From assembly GCA_021613375.1 (NCBI GenBank), contig CM038716.1, forward strand, positions 10,086,766 to 10,150,765: a DNA stretch of 64,000 bases. Reading direction: 5' to 3'. This DNA comes from Megaleporinus macrocephalus. Lineage: Eukaryota > Chordata > Actinopteri > Characiformes > Anostomidae. The position numbers were made by a program, and so were the translations under genes. Position 1 is the stretch's first letter. Every line of letters begins with the position of its first letter. Shown here one piece after another: positions 1 through 64,000 of the stretch. The notes under the pieces were generated by a model that was not told the DNA's origin, searched no databases, and saw nothing but the letters and a program-made list of their open reading frames with translations.

Positions 1-1095
1 GTAACTAGTTACTACCCACCTCTGTATTAAATACTATAATATACTGAAGTACAGGTACTGAGTAACAGTAACTAGTTACTACCCACCTCTATATTTAATA
101 CTATAATATACTGAAGTACATGTATAGAGTAACTGTAACTAGTTACTGCCCACCTCTGTATTTAATATTATAATATACTGAAGTACATGTACTGAGTAAC
201 TGTAACTAGTTACTACCCACCTCTGTATTAAATACTATAATATACTGAAGAACATGTACTGAGTAACTAACTAGTTACTACTAACCTCTGTATTGATATA
301 ATAATGTACTGAAGTACAGGTACTGAGTAACTGTAACTAGTTACTACCCACCTCTGTATTAATTACTATAATATACTGAAGTACATGTACTAAGTAACAG
401 TAACTAATTACTACCCACCTCTGTATTTAATACTATGATATACTGAAGTACATGTACAGAGTAACTGTAACTAGTTACTACCCACCACTGTATTAATTAC
501 TGTAATGTACTGAAGTACAGGTACTGAGTAACTGTAACTAGTTACTACCCACCTCTGTATTAATTACTGTAATGTACCGAAGTACATGTACTGAGTAACA
601 GTAACTAGTTACTACCCACCTATATATTAATTACTCTAATATACTGAAGTACATGTACTGAGTAACAGTAACTAGTTACTACCCACCTCAATATTAATTA
701 CTATAATGTACTGAAGTACATGTACTGAGTAACAGTAACTAGTTACCACCCACCTCTATATTAATTACTGTAATGTACTGAAGTACATGTACTGAGTAAC
801 AGTAACTAGTTACTACCCACCTCTGTATTTAATACTATAATACACTGAAGTACATGTACTGAGTAACTGTAACTAGTTACTACTAACCTCTGTATTAATT
901 ACTATAATGTACTGAAGTACATGTACTGAGTAACTGTAACTAGTTACTACACACCTCTGTATTAATTACTATAATGTACTGAAGTACATGTACTGAGTAA
1001 CTGTAACTAGTTACTACCCACCTCTGAATTAATTGCTATGATATACTGAAGTACATGTACTGAGTAAAAGTAACTAGTTACTACTCACCTCTGTA
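1..1095. repeat. 67-bp satellite array
   Basis: About 16 head-to-tail copies of a 67-bp AT-rich unit, each starting near GTAACTAGTTACTAC and ending near ACTGAGTAAC. Units differ by scattered substitutions. Each contains a short palindrome around AACTAGTT. No open frame runs through it. The array is cut by the window's left edge and is not found again in the duplicated units to the right. Confidence 0.95.
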
Positions 1096-1252
1096 TTTGA
1101 CTGCAGTCTATTAAAGATGATATAATTAATGATGAAAAGCTTGTTAGCTGCTAGAAGAGGATGAGTTTAAGGCTGTGTCTATTATAAGAGTATTATATGG
1201 ACCACTGAGCTGAAGTCATTACATTTCTCTTTCAAAGTTCTTCACTTCTTCT

Positions 1253-1405
1253 CTCCTTCTCCTTTTCTGACTCTCTGACTCTGACTCTCTCTCTCTCTCT
1301 CTCTCCCTCTCTCTCAGTGGTTAATGGGAATGAAATGGGCTAGCCTGTGGGTGGAGAGAAGGATAGAGGCACTTTGTGTGCGAGTGTGTGTGTGTGTGTG
1401 TGTGT
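1253..1405. repeat. CT and TG microsatellites
   Basis: A pyrimidine tract with a (CT)n run at about 1280-1316 and a (TG)n run at about 1382-1405 flank a short unique stretch. They are simple repeats with no coding evidence. Confidence 0.85.
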
Positions 1406-1409
1406 CAGA

Positions 1410-4120
1410 GAGAGATGGATAGACGGGCGAGTCGGCTTTCCCCTGTGGGGGTTTCTCCATGCTCGATGACCATGGCTCGTGTTGTAGCAACAGGCCATAG
1501 CAACAAAGCCCCGGAGACGGCGGCCACATTAAGGCTGACCTCGGATCAGCCCGACTCCATGAACCCCCATTACGATCCGTTAAAGAAAACTGGCTTCGAA
1601 TCAGTCATCGCTTCTCCTCACCCCATTATGCCGAGGTCAAACACAGCCTCCAAAATCCACTTCACACTGAGTCCACACGGCCGCGCTCTGAGTAAGCACT
1701 CCGCAGAAACTTCATTAGTAACACCTTCCAGCTCCGCCGGCCGCTGTGCATCCCGAGCAGGGGCGTACGTTTAGGAGAAAGGACTGAAAAAAAAATTCCA
1801 AAGAAATATATATTTGGGTGATTCTTCAATTGCGGGCTCTTTTGTAATTTTTAGTTTTAAAGTAATGCATTTCACTAGAATTCCATTATAAACTCATACT
1901 GTTAGACTTAATTCTATTTAATTTCTATATAATTTTATAGAAGATACTGATGGTGAAATTGAAAACCAGTCATTACCATCAACAAACGTCATTACCATCT
2001 CAACAGGTTGTGTGTTGGTAATGACGTGTTGCGGTAATGACAATTTTCACTTAAAAATAAAAAAAAGCTATCTAGGCCGTGGATTTGCTAAAATTAGTTA
2101 ACAGCTAGTACAAGCAATACATAATAATATTGTAAAAAAACAATAATAAATATATTTAAGGATATATCTGAAGATCTACAGTTCCACCAAAGACAACCAA
2201 GGTACCACATGAAAGCTTAGAATCTCCACTTTTCGGTTGTTTTGTCATTTTTTCTTTATTGTCATTCAGAAAATAAATATTTTGTTCAAAAACGACCTTG
2301 TCCAGAGCGTTAGTATGACAAAATATTAGGTACACTACGAACATTTGTATTTTTCGTAATCTTTTGGCCAATCTGGACATATTATACATCAAACTAATGG
2401 GGAGACCCTCAGGATTACGATGGTGTAAGCTAGTATACTCTGTAATGTAGGAGTATTTAAATAAAAAAATAAAGAATAGCTTTTCAGAAAAGTGACGCCC
2501 CCTAGCGCCGCCACAACTTCCTCGTTCTGTGGCGCGTAATGGCTCTCAGCCGAGGGACCACCAAATGAACAACACGCCAGCCACATACCTCAGACTGTCA
2601 GCTTCAAAACCAGATCAAACTTGTGTTTTTCCAATAATCCGATCGTTAATAATATTCAATTTTGTGGAAGGAGTGCTCCGGAGATCCGACAGATCAGAAT
2701 AAAGAATTAGAATTGAAAAAATTATTAAAATATCTTCCACTCCGACTTCCGTGGTTTGGCGGATACCGTTGGAAAGCTCCGCCCTTCTTCTTTCCAAAAA
2801 CATGTCAATCAAGTCTGTGGACCAATCAGGTGCGGAGATATCTGAAGTAAAATTATATAGTAGAACAAATATATATAAATATATGAGAACCTTATAGACT
2901 AGATTTTATGAAGTAGAATAATAAACATTAAAACTATAGAGAGGAGAACAATCTTTGGAGTTTTACCAAACAAGTACAGATAAAGGCTAACCACCAGCTA
3001 ATATGTACAGCTTAAAGGGAACCCGGCTGGTAACACTTGTAAGTCTTAATATGATGTAATGACTCTAAATTATTAAAAGGTTGTTAAAAATCACTAAAAG
3101 TATCAGATTTATTAGATTTTGTGTAAAATCCGCTGCACGTGGGTCTCCATTGTTGTATCTACTGATGTGATCAGCGAGTAGTGACGTCAAATGGTTGCAG
3201 TAACCGGTCGTCACGCTTGAGCACAGCTAGCTACTAAACATGCTACTGTTCAGTCTTTACAGTTTGAACTAGAACTCAACATTTCTGACATCAGCGGTGA
3301 CATCACACACCACGTTAGTGTAAATGGTGAACAGAGAGGGTGGAGGAGAGAGTGACACAGTGCTGGAGTTGTTGTGAAGCTGTGTGTTGGTGTTGACGGA
3401 GAAGGAGAGTGTCTGTTAAAGGAGCTCCGCTTTCTAGCAGGAAACATTCACACTCAGTAAACAGCTCGATACACTGAACGGGAGTGTCTCTGAGCTTCAC
3501 ACTCCTTTATTAGTGAAGTAGTATGTTCACTACTAAGACTGGACTTTCACCTTCAGGATCCACAAACGAGGAGAAGCAGCTGACGCTAACGCTAAACGTT
3601 CTCAGGAGAGAGTCCAGCGCATGTTCACGTTCACGGTTCTTCTCGCGGTTCTCCAGAATCTGGAGCTTCTGGACTTCCTGTGTGGGGAAACTGTGGCACT
3701 GCATTGTGTTTTAGTCTACGCTTAAAACCAACAGCCTCCGTCAAGTCTCTCACCAGTGGTGGTCTACTGAACCACTCAAACTCATCCAGACTGAAGTGAG
3801 GAGAGCAGAGCGGGGGTCTTTGGGTAGCTGTGTTGGTCCACACGCTGCTTCACTAACTATTCTCCTTGTTTATGTTTGTGAAGCTGTTTAGACTAATATC
3901 AGTCTTCACACTGCCTTTCACTGAAACAACATCAACAACACAATGTACATGGTTTTCTTTAAGCTAGGTTAGTAACTAACACTCACTCCTTCACACCACA
4001 GTCCAGTTCAGACCTGAAACCATCTGACCTCATCTACCCAGCAGGCATTGTGTGTCAGTAATAATGGCTGCGTCCGTATGTTAAATATTTAGAATAAAAG
4101 AGTTAATTTATAAATAAATC
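1410..4120. other. flank with no recognisable gene
   Basis: Mixed AT-rich sequence lying outside the duplicated units. Several short open frames occur, the longest about 130 codons from 1376, but none shows a known domain, paired splice signals or a second copy in the window. Around 1965-2040, short CATTACC words are followed by inverted GGTAATG words, which suggests an old inverted-repeat element. I see no RNA gene here. Confidence 0.5.
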
Positions 4121-4123
4121 TGC

Positions 4124-4180
4124 TAGGACGAACAACACCATTCTGGCTAACAGCTGCACACATTGTGATGGTGCCACCCT
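4124..4180 (-). pseudogene. fragment of unit 0: IS630-like transposase remnant
   Basis: This short stretch matches about 39,095-39,152 in unit 2 and 54,720-54,778 in unit 3. On the minus strand it reads ITMCAAVSQNGVV, the same part of the dead DDE transposase that every unit carries. It is the left-most visible trace of the tandem duplication. Immediately to its right the sequence changes to a Tc1-like element, and unit-type sequence resumes at about 4,950. Confidence 0.7.
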
Positions 4181-4950
4181 GATGTGCACCTCAGCTCTCC
4201 TCTTTCCACCAGAACTGTCCGTCAGGAGCTCCACAGGATCAATGTACACGGCCGGACTGCTATAGCCAAACCTTTGGTCACTCGTGCCAAAGCCAAACGT
4301 CGGTTTCAATGGTGCAAGGAGTGCAAATCTTGGGCTGTGGACAATAAGAAACATGTATTGTTCTCTGATGATCCACCTTTACTGTTTTCCCCACATCCAG
4401 GAGAGTTACGGTGTGGAGAAGCCCCAAAGAAGCAGACCACCCAGACTGGTGCATGCCCAGAGTGAAGCATGGGGGTGGATCAGTGATGGTTTGGCCCAAT
4501 ACGTGTGCTAGATGGGCGTGTCACTGCCAAGGACTACCGAACCATTCTAGAGGACCATGTGCATCCAATGGTTCTAACATTGTATCCTGAAGGTGGTGCC
4601 GTGTATCAGGATGACAATGCACCAATACACACAGCAGGACTGGAGAAAGATTGGTTTGATGAACATGAAAGTGAAGCTGAACATCTCCCACGGGCTGCAC
4701 AGTCACCAGATCTAAATATTATTGAGCCACTTTGGGGTGTTTTGGAGGAGCGAGTCAGGAAACGTTTTCCTCCACCAGCATCACGTAGTGACCTGAACAC
4801 TGTCCTGCAAGAAGAATGGCTTAAAATGCCTCTGACCACTGTGCAGGACTTGTATATGTCATTCCCAAGACCAACTGATGGCCCTACACCATACTAATCA
4901 ATTATTGTGGTCTAAAACCAGGTGTTTCAGTTTCACTGTCCAACCCCTGT
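4181..4950 (+). mobile_element. truncated Tc1/mariner-like element with D-36-E spacing
   Basis: The plus strand encodes the catalytic part of a Tc1-like transposase. The first Asp region (VLFSDDP) near 4,360 lies in a frame broken by indels and stops. From 4505 an open frame of 130 codons carries YQDDNAPIHTA and SPDLNIIEPLW, with 36 residues between the second Asp and the Glu. Classic Tc1 has 34, and 36 fits the DD36E group. The right end (about 4,918-4,950) carries a TIR-like sequence, GTTTCACTGTCCAACCCCTG. No left TIR or N-terminal DNA-binding region is seen, so the copy is 5'-truncated and dead. It replaces about 1.5 kb of unit 0. Confidence 0.8.
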
Positions 4951-5034
4951 ATGTTTACACATAGATACATACATACACAGATTAAACAATATAATGTATT
5001 AATATATGTCACTGCATAGTAACAGTTTCCAAAC

Positions 5035-6030
5035 ACTGTATTACACTAATAAAGCCTGTAGACTCTCAGTAGATCATTCAGGAACATACCTGAACACTGT
5101 ATTACACTAATAAAGCCTGTAGACTCTCAGTAGATCATTCAGGAACATACCTGAACACTGTATTACACTAATAAAGCCTGTACACTCTCAGCAGATCATT
5201 CAGTAACATACCTGAACACTGTATTACACTAATAAAGCCTGTAGACTCTCAGCAGATCATTCAGTAACATACCTGAACACTGTATTACACTAATAAAGAC
5301 TGTAGAGTCTCAGCAGATCATTCAGTAACATACCTGAACACTGTATTATACTAATAAAGACTGTAGAGTCTCAGCAGATCATTCAGTAACATACCTGAAC
5401 ACTGTATTACACTAATAAAGCCTGTAGACTCTCAGCAGATCATTCAGTAACATACCTGAACACTGTATTACACTAATAAAGCCTGTAGACTCTCAGCAGA
5501 TCATTCAGTAACATACCTGAACACTGTATTACACTAATAAAGACTGTAGACTCTCAGCAGATCATTCAGTAACATACCTGAACACTGTATTACACTAATA
5601 AAGACTGTAGACTCTCAGCAGATCATTCAGTAACATACCTGAACACTGTATTACACTAATAAAGCCTGTAGACTCTCAGCAGATCATTCAGTAACATACC
5701 TGAACACTGTATTACACTAATAAAGCCTAGAGACCCTCAGCAGATCATTCAGTAAAATACCTGAACACTGTATTACACTAATAAAGCCTGTAGACTCTCA
5801 GCAGCTCATTCATTAACATACCTGAACACTGTATTACACTAATAAAGCCTGTGGACTCTCAGCAGATCATTCAGTAACATACCTGAACACTGTATTACAC
5901 TAATAAAGCCTGTAGACTCTCAGCAGATCATTCAGTAACATACCTGAACACTGTATTACACTAATAAAGCCTGTAGACTCTCAGCAGATCATTCAGTAAC
6001 ATACCTGAACACTGTATTACACTAATAAAT
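5035..6030. repeat. 61-bp satellite, unit 1
   Basis: About 16 tandem copies of a 61-bp unit containing AACACTGTATTACACTAATA. Every unit carries a plus-strand AATAAA hexamer. The same satellite opens units 2, 3 and 4 with far fewer copies (about 6, 8 and 5), so this array is the most expanded. Confidence 0.95.
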
Positions 6031-6119
6031 AATGAAGAGTAGTAGCATATTTTAATTTTTTTGTATTATTTTTATATTTGCCGATGTGTGAGTTTGGGGA
6101 GCGAGGGTTAGGGTGAGTT

Positions 6120-6510
6120 GAAGAAGGGTGGGTTTGATTTAGGAGGTTGAGGTTGATTCAGGAGGTTGAGGTTGATTTAGGAGGTTGAGGTTGATTCAGG
6201 AGGTTGAGGTTGATTCAGGAGGTTGAGGTTGATTCAGGAGGTTAAGGTTGATTTAGGAGGTTGAGGTTGATTCAGGAGGTTGAGGTTGATTTAGGAGGTT
6301 GAGGTTGATTCAGGAGGTTGAGGTTGATTCAGGAGGTTGGGGTTGATCGTAGGAGGTAGGGTTTGATTTTAGGAGGTAGGGTTTGATTGTAGGAAGTAGG
6401 GTTTGATTGTAAGAGGGTTGGGGTTTATTGTAGGAGGTAGGGTTTGATTGTTGGAGGTAGGGTTTGATTGTTGGAGGTAGGGTTTGAATGTTGGAGGTTG
6501 GGGTTGTTCT
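6120..6510. repeat. 19-20-bp G-rich minisatellite after gene copy 1
   Basis: Two related short units alternate. One is 19 bp (AGGAGGTTGAGGTTGATTC) on the left and one is 20 bp (TAGGAGGTAGGGTTTGATTG) on the right. The array lies just beyond the stop codon of the minus-strand gene and so probably falls in its 3' UTR. The plus strand is G-rich, so the transcript would be C-rich. Confidence 0.85.
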
Positions 6511-9500
6511 TTATAGCCATCTGTTGTCATGCTGACACCAGTCCGGTCTCTTACGTCCTCTGCCTCCACCACGCCTCCCTCTTCCTCCAAAGCCGCCTCT
6601 CTCCCTTTGTGGAGGAGCGCATCCATCATTATGGCTGGGGCCGTGACTTCTCTCAGTGGCCTCCTCCTCCCACTGGTGTCTCGGCACCCTAGGTCGTCCC
6701 TGGTGCCGATGCGTCCACTGAACTTCGGACTGCTGCCTGGGTCGATGATGGCAGTCAGTCCGTGGACGAGGAGGAGGCTGCACCCCAGGAGAGTCTCTGT
6801 GAGCTACAAATGCAGATACACTCATGTTAGTATCAGTGAGTAGTTACTGTAGAAGAACTTTCGGTTTCCTGAAGAACGTTTTAATAGAAGCTTCTATGTA
6901 AAACAGATGTGTGAGCATGAAGAACCTTGTAGAAGCTCCACTACCAGTGAAAGTTTATCTCTAGAGCCGTATATCCAACCCAAGATCTGAAAAAGTACCT
7001 TTTTTTGTAAGAGTGTATGTTCATGTAAACAGAATCTGAGATCTGTTTTCTTTACTCACCCCGAGATGACTGAGGTGGCTGACGTGGTGGAGGTGGCTGA
7101 GGACGTTGAGGCAGCTGACGTGGTTGACGCTGCTGACGTTGCTGAGGCGTCTGAGGCGTCTCAGGTGGGTAACGCGGCTGACGTGGCTGAGGTGGCTGAG
7201 GTGGATGGCGCGGATGACGTGGCTTAGATGGCTGAATTTTAGGTGCCATCCTCTTCATTTCATCCATGGTGGACTCAGCTGATGCTCGACCTTCCTCCAC
7301 CTCCTCGGTCTGGTCTCGTGCTGTAACATGAAGAAACATCAACAGCTGTCCAGATCCATCACTGTGGTTGGACCTGACTCTGGTGTTTGCGTTGCTCGCA
7401 TACAAACTGGACTCAGAGTCACCTCGTAAAACGAGCCCGAGCAGAATCAGTATGAGTTCAGATGAATATTAATAACTAACTAATAAATCCTGATGAAACA
7501 TTAGCAGTTCTTTAGACATTCTCAGTTATTAAGATGATGATCATCAAGCTACTAGGTTCTTCTACTCACCCAGACATCCGCAGTAATATGTACGGGCGTA
7601 GTCCAGCAGAGGCGCCAGCACCTCCACAATGTCCCGGTAATCAGGCGCCGAGGACATCAAGCACAGGAAGTCGTGGACTGATTTAATAGAAATAAATATT
7701 AGCAGTTGTTCAGCTGAGTCTTCATCACAGAACCTAGTAAAGATGGTGATCCTGATATTGAAGACTTGAGGATCAGCTGATCTGATGTTACTACTTCTTA
7801 AGCTCTAAAGATGATCAGCTCTTTCTGCTCATATCAGTCTGAGACCACCAGCTGTTACCACATGGGCTCTATCTTTAGTTTCTGGTGCTCATTAGCTTTA
7901 CTCACTGAGATGCTGATCCCTCCCGGTGACGAGCTCCTCCAGGATGCTATCCAGGGCCTGGGCGATGATGTCGGCCCTGGACTCGTTGTTGTTCACTAGT
8001 TCATTTGGAAAGAATGAATGAATACAGGTTCATATTAACATTAAACATGATTCCTACTTTTACCTGCATGTTATGATGATGACTCACCTGGAGGTTCTCT
8101 GTGCACCTTACGGAGGTACATCAGGGCGTTAGCAGCCAGCTGGACCAACAGCCCTGTCAGCATCTCATCCACTGGATTCACATTGATACACACTGTCAGT
8201 TCTCCAGCTGCATCGTTTTCACTCTTCATATATTTGCACTGAGCGTTTCCGGTACTTACCGAGCTGTGTGTACAGAGTGTCCAGGTGAGGGCAGAAGATG
8301 TCACGCAGGGCCTCCACCTCTGCATCCACCCCCACCTGTAGATCAGTTCCTGGTTCTGAAAGGATCAGCAGATGTTGAGTCATATTATGGTGGGTTCTGA
8401 TCATCAAGTCACATCACTAAATGCTACCTGACTGAGTTTGAGTGGTCATCATCAACTGATATAGTTCTATCTGCTGGAATGGACCAACGCCAGCCTAGTC
8501 TATTCTGCTGCCCTTGTGTCAGAGAAGGTTCTGGGTTCTGTTACTCACCCAGAGTCATGCTGGTGAATCCTCGGATGCTGTCCAGATGATGTGTTAACAG
8601 CACTCCGGCATCAGCAAACTCAGGAACTGTTTGCATCACCGACAGCACCTTGTTAACTGATTCAATAGAAATAAACATCAGCAGATGTTCAGCTGCTACA
8701 TCATCACAGAACCTGGTGAAGATGCTGATCCTGATATTGAATCTCTGAGTATCAGCAGATCTGATATTTACTGACCCAGCCAACATGTTCATGTGGACCC
8801 CACATCAGTTAAAGACGGGCTGCCGATTGGCTCCACTTGGGGCAACCTGGTAGGGGCCCACAGAGATTTGTCCATTGCCTTCATACGGGCCCTGTGTGTG
8901 TTTGTCAATGTGGACCAATAACTAGGGCCGATCCGGACTGCAAGATGGGCCCAAGTGAACAACCGACCATGTGAACAGTGCCATAACTGTGGGCCCCCAA
9001 CAGTAGCCTAAGTGGGACTCACAGCTGTAACCCAAACGGGGCAAAAAGTTATAACCCAGTGGGGCTCCATGTATCACCAATCATAAAGCCCCTACAAGCC
9101 CACGTGAAACCCATAAAGGCCAGATAAGAACCTTACGGGCCCCACATGGACATGTTGTCTGTGAAGTCTTTAGTATGATCTTTAATATTTAGTGTTTATG
9201 TGCTTTACTCACTCAGGTGCTGGTCAGGTGAGAATGCGAGTCTCTGCAGCAGCACAAGAACTACCTCGCAGGCGGCCTCGATCAGGGCGTTGGTGTTGTT
9301 CGCTGATGTTTGTAGAAGATATTCAGTGAGAGTGAGATGTTGAGAGATATTAAGATATTCATGTTTCTGCTTTTGTCTGAATGTAGTTTTTGTAGTGAGT
9401 TCTTCTTTTACTCACCCGGAGGGAACTTGAGGTTCTGCAGTTCAGATACCTGCATGTTCTCCAGCAGGTATCTGAATGCGTCTGCTGCAGAGATCACCCT

Positions 9501-12196
9501 GACGATGGTCATCATCTTCTGGTCGTCTTTCACATTAATAAACACTGTCAGTCGTCCAGCCGTGTTATTTTCATACTTGATATATTTCCACAGGTCATTT
9601 CCGTTACTTACCGAAGGACTGGACAGGGTGATCTACGTGGGAGGACACTGGGGTCATAGGAGTCCCTACCCCCGTGTCCTCGACCTCATCCACGACCGGA
9701 GCTCCTGAGTCAGATTCTAAAAAGATCAGCAGATGTTCAGTAACGTGATGGTCAGTTCTGATGATCCTTGTCAAGTCAGACAATAATGACATCACCAAAT
9801 CTTAACTAGTGCCTGATGGAGTTCAGGTGGTCTTCATTAACTTCATTTATTACATCAACAGAACTGGACTGTGTGCTGGAGTGGACCACCAGCAGCCGGT
9901 TTGTTCTGGTAATGTTCTCCAGTGCTGTACAATTCAGAGTTAGCATGATGCTAATAGTTTGTTCTGCTCACCCAGAGATGTGCTGGAGGTTGGAGGTTCC
10001 TCCAGCAGCGTTTCTCCTCTGGTCTCCTCCTCAGTGTGCTCGCAGGTCTCGGGATTCTGTTTGAACATCAGTAAATATCAACATCTGTCCAGCTGGGTCG
10101 TTATCACAATATCCAACGTTTGATTCTTTTACTCACCAAGATGCTGGTCCACCACTTCTCCTCCAGCAACCTCCCTCGGCAGGATCTCCAGGAGCTCACT
10201 GGTCCCAGGAGCTCTCTGTTCTCCTGCTTTAATATTCATATCAGAATGAATAACATCAGCATTTGTTCTGTTAATGTAGAGATACAATGATGTTCATCAT
10301 GATAACAGGTTCTCCTACTCACCCAGAGGGGTGCTAGAGGGTGGTCCAGCATCTTCAGACTGTAGCAGTTCAGGAGTCGTCTCGGTATTGACGCCTATTT
10401 AATTTAGAATTGAATCATTTAGACAGATTAGAGTTTATAATCAGTTAATCTCCTGTTTTTATTAAACATTAAATAATATTAATAAATAAATACATTCACC
10501 ACAACTAACACAGAGTAACCTTAACATTAACCCTACACTTAACCCTACCTAACATTAACATTAACCCTACACTTAACCTAACATTAACATTAACCCTACA
10601 CTTAACCCTACATAACCCTAACCCTACACTTAACCCTACCTAACATTAACAATAACCCTACACTTAACCCTACTTAACATAAACCCTACACCTAACCCTA
10701 CCTAACCCGAACATTAACCCTACACTTAACCCTACCTAACATTAACATTAACCCTACACTTAACCCTACCTAACATTAACATTAACCCTACACTTAACCC
10801 TACCTAACCCTAACCCTACAGTTAAACCTACCTAACATTAACATTAACCCTACACTTAACCCTACTTAACCCTAACCCTACACTTAAACCTACCTAAGAT
10901 TAACATTAACCCTACACTTAACCCTACCTAACATTAATATTAACCCTACACCTAACCCTACCTAACACTAACAATAACCCTACATTTAACCCTACCTAAC
11001 ATTAACATTAACCCTACACCTAACCCTACCTAACATTAACATTAACCCTACACTTAATCCTACCTAACATTAACATTAACCCTACACTTAACCCTACCTA
11101 ACATTAACATTAACCCTACACTTAACCCTACCTAACATTAACATTAACCCTACACTAAACCCTACCTAACCCTAACCCTACACCTAAACCTACCTAACAT
11201 TAACCCTAGACTTAACCCTACCTAACATTAACTTTAACCCTACACTTAAAACTACCTAACATTAACATTAATCCTACACTTAACCCTACCTAACATTAAC
11301 AATAACCCTACACTAAACCCTACCTAACCCTAACCCTACAATTAAACCTACCTAACATTAACCCTACACTTAACCCTACCTATCATTAATTTTAACCCTA
11401 CACTTAACCCTACCTAACATTAACATTAATCCTACACTTAACCCTACCTAACATTACATTAACCCTACACTTAACCCTACCTAACGTTAACATTAATCCT
11501 ACACTTAACCCTACCTAACATTAACCATAAACTTAAACCTACCTAACCTTAACCCTACACTTAACCCTACCTAACATTAACATTAACCCTAAACTTACCG
11601 CTACCTAACATGAACCCTAAACTTAACCCTGCCTAACATAAACATTAACCCTACACTTAACCCTACCTAACATTAACATTAACCCTACACTTAACCCTAC
11701 CTAACATTAACATTAACCCTACACTTAACCCTACCTAACATTAATATTAACCCTGCTCTGATTTGTCAGTTCATACACTCTGTTCTGATTGGCCGACCAC
11801 CAGAGTTCTTAAAATTGCTTAAGCCCCCCCTACACTAAAGTAAAGAGTATCCAGCGCTGTACTCTGATTTATTCAGTACGTACTGAGAATCACTGACTTG
11901 TTCAGTAACTACTGTTAATTCTAGTGACGTCGACTCATCTACTCACTCAGAAGCTGCTCAGTCTCTGTGCTGATGTCCACCGGCTCTGTCTCGGCTTCCT
12001 CCATCAGCACAGTCACGCTCTCCTGTAGTGGAGTCTCCCTCTCCTCCTCTCTCCTAGAGAAACTCCACTCTCTCTCTCTCCTCCTCCTCTTTCCTTTCTC
12101 TTTCTTCTCACTATGTTCTCCTTCCTTTCTGTGCTCCTCCTCCTCCTCACTCTCTCTATCTCCTCCTCCACAACAGCAAAACTTTCTCCAGCTCAT
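6511..12196 (-). CDS. modular RGG-tailed protein, gene copy 1 (frameshifted)
   Basis: I do not recognise this gene. Coding exons in transcript order: 12196-11947, 10394-10323, 10226-10137, 10056-9972, 9716-9612, 9526-9416, 9302-9213, 8656-8549, 8355-8260, 8171-8088, 7995-7906, 7677-7570, 7320-7060, 6803-6511. All have GT-AG borders and all introns are phase 1. The start MSWRKFCCC has A at -3; an in-frame upstream Met also exists, but only MSWRK is shared by all copies. Frame-corrected length is about 613 residues. The N-terminal 83 residues are charged (EEEEE, then KKEKGKRRRRERE). Exons 2-12 are short helical-looking modules. Exon 13 is Pro/Gln/Arg-rich and exon 14 ends in an RGG-like tail. 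Exon 4 has 85 bases instead of 84, with an extra C near 10,050. That shifts the frame to an early TGA, so the copy is broken unless exon 4 is skipped. Confidence 0.75.
8777..9161. mobile_element. MITE in intron 7 of gene copy 1
   Basis: A GGGCCC-rich non-coding element of about 385 bp with imperfect terminal inverted repeats. The left end reads CAGCCAACATGTTCATGTGG, and the right end is the near-perfect reverse complement. It lies between exons 7 and 8. The same element sits at the same site in all four copies, so it inserted before the unit was duplicated. The family was not identified. Confidence 0.75.
10500..11755. repeat. 34-bp telomere-like minisatellite in intron 1, copy 1
   Basis: A long array of degenerate units such as CCTACACTTAACCCTACCTA followed by ACATTAACATTAAC, about 34 bp. 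The TAACCCTA words resemble vertebrate telomeric repeat but are interrupted by TACCTAACATTAA spacers. It fills most of the intron between exons 1 and 2. The array is about 1.25 kb here, about 0.16 kb in copy 2 and about 1.2 kb in copy 3. Confidence 0.9.
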
Positions 12197-12278
12197 TTTT
12201 CCTCCTCTCTCCTTCGACGCTTCAGCACAGACTGATTTCACACTGAGACGCACAGAACTCCGTACATCTTCACCTCTA

Positions 12279-12286
12279 TGACGTCA
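12279..12286. promoter_or_regulatory. CRE palindrome upstream of gene copy 1
   Basis: A perfect TGACGTCA lies about 80 bases upstream of the minus-strand start codon, with a related TGACATCA about 20 bases further. Both are kept in copies 2 and 3. TGACGTCA is the known CREB/ATF binding core; its use here is inference. The position fits a proximal promoter or 5' UTR. Confidence 0.5.
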
Positions 12287-12299
12287 CACGGCCTCTGTA

Positions 12300-13045
12300 G
12301 TGACATCACAGCGGAATGTTGGACACTCTGTGGAGGTCTCTGTTGGTAAATGAATGTGAGGCTACAGTTAATGGGCTTCATGTAGTGAATCAGAGCGACG
12401 CTGCTGTGTTTACTCCTCACTTCTCAGATTTGAGCAGTTCATGTGAATCAGACTGACTATCAGACTCGCTGTAGCTTCATTTCATCACCTCACAGAACAG
12501 GGGGGGCACTTCATTTTCCCATGGGGCCACATGAGGAACTGGAATGGTTTTAGAGGACCAGACTAATATACTTAACTCAGTTCTACCCAATACCTATATA
12601 CTGTATACAGAATATAATATATCTGTTTATAAAAACAGTAAATGAAACTTTACAATGATTCAATGAAAATGTGGAGGACAGAATTCTATCAGTATTTAAT
12701 GAACTTGTGTGTTCAGTTTAGAAAACTTAGCATCACATTCTCTCATAAAATAGCAAGTTTTTCAAAGAGCAGCATCACTTTAACTTAATAAAAACAGTAA
12801 ATGAAACATTACAATAATGCAATGAAAATGTGGAGAACAGAATTGTAGCACAATTTAACAAACATTTCTAAACACAGTTTTGAAAATGAGCATCTTCTGC
12901 AGCATTTAAAACAACTAGCATCACAACTTTACACACAAACATCTAGTTTTTCAAAAACCAGCATCACATTAACTTCATACACAAACGTTCAATGAGAGAA
13001 ATCTAGCCTGGACTGGAACAAGTGCACTGAAGTCAGGTTGAAAAT
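12300..13045. other. 5' flank of gene copy 1, shared by units
   Basis: Unique-looking sequence conserved in units 1, 2 and 3, with a G run at about 12,500 and AT-rich stretches after it. It has no convincing coding frame. A 60-codon minus-strand frame at 12,238-12,420 recurs in the copies but overlaps the presumed promoter and lacks splice links. The block AAAACAGTAAATGAAAC occurs twice about 160 bp apart, a small internal duplication. Confidence 0.5.
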
Positions 13046-13046
13046 C

Positions 13047-13335
13047 TACACTGTAAACCCGGATTAGTTGATTGTACTTAAAGAGTTTTAGTGATTGTCT
13101 TAAAATATTTAAGTAATTAAAACTAGAGAAAATCTAATAGTTTGAGTAAAATCTACTTAAATATCAAATAGACTGCAAGTGATCATTTGTGTTGAATACA
13201 ATCAAATCTAAATTATTTATACCTAAAATATTTAGTAAAATCAAACCTACTGACCATTTAATTCAACTCAACATTGAATTTCCTGTAATCAGAATTAAAA
13301 ACTTAAACTAGTCTCCATAAAAAGCTGATGTTCTC
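13047..13335 (+). mobile_element. MITE-like repeat beginning CACTGTAAACCCGG
   Basis: AT-rich non-coding element whose sequence is the inverted counterpart of 49,090-49,378 in unit 3. It starts at TACACTGTAAACCCGG and matches for roughly 280 bases. The two copies have opposite orientation and lie at different places in the unit, which points to separate insertions or a local inversion. No transposase is present. Confidence 0.6.
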
Positions 13336-13559
13336 CTACATCAAAAGAACACAGACAGCAGTTACATTTAGTTTTTATTTAGATTTGATTTAAAACTCCA
13401 TCACTTTGTTCTGATTACAGTCAGGTTAATGCAGTGACGAAGCCTGGTTCATTTCTCTTACCTCTTATGGAGGATTGTGTTGACAAAGTGGTTTCAACTA
13501 AATATGTGTTTAAATCAGACCAGCTTAAGTGTGATTGGTAGCTTCCTTTAACACCACGT

Positions 13560-15382
13560 GCTGCTGAAATATCTGCTTTTGTTACGTCGGATACCTTCCT
13601 AGAATATTCTGTTACGGCTTTTGGTCTTTGGAATGCACCGGCTACCTTTCAGCGTTTGATGAAGCGTGTGCTGATGGGCGTCTGGAACTGTCAGGTGTAT
13701 TTAGACCACATGGTTTTGCTTTCTTTTGACTGATCATGTAAAAGCTCTCCATCATGTATTTGATCCACTGCAAGAGGCTTCATTAACTTTGAACCTTGAA
13801 AAATGGGAGTTTGGCACAGCAGCTGTTGTTGACCTGGGTAAACGGGTGGGACAGGGACAGCTTCGTCCTGTTGCAGTGAAAGTGCAGACCATTGAGTAAT
13901 GTCCTGTGCCTCGTACCAAGCGCCAGCTCAGGCGGTTTCTTGGCATGGCCGGATATTATCTCGGGTTTTGAGAGAAGGGTCGAGCTGCAGACAGGGGCGT
14001 TCCTGGTTGGGGTGGTCCTGTACAAGCAGAAAAGAACAATGCGGCTTGAACAGAATCAACTAATGGAATATTAAGCGACTCTGGAAGGACTGGAACATGT
14101 CAGTCATGCTGTTTATGATTAACTTTGGAAATAAAACGTAACAAAATCATAAGTCGACAGTTTTTTGTAAGTGTTGATGATTTGTCGAACGTCTGAACGT
14201 GACGGACTGCACCATATATAGATTCAAATATGGCCAAATGAATAAAACAAACTGGACTGTAGGGGGCGCACTGTTACTGTAACGGACTGCGAAACTACAG
14301 GAAAGCAGAACCGGTTAAAACAAGGAACAGATAGATCCTGCTGTAGTCAAGAGAATGATCCTGCTGTGTTGAAGAGAATGAAAAAGCCAGGACGTTCTTG
14401 TTTTAGCCAATGAGAACGAGTGGGCGTTCCTGAAAACACTAACGCCCTATAAACAGGAACGCCCCCGGCTGCAGACCGACGATATTGGTGGGTTTTGCTG
14501 AAACTTGCTCACCAATCTGCTTGGCTCCTCCTCGGACTAGGTGTGGTCTGATGGAGGTCCGGCTGCTTTGATCTCGTTAAAGTTGCTGCTTGGTTGCTCC
14601 TGTGTTGTCTGCTCCAGATCTTACTACACCTTTTAAACTGGAGGTGGATGCTAGTGCTACTGGTGCTACTGGTGCTGCTGGTGCTGGTGCTGTCCTTTCA
14701 CAGTCGGACCAGAATGGACTTGATCATCTGGTGGTCTTTTATTCAAAGAAGTTCTTAAAACATCAGCTTAGTTCCAGTACAGTTGAGAAGGAGACGCTGG
14801 CGTTACTGCTGGCAGTGCAACATTCTGAAGTATATGTTGATAGTATCCGGTACCAGTTGTGGTGTATACGGATCAGAACCCTCTTATCTTTCTTTCTAGG
14901 ATGAGTAAAGCTGATCAACGTTTAATGAGATGCTCTAACAGTTCAGGATTTAATCTAGAAATCTGTTAAGAAGGGGGGAGGATGTGTTGGGGGACGTTCT
15001 CTCTCAGGTATATTAGTTGTGGGTTAAATTGGGGACGTGTGTTTTTGGTGGTGGGGTGTTACGTCCTGTGTTTTGTTTCTCTCTTTCTTTCTGTAGTGAA
15101 TATTTTGTTTTTCTTTTAGAGTTTTGTTTGTTATTGTAGGTCTTCGTGTCTCCCTGAAGAGAGAGAGATCCTTCTTTTTCTTATATTGGGTATAAAATTT
15201 CAAAGCCAAGCGAAACTAAATCAAGCAATAAACAACAAACCTTGTAGCAGTAATTGTGATTTTGATATTAGTTTTAATTTTTCTTCATTAATTTAAATAA
15301 ATTATATTGGTGTGGTCTGGCGGCTGAGCGGGTGGTCTCGCTTTCTCTTTTGTTGCTTTTTACTCCTAGAAGAAGTAACAGA
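13560..15382 (+). mobile_element. Ty3/gypsy retrotransposon remnant
   Basis: Plus-strand translation gives reverse transcriptase pieces near 13,600-13,970: FGLWNAPATFQRLM, a degraded catalytic box YLDHMV (second Asp lost) and RRFLGMAGYY. From 14,590 an RNase H piece reads FKLEVDASATG and later FYSKKFLKHQL and STVEKETLALLLA. Order and motifs are those of gypsy pol. Between them, 13,980-14,580 holds unrelated sequence with a CCAAT and TATAAA-like pair, possibly a nested LTR. A purine tract at about 14,970-14,982 is followed by a probable 3' LTR (about 14,983-15,382, TG...CA). No complete gene survives. Confidence 0.75.
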
Positions 15383-15944
15383 GATACTGTATATACATGT
15401 AAACATTCATATGTGATGATATTTGAGAGGATTTCAAACTACTTACATGTTCAAGATGTAGAGAATCTGTTCAGACCAGCTGCTCACCAGTCAAACCAGC
15501 ATTGAGCAGTGTTCTGGTCTGGTGCTTGTTCAGTGTTCAACACTGGAACCTGCTGGTTTGTGATGGTTAGCATATTAGCCTCCCATGTTGGTGACCAGCA
15601 TCGCAGCATGAACGTGTTCAAAGCCAACAAACGCTGGTCCTCCAGCAGAGCAGATACATGAGAAAATGAAGTTGTGTCTGAATTGAATGGCTGTGTTTTT
15701 AATCTCAGTCTGATCCGTTTCTGAAGATCCAATAGGTCTGATTTGTTTAGCAGTGTAATATTACCTACAGACAGAGTCCATCTGTTACCAACACCTTCAC
15801 CTCAACACTTGTTCTAAAGCACTTACAACAAAGTATGAAGCCAGTCTTCCGGTTTGGGACACAGCCATTGTGTTATTTCCCCCAGACTGAAGAGGTGGGG
15901 TCAGACTAACCATAGGTAGACACTTGTGTAATCATGAATACTTA
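15383..15944. other. spacer shared by units 1 and 3
   Basis: This stretch recurs at about 50,760-51,310 and is mostly missing from unit 2. It is rich in CCAGC/GCTGG words, suggesting an old hairpin-type repeat. A minus-strand frame of 82 codons (15,484-15,732) is open in both copies, but its sequence is driven by the repeated words and has no splice or domain support. I do not call it a gene. Confidence 0.45.
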
Positions 15945-17295
15945 TTCTTTACTTTCAGTGCAGCAAACTCACTCCAGAGGTTCAGTGAGGATCTCTGAAT
16001 GATCCAATGTTGACCTAAATGACTGATGATGATAAATAGAATCCATCTGTGTGGAATCAGATCTCCGTATGAAAGCATCTGCTCTGTGATCATCTCAGAG
16101 TTCTGTTTAAAGCCCAGAGAGCATCATGAAGACCAAAGAACACACCAGGCACCTCCGAGATACTGTTGTGGAGAAGTTTAAAGCTGGATTTGGATACAAA
16201 AAGATTTCCCAAGCTTTAAACACCTGAAGGAGCACTGTACAAGCAATCATATTGAAATGGAAGGAGTATCAGACCACTGCAAATCTACCAAGACCCGGCC
16301 GTCCCTCTAAACTTTCAGCTCAAACGAGGAGAAGACTGATCAGAGATGCAGCCAAGAGGCCCATGATCACTCTGGATGAACTGCAGAGATCTACAGCTGA
16401 TGTGGGAGAATCTGTCCATAGGACAACAATCAGTCGTACACTGCACAAATCTGGTCTTTATGGAAGAGTGGCTAGAAGAAAGCCATTTCTCAAAGATATC
16501 CATAAAAAGTCTTATTTAAAGTTTACCACAAGCCACCTGGGAGACACACCAAACATGTGTAAGAAGGTGCTCTGGTCAGGTGAAACTATAGAAATGGAAC
16601 TTTTTGGCCACAATGTAAAATCACCCTGAACACACCATCTCCACTGTCAGACATGGTGGTGGTGGCAGCATCATGGTTTGGGGCTGCTTTTCTTCAGCAG
16701 GGACAGAGAAGATGGTTAAAACTGATGGGAAGATGAATGGAGACAAATACAAGACCATTCTGGAAGAAAACCTGTTGGAGTCTGCAGAAGACCTGAGACT
16801 GGGACGGAGATTTATCTTCTAACAAGATAATGATCCAAAACATAAAGCAAAATCTACATTGGACTGGTTCACAAATAAACATATCCAGGTGTTAGAATGG
16901 CCAAGTCAAGGTCCAGACCTGAATCCAAACGAGAATCTGTGGAAAGATCTGAAAACTGCTGTTCACCAACGCTCTCCATCCAACCTCACTGAGCTCCAGC
17001 TGTTTTGAAGGAACAATGGGCGAAAAACTCAGTTTCTTGATGTGAGACTTGCTGCTGTAATCGCAGCCAAAGGTGGCGCTACAAAGTATTAACAAATAAT
17101 TTTGCACACCCAAATTTTCAGTTTTTATTTCTAACAAAAGTTTAAAATATCTAACAAATTTCATTCCACTTCACGTTTGTGTCCCACTTGTTGCTGATTT
17201 TTTTCAAAAAATTTGATATCTTTATGTTTGAAGCCTGAAATGTGGAAAAAGGTTGAAATGTTCAAGGGGTCCGAATACTTTTGCAAGGCACTGTA
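15945..17295 (+). mobile_element. dead Tc1 element, unit 1
   Basis: The transposase starts at 16,126 (MKTKEHTRHL). It has the paired helix-turn-helix and GRPSKLSAQTRRRL linker typical of fish Tc1, then the DDE domain with QDNDPKHK and NPNENLW, 34 residues between the second Asp and the Glu. A stop follows SQALNT. A frameshift lies near 16,550, and a stop precedes QDNDP; that last stop is present in all three unit copies. The right TIR ends ACTTTTGCAAGGCACTGTA at 17,295. No left TIR is seen. Confidence 0.85.
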
Positions 17296-17754
17296 TTTAG
17301 TGTAGTAGCAGTCTGCAGTTTGGGGCGTGGCCAGAGAGTAATGTAACTTTATGTTTCAGAGTGCATTCTGACTAAAGTTAATATAAATGCTAGCTAAACC
17401 CAAACCCCCCTAGTCTATTACCATGACAACACATTCTAATAAAGCTGTTTATTACAGTATATATGATCATCATTGTTATTCACTGCTCTCATCACTGACC
17501 TCACGTTTAAAGCTGGTGTAGCTACCTGACGCTCCAGTGAGGCGAGAGCTCGGGTCAGTGAAGCTGCTGACTGCAGGATATTTCTGAACAGGCATCTCAA
17601 CACAAGCCTTAACACAGTGAAAGACCACCCAGACCACCTAACAACCAGAGCCTGAATTGTGAAGGTTGTAACAACACGCTTTTAAAATAATCGTTTTTTA
17701 AACAGTTTCTGTTTTTTCTGTGGTTTAATTTTTGGTGGGACTAATCTACCTGTT
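17296..17754 (-). other. spacer with a conserved short minus-strand frame
   Basis: Within this stretch, 17,500-17,610 is nearly unchanged in units 2 and 3. On the minus strand it reads FRNILQSAASLTRALASLER and then a CAG|GT-like donor. It could be a lone exon or a relic of one. No matching neighbour exon was found, so I leave it as a spacer with a possible exon. Confidence 0.3.
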
Positions 17755-18385
17755 TCTGGCTGGACTGTTCCTCACTACTGACTGGACACCTGACTGTACA
17801 GCATCACTTTATACTGATTGCTTGGTCAGTGCTTGAATGTATCTCACTACTGACTGGACACCTGACTGTACAGCATCACTTTATACTGATTGCTTGGTCA
17901 GTACTTGAATGTATCTCACTACTGACTGGACTCTTGACTGTACAGCATCACTTTATACTGATTGCTTGGTCAGTACTTGAATGTATCTCACTACTGACTG
18001 GAAACCTGACTGTACAGCATCACTTTATACTGATTGCTTGGTCAGTGCTTGAATGTATCTCACTACTGACTGGACTCCTGACTGTACAGCATCACTTTAT
18101 ACTGATTGCTTGGTCAGTGCTTGAATGTATCTCACTACTGACTAGAGTGCTGATGCTGTGGAGTCTCTTTATGATGACTGTAGAGTCAGTGCTAGGCTGT
18201 TCCTCACTACTGACTAGAGTTCTGATTCTGGGTCGTTGATTAATACAGATTGCTTGTACAATGTCAGGCTGTTCCTTAATTCTGGCTGAAGACCTGATGC
18301 TGGGCTGTTCCTTACTTCAGTCTGGATGTCTAATGCTGGGCTGTTCCTTTCTACTGACTACACAGCAGATTCTGGAGCATTCCAT
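17755..18385. repeat. 72-bp minisatellite passing into 36-bp repeats, unit 1
   Basis: About five 72-bp units containing ACTGACTGGACACCTGACTG and ACTGATTGCTTGGTCAGT, then diverged 36-bp half-units built on GGCTGTTCCT. Because 72 is a multiple of three, the plus strand stays open for 136 codons with a 24-residue repeat around LECISLLTG. That openness follows from unit length and is not itself evidence of a protein. Unit counts differ between units 1, 2 and 3. Confidence 0.85.
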
Positions 18386-18589
18386 TAGATGTAGCATTGG
18401 TTGAAGGGCTGATGCTGGAGGGTTCCTCACTATCAGGGTATGGTCCACCACTGTTGGATTCATTCTCATAGACCTACATAGAACAAACACATCAATCATT
18501 GTAACAAGTTTACAACACAACATTGCCTGTTTTAAACTTTGAAACTCTGTTATTATGCTTGCCAGGTTCTCTACTACCTACTGGTCCCT

Positions 18590-18870
18590 GGATACACGGT
18601 CCAGCTCCACACTAGATACAGCATCACGTCCAGTATTTCCATTAGTTTCTGTATACACTAAACCAAAAAACTAAAATATCACTATGTGGTGGTCCTGTGG
18701 GGTCCTGACCATTAATAAACAGGATAAAAGAGGATAAACAATGTATTCAGAGAATCAGATGAACTACACTCTGGAAGTGGAGCTCCTATATGGTCAGTGG
18801 AGCTGATGAAGCAGGCAATGTGTGTAGATACAAGGAGGTGGTATTAATGTTCTGGCTGATCGGTGTACAT
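18590..18870. mobile_element. interspersed non-autonomous repeat fragment
   Basis: This stretch ends in GGCTGATCGGTGTA, a terminus I associate with a widespread fish non-autonomous repeat (from memory, not checked). It recurs at 38,330-38,606 and 53,940-54,225. It is non-coding, and the other terminus was not found. Confidence 0.5.
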
Positions 18871-18929
18871 AACAAAATAGGCTTGTAAGTCAAAAACAAA
18901 AGAAAATAAGCTGCACCTCGTCTCCTCTC

Positions 18930-20030
18930 TGGGTCTGACCTCTACACCTCATCACCATCACAGAGAATGTCCTGTATGGCCAGACAGCTAGAGACGAAGC
19001 GTATGGAGTGACTTATCCAGCTCTGGCAAGCTTCCTCATCAACGTCCCCACAAGGTTCCTCCATCGCATGGAGAAGAGGTACGTGCTGTGGGGTTGGTGG
19101 GAACATAGACCCTCCACCTCCATGTTAAAGAACTCATCAATAGGATAGTGGAACAGAGAGTCTGGCAGCAGGTGAACAACAAACTGTGGATGCTCAGTGA
19201 ACCAGTTCAGTACTTGAGTAACCCGGTAAGAACTTACTTTGTACCAGACGACACCAAACCCGGACAGCTCTGGTTCCACTGGTGAAGGGAAGGAGTGTGT
19301 GGGGTAGTGTGTTGAGGAAGGTGATGAGGTGGTCAGTCTTGTAGGGATTACAGGACCAGTGAGAGAACAGCACAGCGTACTAGCACATATTCATACTGCA
19401 GCTGCTTCACTCCGTCAGACCTGTGCTGGAACAGAACCCTGTAGATCTGCTTCATGTGGTCTGTTTTCAGGAGACCACCCAGCGCAGATAAGCTCACTGA
19501 GTGGATGTAGCTGAGTGTGGTGTTGTGGGTAATGATGTTCTGCTGTTGTAGTTGTGGTGAATGTGTGCTATTGTGGGCTCTGATCGTGTTAATGGTGGTC
19601 TCTTGCTGCTCTGGGGTGAACAGACGTCTTCTTCCTCCAGTGAGGGTGGTCTAGCAGCTCTGCAGAAACATGATGTGAGGGGTTTGTAATGAAACGTGAC
19701 TGTAAGTGACTGTAAGTACTGATTCTACACTGCAGTAGTACAGTGGTGGACACAGTTCAGCTGTGGGAGTTCAGTAGTAGGTCTACTCGCTTCTTCTCAT
19801 CTCCAAACGTCTGGATGATGTTTGCTGCAGGGTAGCAGCTCAAATTAGGCGGGACCGTCTGCCCAGCCCCCCGACACCTCAACCCATGATTCATAACATG
19901 GTCAACCAAAGTGGTCGGATCTCATCCGTGATGGTTGCTGTGGCTCTTCCTCTTCCCCGTCCTCTTCGTCCATCATCAGCCTCCATTGTTGTGCCAACCA
20001 AGATGTGGAACCTGTGTTTTCTTTATGGAG
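18930..20030 (-). pseudogene. IS630/Tc1-like DDE transposase, dead, unit 1
   Basis: The minus strand gives pieces of a DDE transposase in order. Near 20,000 is an Arg/Gly-rich N-terminus followed by a TDEIRPLW segment, and near 19,440 a DHMKQIYRV-like segment. At 19,020-19,280 it reads FGVVWYKVSSYRV, HPQFVVHL and HYPIDEFF, and then EEACGD-like residues near 19,050. In live relatives the segment before the helix reads WDN; here the Asp is Tyr. The reading is broken by several frameshifts and stops. Part of the middle present in units 2 and 3 is deleted here. Confidence 0.7.
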
Positions 20031-20146
20031 CTCAGGTGCTGATTTCTAAAGTTCAGCCAGACGTGTGCTCACCTGTAAGCGCTGGGTTCAGGTAACTGGT
20101 ACATGGGTGTGTGATGTACATGCCAGTGTTCTCCAAGAGAAACACG

Positions 20147-20935
20147 AGGTGTTCAGTGTTTAATGATGTATGTGATGTAGGAAGTGTGTTCAGTGTTTAA
20201 TGATGTTTGTGATGTAGGAAGTGTGTTGAGTGTTTAATGATGTATGTGATGTAGGAAGTGTGTTCAGTGTTTAATGATGTATGTGATGTAGGAAGTGTGT
20301 TGAGTGTTTAGTGATGTATGTGATGTAGGAAGTGTGTTGAGTGTTTAGTCATGTATGTGATGTAGGAAGTGTGTTCAGTGTTTAGTGATGTATGTGATGT
20401 AGGAAGTGTGTTCAGTGTTTAATGATGTATGTGATGTAGGAAGTGTGTTCAGTGTTTAATGATGTATGTGATGTAGGAAGTGTGTTCAGTGTTTAATGAT
20501 GTATGTGATGTAGGAAGTGTGTTGAGTGTTTAGTGATGTATGTGATGTAGGAAGTGTGTTCAGTGTTTAGTGATGTATGTGATGTAGGAAGTGTGTTCAG
20601 TGTTTAATGATGTATGTGATGTAGGAAGTGTGTTCAGTGTTTAATGATGTATGTGATGTAGGAAGTGTGTTCAGTGTTTAATGATGTATGTGATGTAGGA
20701 AGTGTGTTCAGTGTTTAGTGATGTATGTGATGTAGGAAGTGTGTTCAGTGTTTAGTGATGTATGTGATGTAGGAAGTGTGTTGAGTGTTTAATGGTGTAT
20801 GTGATGTAGGAAGTGTGTTGAGTGTTTAATGGTGTATGTGATGTAGGAAGTGTGTTGAGTGTTTAATGATGTATGTGATGTAGGAAGTGTGTTGAGTGTT
20901 AATTGATGTATGTGATGTAGGAAGTGTGTTGAGTG
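20147..20935. repeat. 37-bp minisatellite, unit 1
   Basis: About 21 tandem copies of a 37-bp unit containing GTGTTTAATGATGTATGTGA and TGTAGGAAGTGTGTTCA. Units vary at a few fixed positions (TTCA/TTGA, AATGATG/AGTGATG), giving runs of sub-types that suggest local block duplication. Units 2 and 3 hold about 6 and 9 copies. Confidence 0.95.
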
Positions 20936-21314
20936 TAAAAGTGTGTTCAGTGTTGATAAATGTGTGTTAAGGTAGAGAATGTACTTATGGTTTAGTGGAC
21001 CAGGACAATGGAGAGACTACATGAGTTACTAATTACCATAATTGTGCTACAAGTATCAGTTTTTGGGGGTCAGTGAGTGTAAAAGCTGCAAAAGTGTGTG
21101 GTTGATTATTAACTTCAGTAGATTCTAATAAAAGACTCGTATGACTGTAAAGCTGAACACTTGTAGAACTGATTAACACTAAAAACACAGTTTCTAAACT
21201 GGATCAGGTGGAGTTTAGAATCAGAACATATGTTTACACATAGAAACATACAAACACAGATTAAACAATATTATATATTAATATATACATCACAGCATAG
21301 TTACAGTTTCCAAA
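20936..21314. other. unit 1 tail spacer
   Basis: Low-complexity and unique sequence linking the 37-bp array to the next 61-bp array. The same linker is seen at 40,400-40,775 and, cut by the copia insertion, at 56,060-56,138. No gene or RNA is seen. Confidence 0.5.
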
Positions 21315-21705
21315 CACTGTATTACACTAATAAAGCCTGTAGACTCTCAGCAGATCATTCAGTAACATACCTGAACACTGTATTACACTAATAAAGCCTG
21401 TAGACTCTCAGCAGATCATTCAGTAACATACCTGAACACTGTATTACACTAATAAAGCCTGTAGACTCTCAGCAGATCATTCAGTAACATACCTGAACAC
21501 TGTATTACACTAATAAAGCCTGTAGACTCTCAGCAGAACGTTCAGTAACATACCTGAACACTGTATTACACTAATAAAGCCTGTAGACTCTCAGCAGAAC
21601 ATTCAGTAACATACCTGAACACTGTATTACACTAATAAAGCCTGTAGACTCTCAGCAGAACGTTCAGTAACATACCTGAACACTGTATTACACTAATAAA
21701 GAATG
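21315..21705. repeat. 61-bp satellite, unit 2
   Basis: About six copies of the same 61-bp unit as at 5,035. Some copies carry AGAACGTTCAG where the main form has AGATCATTCAG, a variant also seen in unit 3. Confidence 0.95.
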
Positions 21706-21799
21706 AAGAGTAGTAGCATATTTTAATTTTTTTTATTATTTTTATATTTGCTGATGTGTGGGTTTGGGGAGCGAGGGTTAGGGTGAGTTGAAGAAGGGT

Positions 21800-22181
21800 G
21801 GGTTTGATTGTAGGAGGTTGGGTTTGATTGTAGGGGGTTTGGGTTGATTCAGGAGGTTGAGGTTGATTCAGGAGGTTGAGGTTGATTTAGGAGGTTGAGG
21901 TTGATTCAGGAGGTTGAGGTTGATTTAGGAGGTTGAGGTTGATTCAGGAGGTTGAGGTTGATTTAGGAGGTTGAGGTTGATTCAGGAGGTTGAGGTTGAT
22001 TTAGGAATTTAAGGTTGATTCAGGAGATTGAGGTTGATCGTAGGAGGTAGGGTTTGATTGTTGGAAGTAGGGTTTGATTGTAGGAGGTAGGGTTTGATTG
22101 TAGGAGGTAGGGTTTGATTGTTGGAGGTAGGGTTTGATTGTTGGAGGTAGGGTTTGATTGTTAGAGGGTTGGGGTTGTTTT
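21800..22181. repeat. 19-20-bp G-rich minisatellite after gene copy 2
   Basis: Same two unit types as in unit 1: the 19-bp AGGAGGTTGAGGTTGATTC form left and the 20-bp GTAGGGTTTGATTG form right. The array lies directly downstream of the gene's stop codon. Confidence 0.85.
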
Positions 22182-25100
22182 TTATAGCCATCTGTTGTCA
22201 TGCTGACACCAGTCCGGTCTCTTACGTCCTCTGCCTCCACCACGCCTCCCTCTTCCTCCAAAGCCGCCTCTCTCCCTTTGTGGAGGAGCGCATCCATCAT
22301 TATGGCTGGGGCCGTGACTTCTCTCAGTGGCCTCCTCCTCCCACTGGTGTCTCGGCACCCTAGGTCGTCCCTGGTGCTGATGCGTCCACTGAACTTCGGA
22401 CTGCTGCCTGAGTCGATGATGGCAGTCAGTCCGTGGACGAGGAGGAGGCTGCACCCCAGGAGAGTCTCTGTGAGCTACAAATGCAGATACACTCATGTTA
22501 GTATCAGTGAGTAGTTACTGTAGAAGAACTTTTGGTTTCCTGAAGAAAGTTTTAATAGAAGCTTCTATGTAAAACAGATGTGTGAGCATGAAGAACCTTG
22601 TAGAAGCTCCACTACCAGTGAAAGTTTAACTCTAGAGTCGTATATCCAACCCAAGATCTGAAGAAGTACCTTTTTTTGTAAGAGTGTATGTTCATGTAAA
22701 CAGAATCTGAGATCTGTTTTCTTTACTCACCCCGAGATGACTGAGGTGGCTGACGTGGTGGAGGTGGCTGAGGACATTGAGGCAGCTGACGTGGTTGACG
22801 CTGCTGACGTTGCTGAGGCGTCTGAGGTGGCTGACGCAGATGACGCAGATGACGTGGCTGAGGTGGCTGGCACAGATGACGTGGCTGAAGCTGCTGAGGT
22901 GGCTGAGGTGGATGGCGCGAATGACGTGGCTGAGGCGGCTGAATTTTAGGTGCCATCCTCTTCATTTCATCCATGGTGGACTCAGCCGAAGCTCCATCTT
23001 CATACACCTCCTCGGTCTGGTCTTGTGCTGTAACATGAAGAAACATCAACAGCTGTCGAGCCCGAGCAGAATCAGTATGAGTTCAGATGAATATTAATAA
23101 CTAACTAATAAATCCTGATGAAACATTAGCAGTTCTTTAGACATTCTCAGTTATTAAGATGATGATCATCAAGCTACTAGGTTCTTCTACTCACCCAGAC
23201 ATCCACAGTAATATGCCCTGGCGGAGTCCAGCAGGGGCGCCAGCACCTCCACAATGTCCCGGTAATCAGGCGCCGAGGACATCAAGCACAGGAAGTCGTG
23301 GACTGATTTAATAGAAATAAATATTAGCAGTTGTTCAGCTGAGTCTTCATCACAGAAGCTAGTAAAGATGGTGATACTGATATTGAGGACTTGAAGATCA
23401 GCTGATCTGATGTTACTACTTCTTAAGCTCTAAAGATGATCAGCTCTTTCTGCTCATATCAGTCTGAGACCACCAGCTGTTACCACATGGGCTCTATCTT
23501 TAGTTTCTGGTGCTCATTAGCTTTACTCACTGAGATGCTGATCCCTCCCGGTGACGAGCTCCTCCAGGATGCTATCCAGGGCCTGGGCGATGATGTCGGC
23601 CCTGGACTCGTTGTTGTTCACTAGTTCATTTAGAAAGAATGAATGAAAACAGGTTCATGTTAACATTAAACATGATTCCTACTTTTACCTGCATATTATT
23701 ATGATGACTCACCTGGAGGTTCTCTGTGCACCTTACGGAGGTACATCAGGGCGTTAGCAGCCAGCTGGACCAACAGCCCTGTCAGCATCTCATCCACTGG
23801 ATTCACATTGATACACACTGTCAGTTCTCCAGCTGCATCGTTTTCACTCTTCATATATTTGCACTGAGCGTTTCCGGTACTTACCGAGCTGTGTGTACAG
23901 CAGGTCCAGGTGAGGGCAGAAGATGTCACGCAGGGCCTCCACCTCTGCATCCACCCCCACCTGTACATCAGTTCCTGGTTCTGAAAGGATCAGCAGATGT
24001 TCAGTTATATTATGGTGGGTTCTGATCATCAAGTCACATCACCAAATGCTGCCTGACTGAGTTTGAGTGGTCATCATCAACTGATATAGTTCTATCTGCT
24101 GGAATGGACCAACGCCAGCCTTGTCTACTCTGCTGCCCTGGTGTCAGAGAAGGTTCTGGGTTCTGTTACTCACCCAGAGTCATGCTGGTGAATCCTCGGA
24201 TGCTGTCCAGATGATGTGTTAACAGCACCCCGGCATCAGCAAACTCAGGAACTGTTTGCATCACCGCCAGCACCTTGTTAACTGATTCAATAGAAATAAA
24301 CATCAGCAGATGTTCAGCTGCTACATCATCACAGAACCTGGTGAAGATGCTGATCCTGATATTGAAGCTCTGAGTATCAGCAGATCTGATATTTACTGAC
24401 CCAGCCAACATGTTCATGTGGACCCCACATCAGTTAAAGACGGGCTGCCGATTGGGTCCACTTGGGGCAACCTGGTAGGGGCCCACAGAGATTTGTCCAT
24501 TGCCTTCATATGGGCCCTGTGTGTGTTTGTCAATGTGGACCAATAACTAGGGCTGATCCGGACTGCAAGATGGGCCCAAGTGAACAACCGACCATGTGAA
24601 CAGTGCCATAATTGTGGGCCCCAAACAGTAGCCTAAGTGGGACTCACAACTGTAACCCAAACAGGGCAAAAAGTTATAACCCAGTGGGGCTCCATGTATC
24701 ACCAATCATAAAGCCCCTACAAGCCCACGTGAAACCCATACAGGCCAGATAAGAACCTTACGGGCCCCACATGGACATGTTGGCTGTGAAGTCTTTAGTA
24801 TCATCTTTAATATTTAGTGTTTATGTGCTTTACTCACTCAGGTGCTGGTCAGGTGAGAACGCGAGTCTCTGCAGCAGCACAAGAACTACCTCGCAGGCGG
24901 CCTCGATCAGGGCGTTGGTGTTGTTCGCTGATGTTTGTAGAAGATATTCAGTGAGAGTGAGATGTTGAGAGATATTAAGATATTCATGTTTCTGCTTTTG
25001 TCTAAATGTAGTTTTTGTAGTGAGTTCTTCTTTTACTCACCCGGAGGGAACTTGAGGTTCTGCAGTTCAGATACCTGCATGTTCTCCAGCAGGTATCTGA

Positions 25101-26673
25101 ATGCGTCTGCTGCAGAGATCACCCTGACGATGGTCATCATCTTCTGGTCGTCTTTCACATTAATAAACACTGTCAGTCGTCCAGCCGTGTTATTTTCATA
25201 CTTGATATATTTCCACAGGTCATTTCCGTTACTTACCGAAGGACTGGACAGGGTGATCTACGTGGGAGGACACTGGGGTCATAAGAGTCTCTACCCCCGT
25301 GTCCTCGACCTCATCCACGACCGGAGCTCCTGAGTCAGATTCTAAGAAGATCAGCAGATGTTCAGTAACGTTATGATCAGTTCTGATGATCCTTGTCAAG
25401 TCAGAAAATGATGACATCACCAAATCTTAACTAGTGTCTGTTGGAGTTCAGGTGGTCTTCATTAACTTCATTTATTACATCAACAGAACTGGACTGTGTG
25501 CTGGAGTGGACCACCAGCAGCCGGTTTGTTCTGGTAATGTTCTACAGTGCTGTATAATTCAGAGTTAGCATGATGCTAATAATTTGTTTTGCTCACCCAG
25601 AGATGTGCTGGAGGTTGGAGGTTCCTCCAGCAGAGTTTCTCCTCTGGTCTCCTCCTCAGTGTGCTCGCAGGTCTGGGCTTCTGTTTGAACATCAGTAAAT
25701 ATCAACATCTGTCCAGCTCGGTCGTTATCACAATATCCAACGTTTGATTCTTTTACTCACCAAGATGCTGGTCCACCACTTCTCCTCCAGCAATCTCCCT
25801 CGGCAGGATCTCCAGGAGCTCACTGGTCCCAGGAGCTCTCTGTTCTCCTGCTTTAATATTCATATCAGAATGAATAATATCAGCATTTGTTCTGTTAAGG
25901 TAGAGATACAATGATGTTCATCATGATAACAGGTTCTCCTACTCACCCAGAGGGGTGCTAGAGGGTGGTCCAGCATCTTCAGACTGTAGCAGTTCAGGAG
26001 TCGTCTCGGTATTGACGCCTATTTAATTTAGAATTGAATCATTTAGACAGATTAGAGTTTATAATCAGTTAAACTCCTGTTTTAATTAAACATTAAATTA
26101 TATTAATAAATAAAGTACATAAACCACAACTAACACAGAGTAACCTTAACATTAACCCTACACTAAACACTACCTAACATTAACATTAACCCTACACTTA
26201 ACCCTACCTAACATTAACATTAACCCTACACTTAACCTAACATTAACATTAACCCTAAATTTAACCCTACCTAACATTAATACTAAACTTAACAATAACA
26301 TTAACCCTACACTAAAGTAAAGTGTATCCAGCGCTGTACTCTGATTTATTCAGTACGTACTGAGAATCACTGACTTGTTCAGTAACTACTGTTAATTCTA
26401 GTGACGTCGACTCATCTACTCACTCAGAAGCTGCTCAGTCTCTGTGCTGATGTCCACCGGCTCTGTCTCGGCTTCCTCCATCAGCACAGTCACGCTCTCC
26501 TGTAGTGGAGTCTCCCTCTCCTCCTCTTTCCTAGAGAAACTCCACTCTCTCTCTCTCCTCCTCCTCTTTCCTTTCTCTTTCTTCTCAATATGTTCTCCTT
26601 CCTTTCTGTGCTCCTCCTCCTCCTCACTCTCTCTATCTCCTCCTCCACAACAGCAAAACTTTCTCCAGCTCAT
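22182..26673 (-). CDS. modular RGG-tailed protein, gene copy 2 (intact)
   Basis: Coding exons in transcript order: 26673-26424, 26018-25947, 25850-25761, 25680-25597, 25341-25237, 25151-25041, 24927-24838, 24281-24174, 23980-23885, 23796-23713, 23620-23531, 23302-23195, 23027-22731, 22474-22182. All junctions are GT-AG and phase 1. The joined frame stays open to TAA and gives about 625 residues. Exon 4 has 84 bases, so the copy 1 frameshift is absent. Exon 13 is the long form (297 bases). Function is unknown. The N-terminal Cys triplet could be acylated, the Lys/Arg run could be a nuclear signal and the C-terminal GRGRRGGGRGRKR resembles an RGG RNA-binding tail; these are inferences. Intron 1 is short because its satellite is nearly lost. 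Confidence 0.78.
24402..24786. mobile_element. MITE in intron 7 of gene copy 2
   Basis: Orthologous copy of the element at 8,777. It is full length, with terminal inverted repeats CAGCCAACATGTTCATGTGG and its near complement. Confidence 0.75.
26140..26300. repeat. contracted 34-bp repeat in intron 1, copy 2
   Basis: Only about four or five degenerate units remain of the TAACCCTA/CTAACATTAACATTAAC array that exceeds 1 kb in copies 1 and 3. Both flanks match the other copies, so this is a contraction and not a different insertion site. Confidence 0.85.
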
Positions 26674-26755
26674 TTTTCCTCCTCTCTCCTTCGACGCTTC
26701 AGCACAGACTGATTTCACACTGAGACGCGCGGAACTCCGTACATCTTCACCTCTA

Positions 26756-26763
26756 TGACGTCA
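26756..26763. promoter_or_regulatory. CRE palindrome upstream of gene copy 2
   Basis: A perfect TGACGTCA sits at the same distance from the start codon as in copies 1 and 3, followed by TGACATCA. Confidence 0.5.
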
Positions 26764-27473
26764 CACGGCCTCTGTAGTGACATCACAGCGGAATGTTGGA
26801 CACTCTGTGGAGGTCTCTGTTGGTAAATGAATGTGAGGCTACAGTTAATGGGCTTCATGTAGTGAATCAGAGCGACGCTGCTGTGTTTACTCCTCACTTC
26901 TCAGATTTGAGCAGTTCATGTGAATCAGACTGACAATCAGACTCGCTGTAGCTTCATTTCATCACCTCACAGAACAGGGGGGGCAATTCATTTTCCCATG
27001 GGGCCACATGAGGAACTGGAATGGTTTTAGAGGACCAGACTAATATACTTAACTCAGTTCTACCCAATACCTATATACTGTATACAGAATATATTATATC
27101 TGTTTATAAAAACAGTAAATGAAACTTTACAATGATTCAATGAAAATGTGGAGGACAGAATTCTATCAGTATTTAATGAACTTGTGATTGTTCAGTTTAG
27201 AAAACTTAGCATCACATTCTCACATAAAATAGCAAGTTTTTCAAAGAGCAGCATCACTTTAACTTAATAAAAACAGTAAATGAAACATTACAATAATGCA
27301 ATGAAAATGTGGAGAACAGAATTGTAGCACAATTTAACAAACATTTCTAAACACAGTTTTGAAAATGAGCATCTTCTGCAGCATTTAAAACAACTAGCAT
27401 CACAACTTTACACACAAACATCTAGTTTTTCAAAAACCAGCATCACATTAACTTCATACACAAACGTTCAATT
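26764..27473. other. 5' flank of gene copy 2
   Basis: Counterpart of 12,287-13,000. It stops abruptly after ACAAACGTTCAAT, where the DIRS-type element begins. About 60 bases present here in units 1 and 3 are missing from unit 2. Confidence 0.55.
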
Positions 27474-27598
27474 TGCGAGTTTGGACCTCTTAAGGCAAGG
27501 CGAGGGAGGGGAACTCCGAGAAACTTGGGGCTGGAGTTCTGGGTGGCTTCTGATGCTGGGATAGAAGCAGGGCCCCAAAGAGAGAGAAGAACTCCAGC

Positions 27599-28538
27599 TT
27601 AAATGGATGCGAATTTCTCGTGTGCTAGCCTGAGATCATTGGTTTGAGAACGGATGTAAGTATGATAAGCTTGGGAGGACCAACGTCCGAGGATTTGGAT
27701 GGTGTGGTCCGGGAGTCCTTGACGGGAAGCAGAGGAGGCTGCGCCGATTCTGAATGAGTGGCCTGAGAAAAGCTCTGGAGGATAACCACTGAGAGAGAGG
27801 ATGTGCCGGAGGTGTGTGTGGAACCAGTGGCGAGATATGACTGAACCTGATTCTGTGATGAACAGAGGGTCTGTTGGTCGAGCGTTCTGGGATTGCCTCG
27901 TGTTGAGGTGGCGGACTAGAGGTTCGTAAGGACTAAGTGGAGATTTTAATTTGAAGAGGTAAAGAAGGGTGTTTTTGCCTAGTTGATCGGTTTTGCTTCG
28001 TTTGATGTTGAATGTCAAGGTATTTGCATTGAGGACGGAGAGGTCTGACATGAGTGGGTAAATGGAGGTGTTGGATGAGGTTGAAAGCGATGTGAATTCC
28101 GAACACCTGAGAAAGCCAAAGAAGGCCAAGAGGAAATTGGCTTCGAGTGTGGAAGAAATGGTGTTGGAGTAGTGTCCTGAGCGGAGTGTCTGTAGGCAGT
28201 GTAGTAAAATATCTGAGGTGATAGGTGAGCGTTGGGGTGGAAGGCGGGGCTCTGCTTTCTGCTTTCTCCCCTTTGAGGAGGAGAGAGATCTGGGAATGGT
28301 TTGATGAGGAGTGAGGTGAACCGGTTATTAGTTTCGTGAAGAAATTTATTGCTGCCAGATAGACTCTTAAGGTTGAGGAACGGACTGAGTGGTGAGTGTT
28401 AGCTGATGTGAGGAATGCAATAGTTATGGAGAGGTCATTTGAAGGAAAGGCTATATTGTGCTGGGAGTGGAAATTTTGAAATAATTTCCAGCTTGACCAG
28501 TAAGTAGAGAGTGTTTGAGGGGAGACTGCTGACAGCAT
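27599..28538 (-). pseudogene. tyrosine recombinase of the DIRS-type element
   Basis: Two overlapping frames (28538-27933 and 28129-27599) together cover the recombinase, so one frameshift lies near 28,000-28,130. The C-terminal part shows FLRCSEF (first Arg region), HSFRIGAASSASRQG (His-x-x-Arg) and WSSQAYHTYIRS with the candidate nucleophile Tyr. This is the family that integrates a circular intermediate by strand exchange instead of by a DDE integrase. The catalytic residues appear present, but the reading frame is not continuous. Confidence 0.75.
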
Positions 28539-28567
28539 GGTGTCCTGGGCTTGGAGAATTAACTGTT

Positions 28568-29225
28568 TTAGATGCAGGTTGGGTGGTAAGTCTTTTCCGA
28601 ATATGGAGGTACTGGTGTGGGCTGATGGTCCGCTTGCGGCGCTAAGGATCTGATTTTCTGAAATTGAAAACGGGACAGTGAATCAGCTATGGCGTTAGAA
28701 TGGCCTGGAATGTGAGTAGCTCTTAGAATAAATTGTTGAGTAACTGAGTGCCATGTAAGACGGCGAATGAAGGGCATGATAGGAAGCGATCTAGAACGAC
28801 CTTTATTTATTATGTGTACGGCTGCAGAATTGTCTGAATGAATTAAAATCACTTTCCCTGTCCACTCGTGCCCCCAAAGGAGCACAGCAACCACGATGGG
28901 ATAAAGTTCCCATAGCGCGGAAGAGTCATCCGGCCCGGTAGCTAGGGCGACAAATGGTGCTGGCCAGGGTGAAGCAAACCAACGGCCGTCGTAGTAGCCT
29001 CCGAACCCGACCGAGGGAGCTGCGTCGGTGAAAAGCTGTATGTTTGAGGGTTTGGAGATTTCGTCGTGGTAGAAAAAGGAGATGCCGTTCCAGCGGCGAA
29101 GCAGGATGAGCCAAAACTTGAGCTCGGCGATACAAGATTCATCGAGTTTGACTAGATCGTGCAATGCCTGGACTGAAGACGCAGTGCGGAGGAGGTGAGA
29201 AAGCGGCCCTGGAGCGGCCCTGAGG
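28568..29225 (-). pseudogene. RNase H domain of the DIRS-type element
   Basis: The minus-strand frame shows FTDAAPSVGFGGYY, ALWELYPIVVAV, IHSDNSAAVHIINKG and ADSLSR, giving the Asp-Glu-Asp-Asp set of retroelement RNase H. It follows the reverse transcriptase after a frame change near 29,220, where the word GCGGCCCTG is repeated, so an indel by slippage is likely. Confidence 0.75.
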
Positions 29226-30161
29226 GATGATGCGAATGGCGTAATTGAGATGGCCCAGAAGAGAAAGAAGCTGCTGTTTGTTACAGCTAGGTGCATCGAT
29301 GAAAGCAGAAAGTGCAAGAGTGATACGGTCGAGTTTGTCACGAGGGAGGGAGGCCTGGAAATGAACGGAGTCAAGGACGATCCCGAGGAATTCGAGAGTG
29401 GTCGAAGGGCCGACTGTTTTATCGGTAGAGATGGGGATTCCAAGGCGACTGAAGGTGCTGGTCAGTATGCTAAGGCCCTGGGCTGGTGGCGAAGAAGGAG
29501 GAGTTATAACCAAGAAATCGTCGAGAAGGTGGAGGACGAAAGGTAGTCTCCGTACATTAAGGAGAATCCAGCAGAGGGCTTCAGCGAAGGTGTCGAATAT
29601 TTTTGGACTACTTTTGCAGCCGAAAGTGAGACGAACTGCAAAGTAGAATTTTTTGTCCCATTGGACCCCGAAGAGATGCCAAAAATCGGGGTGAAGCGGG
29701 AGGACCTTAAAAGCAGAGACGATATCAGCCTTGGAGAGCCAAGCACCACGCCCGGCGAGCTTGATTAAGGTGATGGCGTGGTCTATGGTAGCGTAGGAGA
29801 GTGAAAAGCTGGAACTGGGAATGAGGCTGTTAATGGAGGGTTCCGTGGAACCGTGGGGTGCGGAGAGGTCGATGATAATGCGCTTCTTCCCGGAATACTT
29901 TCGAGTGGCGATGCCAATAGGGTTGATTCTGTATGAAGCGAAGGGAGGAGACGAGAAAGGGCCGATCATGAAACCACTTGAAACCTCCTTTACCAGGAGT
30001 GAGGTGACTATGTCGGGTTCAGACAGAGCAGAAAGGAGGTTGCGGCATGAAGGGGAAGAAGTGGGCAGAACGGCAAGGCCTGAGTAAAATCCAAAAACGA
30101 GGCTGTCCAAAAGGTAACGCACGAGAGATGGATCCGGGTGCCTGGCGAGGTCTGTGGCCAA
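29139..30161 (-). CDS. reverse transcriptase of the DIRS-type element
   Basis: A 340-codon minus-strand frame. It carries a template-binding segment (KKRIIIDLSAPHG), LSKADIVSAFKVLPLHP with the first catalytic Asp, FGCKSSPKIFDTFAEAL and the catalytic box LLDDFLVI with two Asp. GHLNYAIRIIPQGR marks the thumb. The frame then runs out of register into the RNase H. It copies RNA into DNA in the element's own cycle. Both catalytic motifs are kept, so decay is fairly recent. Confidence 0.8.
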   Translation of the reverse strand: MATDLARHPDPSLVRYLLDSLVFGFYSGLAVLPTSSPSCRNLLSALSEPDIVTSLLVKEVSSGFMIGPFSSPPFASYRINPIGIATRKYSGKKRIIIDLSAPHGSTEPSINSLIPSSSFSLSYATIDHAITLIKLAGRGAWLSKADIVSAFKVLPLHPDFWHLFGVQWDKKFYFAVRLTFGCKSSPKIFDTFAEALCWILLNVRRLPFVLHLLDDFLVITPPSSPPAQGLSILTSTFSRLGIPISTDKTVGPSTTLEFLGIVLDSVHFQASLPRDKLDRITLALSAFIDAPSCNKQQLLSLLGHLNYAIRIIPQGRSRAAFSPPPHCVFSPGIARSSQTR

Positions 30162-30205
30162 AGCGGGAACATTGATGGGGGTAGAAAGGAACCGGAGCAG
30201 TCAGC

Positions 30206-31371
30206 TGTTGCTGGATTTTGGGGGTCGTTGAGGGCAGCAAGAGCGAGCGTGTGCTTGGCTGCAGTAGGAGCAGACGTGGAGTAGCTTGCAGGATGAAGCA
30301 AAGCAACCGGCATGATTAAAGTTATTACAGATCATCTGGCCTTCCAGAAAGAACATGGGCCGCCCGTGGCTATCGTGCGCTCCGGAGGAGGACGGGCGAG
30401 TCGCGGGCTTCGCGGCTCTAGTGGAGGGAGCAGAAGGCCGACGAAAGGAGGTTGTCAAGGGAGCAGGAAGACGTGGGGTGGGAAGGACAGCCGCAAGCCA
30501 CGCAGGTGAGTGCGGCGCGGCCCGCGAAGATACGGCAATACAGCTCCAGGTCCAGGGCTCCCCAGTAAGTAGGGAGGTTCCACTGCTGAAGCCGTGCCGC
30601 GGCCTGTGCGGAAAACAACCTGTGGTATTCGTAAAAACCAGTTCCCCCAAAACGGACGGCCAAGTCCAGGACAATGGCCAAGTAATCGTCCAGTTCCTGG
30701 CGCCGAGACAGGAAGGCAGAGCACAAAACGTCGCGGAAGAGGGAGAACGCCAGTGCGAACTCTGGAACCGAGAGGGTTCTGGACAACGGAGGGCCGCGCG
30801 CTCTCATGGTCAGCGACATGTCACCCGCTTCAATGACACGAGGAGCAGGAGGACCAGGAGAAGGAAGCAGCAAAGAGGGGAGAGGGACGTCCGCACCTTG
30901 GAGAATGCGCTGGCGTAGGGAGGGCGAAACGAGAGGAGGGTTGAAGAGGCGAGCATTGGCCGGAGGGGGGGGCCAAGGGAGCCGTGGAGAGAGTGAAGGC
31001 AGGATCAGCAGAACCGACCGGAGGTGGAGGCGGAGGAGGAGGAGGCGCGGCAGCAGCGGGACCTGAAAAACAAGCAGCATTAGGCAATGAGGAGGACAGA
31101 GGGGCAGGGAGGTGAGAAGGGAAGGACGATTGGGGGAAGGGGAGGTGGGACGATTGGGGAAGGGGAGGTGGGACGATTGGGGGAAGCGGGGGTGGGACGA
31201 TTGGGGGAAAGGGGGAAGAGACTGAGAAAGGAGGGCAACATTGGCAGAAACTGTAGCGGGGAGAGAGGGAGACAAACGGTAGAAAACCCGAGAAACCGGC
31301 AACTGGGCAGGAAGCATCGGCACGGCGGATGCTGACTGTGATCTGAGGTGGGTGTGAGAAGAACAGCACAC
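30206..31371 (-). pseudogene. Gag-like region of the DIRS-type element
   Basis: Pro-rich minus-strand frames with shifts. The C-terminal part, about 30,206-30,370, carries a Cys/His cluster (ICNNFNHAGC, then HVCSYCSQAHARSC) of the kind that ends the first ORF in DIRS-type elements. The Pro-rich part includes a short plus-strand GGTGGGACGATTGGGG-type repeat at about 31,120-31,215. The first part runs beyond the element into host sequence and so is not a true start. Confidence 0.55.
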
Positions 31372-31663
31372 GAGTGATCATCACTGAGAGAGGATCTGTA
31401 TCTGGACCTGTTCAACTTCATCACTGAGAATGTTTGTTCACATAGTTACACTGTTAACCCCTAATTAGTTTGTGTGTAAAGAGTTTGTGTACTGATTGAT
31501 TAAAAACTAAAGTTTTATTTCATTACTTAAAATGTTTTAGTATCTTCTACTATTTTGAGAGAAGAACTGAGTACACTAATATTTTTAATTTGAACAAACT
31601 TCAAACATCAGGTTTTAGCTTGGACCACGCCCCTGTAGCACCTTGCCAGATTCTCATTGGTCA
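31344..31663. other. host sequence between two retroelements
   Basis: This block equals 48,296-48,616 in unit 3. It is AT-rich and has no gene. It ends at the word ATTGGTCA, where the L2 element's tail begins. Confidence 0.6.
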
Positions 31664-32496
31664 AGTCAAGTCAAGTCAAGTTTATTTATGTAGCGCTTTT
31701 TACAACAATGTTGTCTCAAAGCAGCTTTACAGAGTTTTGAAAACAGACAGTTATAACATATATCCTCCAGTGAGCGAGCCAGAGGCAACAGTGGCAAGAA
31801 CACCCCCCTTAGACTGGAGGAAGAAACCATGGGAGGAACCAGACTCACAAGGAGAGACCCATCCTCCTCTGATCAAACAGTATTTACAGTTTAAACTAAG
31901 TACCAAAGAAAGGAGCCTCTGTTTGAAATCTGGATAGCAAAGCTTTAGAAGCTGCACAGGTAGAGGCAGTGTATGACTGAGGCAGTCTCTGACTGAGGCA
32001 GTCTATGACTGAGTCTTTATGTAAAGTGGGCGTGAGCTGAAACAGTCCCATCCTATCTCAATGCTGGTACATCTGGATGGCACAGTGATGTAACTGAGGG
32101 TGTAGCAGTAAATGGACAGGTGAGCCGGCTGGTGATGGATGAGGAGGAGGCCCGATGATCAGTCCTTCAACAGCATTCAACAGACAGGAGGACAGTCATT
32201 ACCTCAGGAAGAGTAAAGAGAGAGAGTTAGTTGGGCTCGGGAGTAAGACTGTAGAGAATATGAATATTCAGAATTTTAGAGTGTGGCTGGCGACTCCGGC
32301 AGATCTAACTATAACAGCCTAAACTAAAAGGAGAGAACCAGAAGGTAACATGGACATGAGACCACCCTGAGAGACTGGGGTCCCCCCACTCCACCATCAA
32401 CAAACCTGTGTGTTCGCGTGAAGTGGTGGAACAACAGCACCAACATCTCAGTTTACCATAAACCTCTGTGTCCAAGAACCCCCAGATCTCCTGCCT

Positions 32497-33900
32497 TTAT
32501 CTAAAAGAGAAGATTAATAACCAAAAGCTACTAAACAAGTATGTTTTCAGTCTAGAGTTAAATATTGAGACTGTGTCAGAGTCCCGAACATTAACTGGGA
32601 GATTATTCCACAGTTTGGGGGCTTTGTAGGAAAAAGCTCTTCCCCTCATTGTAGTCTTCTGAATTTTAGGAACTATTAGAAAACCAGCATCCTGTGATCT
32701 GAGTGAACGTGGCGGTTCATAATAGGAGATTAGATCTTGCAGGTTCTCCGGTGTGAGACCGTGCAGGGTTTTATACGTCAATAATAGAATTTTATAGTGG
32801 ATACGGAATTTAACAGGAAGCCAGTGTAGCTGATAAAACTGGACTGATGTGATAGAAGGTTCTGGTTTTAGTTAGTACTCTAGCTGCAGCGTTCTGAACT
32901 AACTGAAGTTTATTCAGGTTCCTGCTGGAGCATCCTGACAATAATGCAGTACAGTAATCTAGACTTGAGGTTATAAAGGCATGTACTAACTTTTCAGCAT
33001 CAGACACAGATAACAAATTTCTTAACTTTGAAATGTTTCTTAGGTGAAGAAACGCTGTTCTTGTAATATTAACTATGTTTTGATTAAACGTCAGATCTGA
33101 GTCAATTGTTACACCAAGATTTTTATCTACTGAACCAGGAACTACAGAGAAGTCAGCAAGATTTAACATTAAATCTGAACATTTAGTCCGAGCAGCCTTT
33201 GGGTCGAGGAGGAGAACTTCCGTTTTATCTGGGTTTAAAAGAAGGAAGTTCTGTAGCATCCAAAGTCTAATATCTCTTACACAATCTTCTATCTTATCTA
33301 ATCTGGATTTATCATCTGGTCTGATATGTACAGCTGTGTATCATCAGCATAACAGTGGAAACTAATTCCATGTCTTTTTATAACTGAGCCTAATGGTAGA
33401 ATATATAGTGTAAAAAACAGAGGACCTGAAACAGAACCTTGTGGAACTCCATATTTCACTTTTGTAGTGTTAGACGATACATTATTTATCTTTACAAACT
33501 GAAAGTTATCACTAAGGTAAGATGTGAACCAGGATAATGCTGTTCCTGTGATTCCAACTATATTTTCTAGTCTGTCTAAGAGAATATCTGATCTATAGTG
33601 TCAAAAGCTGCACTTAGATCTAGTAACACCAGTAGAGATACGTGGCCCTGATCAGAGACAAGAAGAAGATCATTTGTTATCTTAACTAAAGCTGTCTCTG
33701 TGCTGTGATGTGGCCTAAAACAAGATTGGAATTTTTCATATATGTTGTTCTTATGTAAATATGAACAGAGTTGTCGAGCTACAGCCTTTTCTAAAATCTT
33801 AGAGATAAAAGGTAAATTGGAAATGGGTCTATAACTGGACAGTTGTCTGGGGTCAAGATTTGGCTTCTTTATCAAGGGTTTTATCACAGCTAGTTTAAAA
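32497..33900 (-). pseudogene. L2 reverse transcriptase and C-terminal region
   Basis: Frames read in order: [19 protein letters not shown] and [10 protein letters not shown], then [12 protein letters not shown] at 33,576-33,887. The catalytic box YADD is intact at 33,340-33,351. NPDKTEVLLLD and SSLDYCTALLSG follow in the 32,810-33,259 frame. The final part (32,497-32,781) ends RLKTYLFS. Motif order is that of L2/CR1-clade elements. At least three frame breaks prevent a complete product. Confidence 0.8.
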
Positions 33901-34319
33901 GACTTAGGTACATGACCCAGACTAAGAGAAGAGTTGATGATAGTTAAGGTTTAATAATAGCTGGTAATACTTGTTTTAATAGTTTGTTGGAATCATATCA
34001 AGTGTGCATGTAGCAGAATTTGAAGAAGAGGTAAGTTTTTCTAGTTCTGTCTGCTGGAGTGGACAGAATGTTTCTAGTGTTTCTTCTAAAACCACATTTC
34101 GTGCTGTTTGAGCCAAACCGGATGAAGGATAGGTTACTCGTATTGGTAGAACTTTTTGTCTAATATTCTCGATTTTGTTATTGAAAAAGTTCATGAAATC
34201 ATTGCTGCTGTGGTTGGCGGGTATTTGAGGTTCCGTTTCTGGTTTTTGGTAAGTTTTGCGATGGTGCTAAATAAAACTCTAGGATTGTTTTTGTTGTGTT
34301 CGATGAGTGAGGACAGGTC

Positions 34320-34540
34320 TGCTGAGTGTGTGTTGGTGAGTGTGGACAGGTATGCTGAGCGTGTGTTAAGTGAGGACAGGTATGCTGAGTGTGTGTTGGT
34401 GTGTAAGGACAGATATGCTGAGCGTGTGTGGATGAGTGTGGACAGGTATGCTGAGTGTGTGTTGGTGAGTGAGGACAGGTATGCTGAGTGTGTGTTGGTG
34501 AATGAGGACAGGTATGCTGAGCGTGTGTTGATGAGTGTCT
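34320..34540 (-). repeat. 33-bp tandem expansion inside the L2 ORF
   Basis: Between endonuclease and reverse transcriptase, the minus-strand frame repeats an 11-residue motif about seven times, each a version of SAYLSSLTNTH. The unit is about 33 bp (plus strand GTGAGTGAGGACAGGTATGC). The frame stays open through the whole array from 34,655 to 34,191. The last repeat runs into EHNKNNPRVLFSTI, ordinary L2 linker, so the array grew from one native segment. Confidence 0.8.
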
Positions 34541-34689
34541 TTCTGTAACTGCTAAGGCTGTCCTTCCAAGCAGAGTGAAATACCTCCAGCTTGGTCACTC
34601 TCCATTTGCACACTAATTTCCGTACTGTACTGGTGCGTATTTCATTGTTGTACACGGAGCGAGCTTTTTCTGTTGCATCTTTTTAATTT

Positions 34690-35500
34690 TTATAGGTGCA
34701 ACATTGTCTAAAGTTAATCGGAGTGTATTTTCTACGCAGTCAGTTAGTCTGTCTAGCTCTGTTGGGTCTGATGATGGTTGATAAATCTGGAAGGATTTCA
34801 ATAAAGTGCTGAGATGTATTTGACATTATTGAACGTTTCATGCAATAACAGGGTGTACATACATTTTTACTAAGACTCAGTTCATATGAAATTAGGTAGT
34901 GATCTGAAACTACTGAAGTCTGTGGAAGAACAGTAAGATTATGTATATCAACACCTAAAGTCAAAACTAGATCTAGTGTGTGATTACAGGAAAGTGTAGG
35001 TCCTATTACATTCTGAGTGAGACCAACAGAGTCGAAGATAAATGAGAAAGCCTTTTTTAATGGATCTGCTGAGTTTTCACTGCTAGATCTGTAACAAAGT
35101 CACTGAATTCTTTTAAGAACTCAGAATAAGGTCCTGGTGGTCTATAAATGCTGACTAGGGTGAGTACACTTCTATTAGTGGTCGGATTGGTGATGTTTAT
35201 GAGAAGAATTTCAAAAGAATTGAAAGTGAGATTGTGTTTCTTACTTATGTCTAATGAATTTTTATGAATGACACATATACCCCCTCCTTTACTGGACAGT
35301 CTGGGGCTGTACATACTTATAGCCTATAGGAGCTTCATTTAATGCCAAATATTCCTCAGGTTTAATCCATGTTTCTACGAGACATAACACATCAATTTTA
35401 TGATACGTTATTGTATCATTTACAATGACAGCCTTAGAGTTCAGTGATCTTATATTAAATAAACCAAACCTTAATTCAGAAACACTGCAGCTAGACACTG
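34690..35500 (-). pseudogene. L2 endonuclease region
   Basis: The start near 35,498 reads FGLFNIRSLNSKA and CLVETW (AP-endonuclease type). The next frame, 35,314-35,057, has GGGICVIHK and VSIYRPPGP, and the 34,964-34,740 frame has VVSDHYLISYEL, the Ser-Asp-His box that ends this domain. In live elements this enzyme nicks target DNA. Frame breaks near 35,300 and 35,060 disable it. Confidence 0.75.
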
Positions 35501-35759
35501 GATCTAATATTCTTATATTAACTAAGTTATTTAAACAAACTGATTTAGATTTTCTAAGTTTGTGTTTAATTCGGGGAAACAGTGAAACAGTCTCAGTATA
35601 GTTGTTGCTAGGTGACGTCTCAAGGCAGCGAGCAGACGGTCGGTTTAGCCTGTTTGTCTGCTGCCTGGTCTCGGCTCTGGACAGTCAGCAACTACCTCAA
35701 CACTTGTTCTAAAGCACCTACAACGAAGTATGAAGCCAGTCTTCAGGTTTGGGACACTT

Positions 35760-37124
35760 GGAATACTTATTCTTTACTTTCAGTGCAGCAAACACACTCC
35801 AGAAGTTCAGTGAGGATCTCTGAATGATCCAATGTTGACCTAAATGACTGATGATGATGAATAGAATCCATCTGTGTGGAATCAGATCTCCGTATGAATG
35901 CATCTGCTCTGTGATTGTCTCAGAGTTCTGTTTAAAGCCCAGAGAGCATCATGAACACCAAAGAACACACCAGACACCTCCGAGATACTGTTGTGGAGAA
36001 GTTTAAAGCTGGATTTGGATACAAAAAGGTTTCCCAAGCTTTAAACACCTCAAGTAGCACTGTGCAATCAATCATATTGAAATGGAAGGAGTATCAGACC
36101 ACTGCAAATGTACCAAGACCCGGCCGTCCCTCTAAACTTTCAGCTCAAACGAGGAGAAGACTGATCAGAGATGCAGCCAAGAGGCCCATGATCACTCTGG
36201 ATGAACTGCAGAGATCTACAGCTGAGGTGGGAGAATCTGTCCATAGGACAACAATCAGTCATACACTGCACAGATCTGGCCTTTATGGAAGAGTGGCTAG
36301 AAGAAAGCCATTTCTCAAAGATCTCCATAAAAAGTCTCGTTTAAAGTTTACCACAAGCCACCTGGGAGACACCAAACATGTGGAAGAAGGTGCTCTGGTC
36401 AGGTGAAACTATAGAAATGGAACTTTTTGGCCACAATGTAAAATCACCCTGAACACACCATCTCCACTGTCAAACATGGTGGTGGTGGCAGCATCATGGT
36501 TGAGGCTGCTTTTCTTCAGCAGGGACAGAGAAGATGGTTAAAACTGATGGGAAGATGGATGGAGACAAATACAGGACCATTCTGGAAGAAATCCTGTTGG
36601 AGGCTGCAGAAGACCTGAGACTGGGACGGAGATTTATCTTCTAACAAGACAATGATCCAAAACATAAAGCAGAATCTACAATGGACTGGTTCACAAATAA
36701 ACATATCCAGGTGTTAGAATGGCCAAGTCAAAGTCCAGACCTGAATCCAATCGAGAATCTGTGGAAAGATCTGAAAACTGCTGTTCACAAACGCTCTCCA
36801 TCCAACCTCACTGAGCTCCAGCTGTTTTGAAGGACCAATGGGCAAAAAACTCAGTCTCTTGATGTGAGACTTGTTGCTGTAATCGCAGCCAAATGTGGCG
36901 CTACAAAGTATTAACAAATAATTTTGCACACCCAAATTTTCAGTTTTTATTTCTAACAAAAGTTTAAAATATCCAGTAAATTTTGTTCCACTTCACGATT
37001 GTGTCCCACTTGTTGTTGATTCTTTACAAAAAAATCACAATTTCATATCTTTATGTTTGAAGCCTGAAATGTGGAAAAAGGTTGAAATGTTCAAGGGGGC
37101 TGAATACTTTTGCAAGGCACTGTA
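35760..37124 (+). mobile_element. dead Tc1 element, unit 2
   Basis: Counterpart of 15,945-17,295. The transposase starts at 35,951 and is open for 151 codons through the helix-turn-helix and GRPSKLSAQTRRRL linker. The stop after SQALNT in units 1 and 3 is absent here (SSSTV follows). A frameshift occurs near 36,370, and the stop before QDNDPKHK is shared with the others. [12 protein letters not shown] is intact. The right TIR ends at 37,124; no left TIR is seen. Confidence 0.85.
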
Positions 37125-37590
37125 TTTAGTGTAGTATCAGTCTGCAGTTTGGGGCGTGGCCAGAGAGTAATGTCACTTTATGTTTCAGAGTGCTTTCTGA
37201 CTAAAGTTAATATAAATGCTAGCTAAACCCAAACCCTCCTAGTCTGTTACCATGACAACACATTATACTAAAGCTGTTTATTACAGTGTATATGGTCATC
37301 ATTGTTATTCACTGCTCTCATCACTGACCTCACGTTTAAAGCTGGCGTAGCTACCTGACGCTCCAGTGAGGCGAGAGCTCGGGTTAGTGAAGCTGCTGAC
37401 TGCAGGATATTTCTGAACAGGCATCTCAACACAAGCCTTAACACAGTGAAAGACCACCCAGACCACCTAACAACCAGAGCCTGAATTGTGAAGACTGTAA
37501 CAACACACTTTTAAAATAATCGTTTTTAAACAGTTTCTGTTTTTCTGTGGTTTAATTTTTAGGTGGGACTAATCTACCTGTTTCTGGCTG
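37125..37590. other. spacer, unit 2
   Basis: Counterpart of 17,296-17,754 with the same conserved minus-strand short frame (about 37,330-37,430). No independent gene evidence. Confidence 0.4.
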
Positions 37591-38145
37591 GACTGTTCCT
37601 CACTACTGACTGGACACCTGACTGTACAGCATCACTTTATACTGATTGCTTGGTCAGTGCTTGAATGTATCTCACTACTGACTGGACACCTGACTGTACA
37701 GCATCACTTTATACTGATTGCTTGGTCAGTGCTTGAATGTATCTCACTACTGACTGGACACCTGACTGTACAGCATCACTTTATACTGATTGCTTGGTCA
37801 GTACTTGTATGTATCTCACTACTGACTGGACACCTGACTGTACAGCATCACTTTATACTGATTGCTTGGTCAGTACTTGAATGTATCTCACTACTGACTA
37901 GAGTTCTGATTCTGTGGAGTCTCTTTATGATGACTGTAGAGTCAGTGCTAGGCTGTTCCTCACTACTGACTAGAGTTCTGATTCTGGGTCGTTGATTAAT
38001 ACAGATTGCTTGTACAATGTCAGGCTGTTCCTTAATTCTGGCTGAAGATCTGATGCTGGGCTGTTCCTTACTTCAGTCTGGATGTCTAATGCTGGGCTGT
38101 TCCTTTCTACTGACTACACAGCAGATTCTGGAGCATTCCATTAGA
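37590..38145. repeat. 72/36-bp minisatellite, unit 2
   Basis: About four 72-bp units followed by the same diverged 36-bp half-units as in unit 1. The plus strand is open through the 72-bp part. Confidence 0.85.
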
Positions 38146-38329
38146 TGTAACATTGGTTGAAGGGCTGATGCTGGAGGGTTCCTCACTATCAGGGTATGGT
38201 CCACCACTGTTGGATTCATTCTCATAGACCTACATAGAACAAACACATCAATCATTGTAAGAAGTTTACAATACAACATTGCCTGTTTTAAAGCTTGCCA
38301 GGTTCTCTACTACCTACTGGTCCCTGGAT

Positions 38330-38606
38330 ACACAGTCCAGCTCCACACTAGATATAGCATCACGTCCAGTATTTCTATTAGTTTCTGTATGTACTAAACC
38401 AAAAAACTAAAATATCACTATTTGGTGGCCCTGTTGGGGTCCTGACCATTAATGAACAGGGTAAAAGAGGATAAACAATGCATTCAGAGAATCAGATGAA
38501 CTACATTCTGGAAGTGGAGCTCCTATATGGTCAGTAGAGCTGATGAAGCAGGCAATGTGTGTAGATACAAGGAGGTGGTATTAATGTTCTGGCTGATCGG
38601 TGTACA
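38330..38606. mobile_element. interspersed repeat fragment, unit 2
   Basis: Counterpart of 18,590-18,870, ending GGCTGATCGGTGTA. Confidence 0.5.
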
Positions 38607-38689
38607 TAACAAAATAGGCTTGTTGCTCAAAAACAAAAGAAAATAAGCTGCACCTCGTCTCGTCTCCTCTCTGGGTCTGACCTCTACAC

Positions 38690-40060
38690 CTCATCAGCAT
38701 CACAGAGAATGTCCTGTAGGGCCAGACAGCTAGAGACGAAGTGTCTGGAGTGACTTATCCAGCTCTGGCAAGCTTCCTCATCAACGTCCCCACAAGCTTC
38801 CTCCATCGCCTGGAGAAGAGGTACGTGCTGGGGACATATGGTGGGAACATAGACCCTCCACTTCCATGTTTAAGAACTCCTCAATAGGATAGTGGAACCG
38901 AGAGTCTGACGGCAGGTGAACAACAAACTGTGAACCTGTTCAGTACTTGAGTAACCCGGTGAGAACTTACTTTGTACCAGACGACACCAAACCCGGACAG
39001 CTCTGGTTCCACTGGTGAAGGAAAGGAGTTTGTTGGGTGGTGTGTTGAGGAAGGTGATGAGGTGGTCAGTGTTGTAGGGACCAAGAGTGGCATCAGGATG
39101 AACAACACCATTCTGGCTAATGGCTGCACCCATCGTGATGTTGCCACCCTGCTGCCCAGGGACACTGACGATGGCACAAAGTTCCAGGATGTTCCTTCAT
39201 CTGCAGCTTCATCAAAGTACAGCAGCTTGTGTTCCACTGCAGCAACATCACCACCAACTCCATCACTCTCTGAAACCCACCAGTCCAGTATTGTATGAAA
39301 GTATGAGACAGATATTCAGTACTCAGTGTTGTGTTTCCACAGGACAGTGGATTACAGGACCAGTGAGAGGACAGCACAGCGTACTAGCAGATATTCATAC
39401 TGCAGCTGCTTCACTCCGTCAGAGCTGTGCTGGAACAGAACCCTGTAGATCTGCTTCATGTGTTCTGGATGTGTTTTCAGGAGACCACCCAGCGCAGATA
39501 AGCTCACTGAGTGGATGTAGCTGAGTGTGGATTTGTGGGTAATGATGTTCTGCTGTTGTAGTCGTGGTGAATGTGTGCTATTGTGGTCTCTGATCGTGTT
39601 AATGGTGGTCTCTTGCTGCTCTGGGGGGAACAGACGTCTTCTTCCTCCAGTGAGGGTGGTCTAGCAGCTCTGCAGAAACATGATGTGAGGGGTTTGTAAT
39701 GAAACGTGACTGTAAGTGACTGTAAGTACTGATTCTACACTGCAGTAGTACAGTGGTGGACACAGTTCAGCTGTGGGAGTTCAGAAGTAGGTCTACTCGC
39801 TTCTTCTCATCTCCAAATGTCTGGATGATGTTTGCTGCAGTGTAACAGCTCAAATTAGGCTGGACCGTCTGCCCAGCCCCCCGACAACTCAACCCATGCT
39901 TCATAACATGGTCAACCAAAGTGGTCGGATCTCATCAGTGATAGTTGCTGTCGCTCTTCCTCTTCCTCGTCCTCTTCGTCCAGCATCAGCCTCCATTGTT
40001 GTGCCAACCAAGATGTGGAACCTGTGTTTTCTTTATGGAGCTCAGGTGCTGATTTCTAAA
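38690..40060 (-). pseudogene. IS630/Tc1-like DDE transposase, dead, unit 2
   Basis: Fuller than the unit 1 relic. The minus-strand 39,133-38,870 frame reads AAISQNGVVHPDATLGPYNT, the segment before the second catalytic Asp, and an overlapping frame has KLLYFDEAADEG with the first Asp. The second Asp is again Tyr (VVWYKVSSHRV). Frameshifts separate all parts. A small deletion has removed part of the segment between this Tyr and the Glu. Confidence 0.72.
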
Positions 40061-40164
40061 GTTCAGCCAGACGTGTGTTCACCTGTGAGCGCTGGGTTCA
40101 GGTAACTGGTACATGGGTGTGTGATGTACATGCCAGTGTTCTCCAATAGAAACACGAGGTGTTC

Positions 40165-40400
40165 AGTGTTTAATGATGTATGTGATGTAGGAAGTGTGTT
40201 CAGTGTTTAATGATGTATGTGATGTAGGAAGTGTGTTCAGTGTTTAATTATGTATGTGATGTAGGAAGTGTGTTCAGTGTTTAATGATGTATGTGATGTA
40301 GGAAGTGTGTTCAGTGTTTAATGATGTATGTGATGTAGGAAGTGTGTTCAGTGTTTCATGATGTATGTGATGTAGGAAGTATGTTGAGTGTAAAAGTGTG
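40165..40400. repeat. 37-bp minisatellite, unit 2
   Basis: About six units of the array seen at 20,147. Confidence 0.95.
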
Positions 40401-40774
40401 TTCAGTGTTGATAAATGAGTGTTAAGGTAGAGAATGTACTTATGGTTTAGTGGATCAGGACAATGGAGAGACTACATGAGTTACTAATTATCATAATTGT
40501 GCTACAAGTATCAGTTTTTGGGGGTCAGTGAGTCTAAAAGCTGTAAAAGTGTGTGGTTGATTATTAACTGCAGTAGATTCTAATAAAAGACTCGTATGAC
40601 TGTAAAGCTGAACACTTGTAGAACTGATTAACACTAAACACACACTTTCTAAACTGGATCAGGTGGAGTTTAGAATCAGAACATATGTTTACACATAGAT
40701 ACATACAAACAAAGATTAAACAATATTATATATTAATATATACATCACTGCATAGTTACAGTTTCCAAACACTG
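40401..40774. other. unit 2 tail spacer
   Basis: Counterpart of 20,936-21,314, with no gene seen. Confidence 0.5.
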
Positions 40775-41280
40775 TATTACACTAATAAAGCCTGTAGACT
40801 CTCAGCAGATCATTCAGTAACATACCTGAACACTGTATTACACTAATAAAGCCTGTAGACTCTCAGCAGATCATTCAGTAACATACCTGAACACTGTATT
40901 ACACTAATAAAGCCTGTAGACTCTCAGCAGATCATTCAGTAACATACCTGAACACTGTATTACACTAATAAAGCCTGTAGACTCTCAGCAGAACGCTCAG
41001 TAACATACCTGAACACTGTATTACACTAATAAAGCTTGTAGACTCTCAGCAGAACATTCAGTAACATACCTGAACACTGTATTACACTAATAAAGCCTGT
41101 AGACTCTCAGCAGATCATTCAGTAACATACCTGAACACTGTATTACACTAATAAAGCCTGTAGACTCTCAGCAGATCATTCAGTAACATACCTGAACACT
41201 GTATTACACTAATAAAGACTGTAGACTCTCAGCAGAACGTTCAGTAACATACCTGAACACTGTATTACACTAATAAAGAA
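40775..41280. repeat. 61-bp satellite, unit 3
   Basis: About eight copies of the 61-bp unit, including the AGAACGTTCAG variant found in unit 2. Confidence 0.95.
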
Positions 41281-41369
41281 TGAAGAGTAGTAGCATATTT
41301 TAATTTTTTTTATTATTTTTATATTTGCTGATGTGTGGGTTTGGGGAGCGAGGGTTAGGGTGAGTTGAA

Positions 41370-41741
41370 GAAGGGTGGGTTTGATTGTAGGAGGTTGGGT
41401 TTGATTGTAGGGGGTTTGGGTTGATTCAGGAGGTTAAGGTTGATTTAGGAGGTTGAGGTTGATTCAGGAGGTCGAGGTTGATTTAGGAGGTTGAGGTTGA
41501 TTCAGGAGGTTGAGGTTGATTTAGGAATTTAAGGTTGATTCAGGAGATTGAGGTTGATCGTAGGAGGTAGGGTTTGATTGTTGGAGGTAGGGTTTGATTG
41601 TAGGAGGTAGGGTTTGATTGTAGGAGGTAGGGTTTGATTGTTGGAGGTAGGGTTTGATTGTTGGAGGTAGGGTTTTATTGTTGGAGGTAGGGTTTGATTG
41701 TTAGAGGGTTGGGGTTTACTGTAGGAGGTTGGGGTTGTTTT
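41370..41741. repeat. 19-20-bp G-rich minisatellite after gene copy 3
   Basis: Same unit types and same place as in units 1 and 2, immediately beyond the stop codon. Confidence 0.85.
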
Positions 41742-44700
41742 TTATAGCCATCTGTTGTCATGCTGACACCAGTCCGGTCTCTTACGTCCTCTGCCTCCAC
41801 CACGCCTCCCTCTTCCTCCAAAGCCGCCTCTCTCCCTTTGTGGAGGAGCGCATCCATCATTATGGCTGGGGCCGTGACTTCTCTCAGTGGCCTCCTCCTC
41901 CCACTGGTGTCTCGGCACCCTAGGTCGTCCCTGGTGCCGATGCGTCCACTGAACTTCGGACTGCTGCCTGGGTCGATGATGGCAGTCAGTCCGTGGACGA
42001 GGAGGAGGCTGCACCCCAGGAGAGTCTCTGTGAGCTACAAATGCAGATACACTCATGTTAGTATCAGTGAGTAGTTACTGTAGAAGAACTTTTGGTTTCC
42101 TGAAGAACGTTTTAATAGAAGCTTCTATGTAAAACAGATGTGTGAGCATGAAGAACCTTGTAGAAGCTCCACTACCAGTGAAAGTTTATCTCTAGAGTCG
42201 TATATCCAACGCAAGATCTGAAGAAGTACCTTTTTTTGTAAGAGTGTATGTTCATGTAAACAGAATCTGAGATCTGTTTTCTTTACTCACCCCGAGATGA
42301 CTGAGGTGGCTGACGTGGTGGAGGTGGCTGAGGACGTTGAGGCAGCTGACGTGGTTGACGCTGCTGACGTTGCTGAGGCGTCTGAGGTGGCTGACGCAGA
42401 TGACGCAGATGACGTGGCTGAGGTGGCTGAGGTGGCTGAGGTGGATGGCGCGAATGACGTGGCTTAGATGGCTGAATTTTAGGTGCCGTCCTCTTCATTT
42501 CATCCGTGCTGGACTCAGCCGAAGCTCCACCTTCCTCCACCTCCTCGGTCTGGTCTTGTGCTGTAACATGAAGAAACATCAACAGCTGTCCAGATCCATC
42601 ACTGTGGTTGGACCTGACTCTGGTGTTTGCGTTGCTCGCATACCAACTGGACTCAGAGTCACCTCGTAAAACGAGCCCGAGCAGAATCAGTATGAGTTCA
42701 GATGAATATTAATAACTAACTAATACATCCTGATGAAACATTAGCAGTTCTTTAGACACTCTCAGTTATTATGATGATGATCATCAAGCTACTAGGTTCT
42801 TCTACTCACCCAGACATCCACAGTAATATGCCCTGGCGGAGTCCAGCAGAGGCGCCAGCACCTCCACAATGTCCCGGTAATCAGGCGCCGAGGACATCAA
42901 GCACAGGAAGTCGTGGACTGATTTAATAGAAATAAATATTAGCAGTTGTTCAGCTGAGTCTTCATCACAGAACCTAGTAAAGATGTTGATACTGATATTG
43001 AAGACTTGAGGATCAGCTGATCTGATGTTACTACTTCTTAAGCTCTAAAGATGATCAGCTCTTTCTGCTTATATCAGTCTGAGATCACCAGCTGTTCCCA
43101 CATGGGCTCTATCTTTAGTTTCTGGTGCTCATTAGCTTTACTCACTGAGATGCTGATCCCTCCCGGTGACGAGCTCCTCCAGGATGCTATCCAGGGCCTG
43201 GGCGATGATGTCGGCCCTGGACTCGTTGTTGTTCACTAGTTCATTTAGAAAGAATGAATGAAAACAGGTTCATGTTAACATTAAACATGATTCCTACTTT
43301 TACCTGCATGTTATTATGATGACTCACCTGGAGGTTCTCTGTGCACCTTATGGAGGTACATCAGGGCGTTAGCAGCCAGCTGGACCAACAGCCCTGTCAG
43401 CATCTCATCCACTGGATTCACATTGATACACACTGTCAGTTCTCCAGCTGCATCGTTTTCACTCTTCATATATTTGCACTGAGCGTTTCCGGTACTTACC
43501 GAGCTGTGTGTACAGCGTGTCCAGGTGAGGGTAGAAGATGTCACGCAGGGCCTCCACCTCTGCATCCACCCCCACCTGTATCTCAGTTCCTGGTTCTGAA
43601 AGGATCAGCAGATGTTCAGTCATATTATGGTGCGTTCTGATCATCAAGTCACATCACCAAATGCTGCCTGATTGAGTTTGAGTGGTCATCATCAACTGAT
43701 ATAGTTCTATCTGCTGGAATGGACCAACGCCAGCCTAGTCTATTTTGCTGCCCTGGTGTCAGAGAAGGTTCTGGGTTCTGTTACTCACCCAGAGTCATGC
43801 TGGTGAATCCTCGGATGCTGTCCAGATGATGTGTTAACAGCACCCCGGCATCAGCAAACTCAGGAACCGTTCGCATCACCGCCAGCACCTTGTTAACTGA
43901 TTCAATAGAAATAAACATCAGCAGATGTTCAGCTGCTACATCATCACAGAACCTGGTGAAGATGCTGATCCTGATATTGAAGCTCTGAGTATCAGCAGAT
44001 CTGATATTTACTGACCCAGCCAACATGTTCATGTGGACCCCACATCAGTTAAAGACGGGCTGCCGATTGGGTCCACTTGGGGCAACCTGGTAGTAACTAG
44101 GGCCGATCCGGACTGCAAGATGGGCCCAAGTGAACAACCGACCATGTGAACAGTGCCATAACTGTGGGCCCCCAACAGTAGCCTAAGTGGGACTCACAAC
44201 TGTAACCCAAACGGGGCAAAAAGTTATAACCCAGTGGGGCTCCATGTATCACCAATCATAAAGCCCCTACAAGCCCACGTGAAACCCATACAGGCCAGAT
44301 AAGAACCATACGGGCCCCACATGGACATGTTGGCTGTGAAGCCTTTAGTATCATCTTTAATATTTAGTGTTTATGTGCTTTACTCACTTAGGTGCTGGTC
44401 AGGTGAGAATGTGAGTCTCTGCAGCAGCACAAGAACTACCTCGCAGGCGGCCTCGATCAGGGCGTTGGTGTTGTTCGCTGATGTTTGTAGAAGATATTCA
44501 GTGAGAGTGAGATGTTGAGAGATATTAAGATATTCATGTTTCTGCTTTTGTCTGAATGTAGTTTTTGTAGTGAGTTCTTCTTTTACTCACCCGGAGGGAA
44601 CTTGAGGTTCTGCAGTTCAGATACCTGCATGTTCTCCAGCAGGTATCTGAATGCGTCTGCTGCAGAGATCACCCTGACGATGGTCATCATCTTCTGGTCG

Positions 44701-47455
44701 TCTTTCACATTAATAAACACTGTCAGTCGTCCAGCCGTGTTATTTTCATACTTGATATATTTCCACAGGTCATTTCCGTTACTTACCGAAGGACTGGACA
44801 GGGTGATCTACGTGGGAGGACACAGGGGTCATAGGAGTCTCTACCCCCGTGTCCTCGACCTCATCCACGACCGGAGCTCCTGAGTCAGATTCTAAGAAGA
44901 TCAGCATATGTTCAGTAACGTTATGGTCAGTTCTGATGATCCTTGTCAAGTCAGACAATAATGACATCACCAGATCTTAACTAGGGCCTGATGGAGTTCA
45001 GGTGGTCTTCATTAACTTCATTTATTACATCAACAGAACTGGACTGTGTGCTGGAGTGGACCACCAGCAGCCGGTTTGTTCTGGTAATGTTCTCCAGTGC
45101 TGTACGATTCAGAGATAACATGATGGTAATGGTTTGTTCTGCTCACCCAGAGATGTGCTGGAGGTTGGAGGTTCCTCCAGCAGAGTTTCTCCTCTGGTCT
45201 CCTCCTCAGTGTGCTCGCAGGTCTGGGATTCTGTTTGAACATCAATAAATATCAACATCTGTCCAGCTGGGTCGTTATCACAATATCCAACGTTTGATTC
45301 TTTTACTCACCAAGATGCTGGTCCACCACTTCTCCTCCAGCAACGTCCCTCGGCAGGATCTCCAGGAGCTCACTGGTCCCAGGAGCTCTCTGTTCTCCTG
45401 CTTTAATATTCATATCAGAATGAATAATATCAGCATATGTTCCATTAATGTAGAGATACAATGATGTTCATCATGATAACAGGTTCTCCTACTCACCCAG
45501 AGGGGTGCTAGAGGGTGGTCCAGCATCTTCAGACTGTAGCAGTTCAGGAGTCGTCTCGGTATTGACGCCTATTTAATTTAGAATTGAATCATTTAGACAG
45601 ATTAGAGTTTATGATCAGTTCAATTCCTGTTTTAATTAAACATTAAATAATATTAATAAATAAAATACATTCACCACAACTAACACAGAGTAACCTTAAC
45701 ATTAACCCTACACTTAACACTACCTAAAATTAAAATTAACCCTACACTTAACCCTACCTAACATTAACCCTACACTTAACCCTACCTAACACTAACCCTA
45801 CACTTAACCCTACCTAACATTAACATTAACCCTACACTTAACCCTATCTAACATTAACCTTAACCATAAACTTAACCCTACCTAACATTAACCCTACACT
45901 TAACCCTACCTAACATTAACATTTAACCCTACACTTAACCCTACCTAACATTAACATTACCCCACACTTAACACTACTTAACATTAACATTTAACCCTAC
46001 AATTAACCCTACCTAACATTAACATTACCCCACACTTAACACTACCTAACATTAACATTAACCCTACACTTAACCCTACCTAACATTAACCCTACACTTA
46101 ACCCTACCTAACATTAACATTAACCCTACACCTAACCTTACCTAATATTAACATTAACCCTTTATTTAACCCTACCTAACATTAACATTAACCCTACACT
46201 TAACCCTACCTAACATTAAAATTAACCCTACACTTAACCCTCCCTAACATTAACATTAACCCTACACTTAACCCTACCTAACATTAACCCTACACATAAC
46301 CCTACCTAACATTAACCCTAAACTTAACCCTACCTAACATTAACATTAACCCTTCACTTAACCCTCCCTAACATTAACATTAACCCTACACTTAACCCTA
46401 CCTAACCTTTAAATTAACCCTACACTTAACCCCAACTAACATTAGCCCTACACTCAACCCTACCTAACATTACCCCTACACTTAACCCTACCTTACATTA
46501 ACATTAACTCTACCTAACATTAACCCTACACTTAACCCTGCCTAACATTAACCCTACACTTATCCTTACCTAACATAAACCTCAAACTCAACCCTACCTA
46601 ACATTACCCCTACACTTAACCCTATCTAACATTAACATTAACTCTACACTTAACCCTACCTAACATTAACCATACACTCAACCCTACCTAACATTAACCC
46701 TACACTTAACCGTACCTAACATTAACCTTACACTTAACCCTACCTAACATTAACATTAACCCTACACCTAACCTTACCTAATATTAACATTAACCCTACA
46801 CTTAACCCTTCCTAACATTAACACTAACCCTTAACACTTACCCATTCCCTCTTATGTCTTAAACCTAACATTTACCCTGCTCTGATTGGTAAGTTCACAC
46901 ACTCTGTTCTGATTGTTCAAACACCAGAGTGCTTGAAATTGGTAGCAGCATCGGCTCTAACTTCCACCCCTTCACTAATGTATTTAAGCCCCGCCTCCCG
47001 CTGAGCTTAATATGCTCCTAATGGTCAGTTCACACACTCTTTTCTGATTGGCCGACCACCAGAGTGCTTAAAATTGGTTAAACCCCCCCTACACTAAAGT
47101 AAAGTGTATCCAGCGCTGTACTCTGATTTATTCAGTACGTACTGAGAATCACTGACTTGTTCAGTAACTACTGTTAATTATAGTGACGTCGACTCATCTA
47201 CTCACTCAGAAGCTGCTCAGTCTCTGTGCTGATGTCCACCGGCTCTGTCTCGGCTTCCTCCATCAGCACAGTCACGCTCTCCTGTAGTGGAGTCTCCCTC
47301 TCCTCCTCTCTCCTAGAGAAACTCCACTCTCTCTCTCTCCTCCTCCTCTTTCCTTTCTCTTTCTTCTCAGTATGTTCTCCTTCCTTTCTGTGCTCCTCCT
47401 CCTCCTCACTCTCTCTATCTCCTCCTCCACAACAGCAAAACTTTCTCCAGCTCAT
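41742..47455 (-). CDS. modular RGG-tailed protein, gene copy 3 (intact)
   Basis: Coding exons in transcript order: 47455-47206, 45568-45497, 45400-45311, 45230-45147, 44891-44787, 44701-44591, 44477-44388, 43896-43789, 43595-43500, 43411-43328, 43235-43146, 42917-42810, 42560-42291, 42034-41742. All are GT-AG and phase 1, open to TAA, about 616 residues. Exons fall into repeating types. Exons 8 and 12 share a pattern (I-x3-L-x2-M-x3-P, then acidic-aromatic-x-D, ending LG). Exons 3, 7 and 11 are all 90 bases and end DQHL. Exons 6 and 10 end PPG. Exons 5 and 9 begin with Glu and carry SHVD or PHLD. Exon 13 is 270 bases. Function is unknown; a helical scaffold with an RNA-binding tail is a guess from composition. 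Confidence 0.78.
44017..44336. mobile_element. MITE in intron 7 of gene copy 3
   Basis: Same element and site as in the other copies. An internal deletion of about 65 bases follows GGCAACCTGGTAG. The terminal inverted repeats are intact. Confidence 0.75.
45690..46860. repeat. 34-bp telomere-like minisatellite in intron 1, copy 3
   Basis: About 1.2 kb of degenerate TAACCCTA/CTAACATTAA units. Beyond it, 46,870-47,090 carries a short direct repeat (TCTGATTGG ... ACACACTCT) that is only partly present in copy 1. Confidence 0.9.
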
Positions 47456-47537
47456 TTTTCCTCCTCTCTCCTTCGACGCTTCAGCACAGACTGATTCCAC
47501 ACTGAGACGCGCGGAACTCCGTACATCTTCACCTCTA

Positions 47538-47545
47538 TGACGTCA
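47538..47545. promoter_or_regulatory. CRE palindrome upstream of gene copy 3
   Basis: Perfect TGACGTCA in the same setting as copies 1 and 2, with TGACATCA about 20 bases away. Confidence 0.5.
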
Positions 47546-49089
47546 CACGGCCTCTGTAGTGACATCACAGCGGAATGTTGGACACTCTGTGGAGGTCTCT
47601 GTTGGTAAATGAATGTGAGGCTACAGTTAATGGGCTTCATGTAGTGAATCAGAGCGACGCTGCTGTGTTTACTTCTCACTTCTCAGATTTGAGCAGTTCA
47701 TGTGAATCAGACTGACAATCAGACTCGCTGTAGCTTCATTTCATCACCTCACAGAACAGGGGGGGCACTTCATTTTCCCATGGGGCCACATGAGGAACTG
47801 GAATGGGTTTAGAGGACCAGACTAATATACTTAACTCAGTTCTACCCAATACCTATATACTGTATACAGAATATAATATATCTGTTTATAAAAACAGTAA
47901 ATGAAACTTTACAATGATTCAATGAAAATGTGGAGGACAGAATTCTATCAGTATTTAATGAACTTGTGATTGTTCAGTTTAGAAAACTTAGCATCACATT
48001 CTCACATAAAATAGCAAGTTTTTCAAAGAGCAGCATCACTTTAACTTAATAAAAACAGTAAATGAAATGCAATGAAAATGTGGAGAACAGAATTGTAGCA
48101 CAATTTAACAAACATTTCTAAACACAGTTTTGAAAATGAGCATCTTCTGCAGCATTTAAAACAACTAGTATCACAACTTTACACACAAACATCTAGTTTT
48201 TCAAAAACCAGCATCACATTAACTTCATACACAAACGTTCAATGAGAGAAATCTAGCCTGGACTGGAACAAGTGCACTGAAGTCAGGTTGAATATCTGAG
48301 GTGGGTGTGAGAAGAACAGCACACGAGTGATCATCACTGAGAGAGGATCTGTATCTGGACCTGTTCAACTTCATCACTGAGAATGTTTGTTCACATAGAT
48401 ACACTGTTAACCCCTAATTAGTTTGTGTGTAAAGAGTTTGTGTACTGATTGATTAAAAACTAAAGTTTTATTTCATTGCTTAACATGTTTTAGTATCTTC
48501 TACTATTTTGAGAGAAGAACTGAGTACACTAATATTTTTAAGTTGAACAAACTTCAAACATCAGGTTTTAGTTTGGACCACGTCCCTGTAGCACCTTGCC
48601 AGATTCTCATTGGTCAGTTCAGTCTAGACTAGTTTGAGTTGTTTAGTGGAGCTTGTAAAGGTTTTGAAGTCTTTTTCTATTTTCACTGTGAGGTTTGGTG
48701 TTTTCTGAGTTGAACTTCTTTTCCTCGGACAGAAACTCTGTAGTGCTGGGATTTCTCTACAGTGGACATTTTCTCCATTGTTTTCTTTTCTTGAAGAACT
48801 ACAGAGGACTACAATTAACCAAGCCGCCATCTTCCCTCTCTTTTTCTCATTCTGGAACTTGGTAAGTAGTTTTCCGTGTTCAAGTGGTGTAAAACTGTTG
48901 TTCTGCAGTTGATGCTGATCTAAAGTTAGAAAATGTAATTTACTGTGTTTTTATCATTTCAATGTGTAAACTGTATTTAAGAATTATTGTAAGATAAACA
49001 GTTTTCTAACTAGACCAGTCAAAACCAGTCATCACTACTGAACCCTTCAAGAGCCAGAATCATCCTAGATGATCCCAGTGACGTAGTTT
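47546..49089. other. 5' flank of gene copy 3
   Basis: The first 750 bases match the other units. From 48,296 the sequence is shared with unit 2 up to 48,616. Around 48,800-48,870 a pyrimidine-rich stretch is followed by GGAACTTGGTAAGTAG, a good donor-like site that could end a plus-strand non-coding exon. No coding frame supports it. Confidence 0.4.
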
Positions 49090-49378
49090 TAAATAAAATT
49101 AAACTAAATTTAAGTTTTTCACAACTTAATTCTGATTACAGGAAACTCAGTGTTGAGTTGAATTAAATGGTCAGTAGGTTTGATTTTACTAAATATTTTA
49201 AGTACAAATAATTTAGGTTTCATTGTATTCAATTCAAATGATCACTTCCAGTCTACTTGATATTTAAGTTGATTTTACTCAAACTAATAGATTTTCTCTA
49301 GATTTAATTACTTAAATATTTTAAGGCAATCACTCAAACTCTTTAAGTACAATCAACTTATCCGGGTTTACAGTGTAG
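49090..49378 (-). mobile_element. MITE-like repeat, inverted partner of 13,047-13,335
   Basis: The reverse complement starts TACACTGTAAACCCGGATAA and matches the unit 1 copy for roughly 280 bases. AT-rich and non-coding. Confidence 0.6.
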
Positions 49379-49979
49379 AAGCAGAAACACCTCCCAACCA
49401 ATACGGCTAGAACAGAACCGCCCCCAACAGTCCAATATCAACCACAGGAGTATTTAGTAGTGATGTGAGAGAATATGTGAGGAGGTTTAACAGAGGAGGA
49501 GGTATTTCAGATTAGAGGAGTAACAGTTACTCTAGTGTTTTACACTCACACGACTTAAAACACACACAAGTACACACCAACACCAGAGTAGCTGCTCTTC
49601 AGTTCTCTTTACTAGCTGCTTCACTGTAGACTACATGTGGGTGTGTTGTGTACACTGTTGCCAACTCCTCTGTAAGTAAAGTAGCTATTGGTGGTCCTAA
49701 AAGTCACTAGAAGTCACTAAATGATGTAATCACCTAATTAGCATAATGGTCTATTTGTGTGTATTTGAAGGAATAACGTTGTGGGAGAGTAAAAAGTGAA
49801 TAAAACACTCTAAATATGTTAGAACTCCAAATAAACTCTGAATAAATGAACTTCTTCTGTGGATTCTTTTATTGTTACCTTTGAAATCAGCCGCATCACA
49901 CTGAAGAACATAAAGTCTACCTATCTAGAACCCATTTCCATATACATCCTGCTCTGTAGATAGGGGGCGGGGTCAGCGG
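49379..49979. other. unit 3 spacer without a gene
   Basis: Mixed sequence found only in unit 3. Around 49,650-49,750 the words AAAGTCACTAGAAGTCACTA suggest a transposon fragment, but no terminus or coding part was found. Confidence 0.4.
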
Positions 49980-50240
49980 CAGCTTTGGGCAAGCGCAGTG
50001 GAGTGTAGTGGGTGGTGGAGTGGTGAGGGTCTGCTCTGACTGTGAGACTGAGCACTGTGAGTGTTGGGGGTGGTGGAGTGGTGAGGTTCTGCTCTGACTG
50101 TGAGACTGAGCACTGTGAGTGTAGTGGGTGGTGGAGTGGTGAGGGTCTGCTCTGACTGTGAGACTGAGCACTGTGAGTGTTGGGGGTGGTGGTGGTGAAG
50201 CACTGTGAGTGTTGGGGGTGGTGGAGTGGTGAGGGTCTGT
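49980..50240. repeat. 58-bp minisatellite, unit 3 only
   Basis: Four to five copies of a 58-bp unit containing GTGAGACTGAGCACTGTGAG and GGTGGTGGAGTGGTGAGG. It is not seen in units 1 or 2. Confidence 0.85.
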
Positions 50241-50759
50241 TTCTCCTGCTATGTGATTGGCTGATTCCGTTGGTGCTGGTTGTTAAAAGGTATCTGCTGC
50301 ATCTGGAAGGGGGCGCTCTTTTTCTGATTCGGCTCGTTGGCGCTCCATCAGTTATTTTTTTTCTTGGATCGAAGACCTGCTCATTAGGTTTGAACTTGTT
50401 TGTTGTTGTTTATGGTTGGGCTAGTTAGGAGTAGTGTTTCTGTAATTTTGTTTATTTTCTTTTGTTAGTTTAGTGAATATTTTGTTTTTCTTTTAGAGTT
50501 TTGTTTGTTATTGTGGGTCTTGGGGTCTCCCTGAAGAGAGAGAGATCCTTCTTTTTCTTATATTGGGTATAAAATCTCAAAGCCAAGCGAAACTAAATCA
50601 AGCAATAAACAACAAACCTTGTAGCAGTAATTGTGATTTTGTAATTAGTTTTAATTTTTTTTCATTAATTTAAATAAATTATATTGGTGTGGTCTGGCGG
50701 CTGAGCGGGTGGTCTCACTTTCTCTTTTGTTGCTTTTTACTCCTAGAAGAAGTAACAGA
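50241..50759 (+). mobile_element. probable gypsy solo LTR, unit 3
   Basis: The right part (about 50,468-50,759) matches the 3' LTR of the unit 1 gypsy remnant up to AGAAGAAGTAACA. The left part is new and runs from about TGTTTCTCCTGCTATG. No pol sequence adjoins it. The most likely reading is that LTR-LTR recombination removed the internal region at the locus where unit 1 still keeps pol pieces. The left border is uncertain. Confidence 0.55.
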
Positions 50760-51309
50760 GATACTGTATATACATGTAAACATTCATATGTGATGATATT
50801 TGAGAGGATTTCAAACTACTTACATGTTCAAGATGTAGAGAATCTGCTCAGACCAGCTGCTCACCAGTAAAACCAGCATTGAGCAGTGTTCTGGTCTGGT
50901 GCTTGTTCAGTGTTTAACACTGGAACCTGCTGGTTTGAGATGGTTACCATATTAGCCTCCAATGTTGGTGACCAGCATCGCAGCATGAACGTGTTCAAAG
51001 CCAACAAACGCTGGTCCTCCAGCAGAGCAGATACATGAGAACATGAAATTGTGTCTGAATTGAATGGCTGTGTTTTTAATCTCAGTCTGATGCGTTTCTG
51101 AAGATCCAATAGGTCTGATTTGTTTAGCAGTGTAATATTACCTACAGACAGAGTCCGTCTGTTACCAACACCTTCACCTCAACATTCATTCTAAATCACT
51201 TACAACAAAGTATGAAGCCAGTCTTCAGGTTTGGGACACAGCCATTATGTTATTTCCCCCAGACTGAAGAGGTGGGGTCAGACTAACCATAGGTAGACAC
51301 TTGTGTAAT
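50760..51309. other. spacer shared by units 1 and 3
   Basis: Counterpart of 15,383-15,944, with the same CCAGC/GCTGG-rich content and no supported gene. Confidence 0.45.
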
Positions 51310-52670
51310 CATGAATACTTATTCTTTACTTTCAGTGCAGCAAACTCACTCCAGAAGTTCAGTGAGGATCTCTGAATGATCCAATGTTGACCTAAATGAC
51401 AGATGATGATAAATAGAATCCATCTGTGTGGAATCAGATCTCCGTATAAATGCATCTGCTCTGTGATCATCTCAGAGTTCTGTTTAAAGCCCAGAGAGCA
51501 TCATGAACACCAAAGAACACACCAGGCACCTCCGAGCTACTGTTGTGGAGACGTTAAAAGCTGGATTTGGATACAAAAAGATTTCCCAAGCTTTAAACAC
51601 CTGAAGGAGCACTGTGCAAGTGATCATATTGAAATGGAAGGAGTATCAGACCACTGCAAATCTACCAAGACCCGGCCGTCCCTCTAAACCTTCAGCTCAA
51701 ACGAGGAGAAGACTAATCAGAGATGCAGCCAAGAGGCCCATGATCACTCTGAACTGCAGAGATCTACAGCTGAGGTGGGAGAATCTGTCCTTAGGACAAC
51801 AATCAGTCGTACACTGCACAAATCTGGTCTTTATGGAAGAGTGGCTAGAAGAAAGCCATTTCTCAAAGATCTCCATAAAAAGTCTCGTTTAAAGTTTACC
51901 ACAAGCCACCTGAGACACACCAAACATGTGGAAGAAGGTGCTCTGGTCAGTTTGAACCAAAGAAATGGAACTTTTTGGCCACAATGTAAAATCACCCTGA
52001 ACACACCATCTCCACTGTCAAACATGGTGATGGTGGCAGCATCATGGTTTGGGCTGCTTTTCTTCAGCAGGGACAGAGAAGATGGTTAAAATTGATGGGA
52101 AGATGGATGGAGACAAATACAGGACCATTCTGGAAGAAAACCTGTTGGAGTCTGCAGAAGACCTGAGACTGGGACGGAGATTTCTCTTCTAACAAGACAA
52201 TAATCCAAAACATGAAGCAGAATCTACAATGGACTGGTTCACAAATAAACATATCCAGGTGTTAGAATGGCCAAGTCAAAGTCCAGACCTGAATCCAATC
52301 GAGAATCTGTGGAAAGATCTGAAAACTGCTGTTCACAAACGCTCTCCATCCAACCTCACTGAGCTCCAGCTGTTTTGAAGGAACAATGGGCAAAAAACTC
52401 AGTCTCTTGATGTGAGACTTGCTGCTGTAATCGCAGCCAAAGGTGGCGCTACAAAGTTTTAACACATGATTTTGCACACCCAAATTTTCAGTTTTATTTC
52501 TAACAAAAGTTTAAAATATCTAACAAATTTCGTTCCACTTCACGTTTGTGTCCCACTTGTTGCTGATTCTTTACAAAAAATAAAAATTTGATATCTTTAT
52601 GTTTGAAGCCTGAAATGTGGAAAAAGGTTGAAATGTTCAAGGGGTCTGAATACTTTTGCAAGGCACTGTA
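51310..52670 (+). mobile_element. dead Tc1 element, unit 3
   Basis: The transposase begins at 51,503. A TGA follows SQALNT, as in unit 1. A six-base loss near 51,750 removes two codons and other changes break the frame near 51,920. The stop before the second Asp is shared with all copies. [12 protein letters not shown] is intact. The right TIR ends at 52,670; no left TIR. Confidence 0.85.
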
Positions 52671-53144
52671 TTTAGTGTAGTATCAGTCTGCAGTTTGGGG
52701 CGTGGCCAGAGAGTAATGTAACTTTATGTTTCAGAGTGCTTTCTGACTAAAGTTAATATAAATGCTAGCTAAACCCAAACCCTCCTAGTCTGTTACCATA
52801 ACAACACATTATACTGAAGCTGTTTATTACAGTATATATGATCATCATTGTTATTCACTGCTCTCATCACTGACCTCACGTTTAAAGCTGGCGTAGCTAC
52901 CTGACGCTCCAGTGAGGCGAGAGCTCGGGTCAGTGAAGCTGCTGACTGCAGGATATTTCTGAACAGGCATCTCAACACAAGCCTTAACACAGTGAAAGAC
53001 CACCCAGACCACCTAACAACCAGAGCCTGAATTGTGAAGACTGTAACAACACACTTTTAAAATAATCGTTTTTAAACAGTTTCTGTTTTTCTGTGGTTTA
53101 ATTTTTAGGTGGGACTAATCTACCTGTTTCTGGCTGGACTGTTC
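52671..53144 (-). other. spacer, unit 3, with conserved short frame
   Basis: Counterpart of 17,296-17,754. The minus-strand frame 52,990-52,793 reads FRNILQSAASLTRALASLER and continues past the donor-like CAG|GTAGCT without a stop. Confidence 0.35.
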
Positions 53145-53765
53145 CTCACTACTGACTGGACACCTGACTGTACAGCATCACTTTATACTGATTGCTTGGT
53201 CAGTGCTTGAATGTATCTCACTACTGACTGGACACCTGACTGTACAGCATCACTTTATACTGATTGCTTGGTCAGTGCTTGAATGTATCTCACTACTGAC
53301 TGGACACCTGACTGTACAGCATCACTTTATACTGATTGCTTGGTCAGTACTTGAATGTATCTCACTACTGACTGGACACCTGACTGTACAGCATCAATTT
53401 ATACTGATTGCTTGGTCAGTACTTGAATGTATCTCACTACTGACTAGAGTGCTGATGCTGCGGAGTCTCTTTATGATGACTGCAGAGTCAGTGCTAGGCT
53501 GTTCCTCACTACTGACTAGAGTTCTGATTCTGGGTCCTTGATTAATACAGATTGCTTGTACAATGTCAGGCTGTTCCTTAATTCTGGCTGAAGATCTGAT
53601 GCTGGGCTGTTCCTTACTTCAGTCTGGATGTCTAATGCTGGGCTGTTCCTTACTTCAGTCTGGATGTCTAATGCTGGGCTGTTCCTTACTTCAGTCTGGA
53701 TGTCTAATGCTGGGCTTTTCCTTTCTACTGACTACACAGCAGATTCTGGAACATTCCATTAGATG
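53145..53765. repeat. 72/36-bp minisatellite, unit 3
   Basis: About four 72-bp units, then 36-bp half-units. In this unit the half-unit containing GGGCTGTTCCTTACTTCAGT has grown to three copies at about 53,600-53,710, where units 1 and 2 have one. Confidence 0.85.
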
Positions 53766-53939
53766 TAACATTGGTTGAAGGGCTGATGCTGGAGGGTTCC
53801 TCACTATCAGGGTATGGTCCACCACTGTTGGATTCATTCTCATAGACCTACATAGAACAAACACATCAATCATTGTAAGAAGTTTACAATACAACATTGC
53901 CTGTTTTAAAGCTTGCCAGGTTCTCTACTACCTACTGGT

Positions 53940-54225
53940 CCCTGGATACACAGTCCAGCTCCACAGTAGATACAGCATCACGTCCAGTATTTCTATTAGT
54001 TTCTGTATGTACTAAACCAAAAAACTAAAATATCACTATTTGGTGGCCCTGTTGGGGTCCTGACCATTAATGAACAGGGTAAAAGAGGATAAACAATGCA
54101 TTCAGAGAATCAGATGAACTACATTCTGGAAGTGGAGCTCCTATATGGTCAGTAGAGCTGATGAAGCAGGCAATGTGTGTAGATACAAGGAGGTGGTATT
54201 AATGTTCTGGCTGATCGGTGTACAT
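53940..54225. mobile_element. interspersed repeat fragment, unit 3
   Basis: Counterpart of 18,590-18,870. Confidence 0.5.
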
Positions 54226-54299
54226 AACAAAATAGGCTTGTTGCTCAAAAACAAAAGAAAATAAGCTGCACCTCGTCTCGTCTCCTCTCTGGGTCTGAC

Positions 54300-55640
54300 C
54301 TCTACACCTCATCAGCATCACAGAGAATGTCCTGTAGGGCCAGACAGCTAGAGACGAAGTGTCTGGAGTGACTTATCCAGCTCTGGCAAGCTTCCTCATC
54401 AACGTCCCCACAAGCTTCCTCCATCGCCTGGAGAAGAGGTACGTGCTGGGGACATATGGTGGGAACATAGACCCTCCACCTCCATGTTTAAGAACTCCTC
54501 AATAGGATAGTGGAACAGAGAGTCTGACGGCAGGTGAACAACAAACTGTGGATGCTCAGTGAACCAGTTCAGTACTTGAGTAACCCGGTGAGAACTTACT
54601 TTGTACCAGACGACACCAAACCCGGACAGCTCTGGTTCCACTGGTGAAGGGAAGGAGTGTGTTGGGTGGTGTGTTGAGGAAGGTAATGAGGTGGTCAGTG
54701 TTGTAGGGACCAAGAGTGGCATCAGGATGAACAACTGCCTTCTGGCTAATGACCGCACACATTGTGATGTTGCCCCCCTGCTGCCCAGGGACACTGACGA
54801 TGGCACAGAGTTCCAGGATGTTCCTTCATCTGCAGCTTCATCAAAGTACAGGAGCTTGTGTTCCACTGCACCAACATCACCACCAACTCCATCACTCTCT
54901 GAAACCCACCAGTCCAGTATTGTATGAAAGTATGAGACAGATATTCAGTACTCAGTGTTGTGTTTCCACAGGACAGTGGATTACAGGACCAGTGAGAGGA
55001 CAGAACCCTGTAGATCTGCTTCATGTGGTCTGAATGTGTTTTCAGGAGACCACCCAGCTCAGATAAGCTCACTGAGTGGATGTAGCTGAGTGTGGTGTTG
55101 TGAGTAATGATGTTCTGCTGTTGTAGTTGTGGTGAATGTGTGCTATTGTGGGCTCTGATCGTGTTAATGGTGGTCTCTTGCTGCTCTGGGGTGAACAGAC
55201 GTCTTCTTCCTCCAGTGAGGGTGGTCTAGCAGCTCTGCAGAAACATGATGTGAGGGGTTTGTAATGAAGCGTGACTGTAAGTGGCTGTAAGTACTGATTC
55301 TACACTGCAGTAGTACAGTGGTGGACACAGTTCAGCTGTGGGAGTTCAGTAGTAGGTCTACTCGCTTCTTCTCATCTCCAAACGTCTGGATGATGTTTGC
55401 TGCAGTGTAGCAGCTCAAATTAGGCTGGAGCGTCTGCCCAGCCCCCCGACAACTCAACCCATGATTCATAACATGGTCAACCAAAGTGGTCGGATCTCAT
55501 CAGTGATGGTTGCTGTAGCTCTTCCTCTTCCTCGTCCTCTTCATCCATCAGCCTCCATTTTTGTGCCAACCAAGATGTGGAACCTGTGTTTTCTTTATGG
55601 AGCTCAGGTGCTGATTTCTAAAGTTCAGCCAGACGTGTGT
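54300..55640 (-). pseudogene. IS630/Tc1-like DDE transposase, dead, unit 3
   Basis: The best preserved of the three. The minus-strand frame 54,866-54,399 carries KLLYFDEAADEG, FGVVWYKVSSHRV, HPQFVVHL and PIEEFL. The 55,072-54,746 frame has ELGGLLKTHSDHMKQIYRV, and the Arg/Gly-rich start with TDEIRP lies near 55,500-55,560. The second catalytic Asp is Tyr, as in the other units, so inactivation came before duplication. Frameshifts remain. Confidence 0.75.
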
Positions 55641-55723
55641 TCACCTGTGAGCGCTGGGTTCAGGTAACTGGTACATGGGTGTGTGATGTACATGCCAGTG
55701 TTCTCCAATAGAAACACGAGGTG

Positions 55724-56060
55724 TTCAGTGTTTAATGATGTATGTGATGTAGGAAGTGTGTTCAGTGTTTAATGATGTATGTGATGTAGGAAGTGTGTTC
55801 AGTGTTTAATTATGTATGTGATGGAGGAAGTGTGTTCAGTGTTTAATGATGTATGTGATGTAGGAAGTGTGTTCAGTGTTTAATGATGTATGTGATGTAG
55901 GAAGTGTGTTCAGTGTTTCATGATGTATGTGATGTAGGAAGTGTGTTCAGTGTTTAATGATGTATGTGATGTAGGAAGTGTGTTCAGTGTTTAATGATGT
56001 ATGTGATGTAGGAAGTGTGTTCAGTGTTTAATGATGTATGTGATGTAGGAAGTGTGTTCA
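55724..56060. repeat. 37-bp minisatellite, unit 3
   Basis: About nine copies of the unit seen at 20,147. Confidence 0.95.
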
Positions 56061-56152
56061 GAGTAAAAGTGTGTTCAGAGACTCGTATGACTGTAAAGCA
56101 GAAAACTCGTAGAACTGATTAACACTAAATACACACTTTCTGCCCCAATGAC

Positions 56153-56698
56153 ATGCAACAGAGGAGAGATGATCGAGCATGGGACGCACCACAGCGAGGA
56201 AGAGGGCGCGGTCGTGGATGTGGCCGAGGTCGTGACCAAATCAGGAAAGCTGATGAACAGACAGATACACAGTCGTCACTTTTCTTTAAGATGAGTGACT
56301 GTCAAGTACAAGGAGAAAACAAGAGAGAGCTCATGGTTGACTGCGGCGCCACATCGCTTATGATCAAAGATGCCACCAAGTTCAAAACGGTGGACAAGAG
56401 CTTCAGACCCGAGGACCACATGATCGAGCTGGCCGACGGAACCAAGGTGAGCGGAATGGCGAAGATGAGGGGAGACGCCGAGGTCTACTTGCTGGACAGC
56501 GAGGGGCGTCGAGTGAGAACGAGACTCAAGCAGGCGCTCTACATCCCATCTTTCCTGCAGAACATCTTTTCTGTCAAGGCAGCAACAGGCAACGGTGCAG
56601 AGGTCCGTTTCAAAGACGGTGATGACTGGCTAGTCAACAGGGACGGTACAAAGTTCAGAAAGGATGTGTATGGTAGGCTGTATTACCGTAGAGACTGA
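56153..56698 (+). pseudogene. copia Gag C-terminus and protease
   Basis: A 181-codon frame. It opens with an Arg/Gly-rich stretch (RGRGRGCGRGRD), then the aspartic protease box LMVDCGATSLMI, where the usual Ser or Thr after Asp is Cys. IELADGTKVSG and LYIPSFLQNIFSV follow, both typical of copia protease. The frame ends just before the integrase zinc-binding part, so a frame change lies near 56,690. The start is an internal Met after truncation. Confidence 0.75.
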
Positions 56699-57621
56699 AA
56701 ACATTGATGAAGTGTATGATTGTCTTGATATGCAAACGTGGCACAGAATACTAGGCCATTGTAACTTTGATGACATTGCAAAGCTGGAGAATGTTGTTGA
56801 AGGAATGTCTACTGAGGACAAAAAGGATAAGTCAAACCAAAACTGTGAAATATGCACTCAGGGCAAATTCACACAAAGCAGAAACAGACAGGCAGATGCG
56901 AAGGCTACATCCATACTTGAGCTAGTGCACACAGACTTATACGGCCCCATAGAACCAGCAGATAAAGATGGGTACAAGTATACAATAGCATTTACTGATG
57001 ATTTTTCCATATTTTCTGAAGGAAGAAAGCTATGCAGCATAAGCTACAGAGAAATTCATAGCAGATGTAGCTCCTTATGGGAAAATTAAGTGTATAAGGT
57101 CTGACAACGATACAGAATTTACTGGACAGGAGTTCCAGTCCTTACTTAGGAGTAATGGGATAAGGCACGAGACAAGTGCACCCTACTCCCCTCATCAGAA
57201 CGGAACTGCTGAAAGGGGATGGAGAACATTATTTGAGATGGCACGATGCAGGCTGTTGGAGAGTAACCTCCCAAAGCAGTTGTGGACGTATGCAGTGCAA
57301 ACAGCAGCTCAGATTCACAACAGGTGTTACAGCAAACGTCTAGAGCAGACACCTTACTCTGATTTCACAGGTAACACACCCAACCTGTCTAACATGAAGG
57401 TATTCGGATCTGAATGTTACGCGTATAAGCAGGACAAAGAGAGGCTGGATGCTGGGTGTGACAAAGGGATCTTTGTCGGCTATGATAAGTATAACCCAGC
57501 TTACAACATCCACTACCCGGAGACAGGACAAGTCCTAAAACATAGGGTGGTAAAAACAATCACTAAAGGCAGCGAAGATAGCCAGACGCAGAGAGCCATG
57601 GGGATGCAACACCAAAGGTAG
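56664..57621 (+). pseudogene. copia integrase
   Basis: The first frame (to 57,089) has WHRILGHCNFDDI and NCEICTQGKF (His/Cys zinc site), then LVHTDLYGPI with the first catalytic Asp. After a frame change near 57,020 the sequence reads CIRSDNDTEFTG (second Asp) and SPHQNGTAERGWRTLFEM (Glu). The 57,238-57,621 frame carries the C-terminal part with VFGSECYAY and FVGYDKYNPAY. This enzyme inserts the DNA copy in live elements; frame breaks disable it. Confidence 0.78.
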
Positions 57622-59385
57622 TGAGCCAGGGTCAGGAACAGTCTGAAGAGACTAGAGAGCCTAGTGTGGAGACGACTGAGGGAAGTCCAACCCAGGTAGA
57701 TGGTACGGAGAAAGAGCAGGTAGAACAGAGATATCCTGTGAGGGAGAGAAAGGCTCCAGAATACCTGAAAGAGTACCAGTGCAAAGCAGATTGTGATGAT
57801 GAAACAGAAAATGTGGATTACTTCTACAGAGTGACCTCTGGTGTACCTAAAACGTTTAGTGAGGCAAAGAATTCAGAGAAGTTCAAAGTATGGGGTGATG
57901 CGATGAAAGAAGAGATGCAATCCTTAACTGAGAATGAAACTTTCACTCTGACACCACTGCCGCGGGGCAAACAAGCAGTGGGAGGTCGCTGGGTATATGC
58001 AGTGAAGGAAAGCCCAGATGGATCTGAGACTTGTGAAGCCAGATATGTGGCAAAGAGGTACGGTCAGGTGGAAGGGATTGACTATAAAGAGACTTTTTCA
58101 CCCACTGCCAACATGACCTCTGTCCGAGCACTGATGCAGGTAGCAGGAGGATCTTATCCCTCACCAAATGGATGTAAAGACCTCTTACTCGCATGCTTCC
58201 ATGGACTGTGAGGTATATATGGAGCAACGGGAAGGTTTTGAGGTTATACCAAAAACAGGTGAACATCTTGTGTGTAAACTCAACAAGTCATTGTATGGGT
58301 TAAAACAGTCAGAACTGGAATATGTTACTGCATGATCACCTTACAGGGAACGGTTTGGTGCAAAATGATGCTGACCACTGTGTCTACACCAGAGAATCTG
58401 GGAAGGAGAAAATCATACTGTTAGTGGGGGGTTGATGATTTAATCAGAGCAGCTAGTGACAACACCATACTAAGAGATGTGAAAGAAATGCTGAAGACAA
58501 GGTTGAAGATGAAGGATACGGGTCCACTTAAACACTTCCTAGGTATTGATTTTAACTACAGTGATGGAGAAATCAAAATGACACAAAAGAGACACATTGA
58601 GAAAATGTTAGCCAGATTTGGAATGTCTGAATGCAAACTGAGATCCACTCCATCTGAGCAGACATTACATTTTAACAATGATGGTGATGTAACTGATCCA
58701 ACAGGTTACAGAGAGATAGCGTGTAGCTTGATATACATCATGACGTGTACCAGACCAGACTTGAGTTGGATAATTAGTAAGCTATCACGACACTTGGCAG
58801 AACCAAAGCAACAGCATTGGACGGCTTTGAAACATTTACTGAGGTGCTTAAAAGATGCTATGGATCAGGAATTAAACGACCGGAAATGTGAGAAAGGCTT
58901 ACAGCTTGAGGGGTTTAGTGACGCTGATTGGGCAGCTGATAAAAATGACAGGAGAAGCACCACTGGATACTGTTTCAGCTTAACTGAGACTGGTGCAGTC
59001 ATATCATGGAAGAGCAGGAAGCAGCCAACAGTGGCGCTATCTAGCTGTGAAGCAGAGTACATGGCTCTAGCAGCCGCTACTCAGGAGAGCATGTATCTTC
59101 TTCAACTACTAAAAGGGATGGATGGTACTAACCAGCATTAACCAGTCAAAATCTATGAGGACAACCAGGGGGCGATAGCGTTATCCAAGAACCCAGTGTG
59201 TAGACAGAGAAGCAAGCATGTGGATATAAAATATCACTTTGTACGGTCTGCACATGCAGAGGGGAAAATGAATGTTGCTTACTGTCCTACTGCAGACATG
59301 GGAGCTGATGTACTTACCAAACCAGTGTTGAAGGTCAAATCTGAGAAAGTCATGGGTTATTTGTTTGGAGAGTAATGGAAGCTGG
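57621..59385 (+). pseudogene. copia reverse transcriptase and RNase H
   Basis: 57,621-58,211 carries YPVRERKAPEYL, WGDAMKEEMQSL, VGGRWVYAVK and YKETFSPTANMTSVRALM. The catalytic box near 58,430 is spoiled by an extra base, giving a stop before DDLI. From 58,479 the frame reads KHFLGIDFNY, LIYIMTCTRPDLSW and FSDADWAADKNDRRSTTGYC (RNase H), and SSCEAEYMAL. The end, to about 59,375, has EDNQGAIALSKNP and KHVDIKYHFVR in a shifted frame. Order and motifs are those of copia pol. Confidence 0.8.
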
Positions 59386-59594
59386 TAAGTGAAATTAATG
59401 TAATGAAGAATTGAAGTAAAGAAGGTATTTTTCTGTTACTTAAGTTTTCAGAACAGCCAGTATGTGGAATGTTTTTGTTTTATGAGTTATACTGTAACTG
59501 AGTACATTAGAAAATGAGTTCTGTATCTTTTTGGTTTTGTTTTTCACTATACAGTAGAGAGAGAGAGAGCTGTAAACAAGTCTTTGAGTGGGAG

Positions 59595-59815
59595 TGTTAA
59601 GCATATTTGTTATTTGTTATATCAGCATCCAATTAGATATGTATGGCGTGATGACGTCAGTGCCCATATAAATGCCCACGCGCACCACCACGCTTTATGT
59701 TTGAATTAACTCAGCAGTTGCAGTTGTGCCAGTCAATGGAGAAGATGTTTGTCGAGTGATTTCTCTTAGATAAGCTAGTCGATAAAGTTGTTTACTGTGT
59801 GCCCTAAGTAAAACA
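59595..59815 (+). repeat. copia 3' LTR
   Basis: About 221 bases from TGTTAAGCATATTTG to AAGTAAAACA, so TG...CA ends, preceded by a purine-rich tract (GAGTGGGAG). It holds a TATAAA box (CCATATAAATG) and a TGACGTCA palindrome upstream of it, a plausible LTR promoter. No matching 5' LTR is present. Confidence 0.65.
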
Positions 59816-60105
59816 GAACGTTCAGTAACATACCTGAACACTGTATTACACTAATAAAGCCTGTAGACTCTCAGCAGATCATTCAGTAACATACCTGAAC
59901 ACTGTATTACACTAATAAAGCCTGTAGACTCTCAGCAGATCATTCAGTAACATACCTGAACACTGTATTACACTAATAAAGCCTGTAGACTCTCAGCAGA
60001 TCATTCAGTAACATACCTGAACACTGTATTACACTAATAAAGCCTGTAGACTCTCAGCAGATCATTCAGTAACATACCTGAACACTGTATTACATTAATA
60101 AAGAA
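59816..60105. repeat. 61-bp satellite, unit 4
   Basis: Nearly five copies of the 61-bp unit. The left edge starts mid-unit at the copia LTR. Confidence 0.95.
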
Positions 60106-60189
60106 TGAAGAGTAGTAGGATATTTAAATTTTTTTTATTATTTTTATATTTGCTGATGTGTGGGTTTGGGGAGCGAGGGTTGGGGTGAT

Positions 60190-60627
60190 TTGAAGAAGGT
60201 TTGGGTTGATTCAGGAGGTTGAGGTTGATTTAGGAGTTTGAGGTTGATTTAGGAGGTTGAGGTTGATTGTAGGAGGTAAGGTTTGATTTAGGAGGTTGAG
60301 GTTGATTTAGGAGGTAGGGGTTGATTGTAGGAGGTAGGGTTTGATTGTTGGAGGTTGAGGTTGATTCAGGAGGGAGGGTTTGATTGTAGGAGGTAGGGTT
60401 TGATTTTAGGAGGTAGGGTTTGATCGTAGGAGGTAGGGTTTGATTGTCGGAGGTAGGGTTTGATTGTAGGAGGTAGGGTTTGATCGTAGGAGGTAGGGTT
60501 TGATTTTAGGAGGTAGAGTTTGATTGTAGGAGGTAGGGTTTGATTGTTGGAGGTAGGGTTTGATTGTAGGAGGTAGGGTTTGATTGTAAGAGGGTTGGGG
60601 TTTATTGCTGGAGGTTGGGTTTGTTCT
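60190..60627. repeat. 19-20-bp G-rich minisatellite after gene copy 4
   Basis: Mostly the 20-bp GTAGGAGGTAGGGTTTGATT form here, with fewer 19-bp units than in units 1-3. Confidence 0.85.
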
Positions 60628-63600
60628 TTATAGCCATCTGTTGTCATGCTGACACCAGTCCGGTCTCTTACGTCCTCTGCCTCCACCACGCCTCCCTCTT
60701 TCTCCAAAACCGCCTCTCTCCCTTTGTGGAGGAGTGAATCCATCATTATGGCTGGGGCCGTGACTTCTCTCAGTGGCCTCCTCCTCCCACTGGTGTCTCG
60801 GCACCCTAGGTCGTCCCTGGTGCCGATGCGTCCACTGAACTTCGGACTGCTGCCTGGGTCGATGATGGCAGTCAGTCCGTGGACGAGGAGGAGGCTGCAC
60901 CCCAGGAGAGTCTCTGTGAGCTACAAATGCAGATACACTCATGTTAGTATCAGTGAGTAGTTACTGTAGAAGAACTTTTGGGTTCCTGAAGAACGTTTTA
61001 ATGGAAGCTTCTATGTAAAACAGATGTGTGAGCATGAAAAACCTTGTAGAAGCTCCACTACCAGTGAAAGTTTATCTCTAGAGTCATATATCCAACCCAA
61101 GATCTGGAGAAGTACCTTTTTTTGTAAGAGTGTATGTTCATGTAAACAGAATCTGAGATCTGTTTTCTTTACTCACCCCGAGATGACTGAGGTGGCTGAC
61201 GTGGTGGAGGTGGCTGAGGACGTTGAGGCAGCTGACGTGGTTGACGCTGCTGACGTTGCTGAGGCACCTGAGGCGTCTCAGGTGGCTGACGCGGCTGACG
61301 CAGATGACGTGGCTGAGGTGGCTGGCACAGATGACGTGGCTGAAGCTGCTGAGGTGGCTGAGGTGGATGACGTGGCTGAGGCGGCTGAATTTTAAGTGCC
61401 GTCCTCTTCATATCATCCATGGTGGACTCAGCCGAAGCTCCACCTTCCTCCACCTCCTCGGTCTGGTCTCGTGCTGTAACATGAAAGAAACATCAACAGC
61501 TGTCCAGATCCATCACTGTGGTTGGACCTGACTCTGGTGTTTGTGTTGCTCGCATACAAACTGGACTCAGAGTCACCTCGTAAAACGAGTCCGAGCAGAA
61601 TCAGTATGAGTTCAGATGAATATTAATAACTAACTAATAAATCCTGATGAAATATTAGCAGTTCTTTAGACATTCTCAGTTATTATGATGATCATCAAGC
61701 TACTAGGTTCTTCTACTCACCCAGACATCCACAATAATATGCCCTGGCGGAGTCCAGCAGAGGCGCCAGCACCTCCACAATGTCCCGGTAATCAGGCGCC
61801 GAGGACATCAAGCACAGGAAGTCGTGGACTGATTTAATAGAAATAAATATTAGCAGTTGTTCAGCTGAGTCTTCATCACAGAACCTAGTAAAGATGGTGA
61901 TACTGATATTGAAGACTTGAGGATCAGCTGATCTGATGTTTCTACTTCTTAAGCTCTAAAGATGATCAGCTCTTTCTGCTCATATCAGTCTGAGACCACC
62001 AGCTGTTACCACATGGGCTCTATCTTTAGTTTCTGGTGCTCATTAGCTTTACTCACTGAGATGCTGATCCCTCCCGGTGACGAGCTCCTCCAGGATGCTA
62101 TCCAGGGCCTGGGTGATGATGTCGGCCCTGGACTCGTTGTTGTTCACTAGTTCATTTAGAAAGAATGAATGAAAACAGGTTCATGTTAACATTAAACATG
62201 ATTCCTACTTTTACCTGCATGTTATTATGATGACTCACCTGGAGGTTCTCCGTGCACCTTACGGAGGTACATCAGGGCGTTAGCAGCCAGCTGGACCAAC
62301 AGCCCTGTCAGCATCTCATCCACTGGATTCACATTGATACACACTGTCAGTTCTCCAGCTGCATCGTTTTCACTCTTCATATATTTGCACTGAGCGTTTC
62401 CGGTACTTACCAAGCTGTGTGTACAGCGTGTCCAGGTGAGGGCAGAAGATGTTCCGCAGGGCCTCCACCTCTGCATCCACCCCCACCTGTACATCAGTTC
62501 CTGGTTCTGAAAGGATCAGCAGATGTTCAGTCATATTATGGTGGGTTCTGATCATCAAGTCACATCACCAAATGCTGCCTGACTGAGTTTGAGTGGTCAT
62601 CATCAACTGATATAGTTCTATCTGCTGGAATGGACCAACGCCAGCCTAGTCTATTCTGCTGCCCTGGTGTCAGAGAAGCTTCTGAGTTCTGTTACTCACC
62701 CAGAGCCATGCTGGTGAATCCTCGGATGCTGTCCAGATGATGTGTTAACAGCACCCCGGCATCAGCAAACTCAGGAACCGTTCGCATCACCGCCAGCACC
62801 TTGTTAACTGATTCAATAGAAATAAACATCAGCAGATGTTCAGCTGCTACATCATCACAGAACCTGGTGAAGATGCTGATCCAGATATTGAAGCTCTGAG
62901 CATCAGCAGATCTGATATTTACTGACCCAGCCAACATGTTCATGTGGACCCCACATCAGTTAAAGACGGGCTGCCGATTGGGTCCACTTGGGGCAACCTG
63001 GTAGGGGCCCACAGAGATTTGTCCATTGCCTACATACGGGCCCTGTGTGTGTGTTAGTCAATGTGGACCAATAACTAGGGCCGATCCGGACTGCAAGATG
63101 GGCCCAAGTGAACAACCGACCATGTGAACAGTGCCATAACTGTGGGCCCCCAACAGTAGCCTAAGTGGGACTCACAACTGTAACCCAAACGGGGCAAAAA
63201 GCTATAACCCAGCGGGGCTCCATGTATCACCAATCATAAAGCCCCTACAAGCCCACGTGAAACCCATACAGGCCAGATAAGAACCATACGGGCCCCACAT
63301 GGACATGTTGGCTGTGAAGTCTTTAGTATCATGTTTAATATTTAGTGTTTATGTGCTTTACTCACTCAGGTGCTGGTCAGGTGAGAATGCGAGTCTCTGC
63401 AGCAGCACAAGAACTACCTCGCAGGCGGCCTCGATCAGGGCGTTGGTGTTGTTCGCTGATGTTTGTAGAAGATATTCAGTGAGAGTGAGATGTTGAGAGA
63501 TATTAAGATATTCATGTTTCTGCTTTTGTCTGAATGTAGTTTTTGTAGTGAGTTCTTCTTTTACTCACCCGGAGGGAACTTGAGGTTCTGCAGTTCAGAT

Positions 63601-63869
63601 ACCTGCATGTTCTCCAGCAGGTATCTGAATGCGTCTGCTGCAGAGATCACCCTGACGATGGTCATCATCTTCTGGTCGTCTTTCACATTAATAAACACTG
63701 TCAGTCGTCCAGCCGTGTTATTTTCATACTTGATATATTTCCACAGGTCATTTCCGTTACTTACCGAAGGACTGGACAGGGTGATCTACGTGGGAGGACA
63801 CTGGGGTCATAGGAGTCCCTACCCCCGTGTCCTCGACCTCATCCACGACCGGAGCTCCTGAGTCAGATT
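60628..63869 (-). CDS. modular RGG-tailed protein, gene copy 4 (partial, cut by window end)
   Basis: Exons 5-14 in transcript order: 63869-63765, 63679-63569, 63455-63366, 62807-62700, 62506-62411, 62322-62239, 62146-62057, 61828-61721, 61473-61177, 60920-60628. All are GT-AG, phase 1 and open. Exons 1-4 lie beyond the window. Exon 13 is the long form (297 bases), as in copy 2. Amino-acid differences from the other copies are few: ALRNIF for ALRDIF in exon 9, SMALG for SMTLG in exon 8, and FTPPQ for CAPPQ with FGERG for FGGRG in exon 14. Confidence 0.75.
62928..63314. mobile_element. MITE in intron 7 of gene copy 4
   Basis: Same element and site as in copies 1-3, full length with both terminal inverted repeats. 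Confidence 0.75.
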
Positions 63870-64000
63870 CTAAGAAGATCAGCAGATGTTCAGTAACGTT
63901 ATGGTCAGTTCTGATGATCCTTGTCAAGTCAGACAATAATGACATCACCAAATCTTAACTAGGGCCTGATGGAGTTCAGGTGGTCTTCATTAACTTCATT

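Follow-up and report, generated by a model that had tools for sequence, protein, structure and literature searches.

A fourteen-exon gene with modular exons

The window, a stretch of 64,000 nucleotides, contains a 14-exon gene that runs on the minus strand from 12196 to 6511, with splice sites set by consensus, phase and conservation. Exons 2-12 are modular and follow the order a d, a b c d, a b c d, a. The gene is laid out as follows, with introns given where they bear on the argument; the z-scores for introns and exons come from simple shuffles.

11947..12196, minus strand: exon 1, with the start codon (MSWRKFCCCGGG...) and an acidic and basic stretch
10323..10394, minus strand: exon 2, type a
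10137..10223, minus strand: exon 3, type d, 87 nt, ending DQHL
9972..10056, minus strand: exon 4, opening block A, length 85 nt
9717..9971, minus strand: intron 4, final 50 nt similar to intron 8 (40/50; z 15.6)
9612..9716, minus strand: exon 5, type b, typed by position and introns
9527..9611, minus strand: intron 5, similar to intron 9 over almost its full length (65/83; z 23)
9416..9526, minus strand: exon 6, type c; a long helix when folded alone (pLDDT 89)
9213..9302, minus strand: exon 7, type d, ending DQHL
8657..9212, minus strand: intron 7, last 116 nt (8657-8772) similar to intron 11
about 8781-9155: inserted-looking element within intron 7, with short inverted ends (by eye)
8549..8656, minus strand: exon 8, type a, opening block B, 108 nt
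8356..8548, minus strand: intron 8, final 50 nt similar to intron 4
8260..8355, minus strand: exon 9, type b, typed by position and introns
8172..8259, minus strand: intron 9, similar to intron 5
8088..8171, minus strand: exon 10, type c, ending PPG
7906..7995, minus strand: exon 11, type d, 90 nt, ending DQHL
7678..7905, minus strand: intron 11, last 115 nt (7678-7792) similar to intron 7 (99/117)
7570..7677, minus strand: exon 12, type a, first exon of a third, incomplete block, 108 nt; one helix when folded alone (pLDDT 77)
7060..7320, minus strand: exon 13, repeats of proline, glutamine and arginine, period 9 nt
6511..6803, minus strand: exon 14 with the stop codon, RGG-rich end

The internal exons have a one-base phase at each end (symmetric phase 1). 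Because of this, adding or losing an exon preserves the reading frame, and the encoded structure could thereby grow and shrink. Exons 3, 7 and 11 had been described as all 90 bases long, which is true of exons 7 and 11, but exon 3 reaches this length only with the AAG acceptor just upstream; at the sequence AAAGCAG, the CAG acceptor gives 87 nt and the AAG acceptor 90 nt.

Duplication of a four-exon block

The initial annotation read positions 7570-10056 as a gene built by internal duplication of a four-exon block including introns. This exon pattern is real, and its coordinates are correct: in minus-strand terms, exon 12 ends at 7570 and exon 4 begins at 10056. At the DNA level, exon 4 through intron 7 aligns with exon 8 through intron 11 with a local score of 138, whereas none of 100 dinucleotide-shuffled sequences scored above 31. 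The repeated units contain their exons in order with matching intron phases, and their introns are homologous: the roughly 110 bases said to be common to the introns adjoining exons 8 and 12 are present in introns 7 and 11, and the pairs of introns 5 and 9 and introns 4 and 8 likewise match above shuffles. The match between introns 6 and 10 is weak, and some out-of-register intron pairs are equally strong. The shared word GATCAGCAGATGTTCAGT occurs exactly in intron 4, but with one mismatch in intron 8.

Exon profiles built from up to 29 copies of the gene place exons 7 and 11, exons 8 and 12, and exons 6 and 10 first, second and third, respectively, among 55 exon pairs. The proposed one-to-one correspondence of exons 4-7 with exons 8-11 is thus carried by three intron pairs and the pairs of exons 7 and 11 and of exons 6 and 10, but not at the protein level by the two remaining pairs. 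The likeness suggested for exons 5 and 9 ranks 18th of 55, and exons 4 and 8 are absent from the best 25 of the 55 pairs. In exon DNA, only exons 2 and 4 exceed a z of 4 among the expected pairs; assignment of exon 4 to type a is based on the introns and on its similarity to exon 2, not on exon 8. The restart of the series at exon 12, also anticipated, agrees with the high rank of exons 8 and 12.

Exons 2 and 3 had been regarded as a shortened earlier module, for which there is fair support. The 3' end of intron 3 resembles the 3' ends of intron 11 (z 12.3) and intron 7 (z 8.7), and the 5' end of intron 2 resembles that of intron 4 (z 5.9). The next-best protein pairs are exons 3 and 11, exons 3 and 7, and exons 2 and 4, but their probabilities are low (8-11) and the exon 3 pairs span four residues. 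A second pair of exons 2 and 3 is present in five copies examined.

Intron likeness could also stem from the same mobile element having inserted independently upstream of exon 8 and of exon 12, as intron 7 holds an inserted-looking element and the window is repeat-rich. However, the shared intron piece sits on the exon 8 side of that element, and three intron pairs match one-to-one, keeping the register of the exons. A first look through the genome with the end of intron 7 gave 341 candidates, about two per marked family locus (see below), although very common words may have been skipped, so that the count serves as an incomplete control; the best 40 of the 341 that were scored lie on C15, C7 and C24, all of which carry the family. 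Such independent insertions are therefore extremely improbable. Since introns and three exon pairs independently point to the same one-to-one register, it is well supported that tandem duplication produced the middle of the gene, the copied segment comprising exons a, b, c and d, all of them short, with their introns, and equally well supported that exon 12 is the first exon of a third block. Exons 2 and 3 probably represent a shortened module (a d). The introns are the clearest record of this block duplication, a record that the exons have mostly lost.

A dispersed family and the age of the duplication

Three further copies of the gene lie in the window:

22182..26673, minus strand: second copy, all 14 exons
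41742..47455, minus strand: third copy, all 14 exons
60628..63869, minus strand: fourth copy, of which exons 5-14 fall within the window; its end is estimated from where exon 14 matches

Genome-wide, there are 173 occurrences of a diagnostic sequence from exon 4 (control, 0). Exons 5-12 are all present in 30 of 32 mapped copies (exceptions L027 and L032), and exon 1 is 95-99% identical to the other C15 copies matched. Degraded copies L026, L029 and L032 were left out of profile, divergence and tree counts, L027 and L036 out of most, and the short pieces L001-L008 were unused. A suspected processed (intronless) copy at C15:8354134, with a match across the junction of exons 11 and 12, was dismissed, as this locus (L009) has spaced exons; an extra exon 8 in L016 proved spurious.

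The distance of intron 7 to intron 11 is 0.250 within the same gene and 0.251 between different genes (n=29), and introns 5 and 9 and introns 4 and 8 behave likewise. Because intron 7 is equally far from its own and other genes' intron 11, the block duplication, judged from these distances, is older than the family of 173 marked loci and would have come before its spread. The same equality rejects conversion between the blocks within one gene.

The array may alternatively be a non-coding or dying repeat family whose exon pattern is a relic. Exon 4 of the gene described here carries one extra base and is out of phase, whereas its length is divisible by three, mostly 84, in 26 other readable copies; three copies are degraded, as listed above, and 3 of 29 copies (L017, L028, L035) lack an AG at the position corresponding to the exon 11 acceptor. 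However, with the degraded copies set aside, 29 of the 32 copies have exons 7-12 free of stops and each a multiple of three in length, the third codon position evolves faster than the other two in all 11 exons tested, and 14 of 27 spliced copies have an ATG-to-stop open frame of 529-700 aa, making a relic very unlikely.

Exon and intron divergence between copies

Introns usually lose likeness before exons. In this family that order is reversed at two depths, between blocks within a gene and between copies across chromosomes. For copies on different chromosomes, identity is mostly 91-99% in introns and 69-97% in exons 5-12, with divergence stepping sharply at exon edges. In these comparisons splice-site ends were trimmed and gap columns ignored; intron 7 was omitted from pS/intron totals and trees on account of its inserted element, while some divergence tallies include or list it. 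Silent sites exceed introns with a pS/intron of 4.55 (CI 3.69-5.63) between chromosomes, compared to 1.59 (CI 0.90-2.58) for recent tandem copies. Furthermore, the exon tree and the intron tree reject each other in the AU test, for which the number of replicates was below the program's recommendation, and many nodes of the intron tree have poor support. The odd feature is the divergence of the exons, not that of the introns. Exon 8 is the most diverged between copies among exons 4-12.

Positive selection as sole cause is rejected, since pN/pS over exons 5-12 is 0.57 (CI 0.46-0.70) and thus below 1 overall, and recent copies are ordinary; exon 5 alone reaches 1.35 in the closest pairs. Faster exon mutation, for example via CpG sites, is suggested by 56-78 CpG per kb in exons 5, 7, 11 and 12 compared to 0-38 in introns 2-11, and by CpG-prone four-fold sites within C15 differing by 0.063 compared to 0.030 for introns. 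However, non-CpG four-fold sites between C15 and other chromosomes still differ by 0.174 compared to 0.065 for introns (with few sites per exon), which rejects CpG as the sole cause. In addition, exon 8 has only 28 CpG per kb despite its divergence, and recent copies outside CpG context have no excess (0.018 compared to 0.031), with none significant overall. Faster exon mutation is accordingly an unlikely explanation.

Strong purifying selection on introns, rather than gene conversion, would fit the step at exon edges and the intron rate of 0.28-0.80, about half the 1.18 of the element inside intron 7. The 3' flank, 77-92% alike where alignable in copies off C15, is also somewhat less alike than most introns. 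Constraint, however, predicts a ratio independent of depth, at odds with the rise in pS/intron given above, and copies off C15 show 90-94% likeness in introns 1 and 13, for which there is no reason to expect constraint of a special kind. Purifying selection on introns is therefore possible but somewhat doubtful. We infer instead that gene conversion homogenises the introns while exon differences are retained, which is the weakest step of the explanation in view of the sharp exon edges, the poorly supported intron-tree nodes and the low replicate number of the AU test: between clusters, recombination or gene conversion would even out introns while exon differences persist, and the copies would then encode a diversified set of proteins. 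The explanation as a whole, comprising block duplication, a helical product and intron homogenisation between clusters, can be held with good confidence. Arguments that introns can be more similar than silent sites in exons have come chiefly from toxin and MHC genes; with its 173 marked loci, this assembly allows a direct test of gene conversion against constraint as the cause.

The product is predicted to be an intracellular alpha-helical repeat protein with a charged, cysteine-containing front and a proline/glutamine/RGG tail; it is read as helical because exons 6 and 12, each folded alone, gave helices. Pfam gave no match at E<=10 for the copy described here, and seven copies yielded non-significant best values of 0.049 (GIPC1_GH2, 2 members) and 0.12 (ELYS, 1 member). 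PDB sequences gave no match at E<=10 for 229 residues and, in a further search, none at E<=0.001, the best (0.35) lying in the low-complexity tail. A large protein database, whose vertebrate content is not stated, held no relative of residues 170-450 of 599, and none was found for a seven-copy alignment among the best 7996 word-sharing candidates scored. No paper was found that could be tied to the family, nor is it named in the portions of the Characiformes genome literature covered. This is a large coding family not named in the libraries searched. A tentative and rather unlikely suggestion is that the approximately 173 loci form an intracellular helical-repeat recognition repertoire, in which cross-chromosome conversion unifies introns and flanks and selection keeps the exon sets different. 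Each cluster would then have its own version, and symmetric phase-1 exons would allow gain and loss of modules.

Albumin and ovomucoid are genes lengthened by tandem exon-block duplication, and the present gene resembles them in the internal duplication of exons and introns with matching phases, but no sequence relation was found and its predicted helical repeats match no family in the libraries searched. In MHC genes, introns are evened out by recombination and selected exons are divergent. The family likewise has introns more alike than exons, but here several exons are involved in a large dispersed family, with no sequence relation seen in Pfam. Venom phospholipase A2 genes reportedly (Nakashima, 1993 and 1995) have accelerated coding regions more diverged than their introns; coding regions also diverge more than introns here, but with the pN/pS below 1 reported above and no significant acceleration in recent copies.

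In viperid three-finger toxin genes with exon segment switching (ASSET), intron segments are more than 85% identical between members and exon parts sharply different (PMC2474615). Those genes have three exons with swapped exon segments, whereas this gene has 14 exons over which differences are spread; exons 4-12 still align between copies, with at most 35% difference and few length differences, and are not replaced by unrelated sequence, and there is no sign of toxin identity for this protein. The two systems have in common that they are multigene families with introns alike and exons diverged.

Gene structure and copies of the family

The gene occupies the following position in the window:

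12196 to 6511, minus strand: gene with 14 exons

Exons 2-13 can be read with both start and end after the first codon base, so that their lengths are multiples of three, save exon 4 of this copy, which is 85 nt long. Compared with most other copies, one extra base within 10016-10056 places this exon out of phase; either the copy is broken or the assembly is in error here. Taking a later in-phase acceptor for exon 4 gives a product of 599 residues, and omitting the exon gives 584 residues. Exon 13 contains a 9-nt tandem repeat (7064-7244), its script-derived length ranging from 117 to 528 nt across copies. Telomere-like CCTAACATTAACATTAACC units form a long array in intron 1 (10510-11750), and a tandem array with a unit of roughly 60 nt lies downstream of the gene (5040-6050). 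Intron 7 carries an apparent inserted element (8781-9155), whose short inverted ends, spotted by eye, are ~15 nt long and fall below the 20-nt limit of the repeat search; exon spacing suggests that it is missing in the genomic copy L019. Three further stretches of the window contain reading frames or sequence resembling mobile elements:

27599-31377, minus strand: presumably a tyrosine-recombinase retrotransposon
56129-59141, plus strand: an element we take to be copia-like
4090-4900, plus strand: a sequence assumed to be a Tc1-like transposase

Exon matches occur in arrays on several chromosomes, with at least 240 matches from 150 scored of 648 candidates. A 35-nt pattern from the end of exon 4 was found 173 times (88 + 85) with up to three mismatches, counting exon 4 marks rather than genes read through; the reversed pattern, used as a control, gave 0 occurrences. 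Mapping covered 32 copies (4 inside the window and 28 fetched), 30 of which possess all of exons 5-12. Exons 2-6 are missing from L027 and exons 9-10 from L032, and L026, L029 and L032 are degraded. A second pair of exons 2 and 3, present in five copies (L018, L019, L020, L024 and L025), is a younger module duplication. Intron 3 is deleted in L016, L018, L021 and L026, joining exons 3 and 4, and in L016 and L021 the frame continues across the former intron bases. An ATG-to-stop reading of 529-700 residues was obtained for 14 of 27 spliced copies, the start of exon 14 being uncertain in three of these (L016, L020 and L021); the other 13 are the present gene and 12 copies with exon 1 missing or cut in the sequence piece.

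Duplication of the four-exon block

The initial annotation had proposed internal duplication of a four-exon block including its introns, with exons 4-7 (block A) and 8-11 (block B) corresponding one to one and exon 12 restarting the series (block C). At the DNA level this is borne out: exon 4 to intron 7 (e4-i7) aligns with e8-i11 at a local score of 138, against a maximum of 31 in 100 dinucleotide shuffles. The score is supplied by the introns, namely i7 and i11 (99/117 identical), i5 and i9 (65/83) and i4 and i8 (40/50); i2 and i12 share 30 of their initial 36 nt. In family consensus sequences, for which z values derive from simple shuffles, the same pairs reach z 42.5, 23 and 15.6, respectively, followed by the 3' end of i3 with i11 (12.3) and i7 (8.7), and by i6 with i10 and i2 with i4 (both 5.9). 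Since out-of-register intron pairs also exceed z 4 (i5 with i11, 5.7; i3 with i5, 5.2; i3 with i9, 4.7; and others), values below about 6 carry little weight. Among exon DNA comparisons, e2 with e4 (z 4.6) is the sole expected pair exceeding z 4, a value also exceeded by the unexpected pairs e2 with e3, e3 with e4 and e3 with e12.

At the protein level the one-to-one correspondence stood for part of the block. Profiles of exons 2-12, built from up to 29 copies (set-aside copies left out), were compared in all 55 pairs. The highest probabilities were those of e7 with e11 (88), e8 with e12 (65) and e6 with e10 (50), followed at 8-11 by e3 with e11, e3 with e7 and e2 with e4, the e3 matches spanning four residues. 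The pair e5 and e9 ranked only 18th of 55, and e4 with e8 was absent from the best 25. This ranking therefore supports two of the four A-to-B pairs together with the B-to-C pair, e8 with e12. With exons 2-12 written as a d | a b c d | a b c d | a, where letters denote exon types, the putative placing of exons 4, 5 and 9 is drawn from the introns.

Distances between corresponding introns, calculated as means over fixed slices and hence above those of the best local matches, are nearly equal within and between genes: 0.250 within the gene and 0.251 to other genes for i7 and i11 (n=29), 0.245 and 0.244 for i5 and i9 (n=28), and 0.261 and 0.263 for i4 and i8 (n=26). As own-gene introns are no closer than those of other genes, separation of the blocks preceded that of the copies, and these distances show no sign of conversion between blocks of one gene.

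Divergence of exons and introns between copies

The second copy in the window (22182..26673, minus strand) served as reference for 14 others, nine of which are from other chromosomes. Across these nine, identity is mostly 91-99% in introns 2-12, with a minimum of 85, and spans 69 to 97% in exons 5-12 (e8 69-81, e9 76-97, e7 82-93, e11 82-90, e12 83-92, e6 84-90, e5 85-93 and e10 89-96). Between copies on chromosome C15 and other copies, divergence around exons 5-12 stays at 0.02-0.09 over the 60 intron bases on each side of an exon, is 0.07-0.09 over the first and last ten exon bases and reaches 0.15-0.21 in the exon interior. At an 8% cut, 27 copies comprise 17 sequence types for exon 8, 15 for exon 12, 12 each for exons 5 and 6, 11 for exon 11, 9 for exon 9 and only 6-7 for exons 4, 7 and 10; the introns comprise 1-4 types each, and intron 7 comprises 7. 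Rates on a common tree are 0.28-0.80 for introns, 1.18 for the element inserted in intron 7, 0.71-1.78 for exon positions 1+2 and 1.04-3.11 for third positions.

For exons 5-12, nine recent copies give a pS of 0.034, a pN of 0.016 and an intron p of 0.021, with neither silent (p 0.11) nor replacement changes (p 0.10) differing significantly from introns; between these nine and 14 others the values are 0.243, 0.138 and 0.053. The ratio of pS to intron divergence thus rises from 1.59 (0.90-2.58) to 4.55 (3.69-5.63). Because selection on replacements alone cannot lift silent sites above neutral change, either the introns have been evened out between clusters, the exons have been exchanged or mutated more, or the introns are constrained. 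CpG accounts for only part of the exon excess. Constraint on introns may be the cause of their likeness, a reading that agrees with the sharp edges at exon boundaries and with introns evolving more slowly than the inserted element of intron 7. We favour the reading that copies exchange sequence with exon differences being kept, which is backed by the shift of the ratio with depth and by the conflict between trees. Each tree is rejected by the other data set, with AU 1.4e-9 for the intron tree tested on exons and AU 0.0027 for the exon tree tested on introns, and tree lengths are 1.68 and 0.54 for exons and introns, respectively. For these tests the program advises more replicates, and numerous intron nodes are weak.

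No relatives of the product were found in Pfam, among PDB sequences or in a large protein database, the last searched with residues 170-450 and with a seven-copy alignment scored over the 7996 candidates richest in shared words. Single-sequence predictions gave a helix at residues 2-22 plus a short one for exon 6 alone (pLDDT 89), and a helix at residues 14-31 for exon 12 alone (pLDDT 77). At a guess from its sequence start, the protein may be intracellular, and from these predictions and the residue pattern we infer that its core probably consists of helical repeats.
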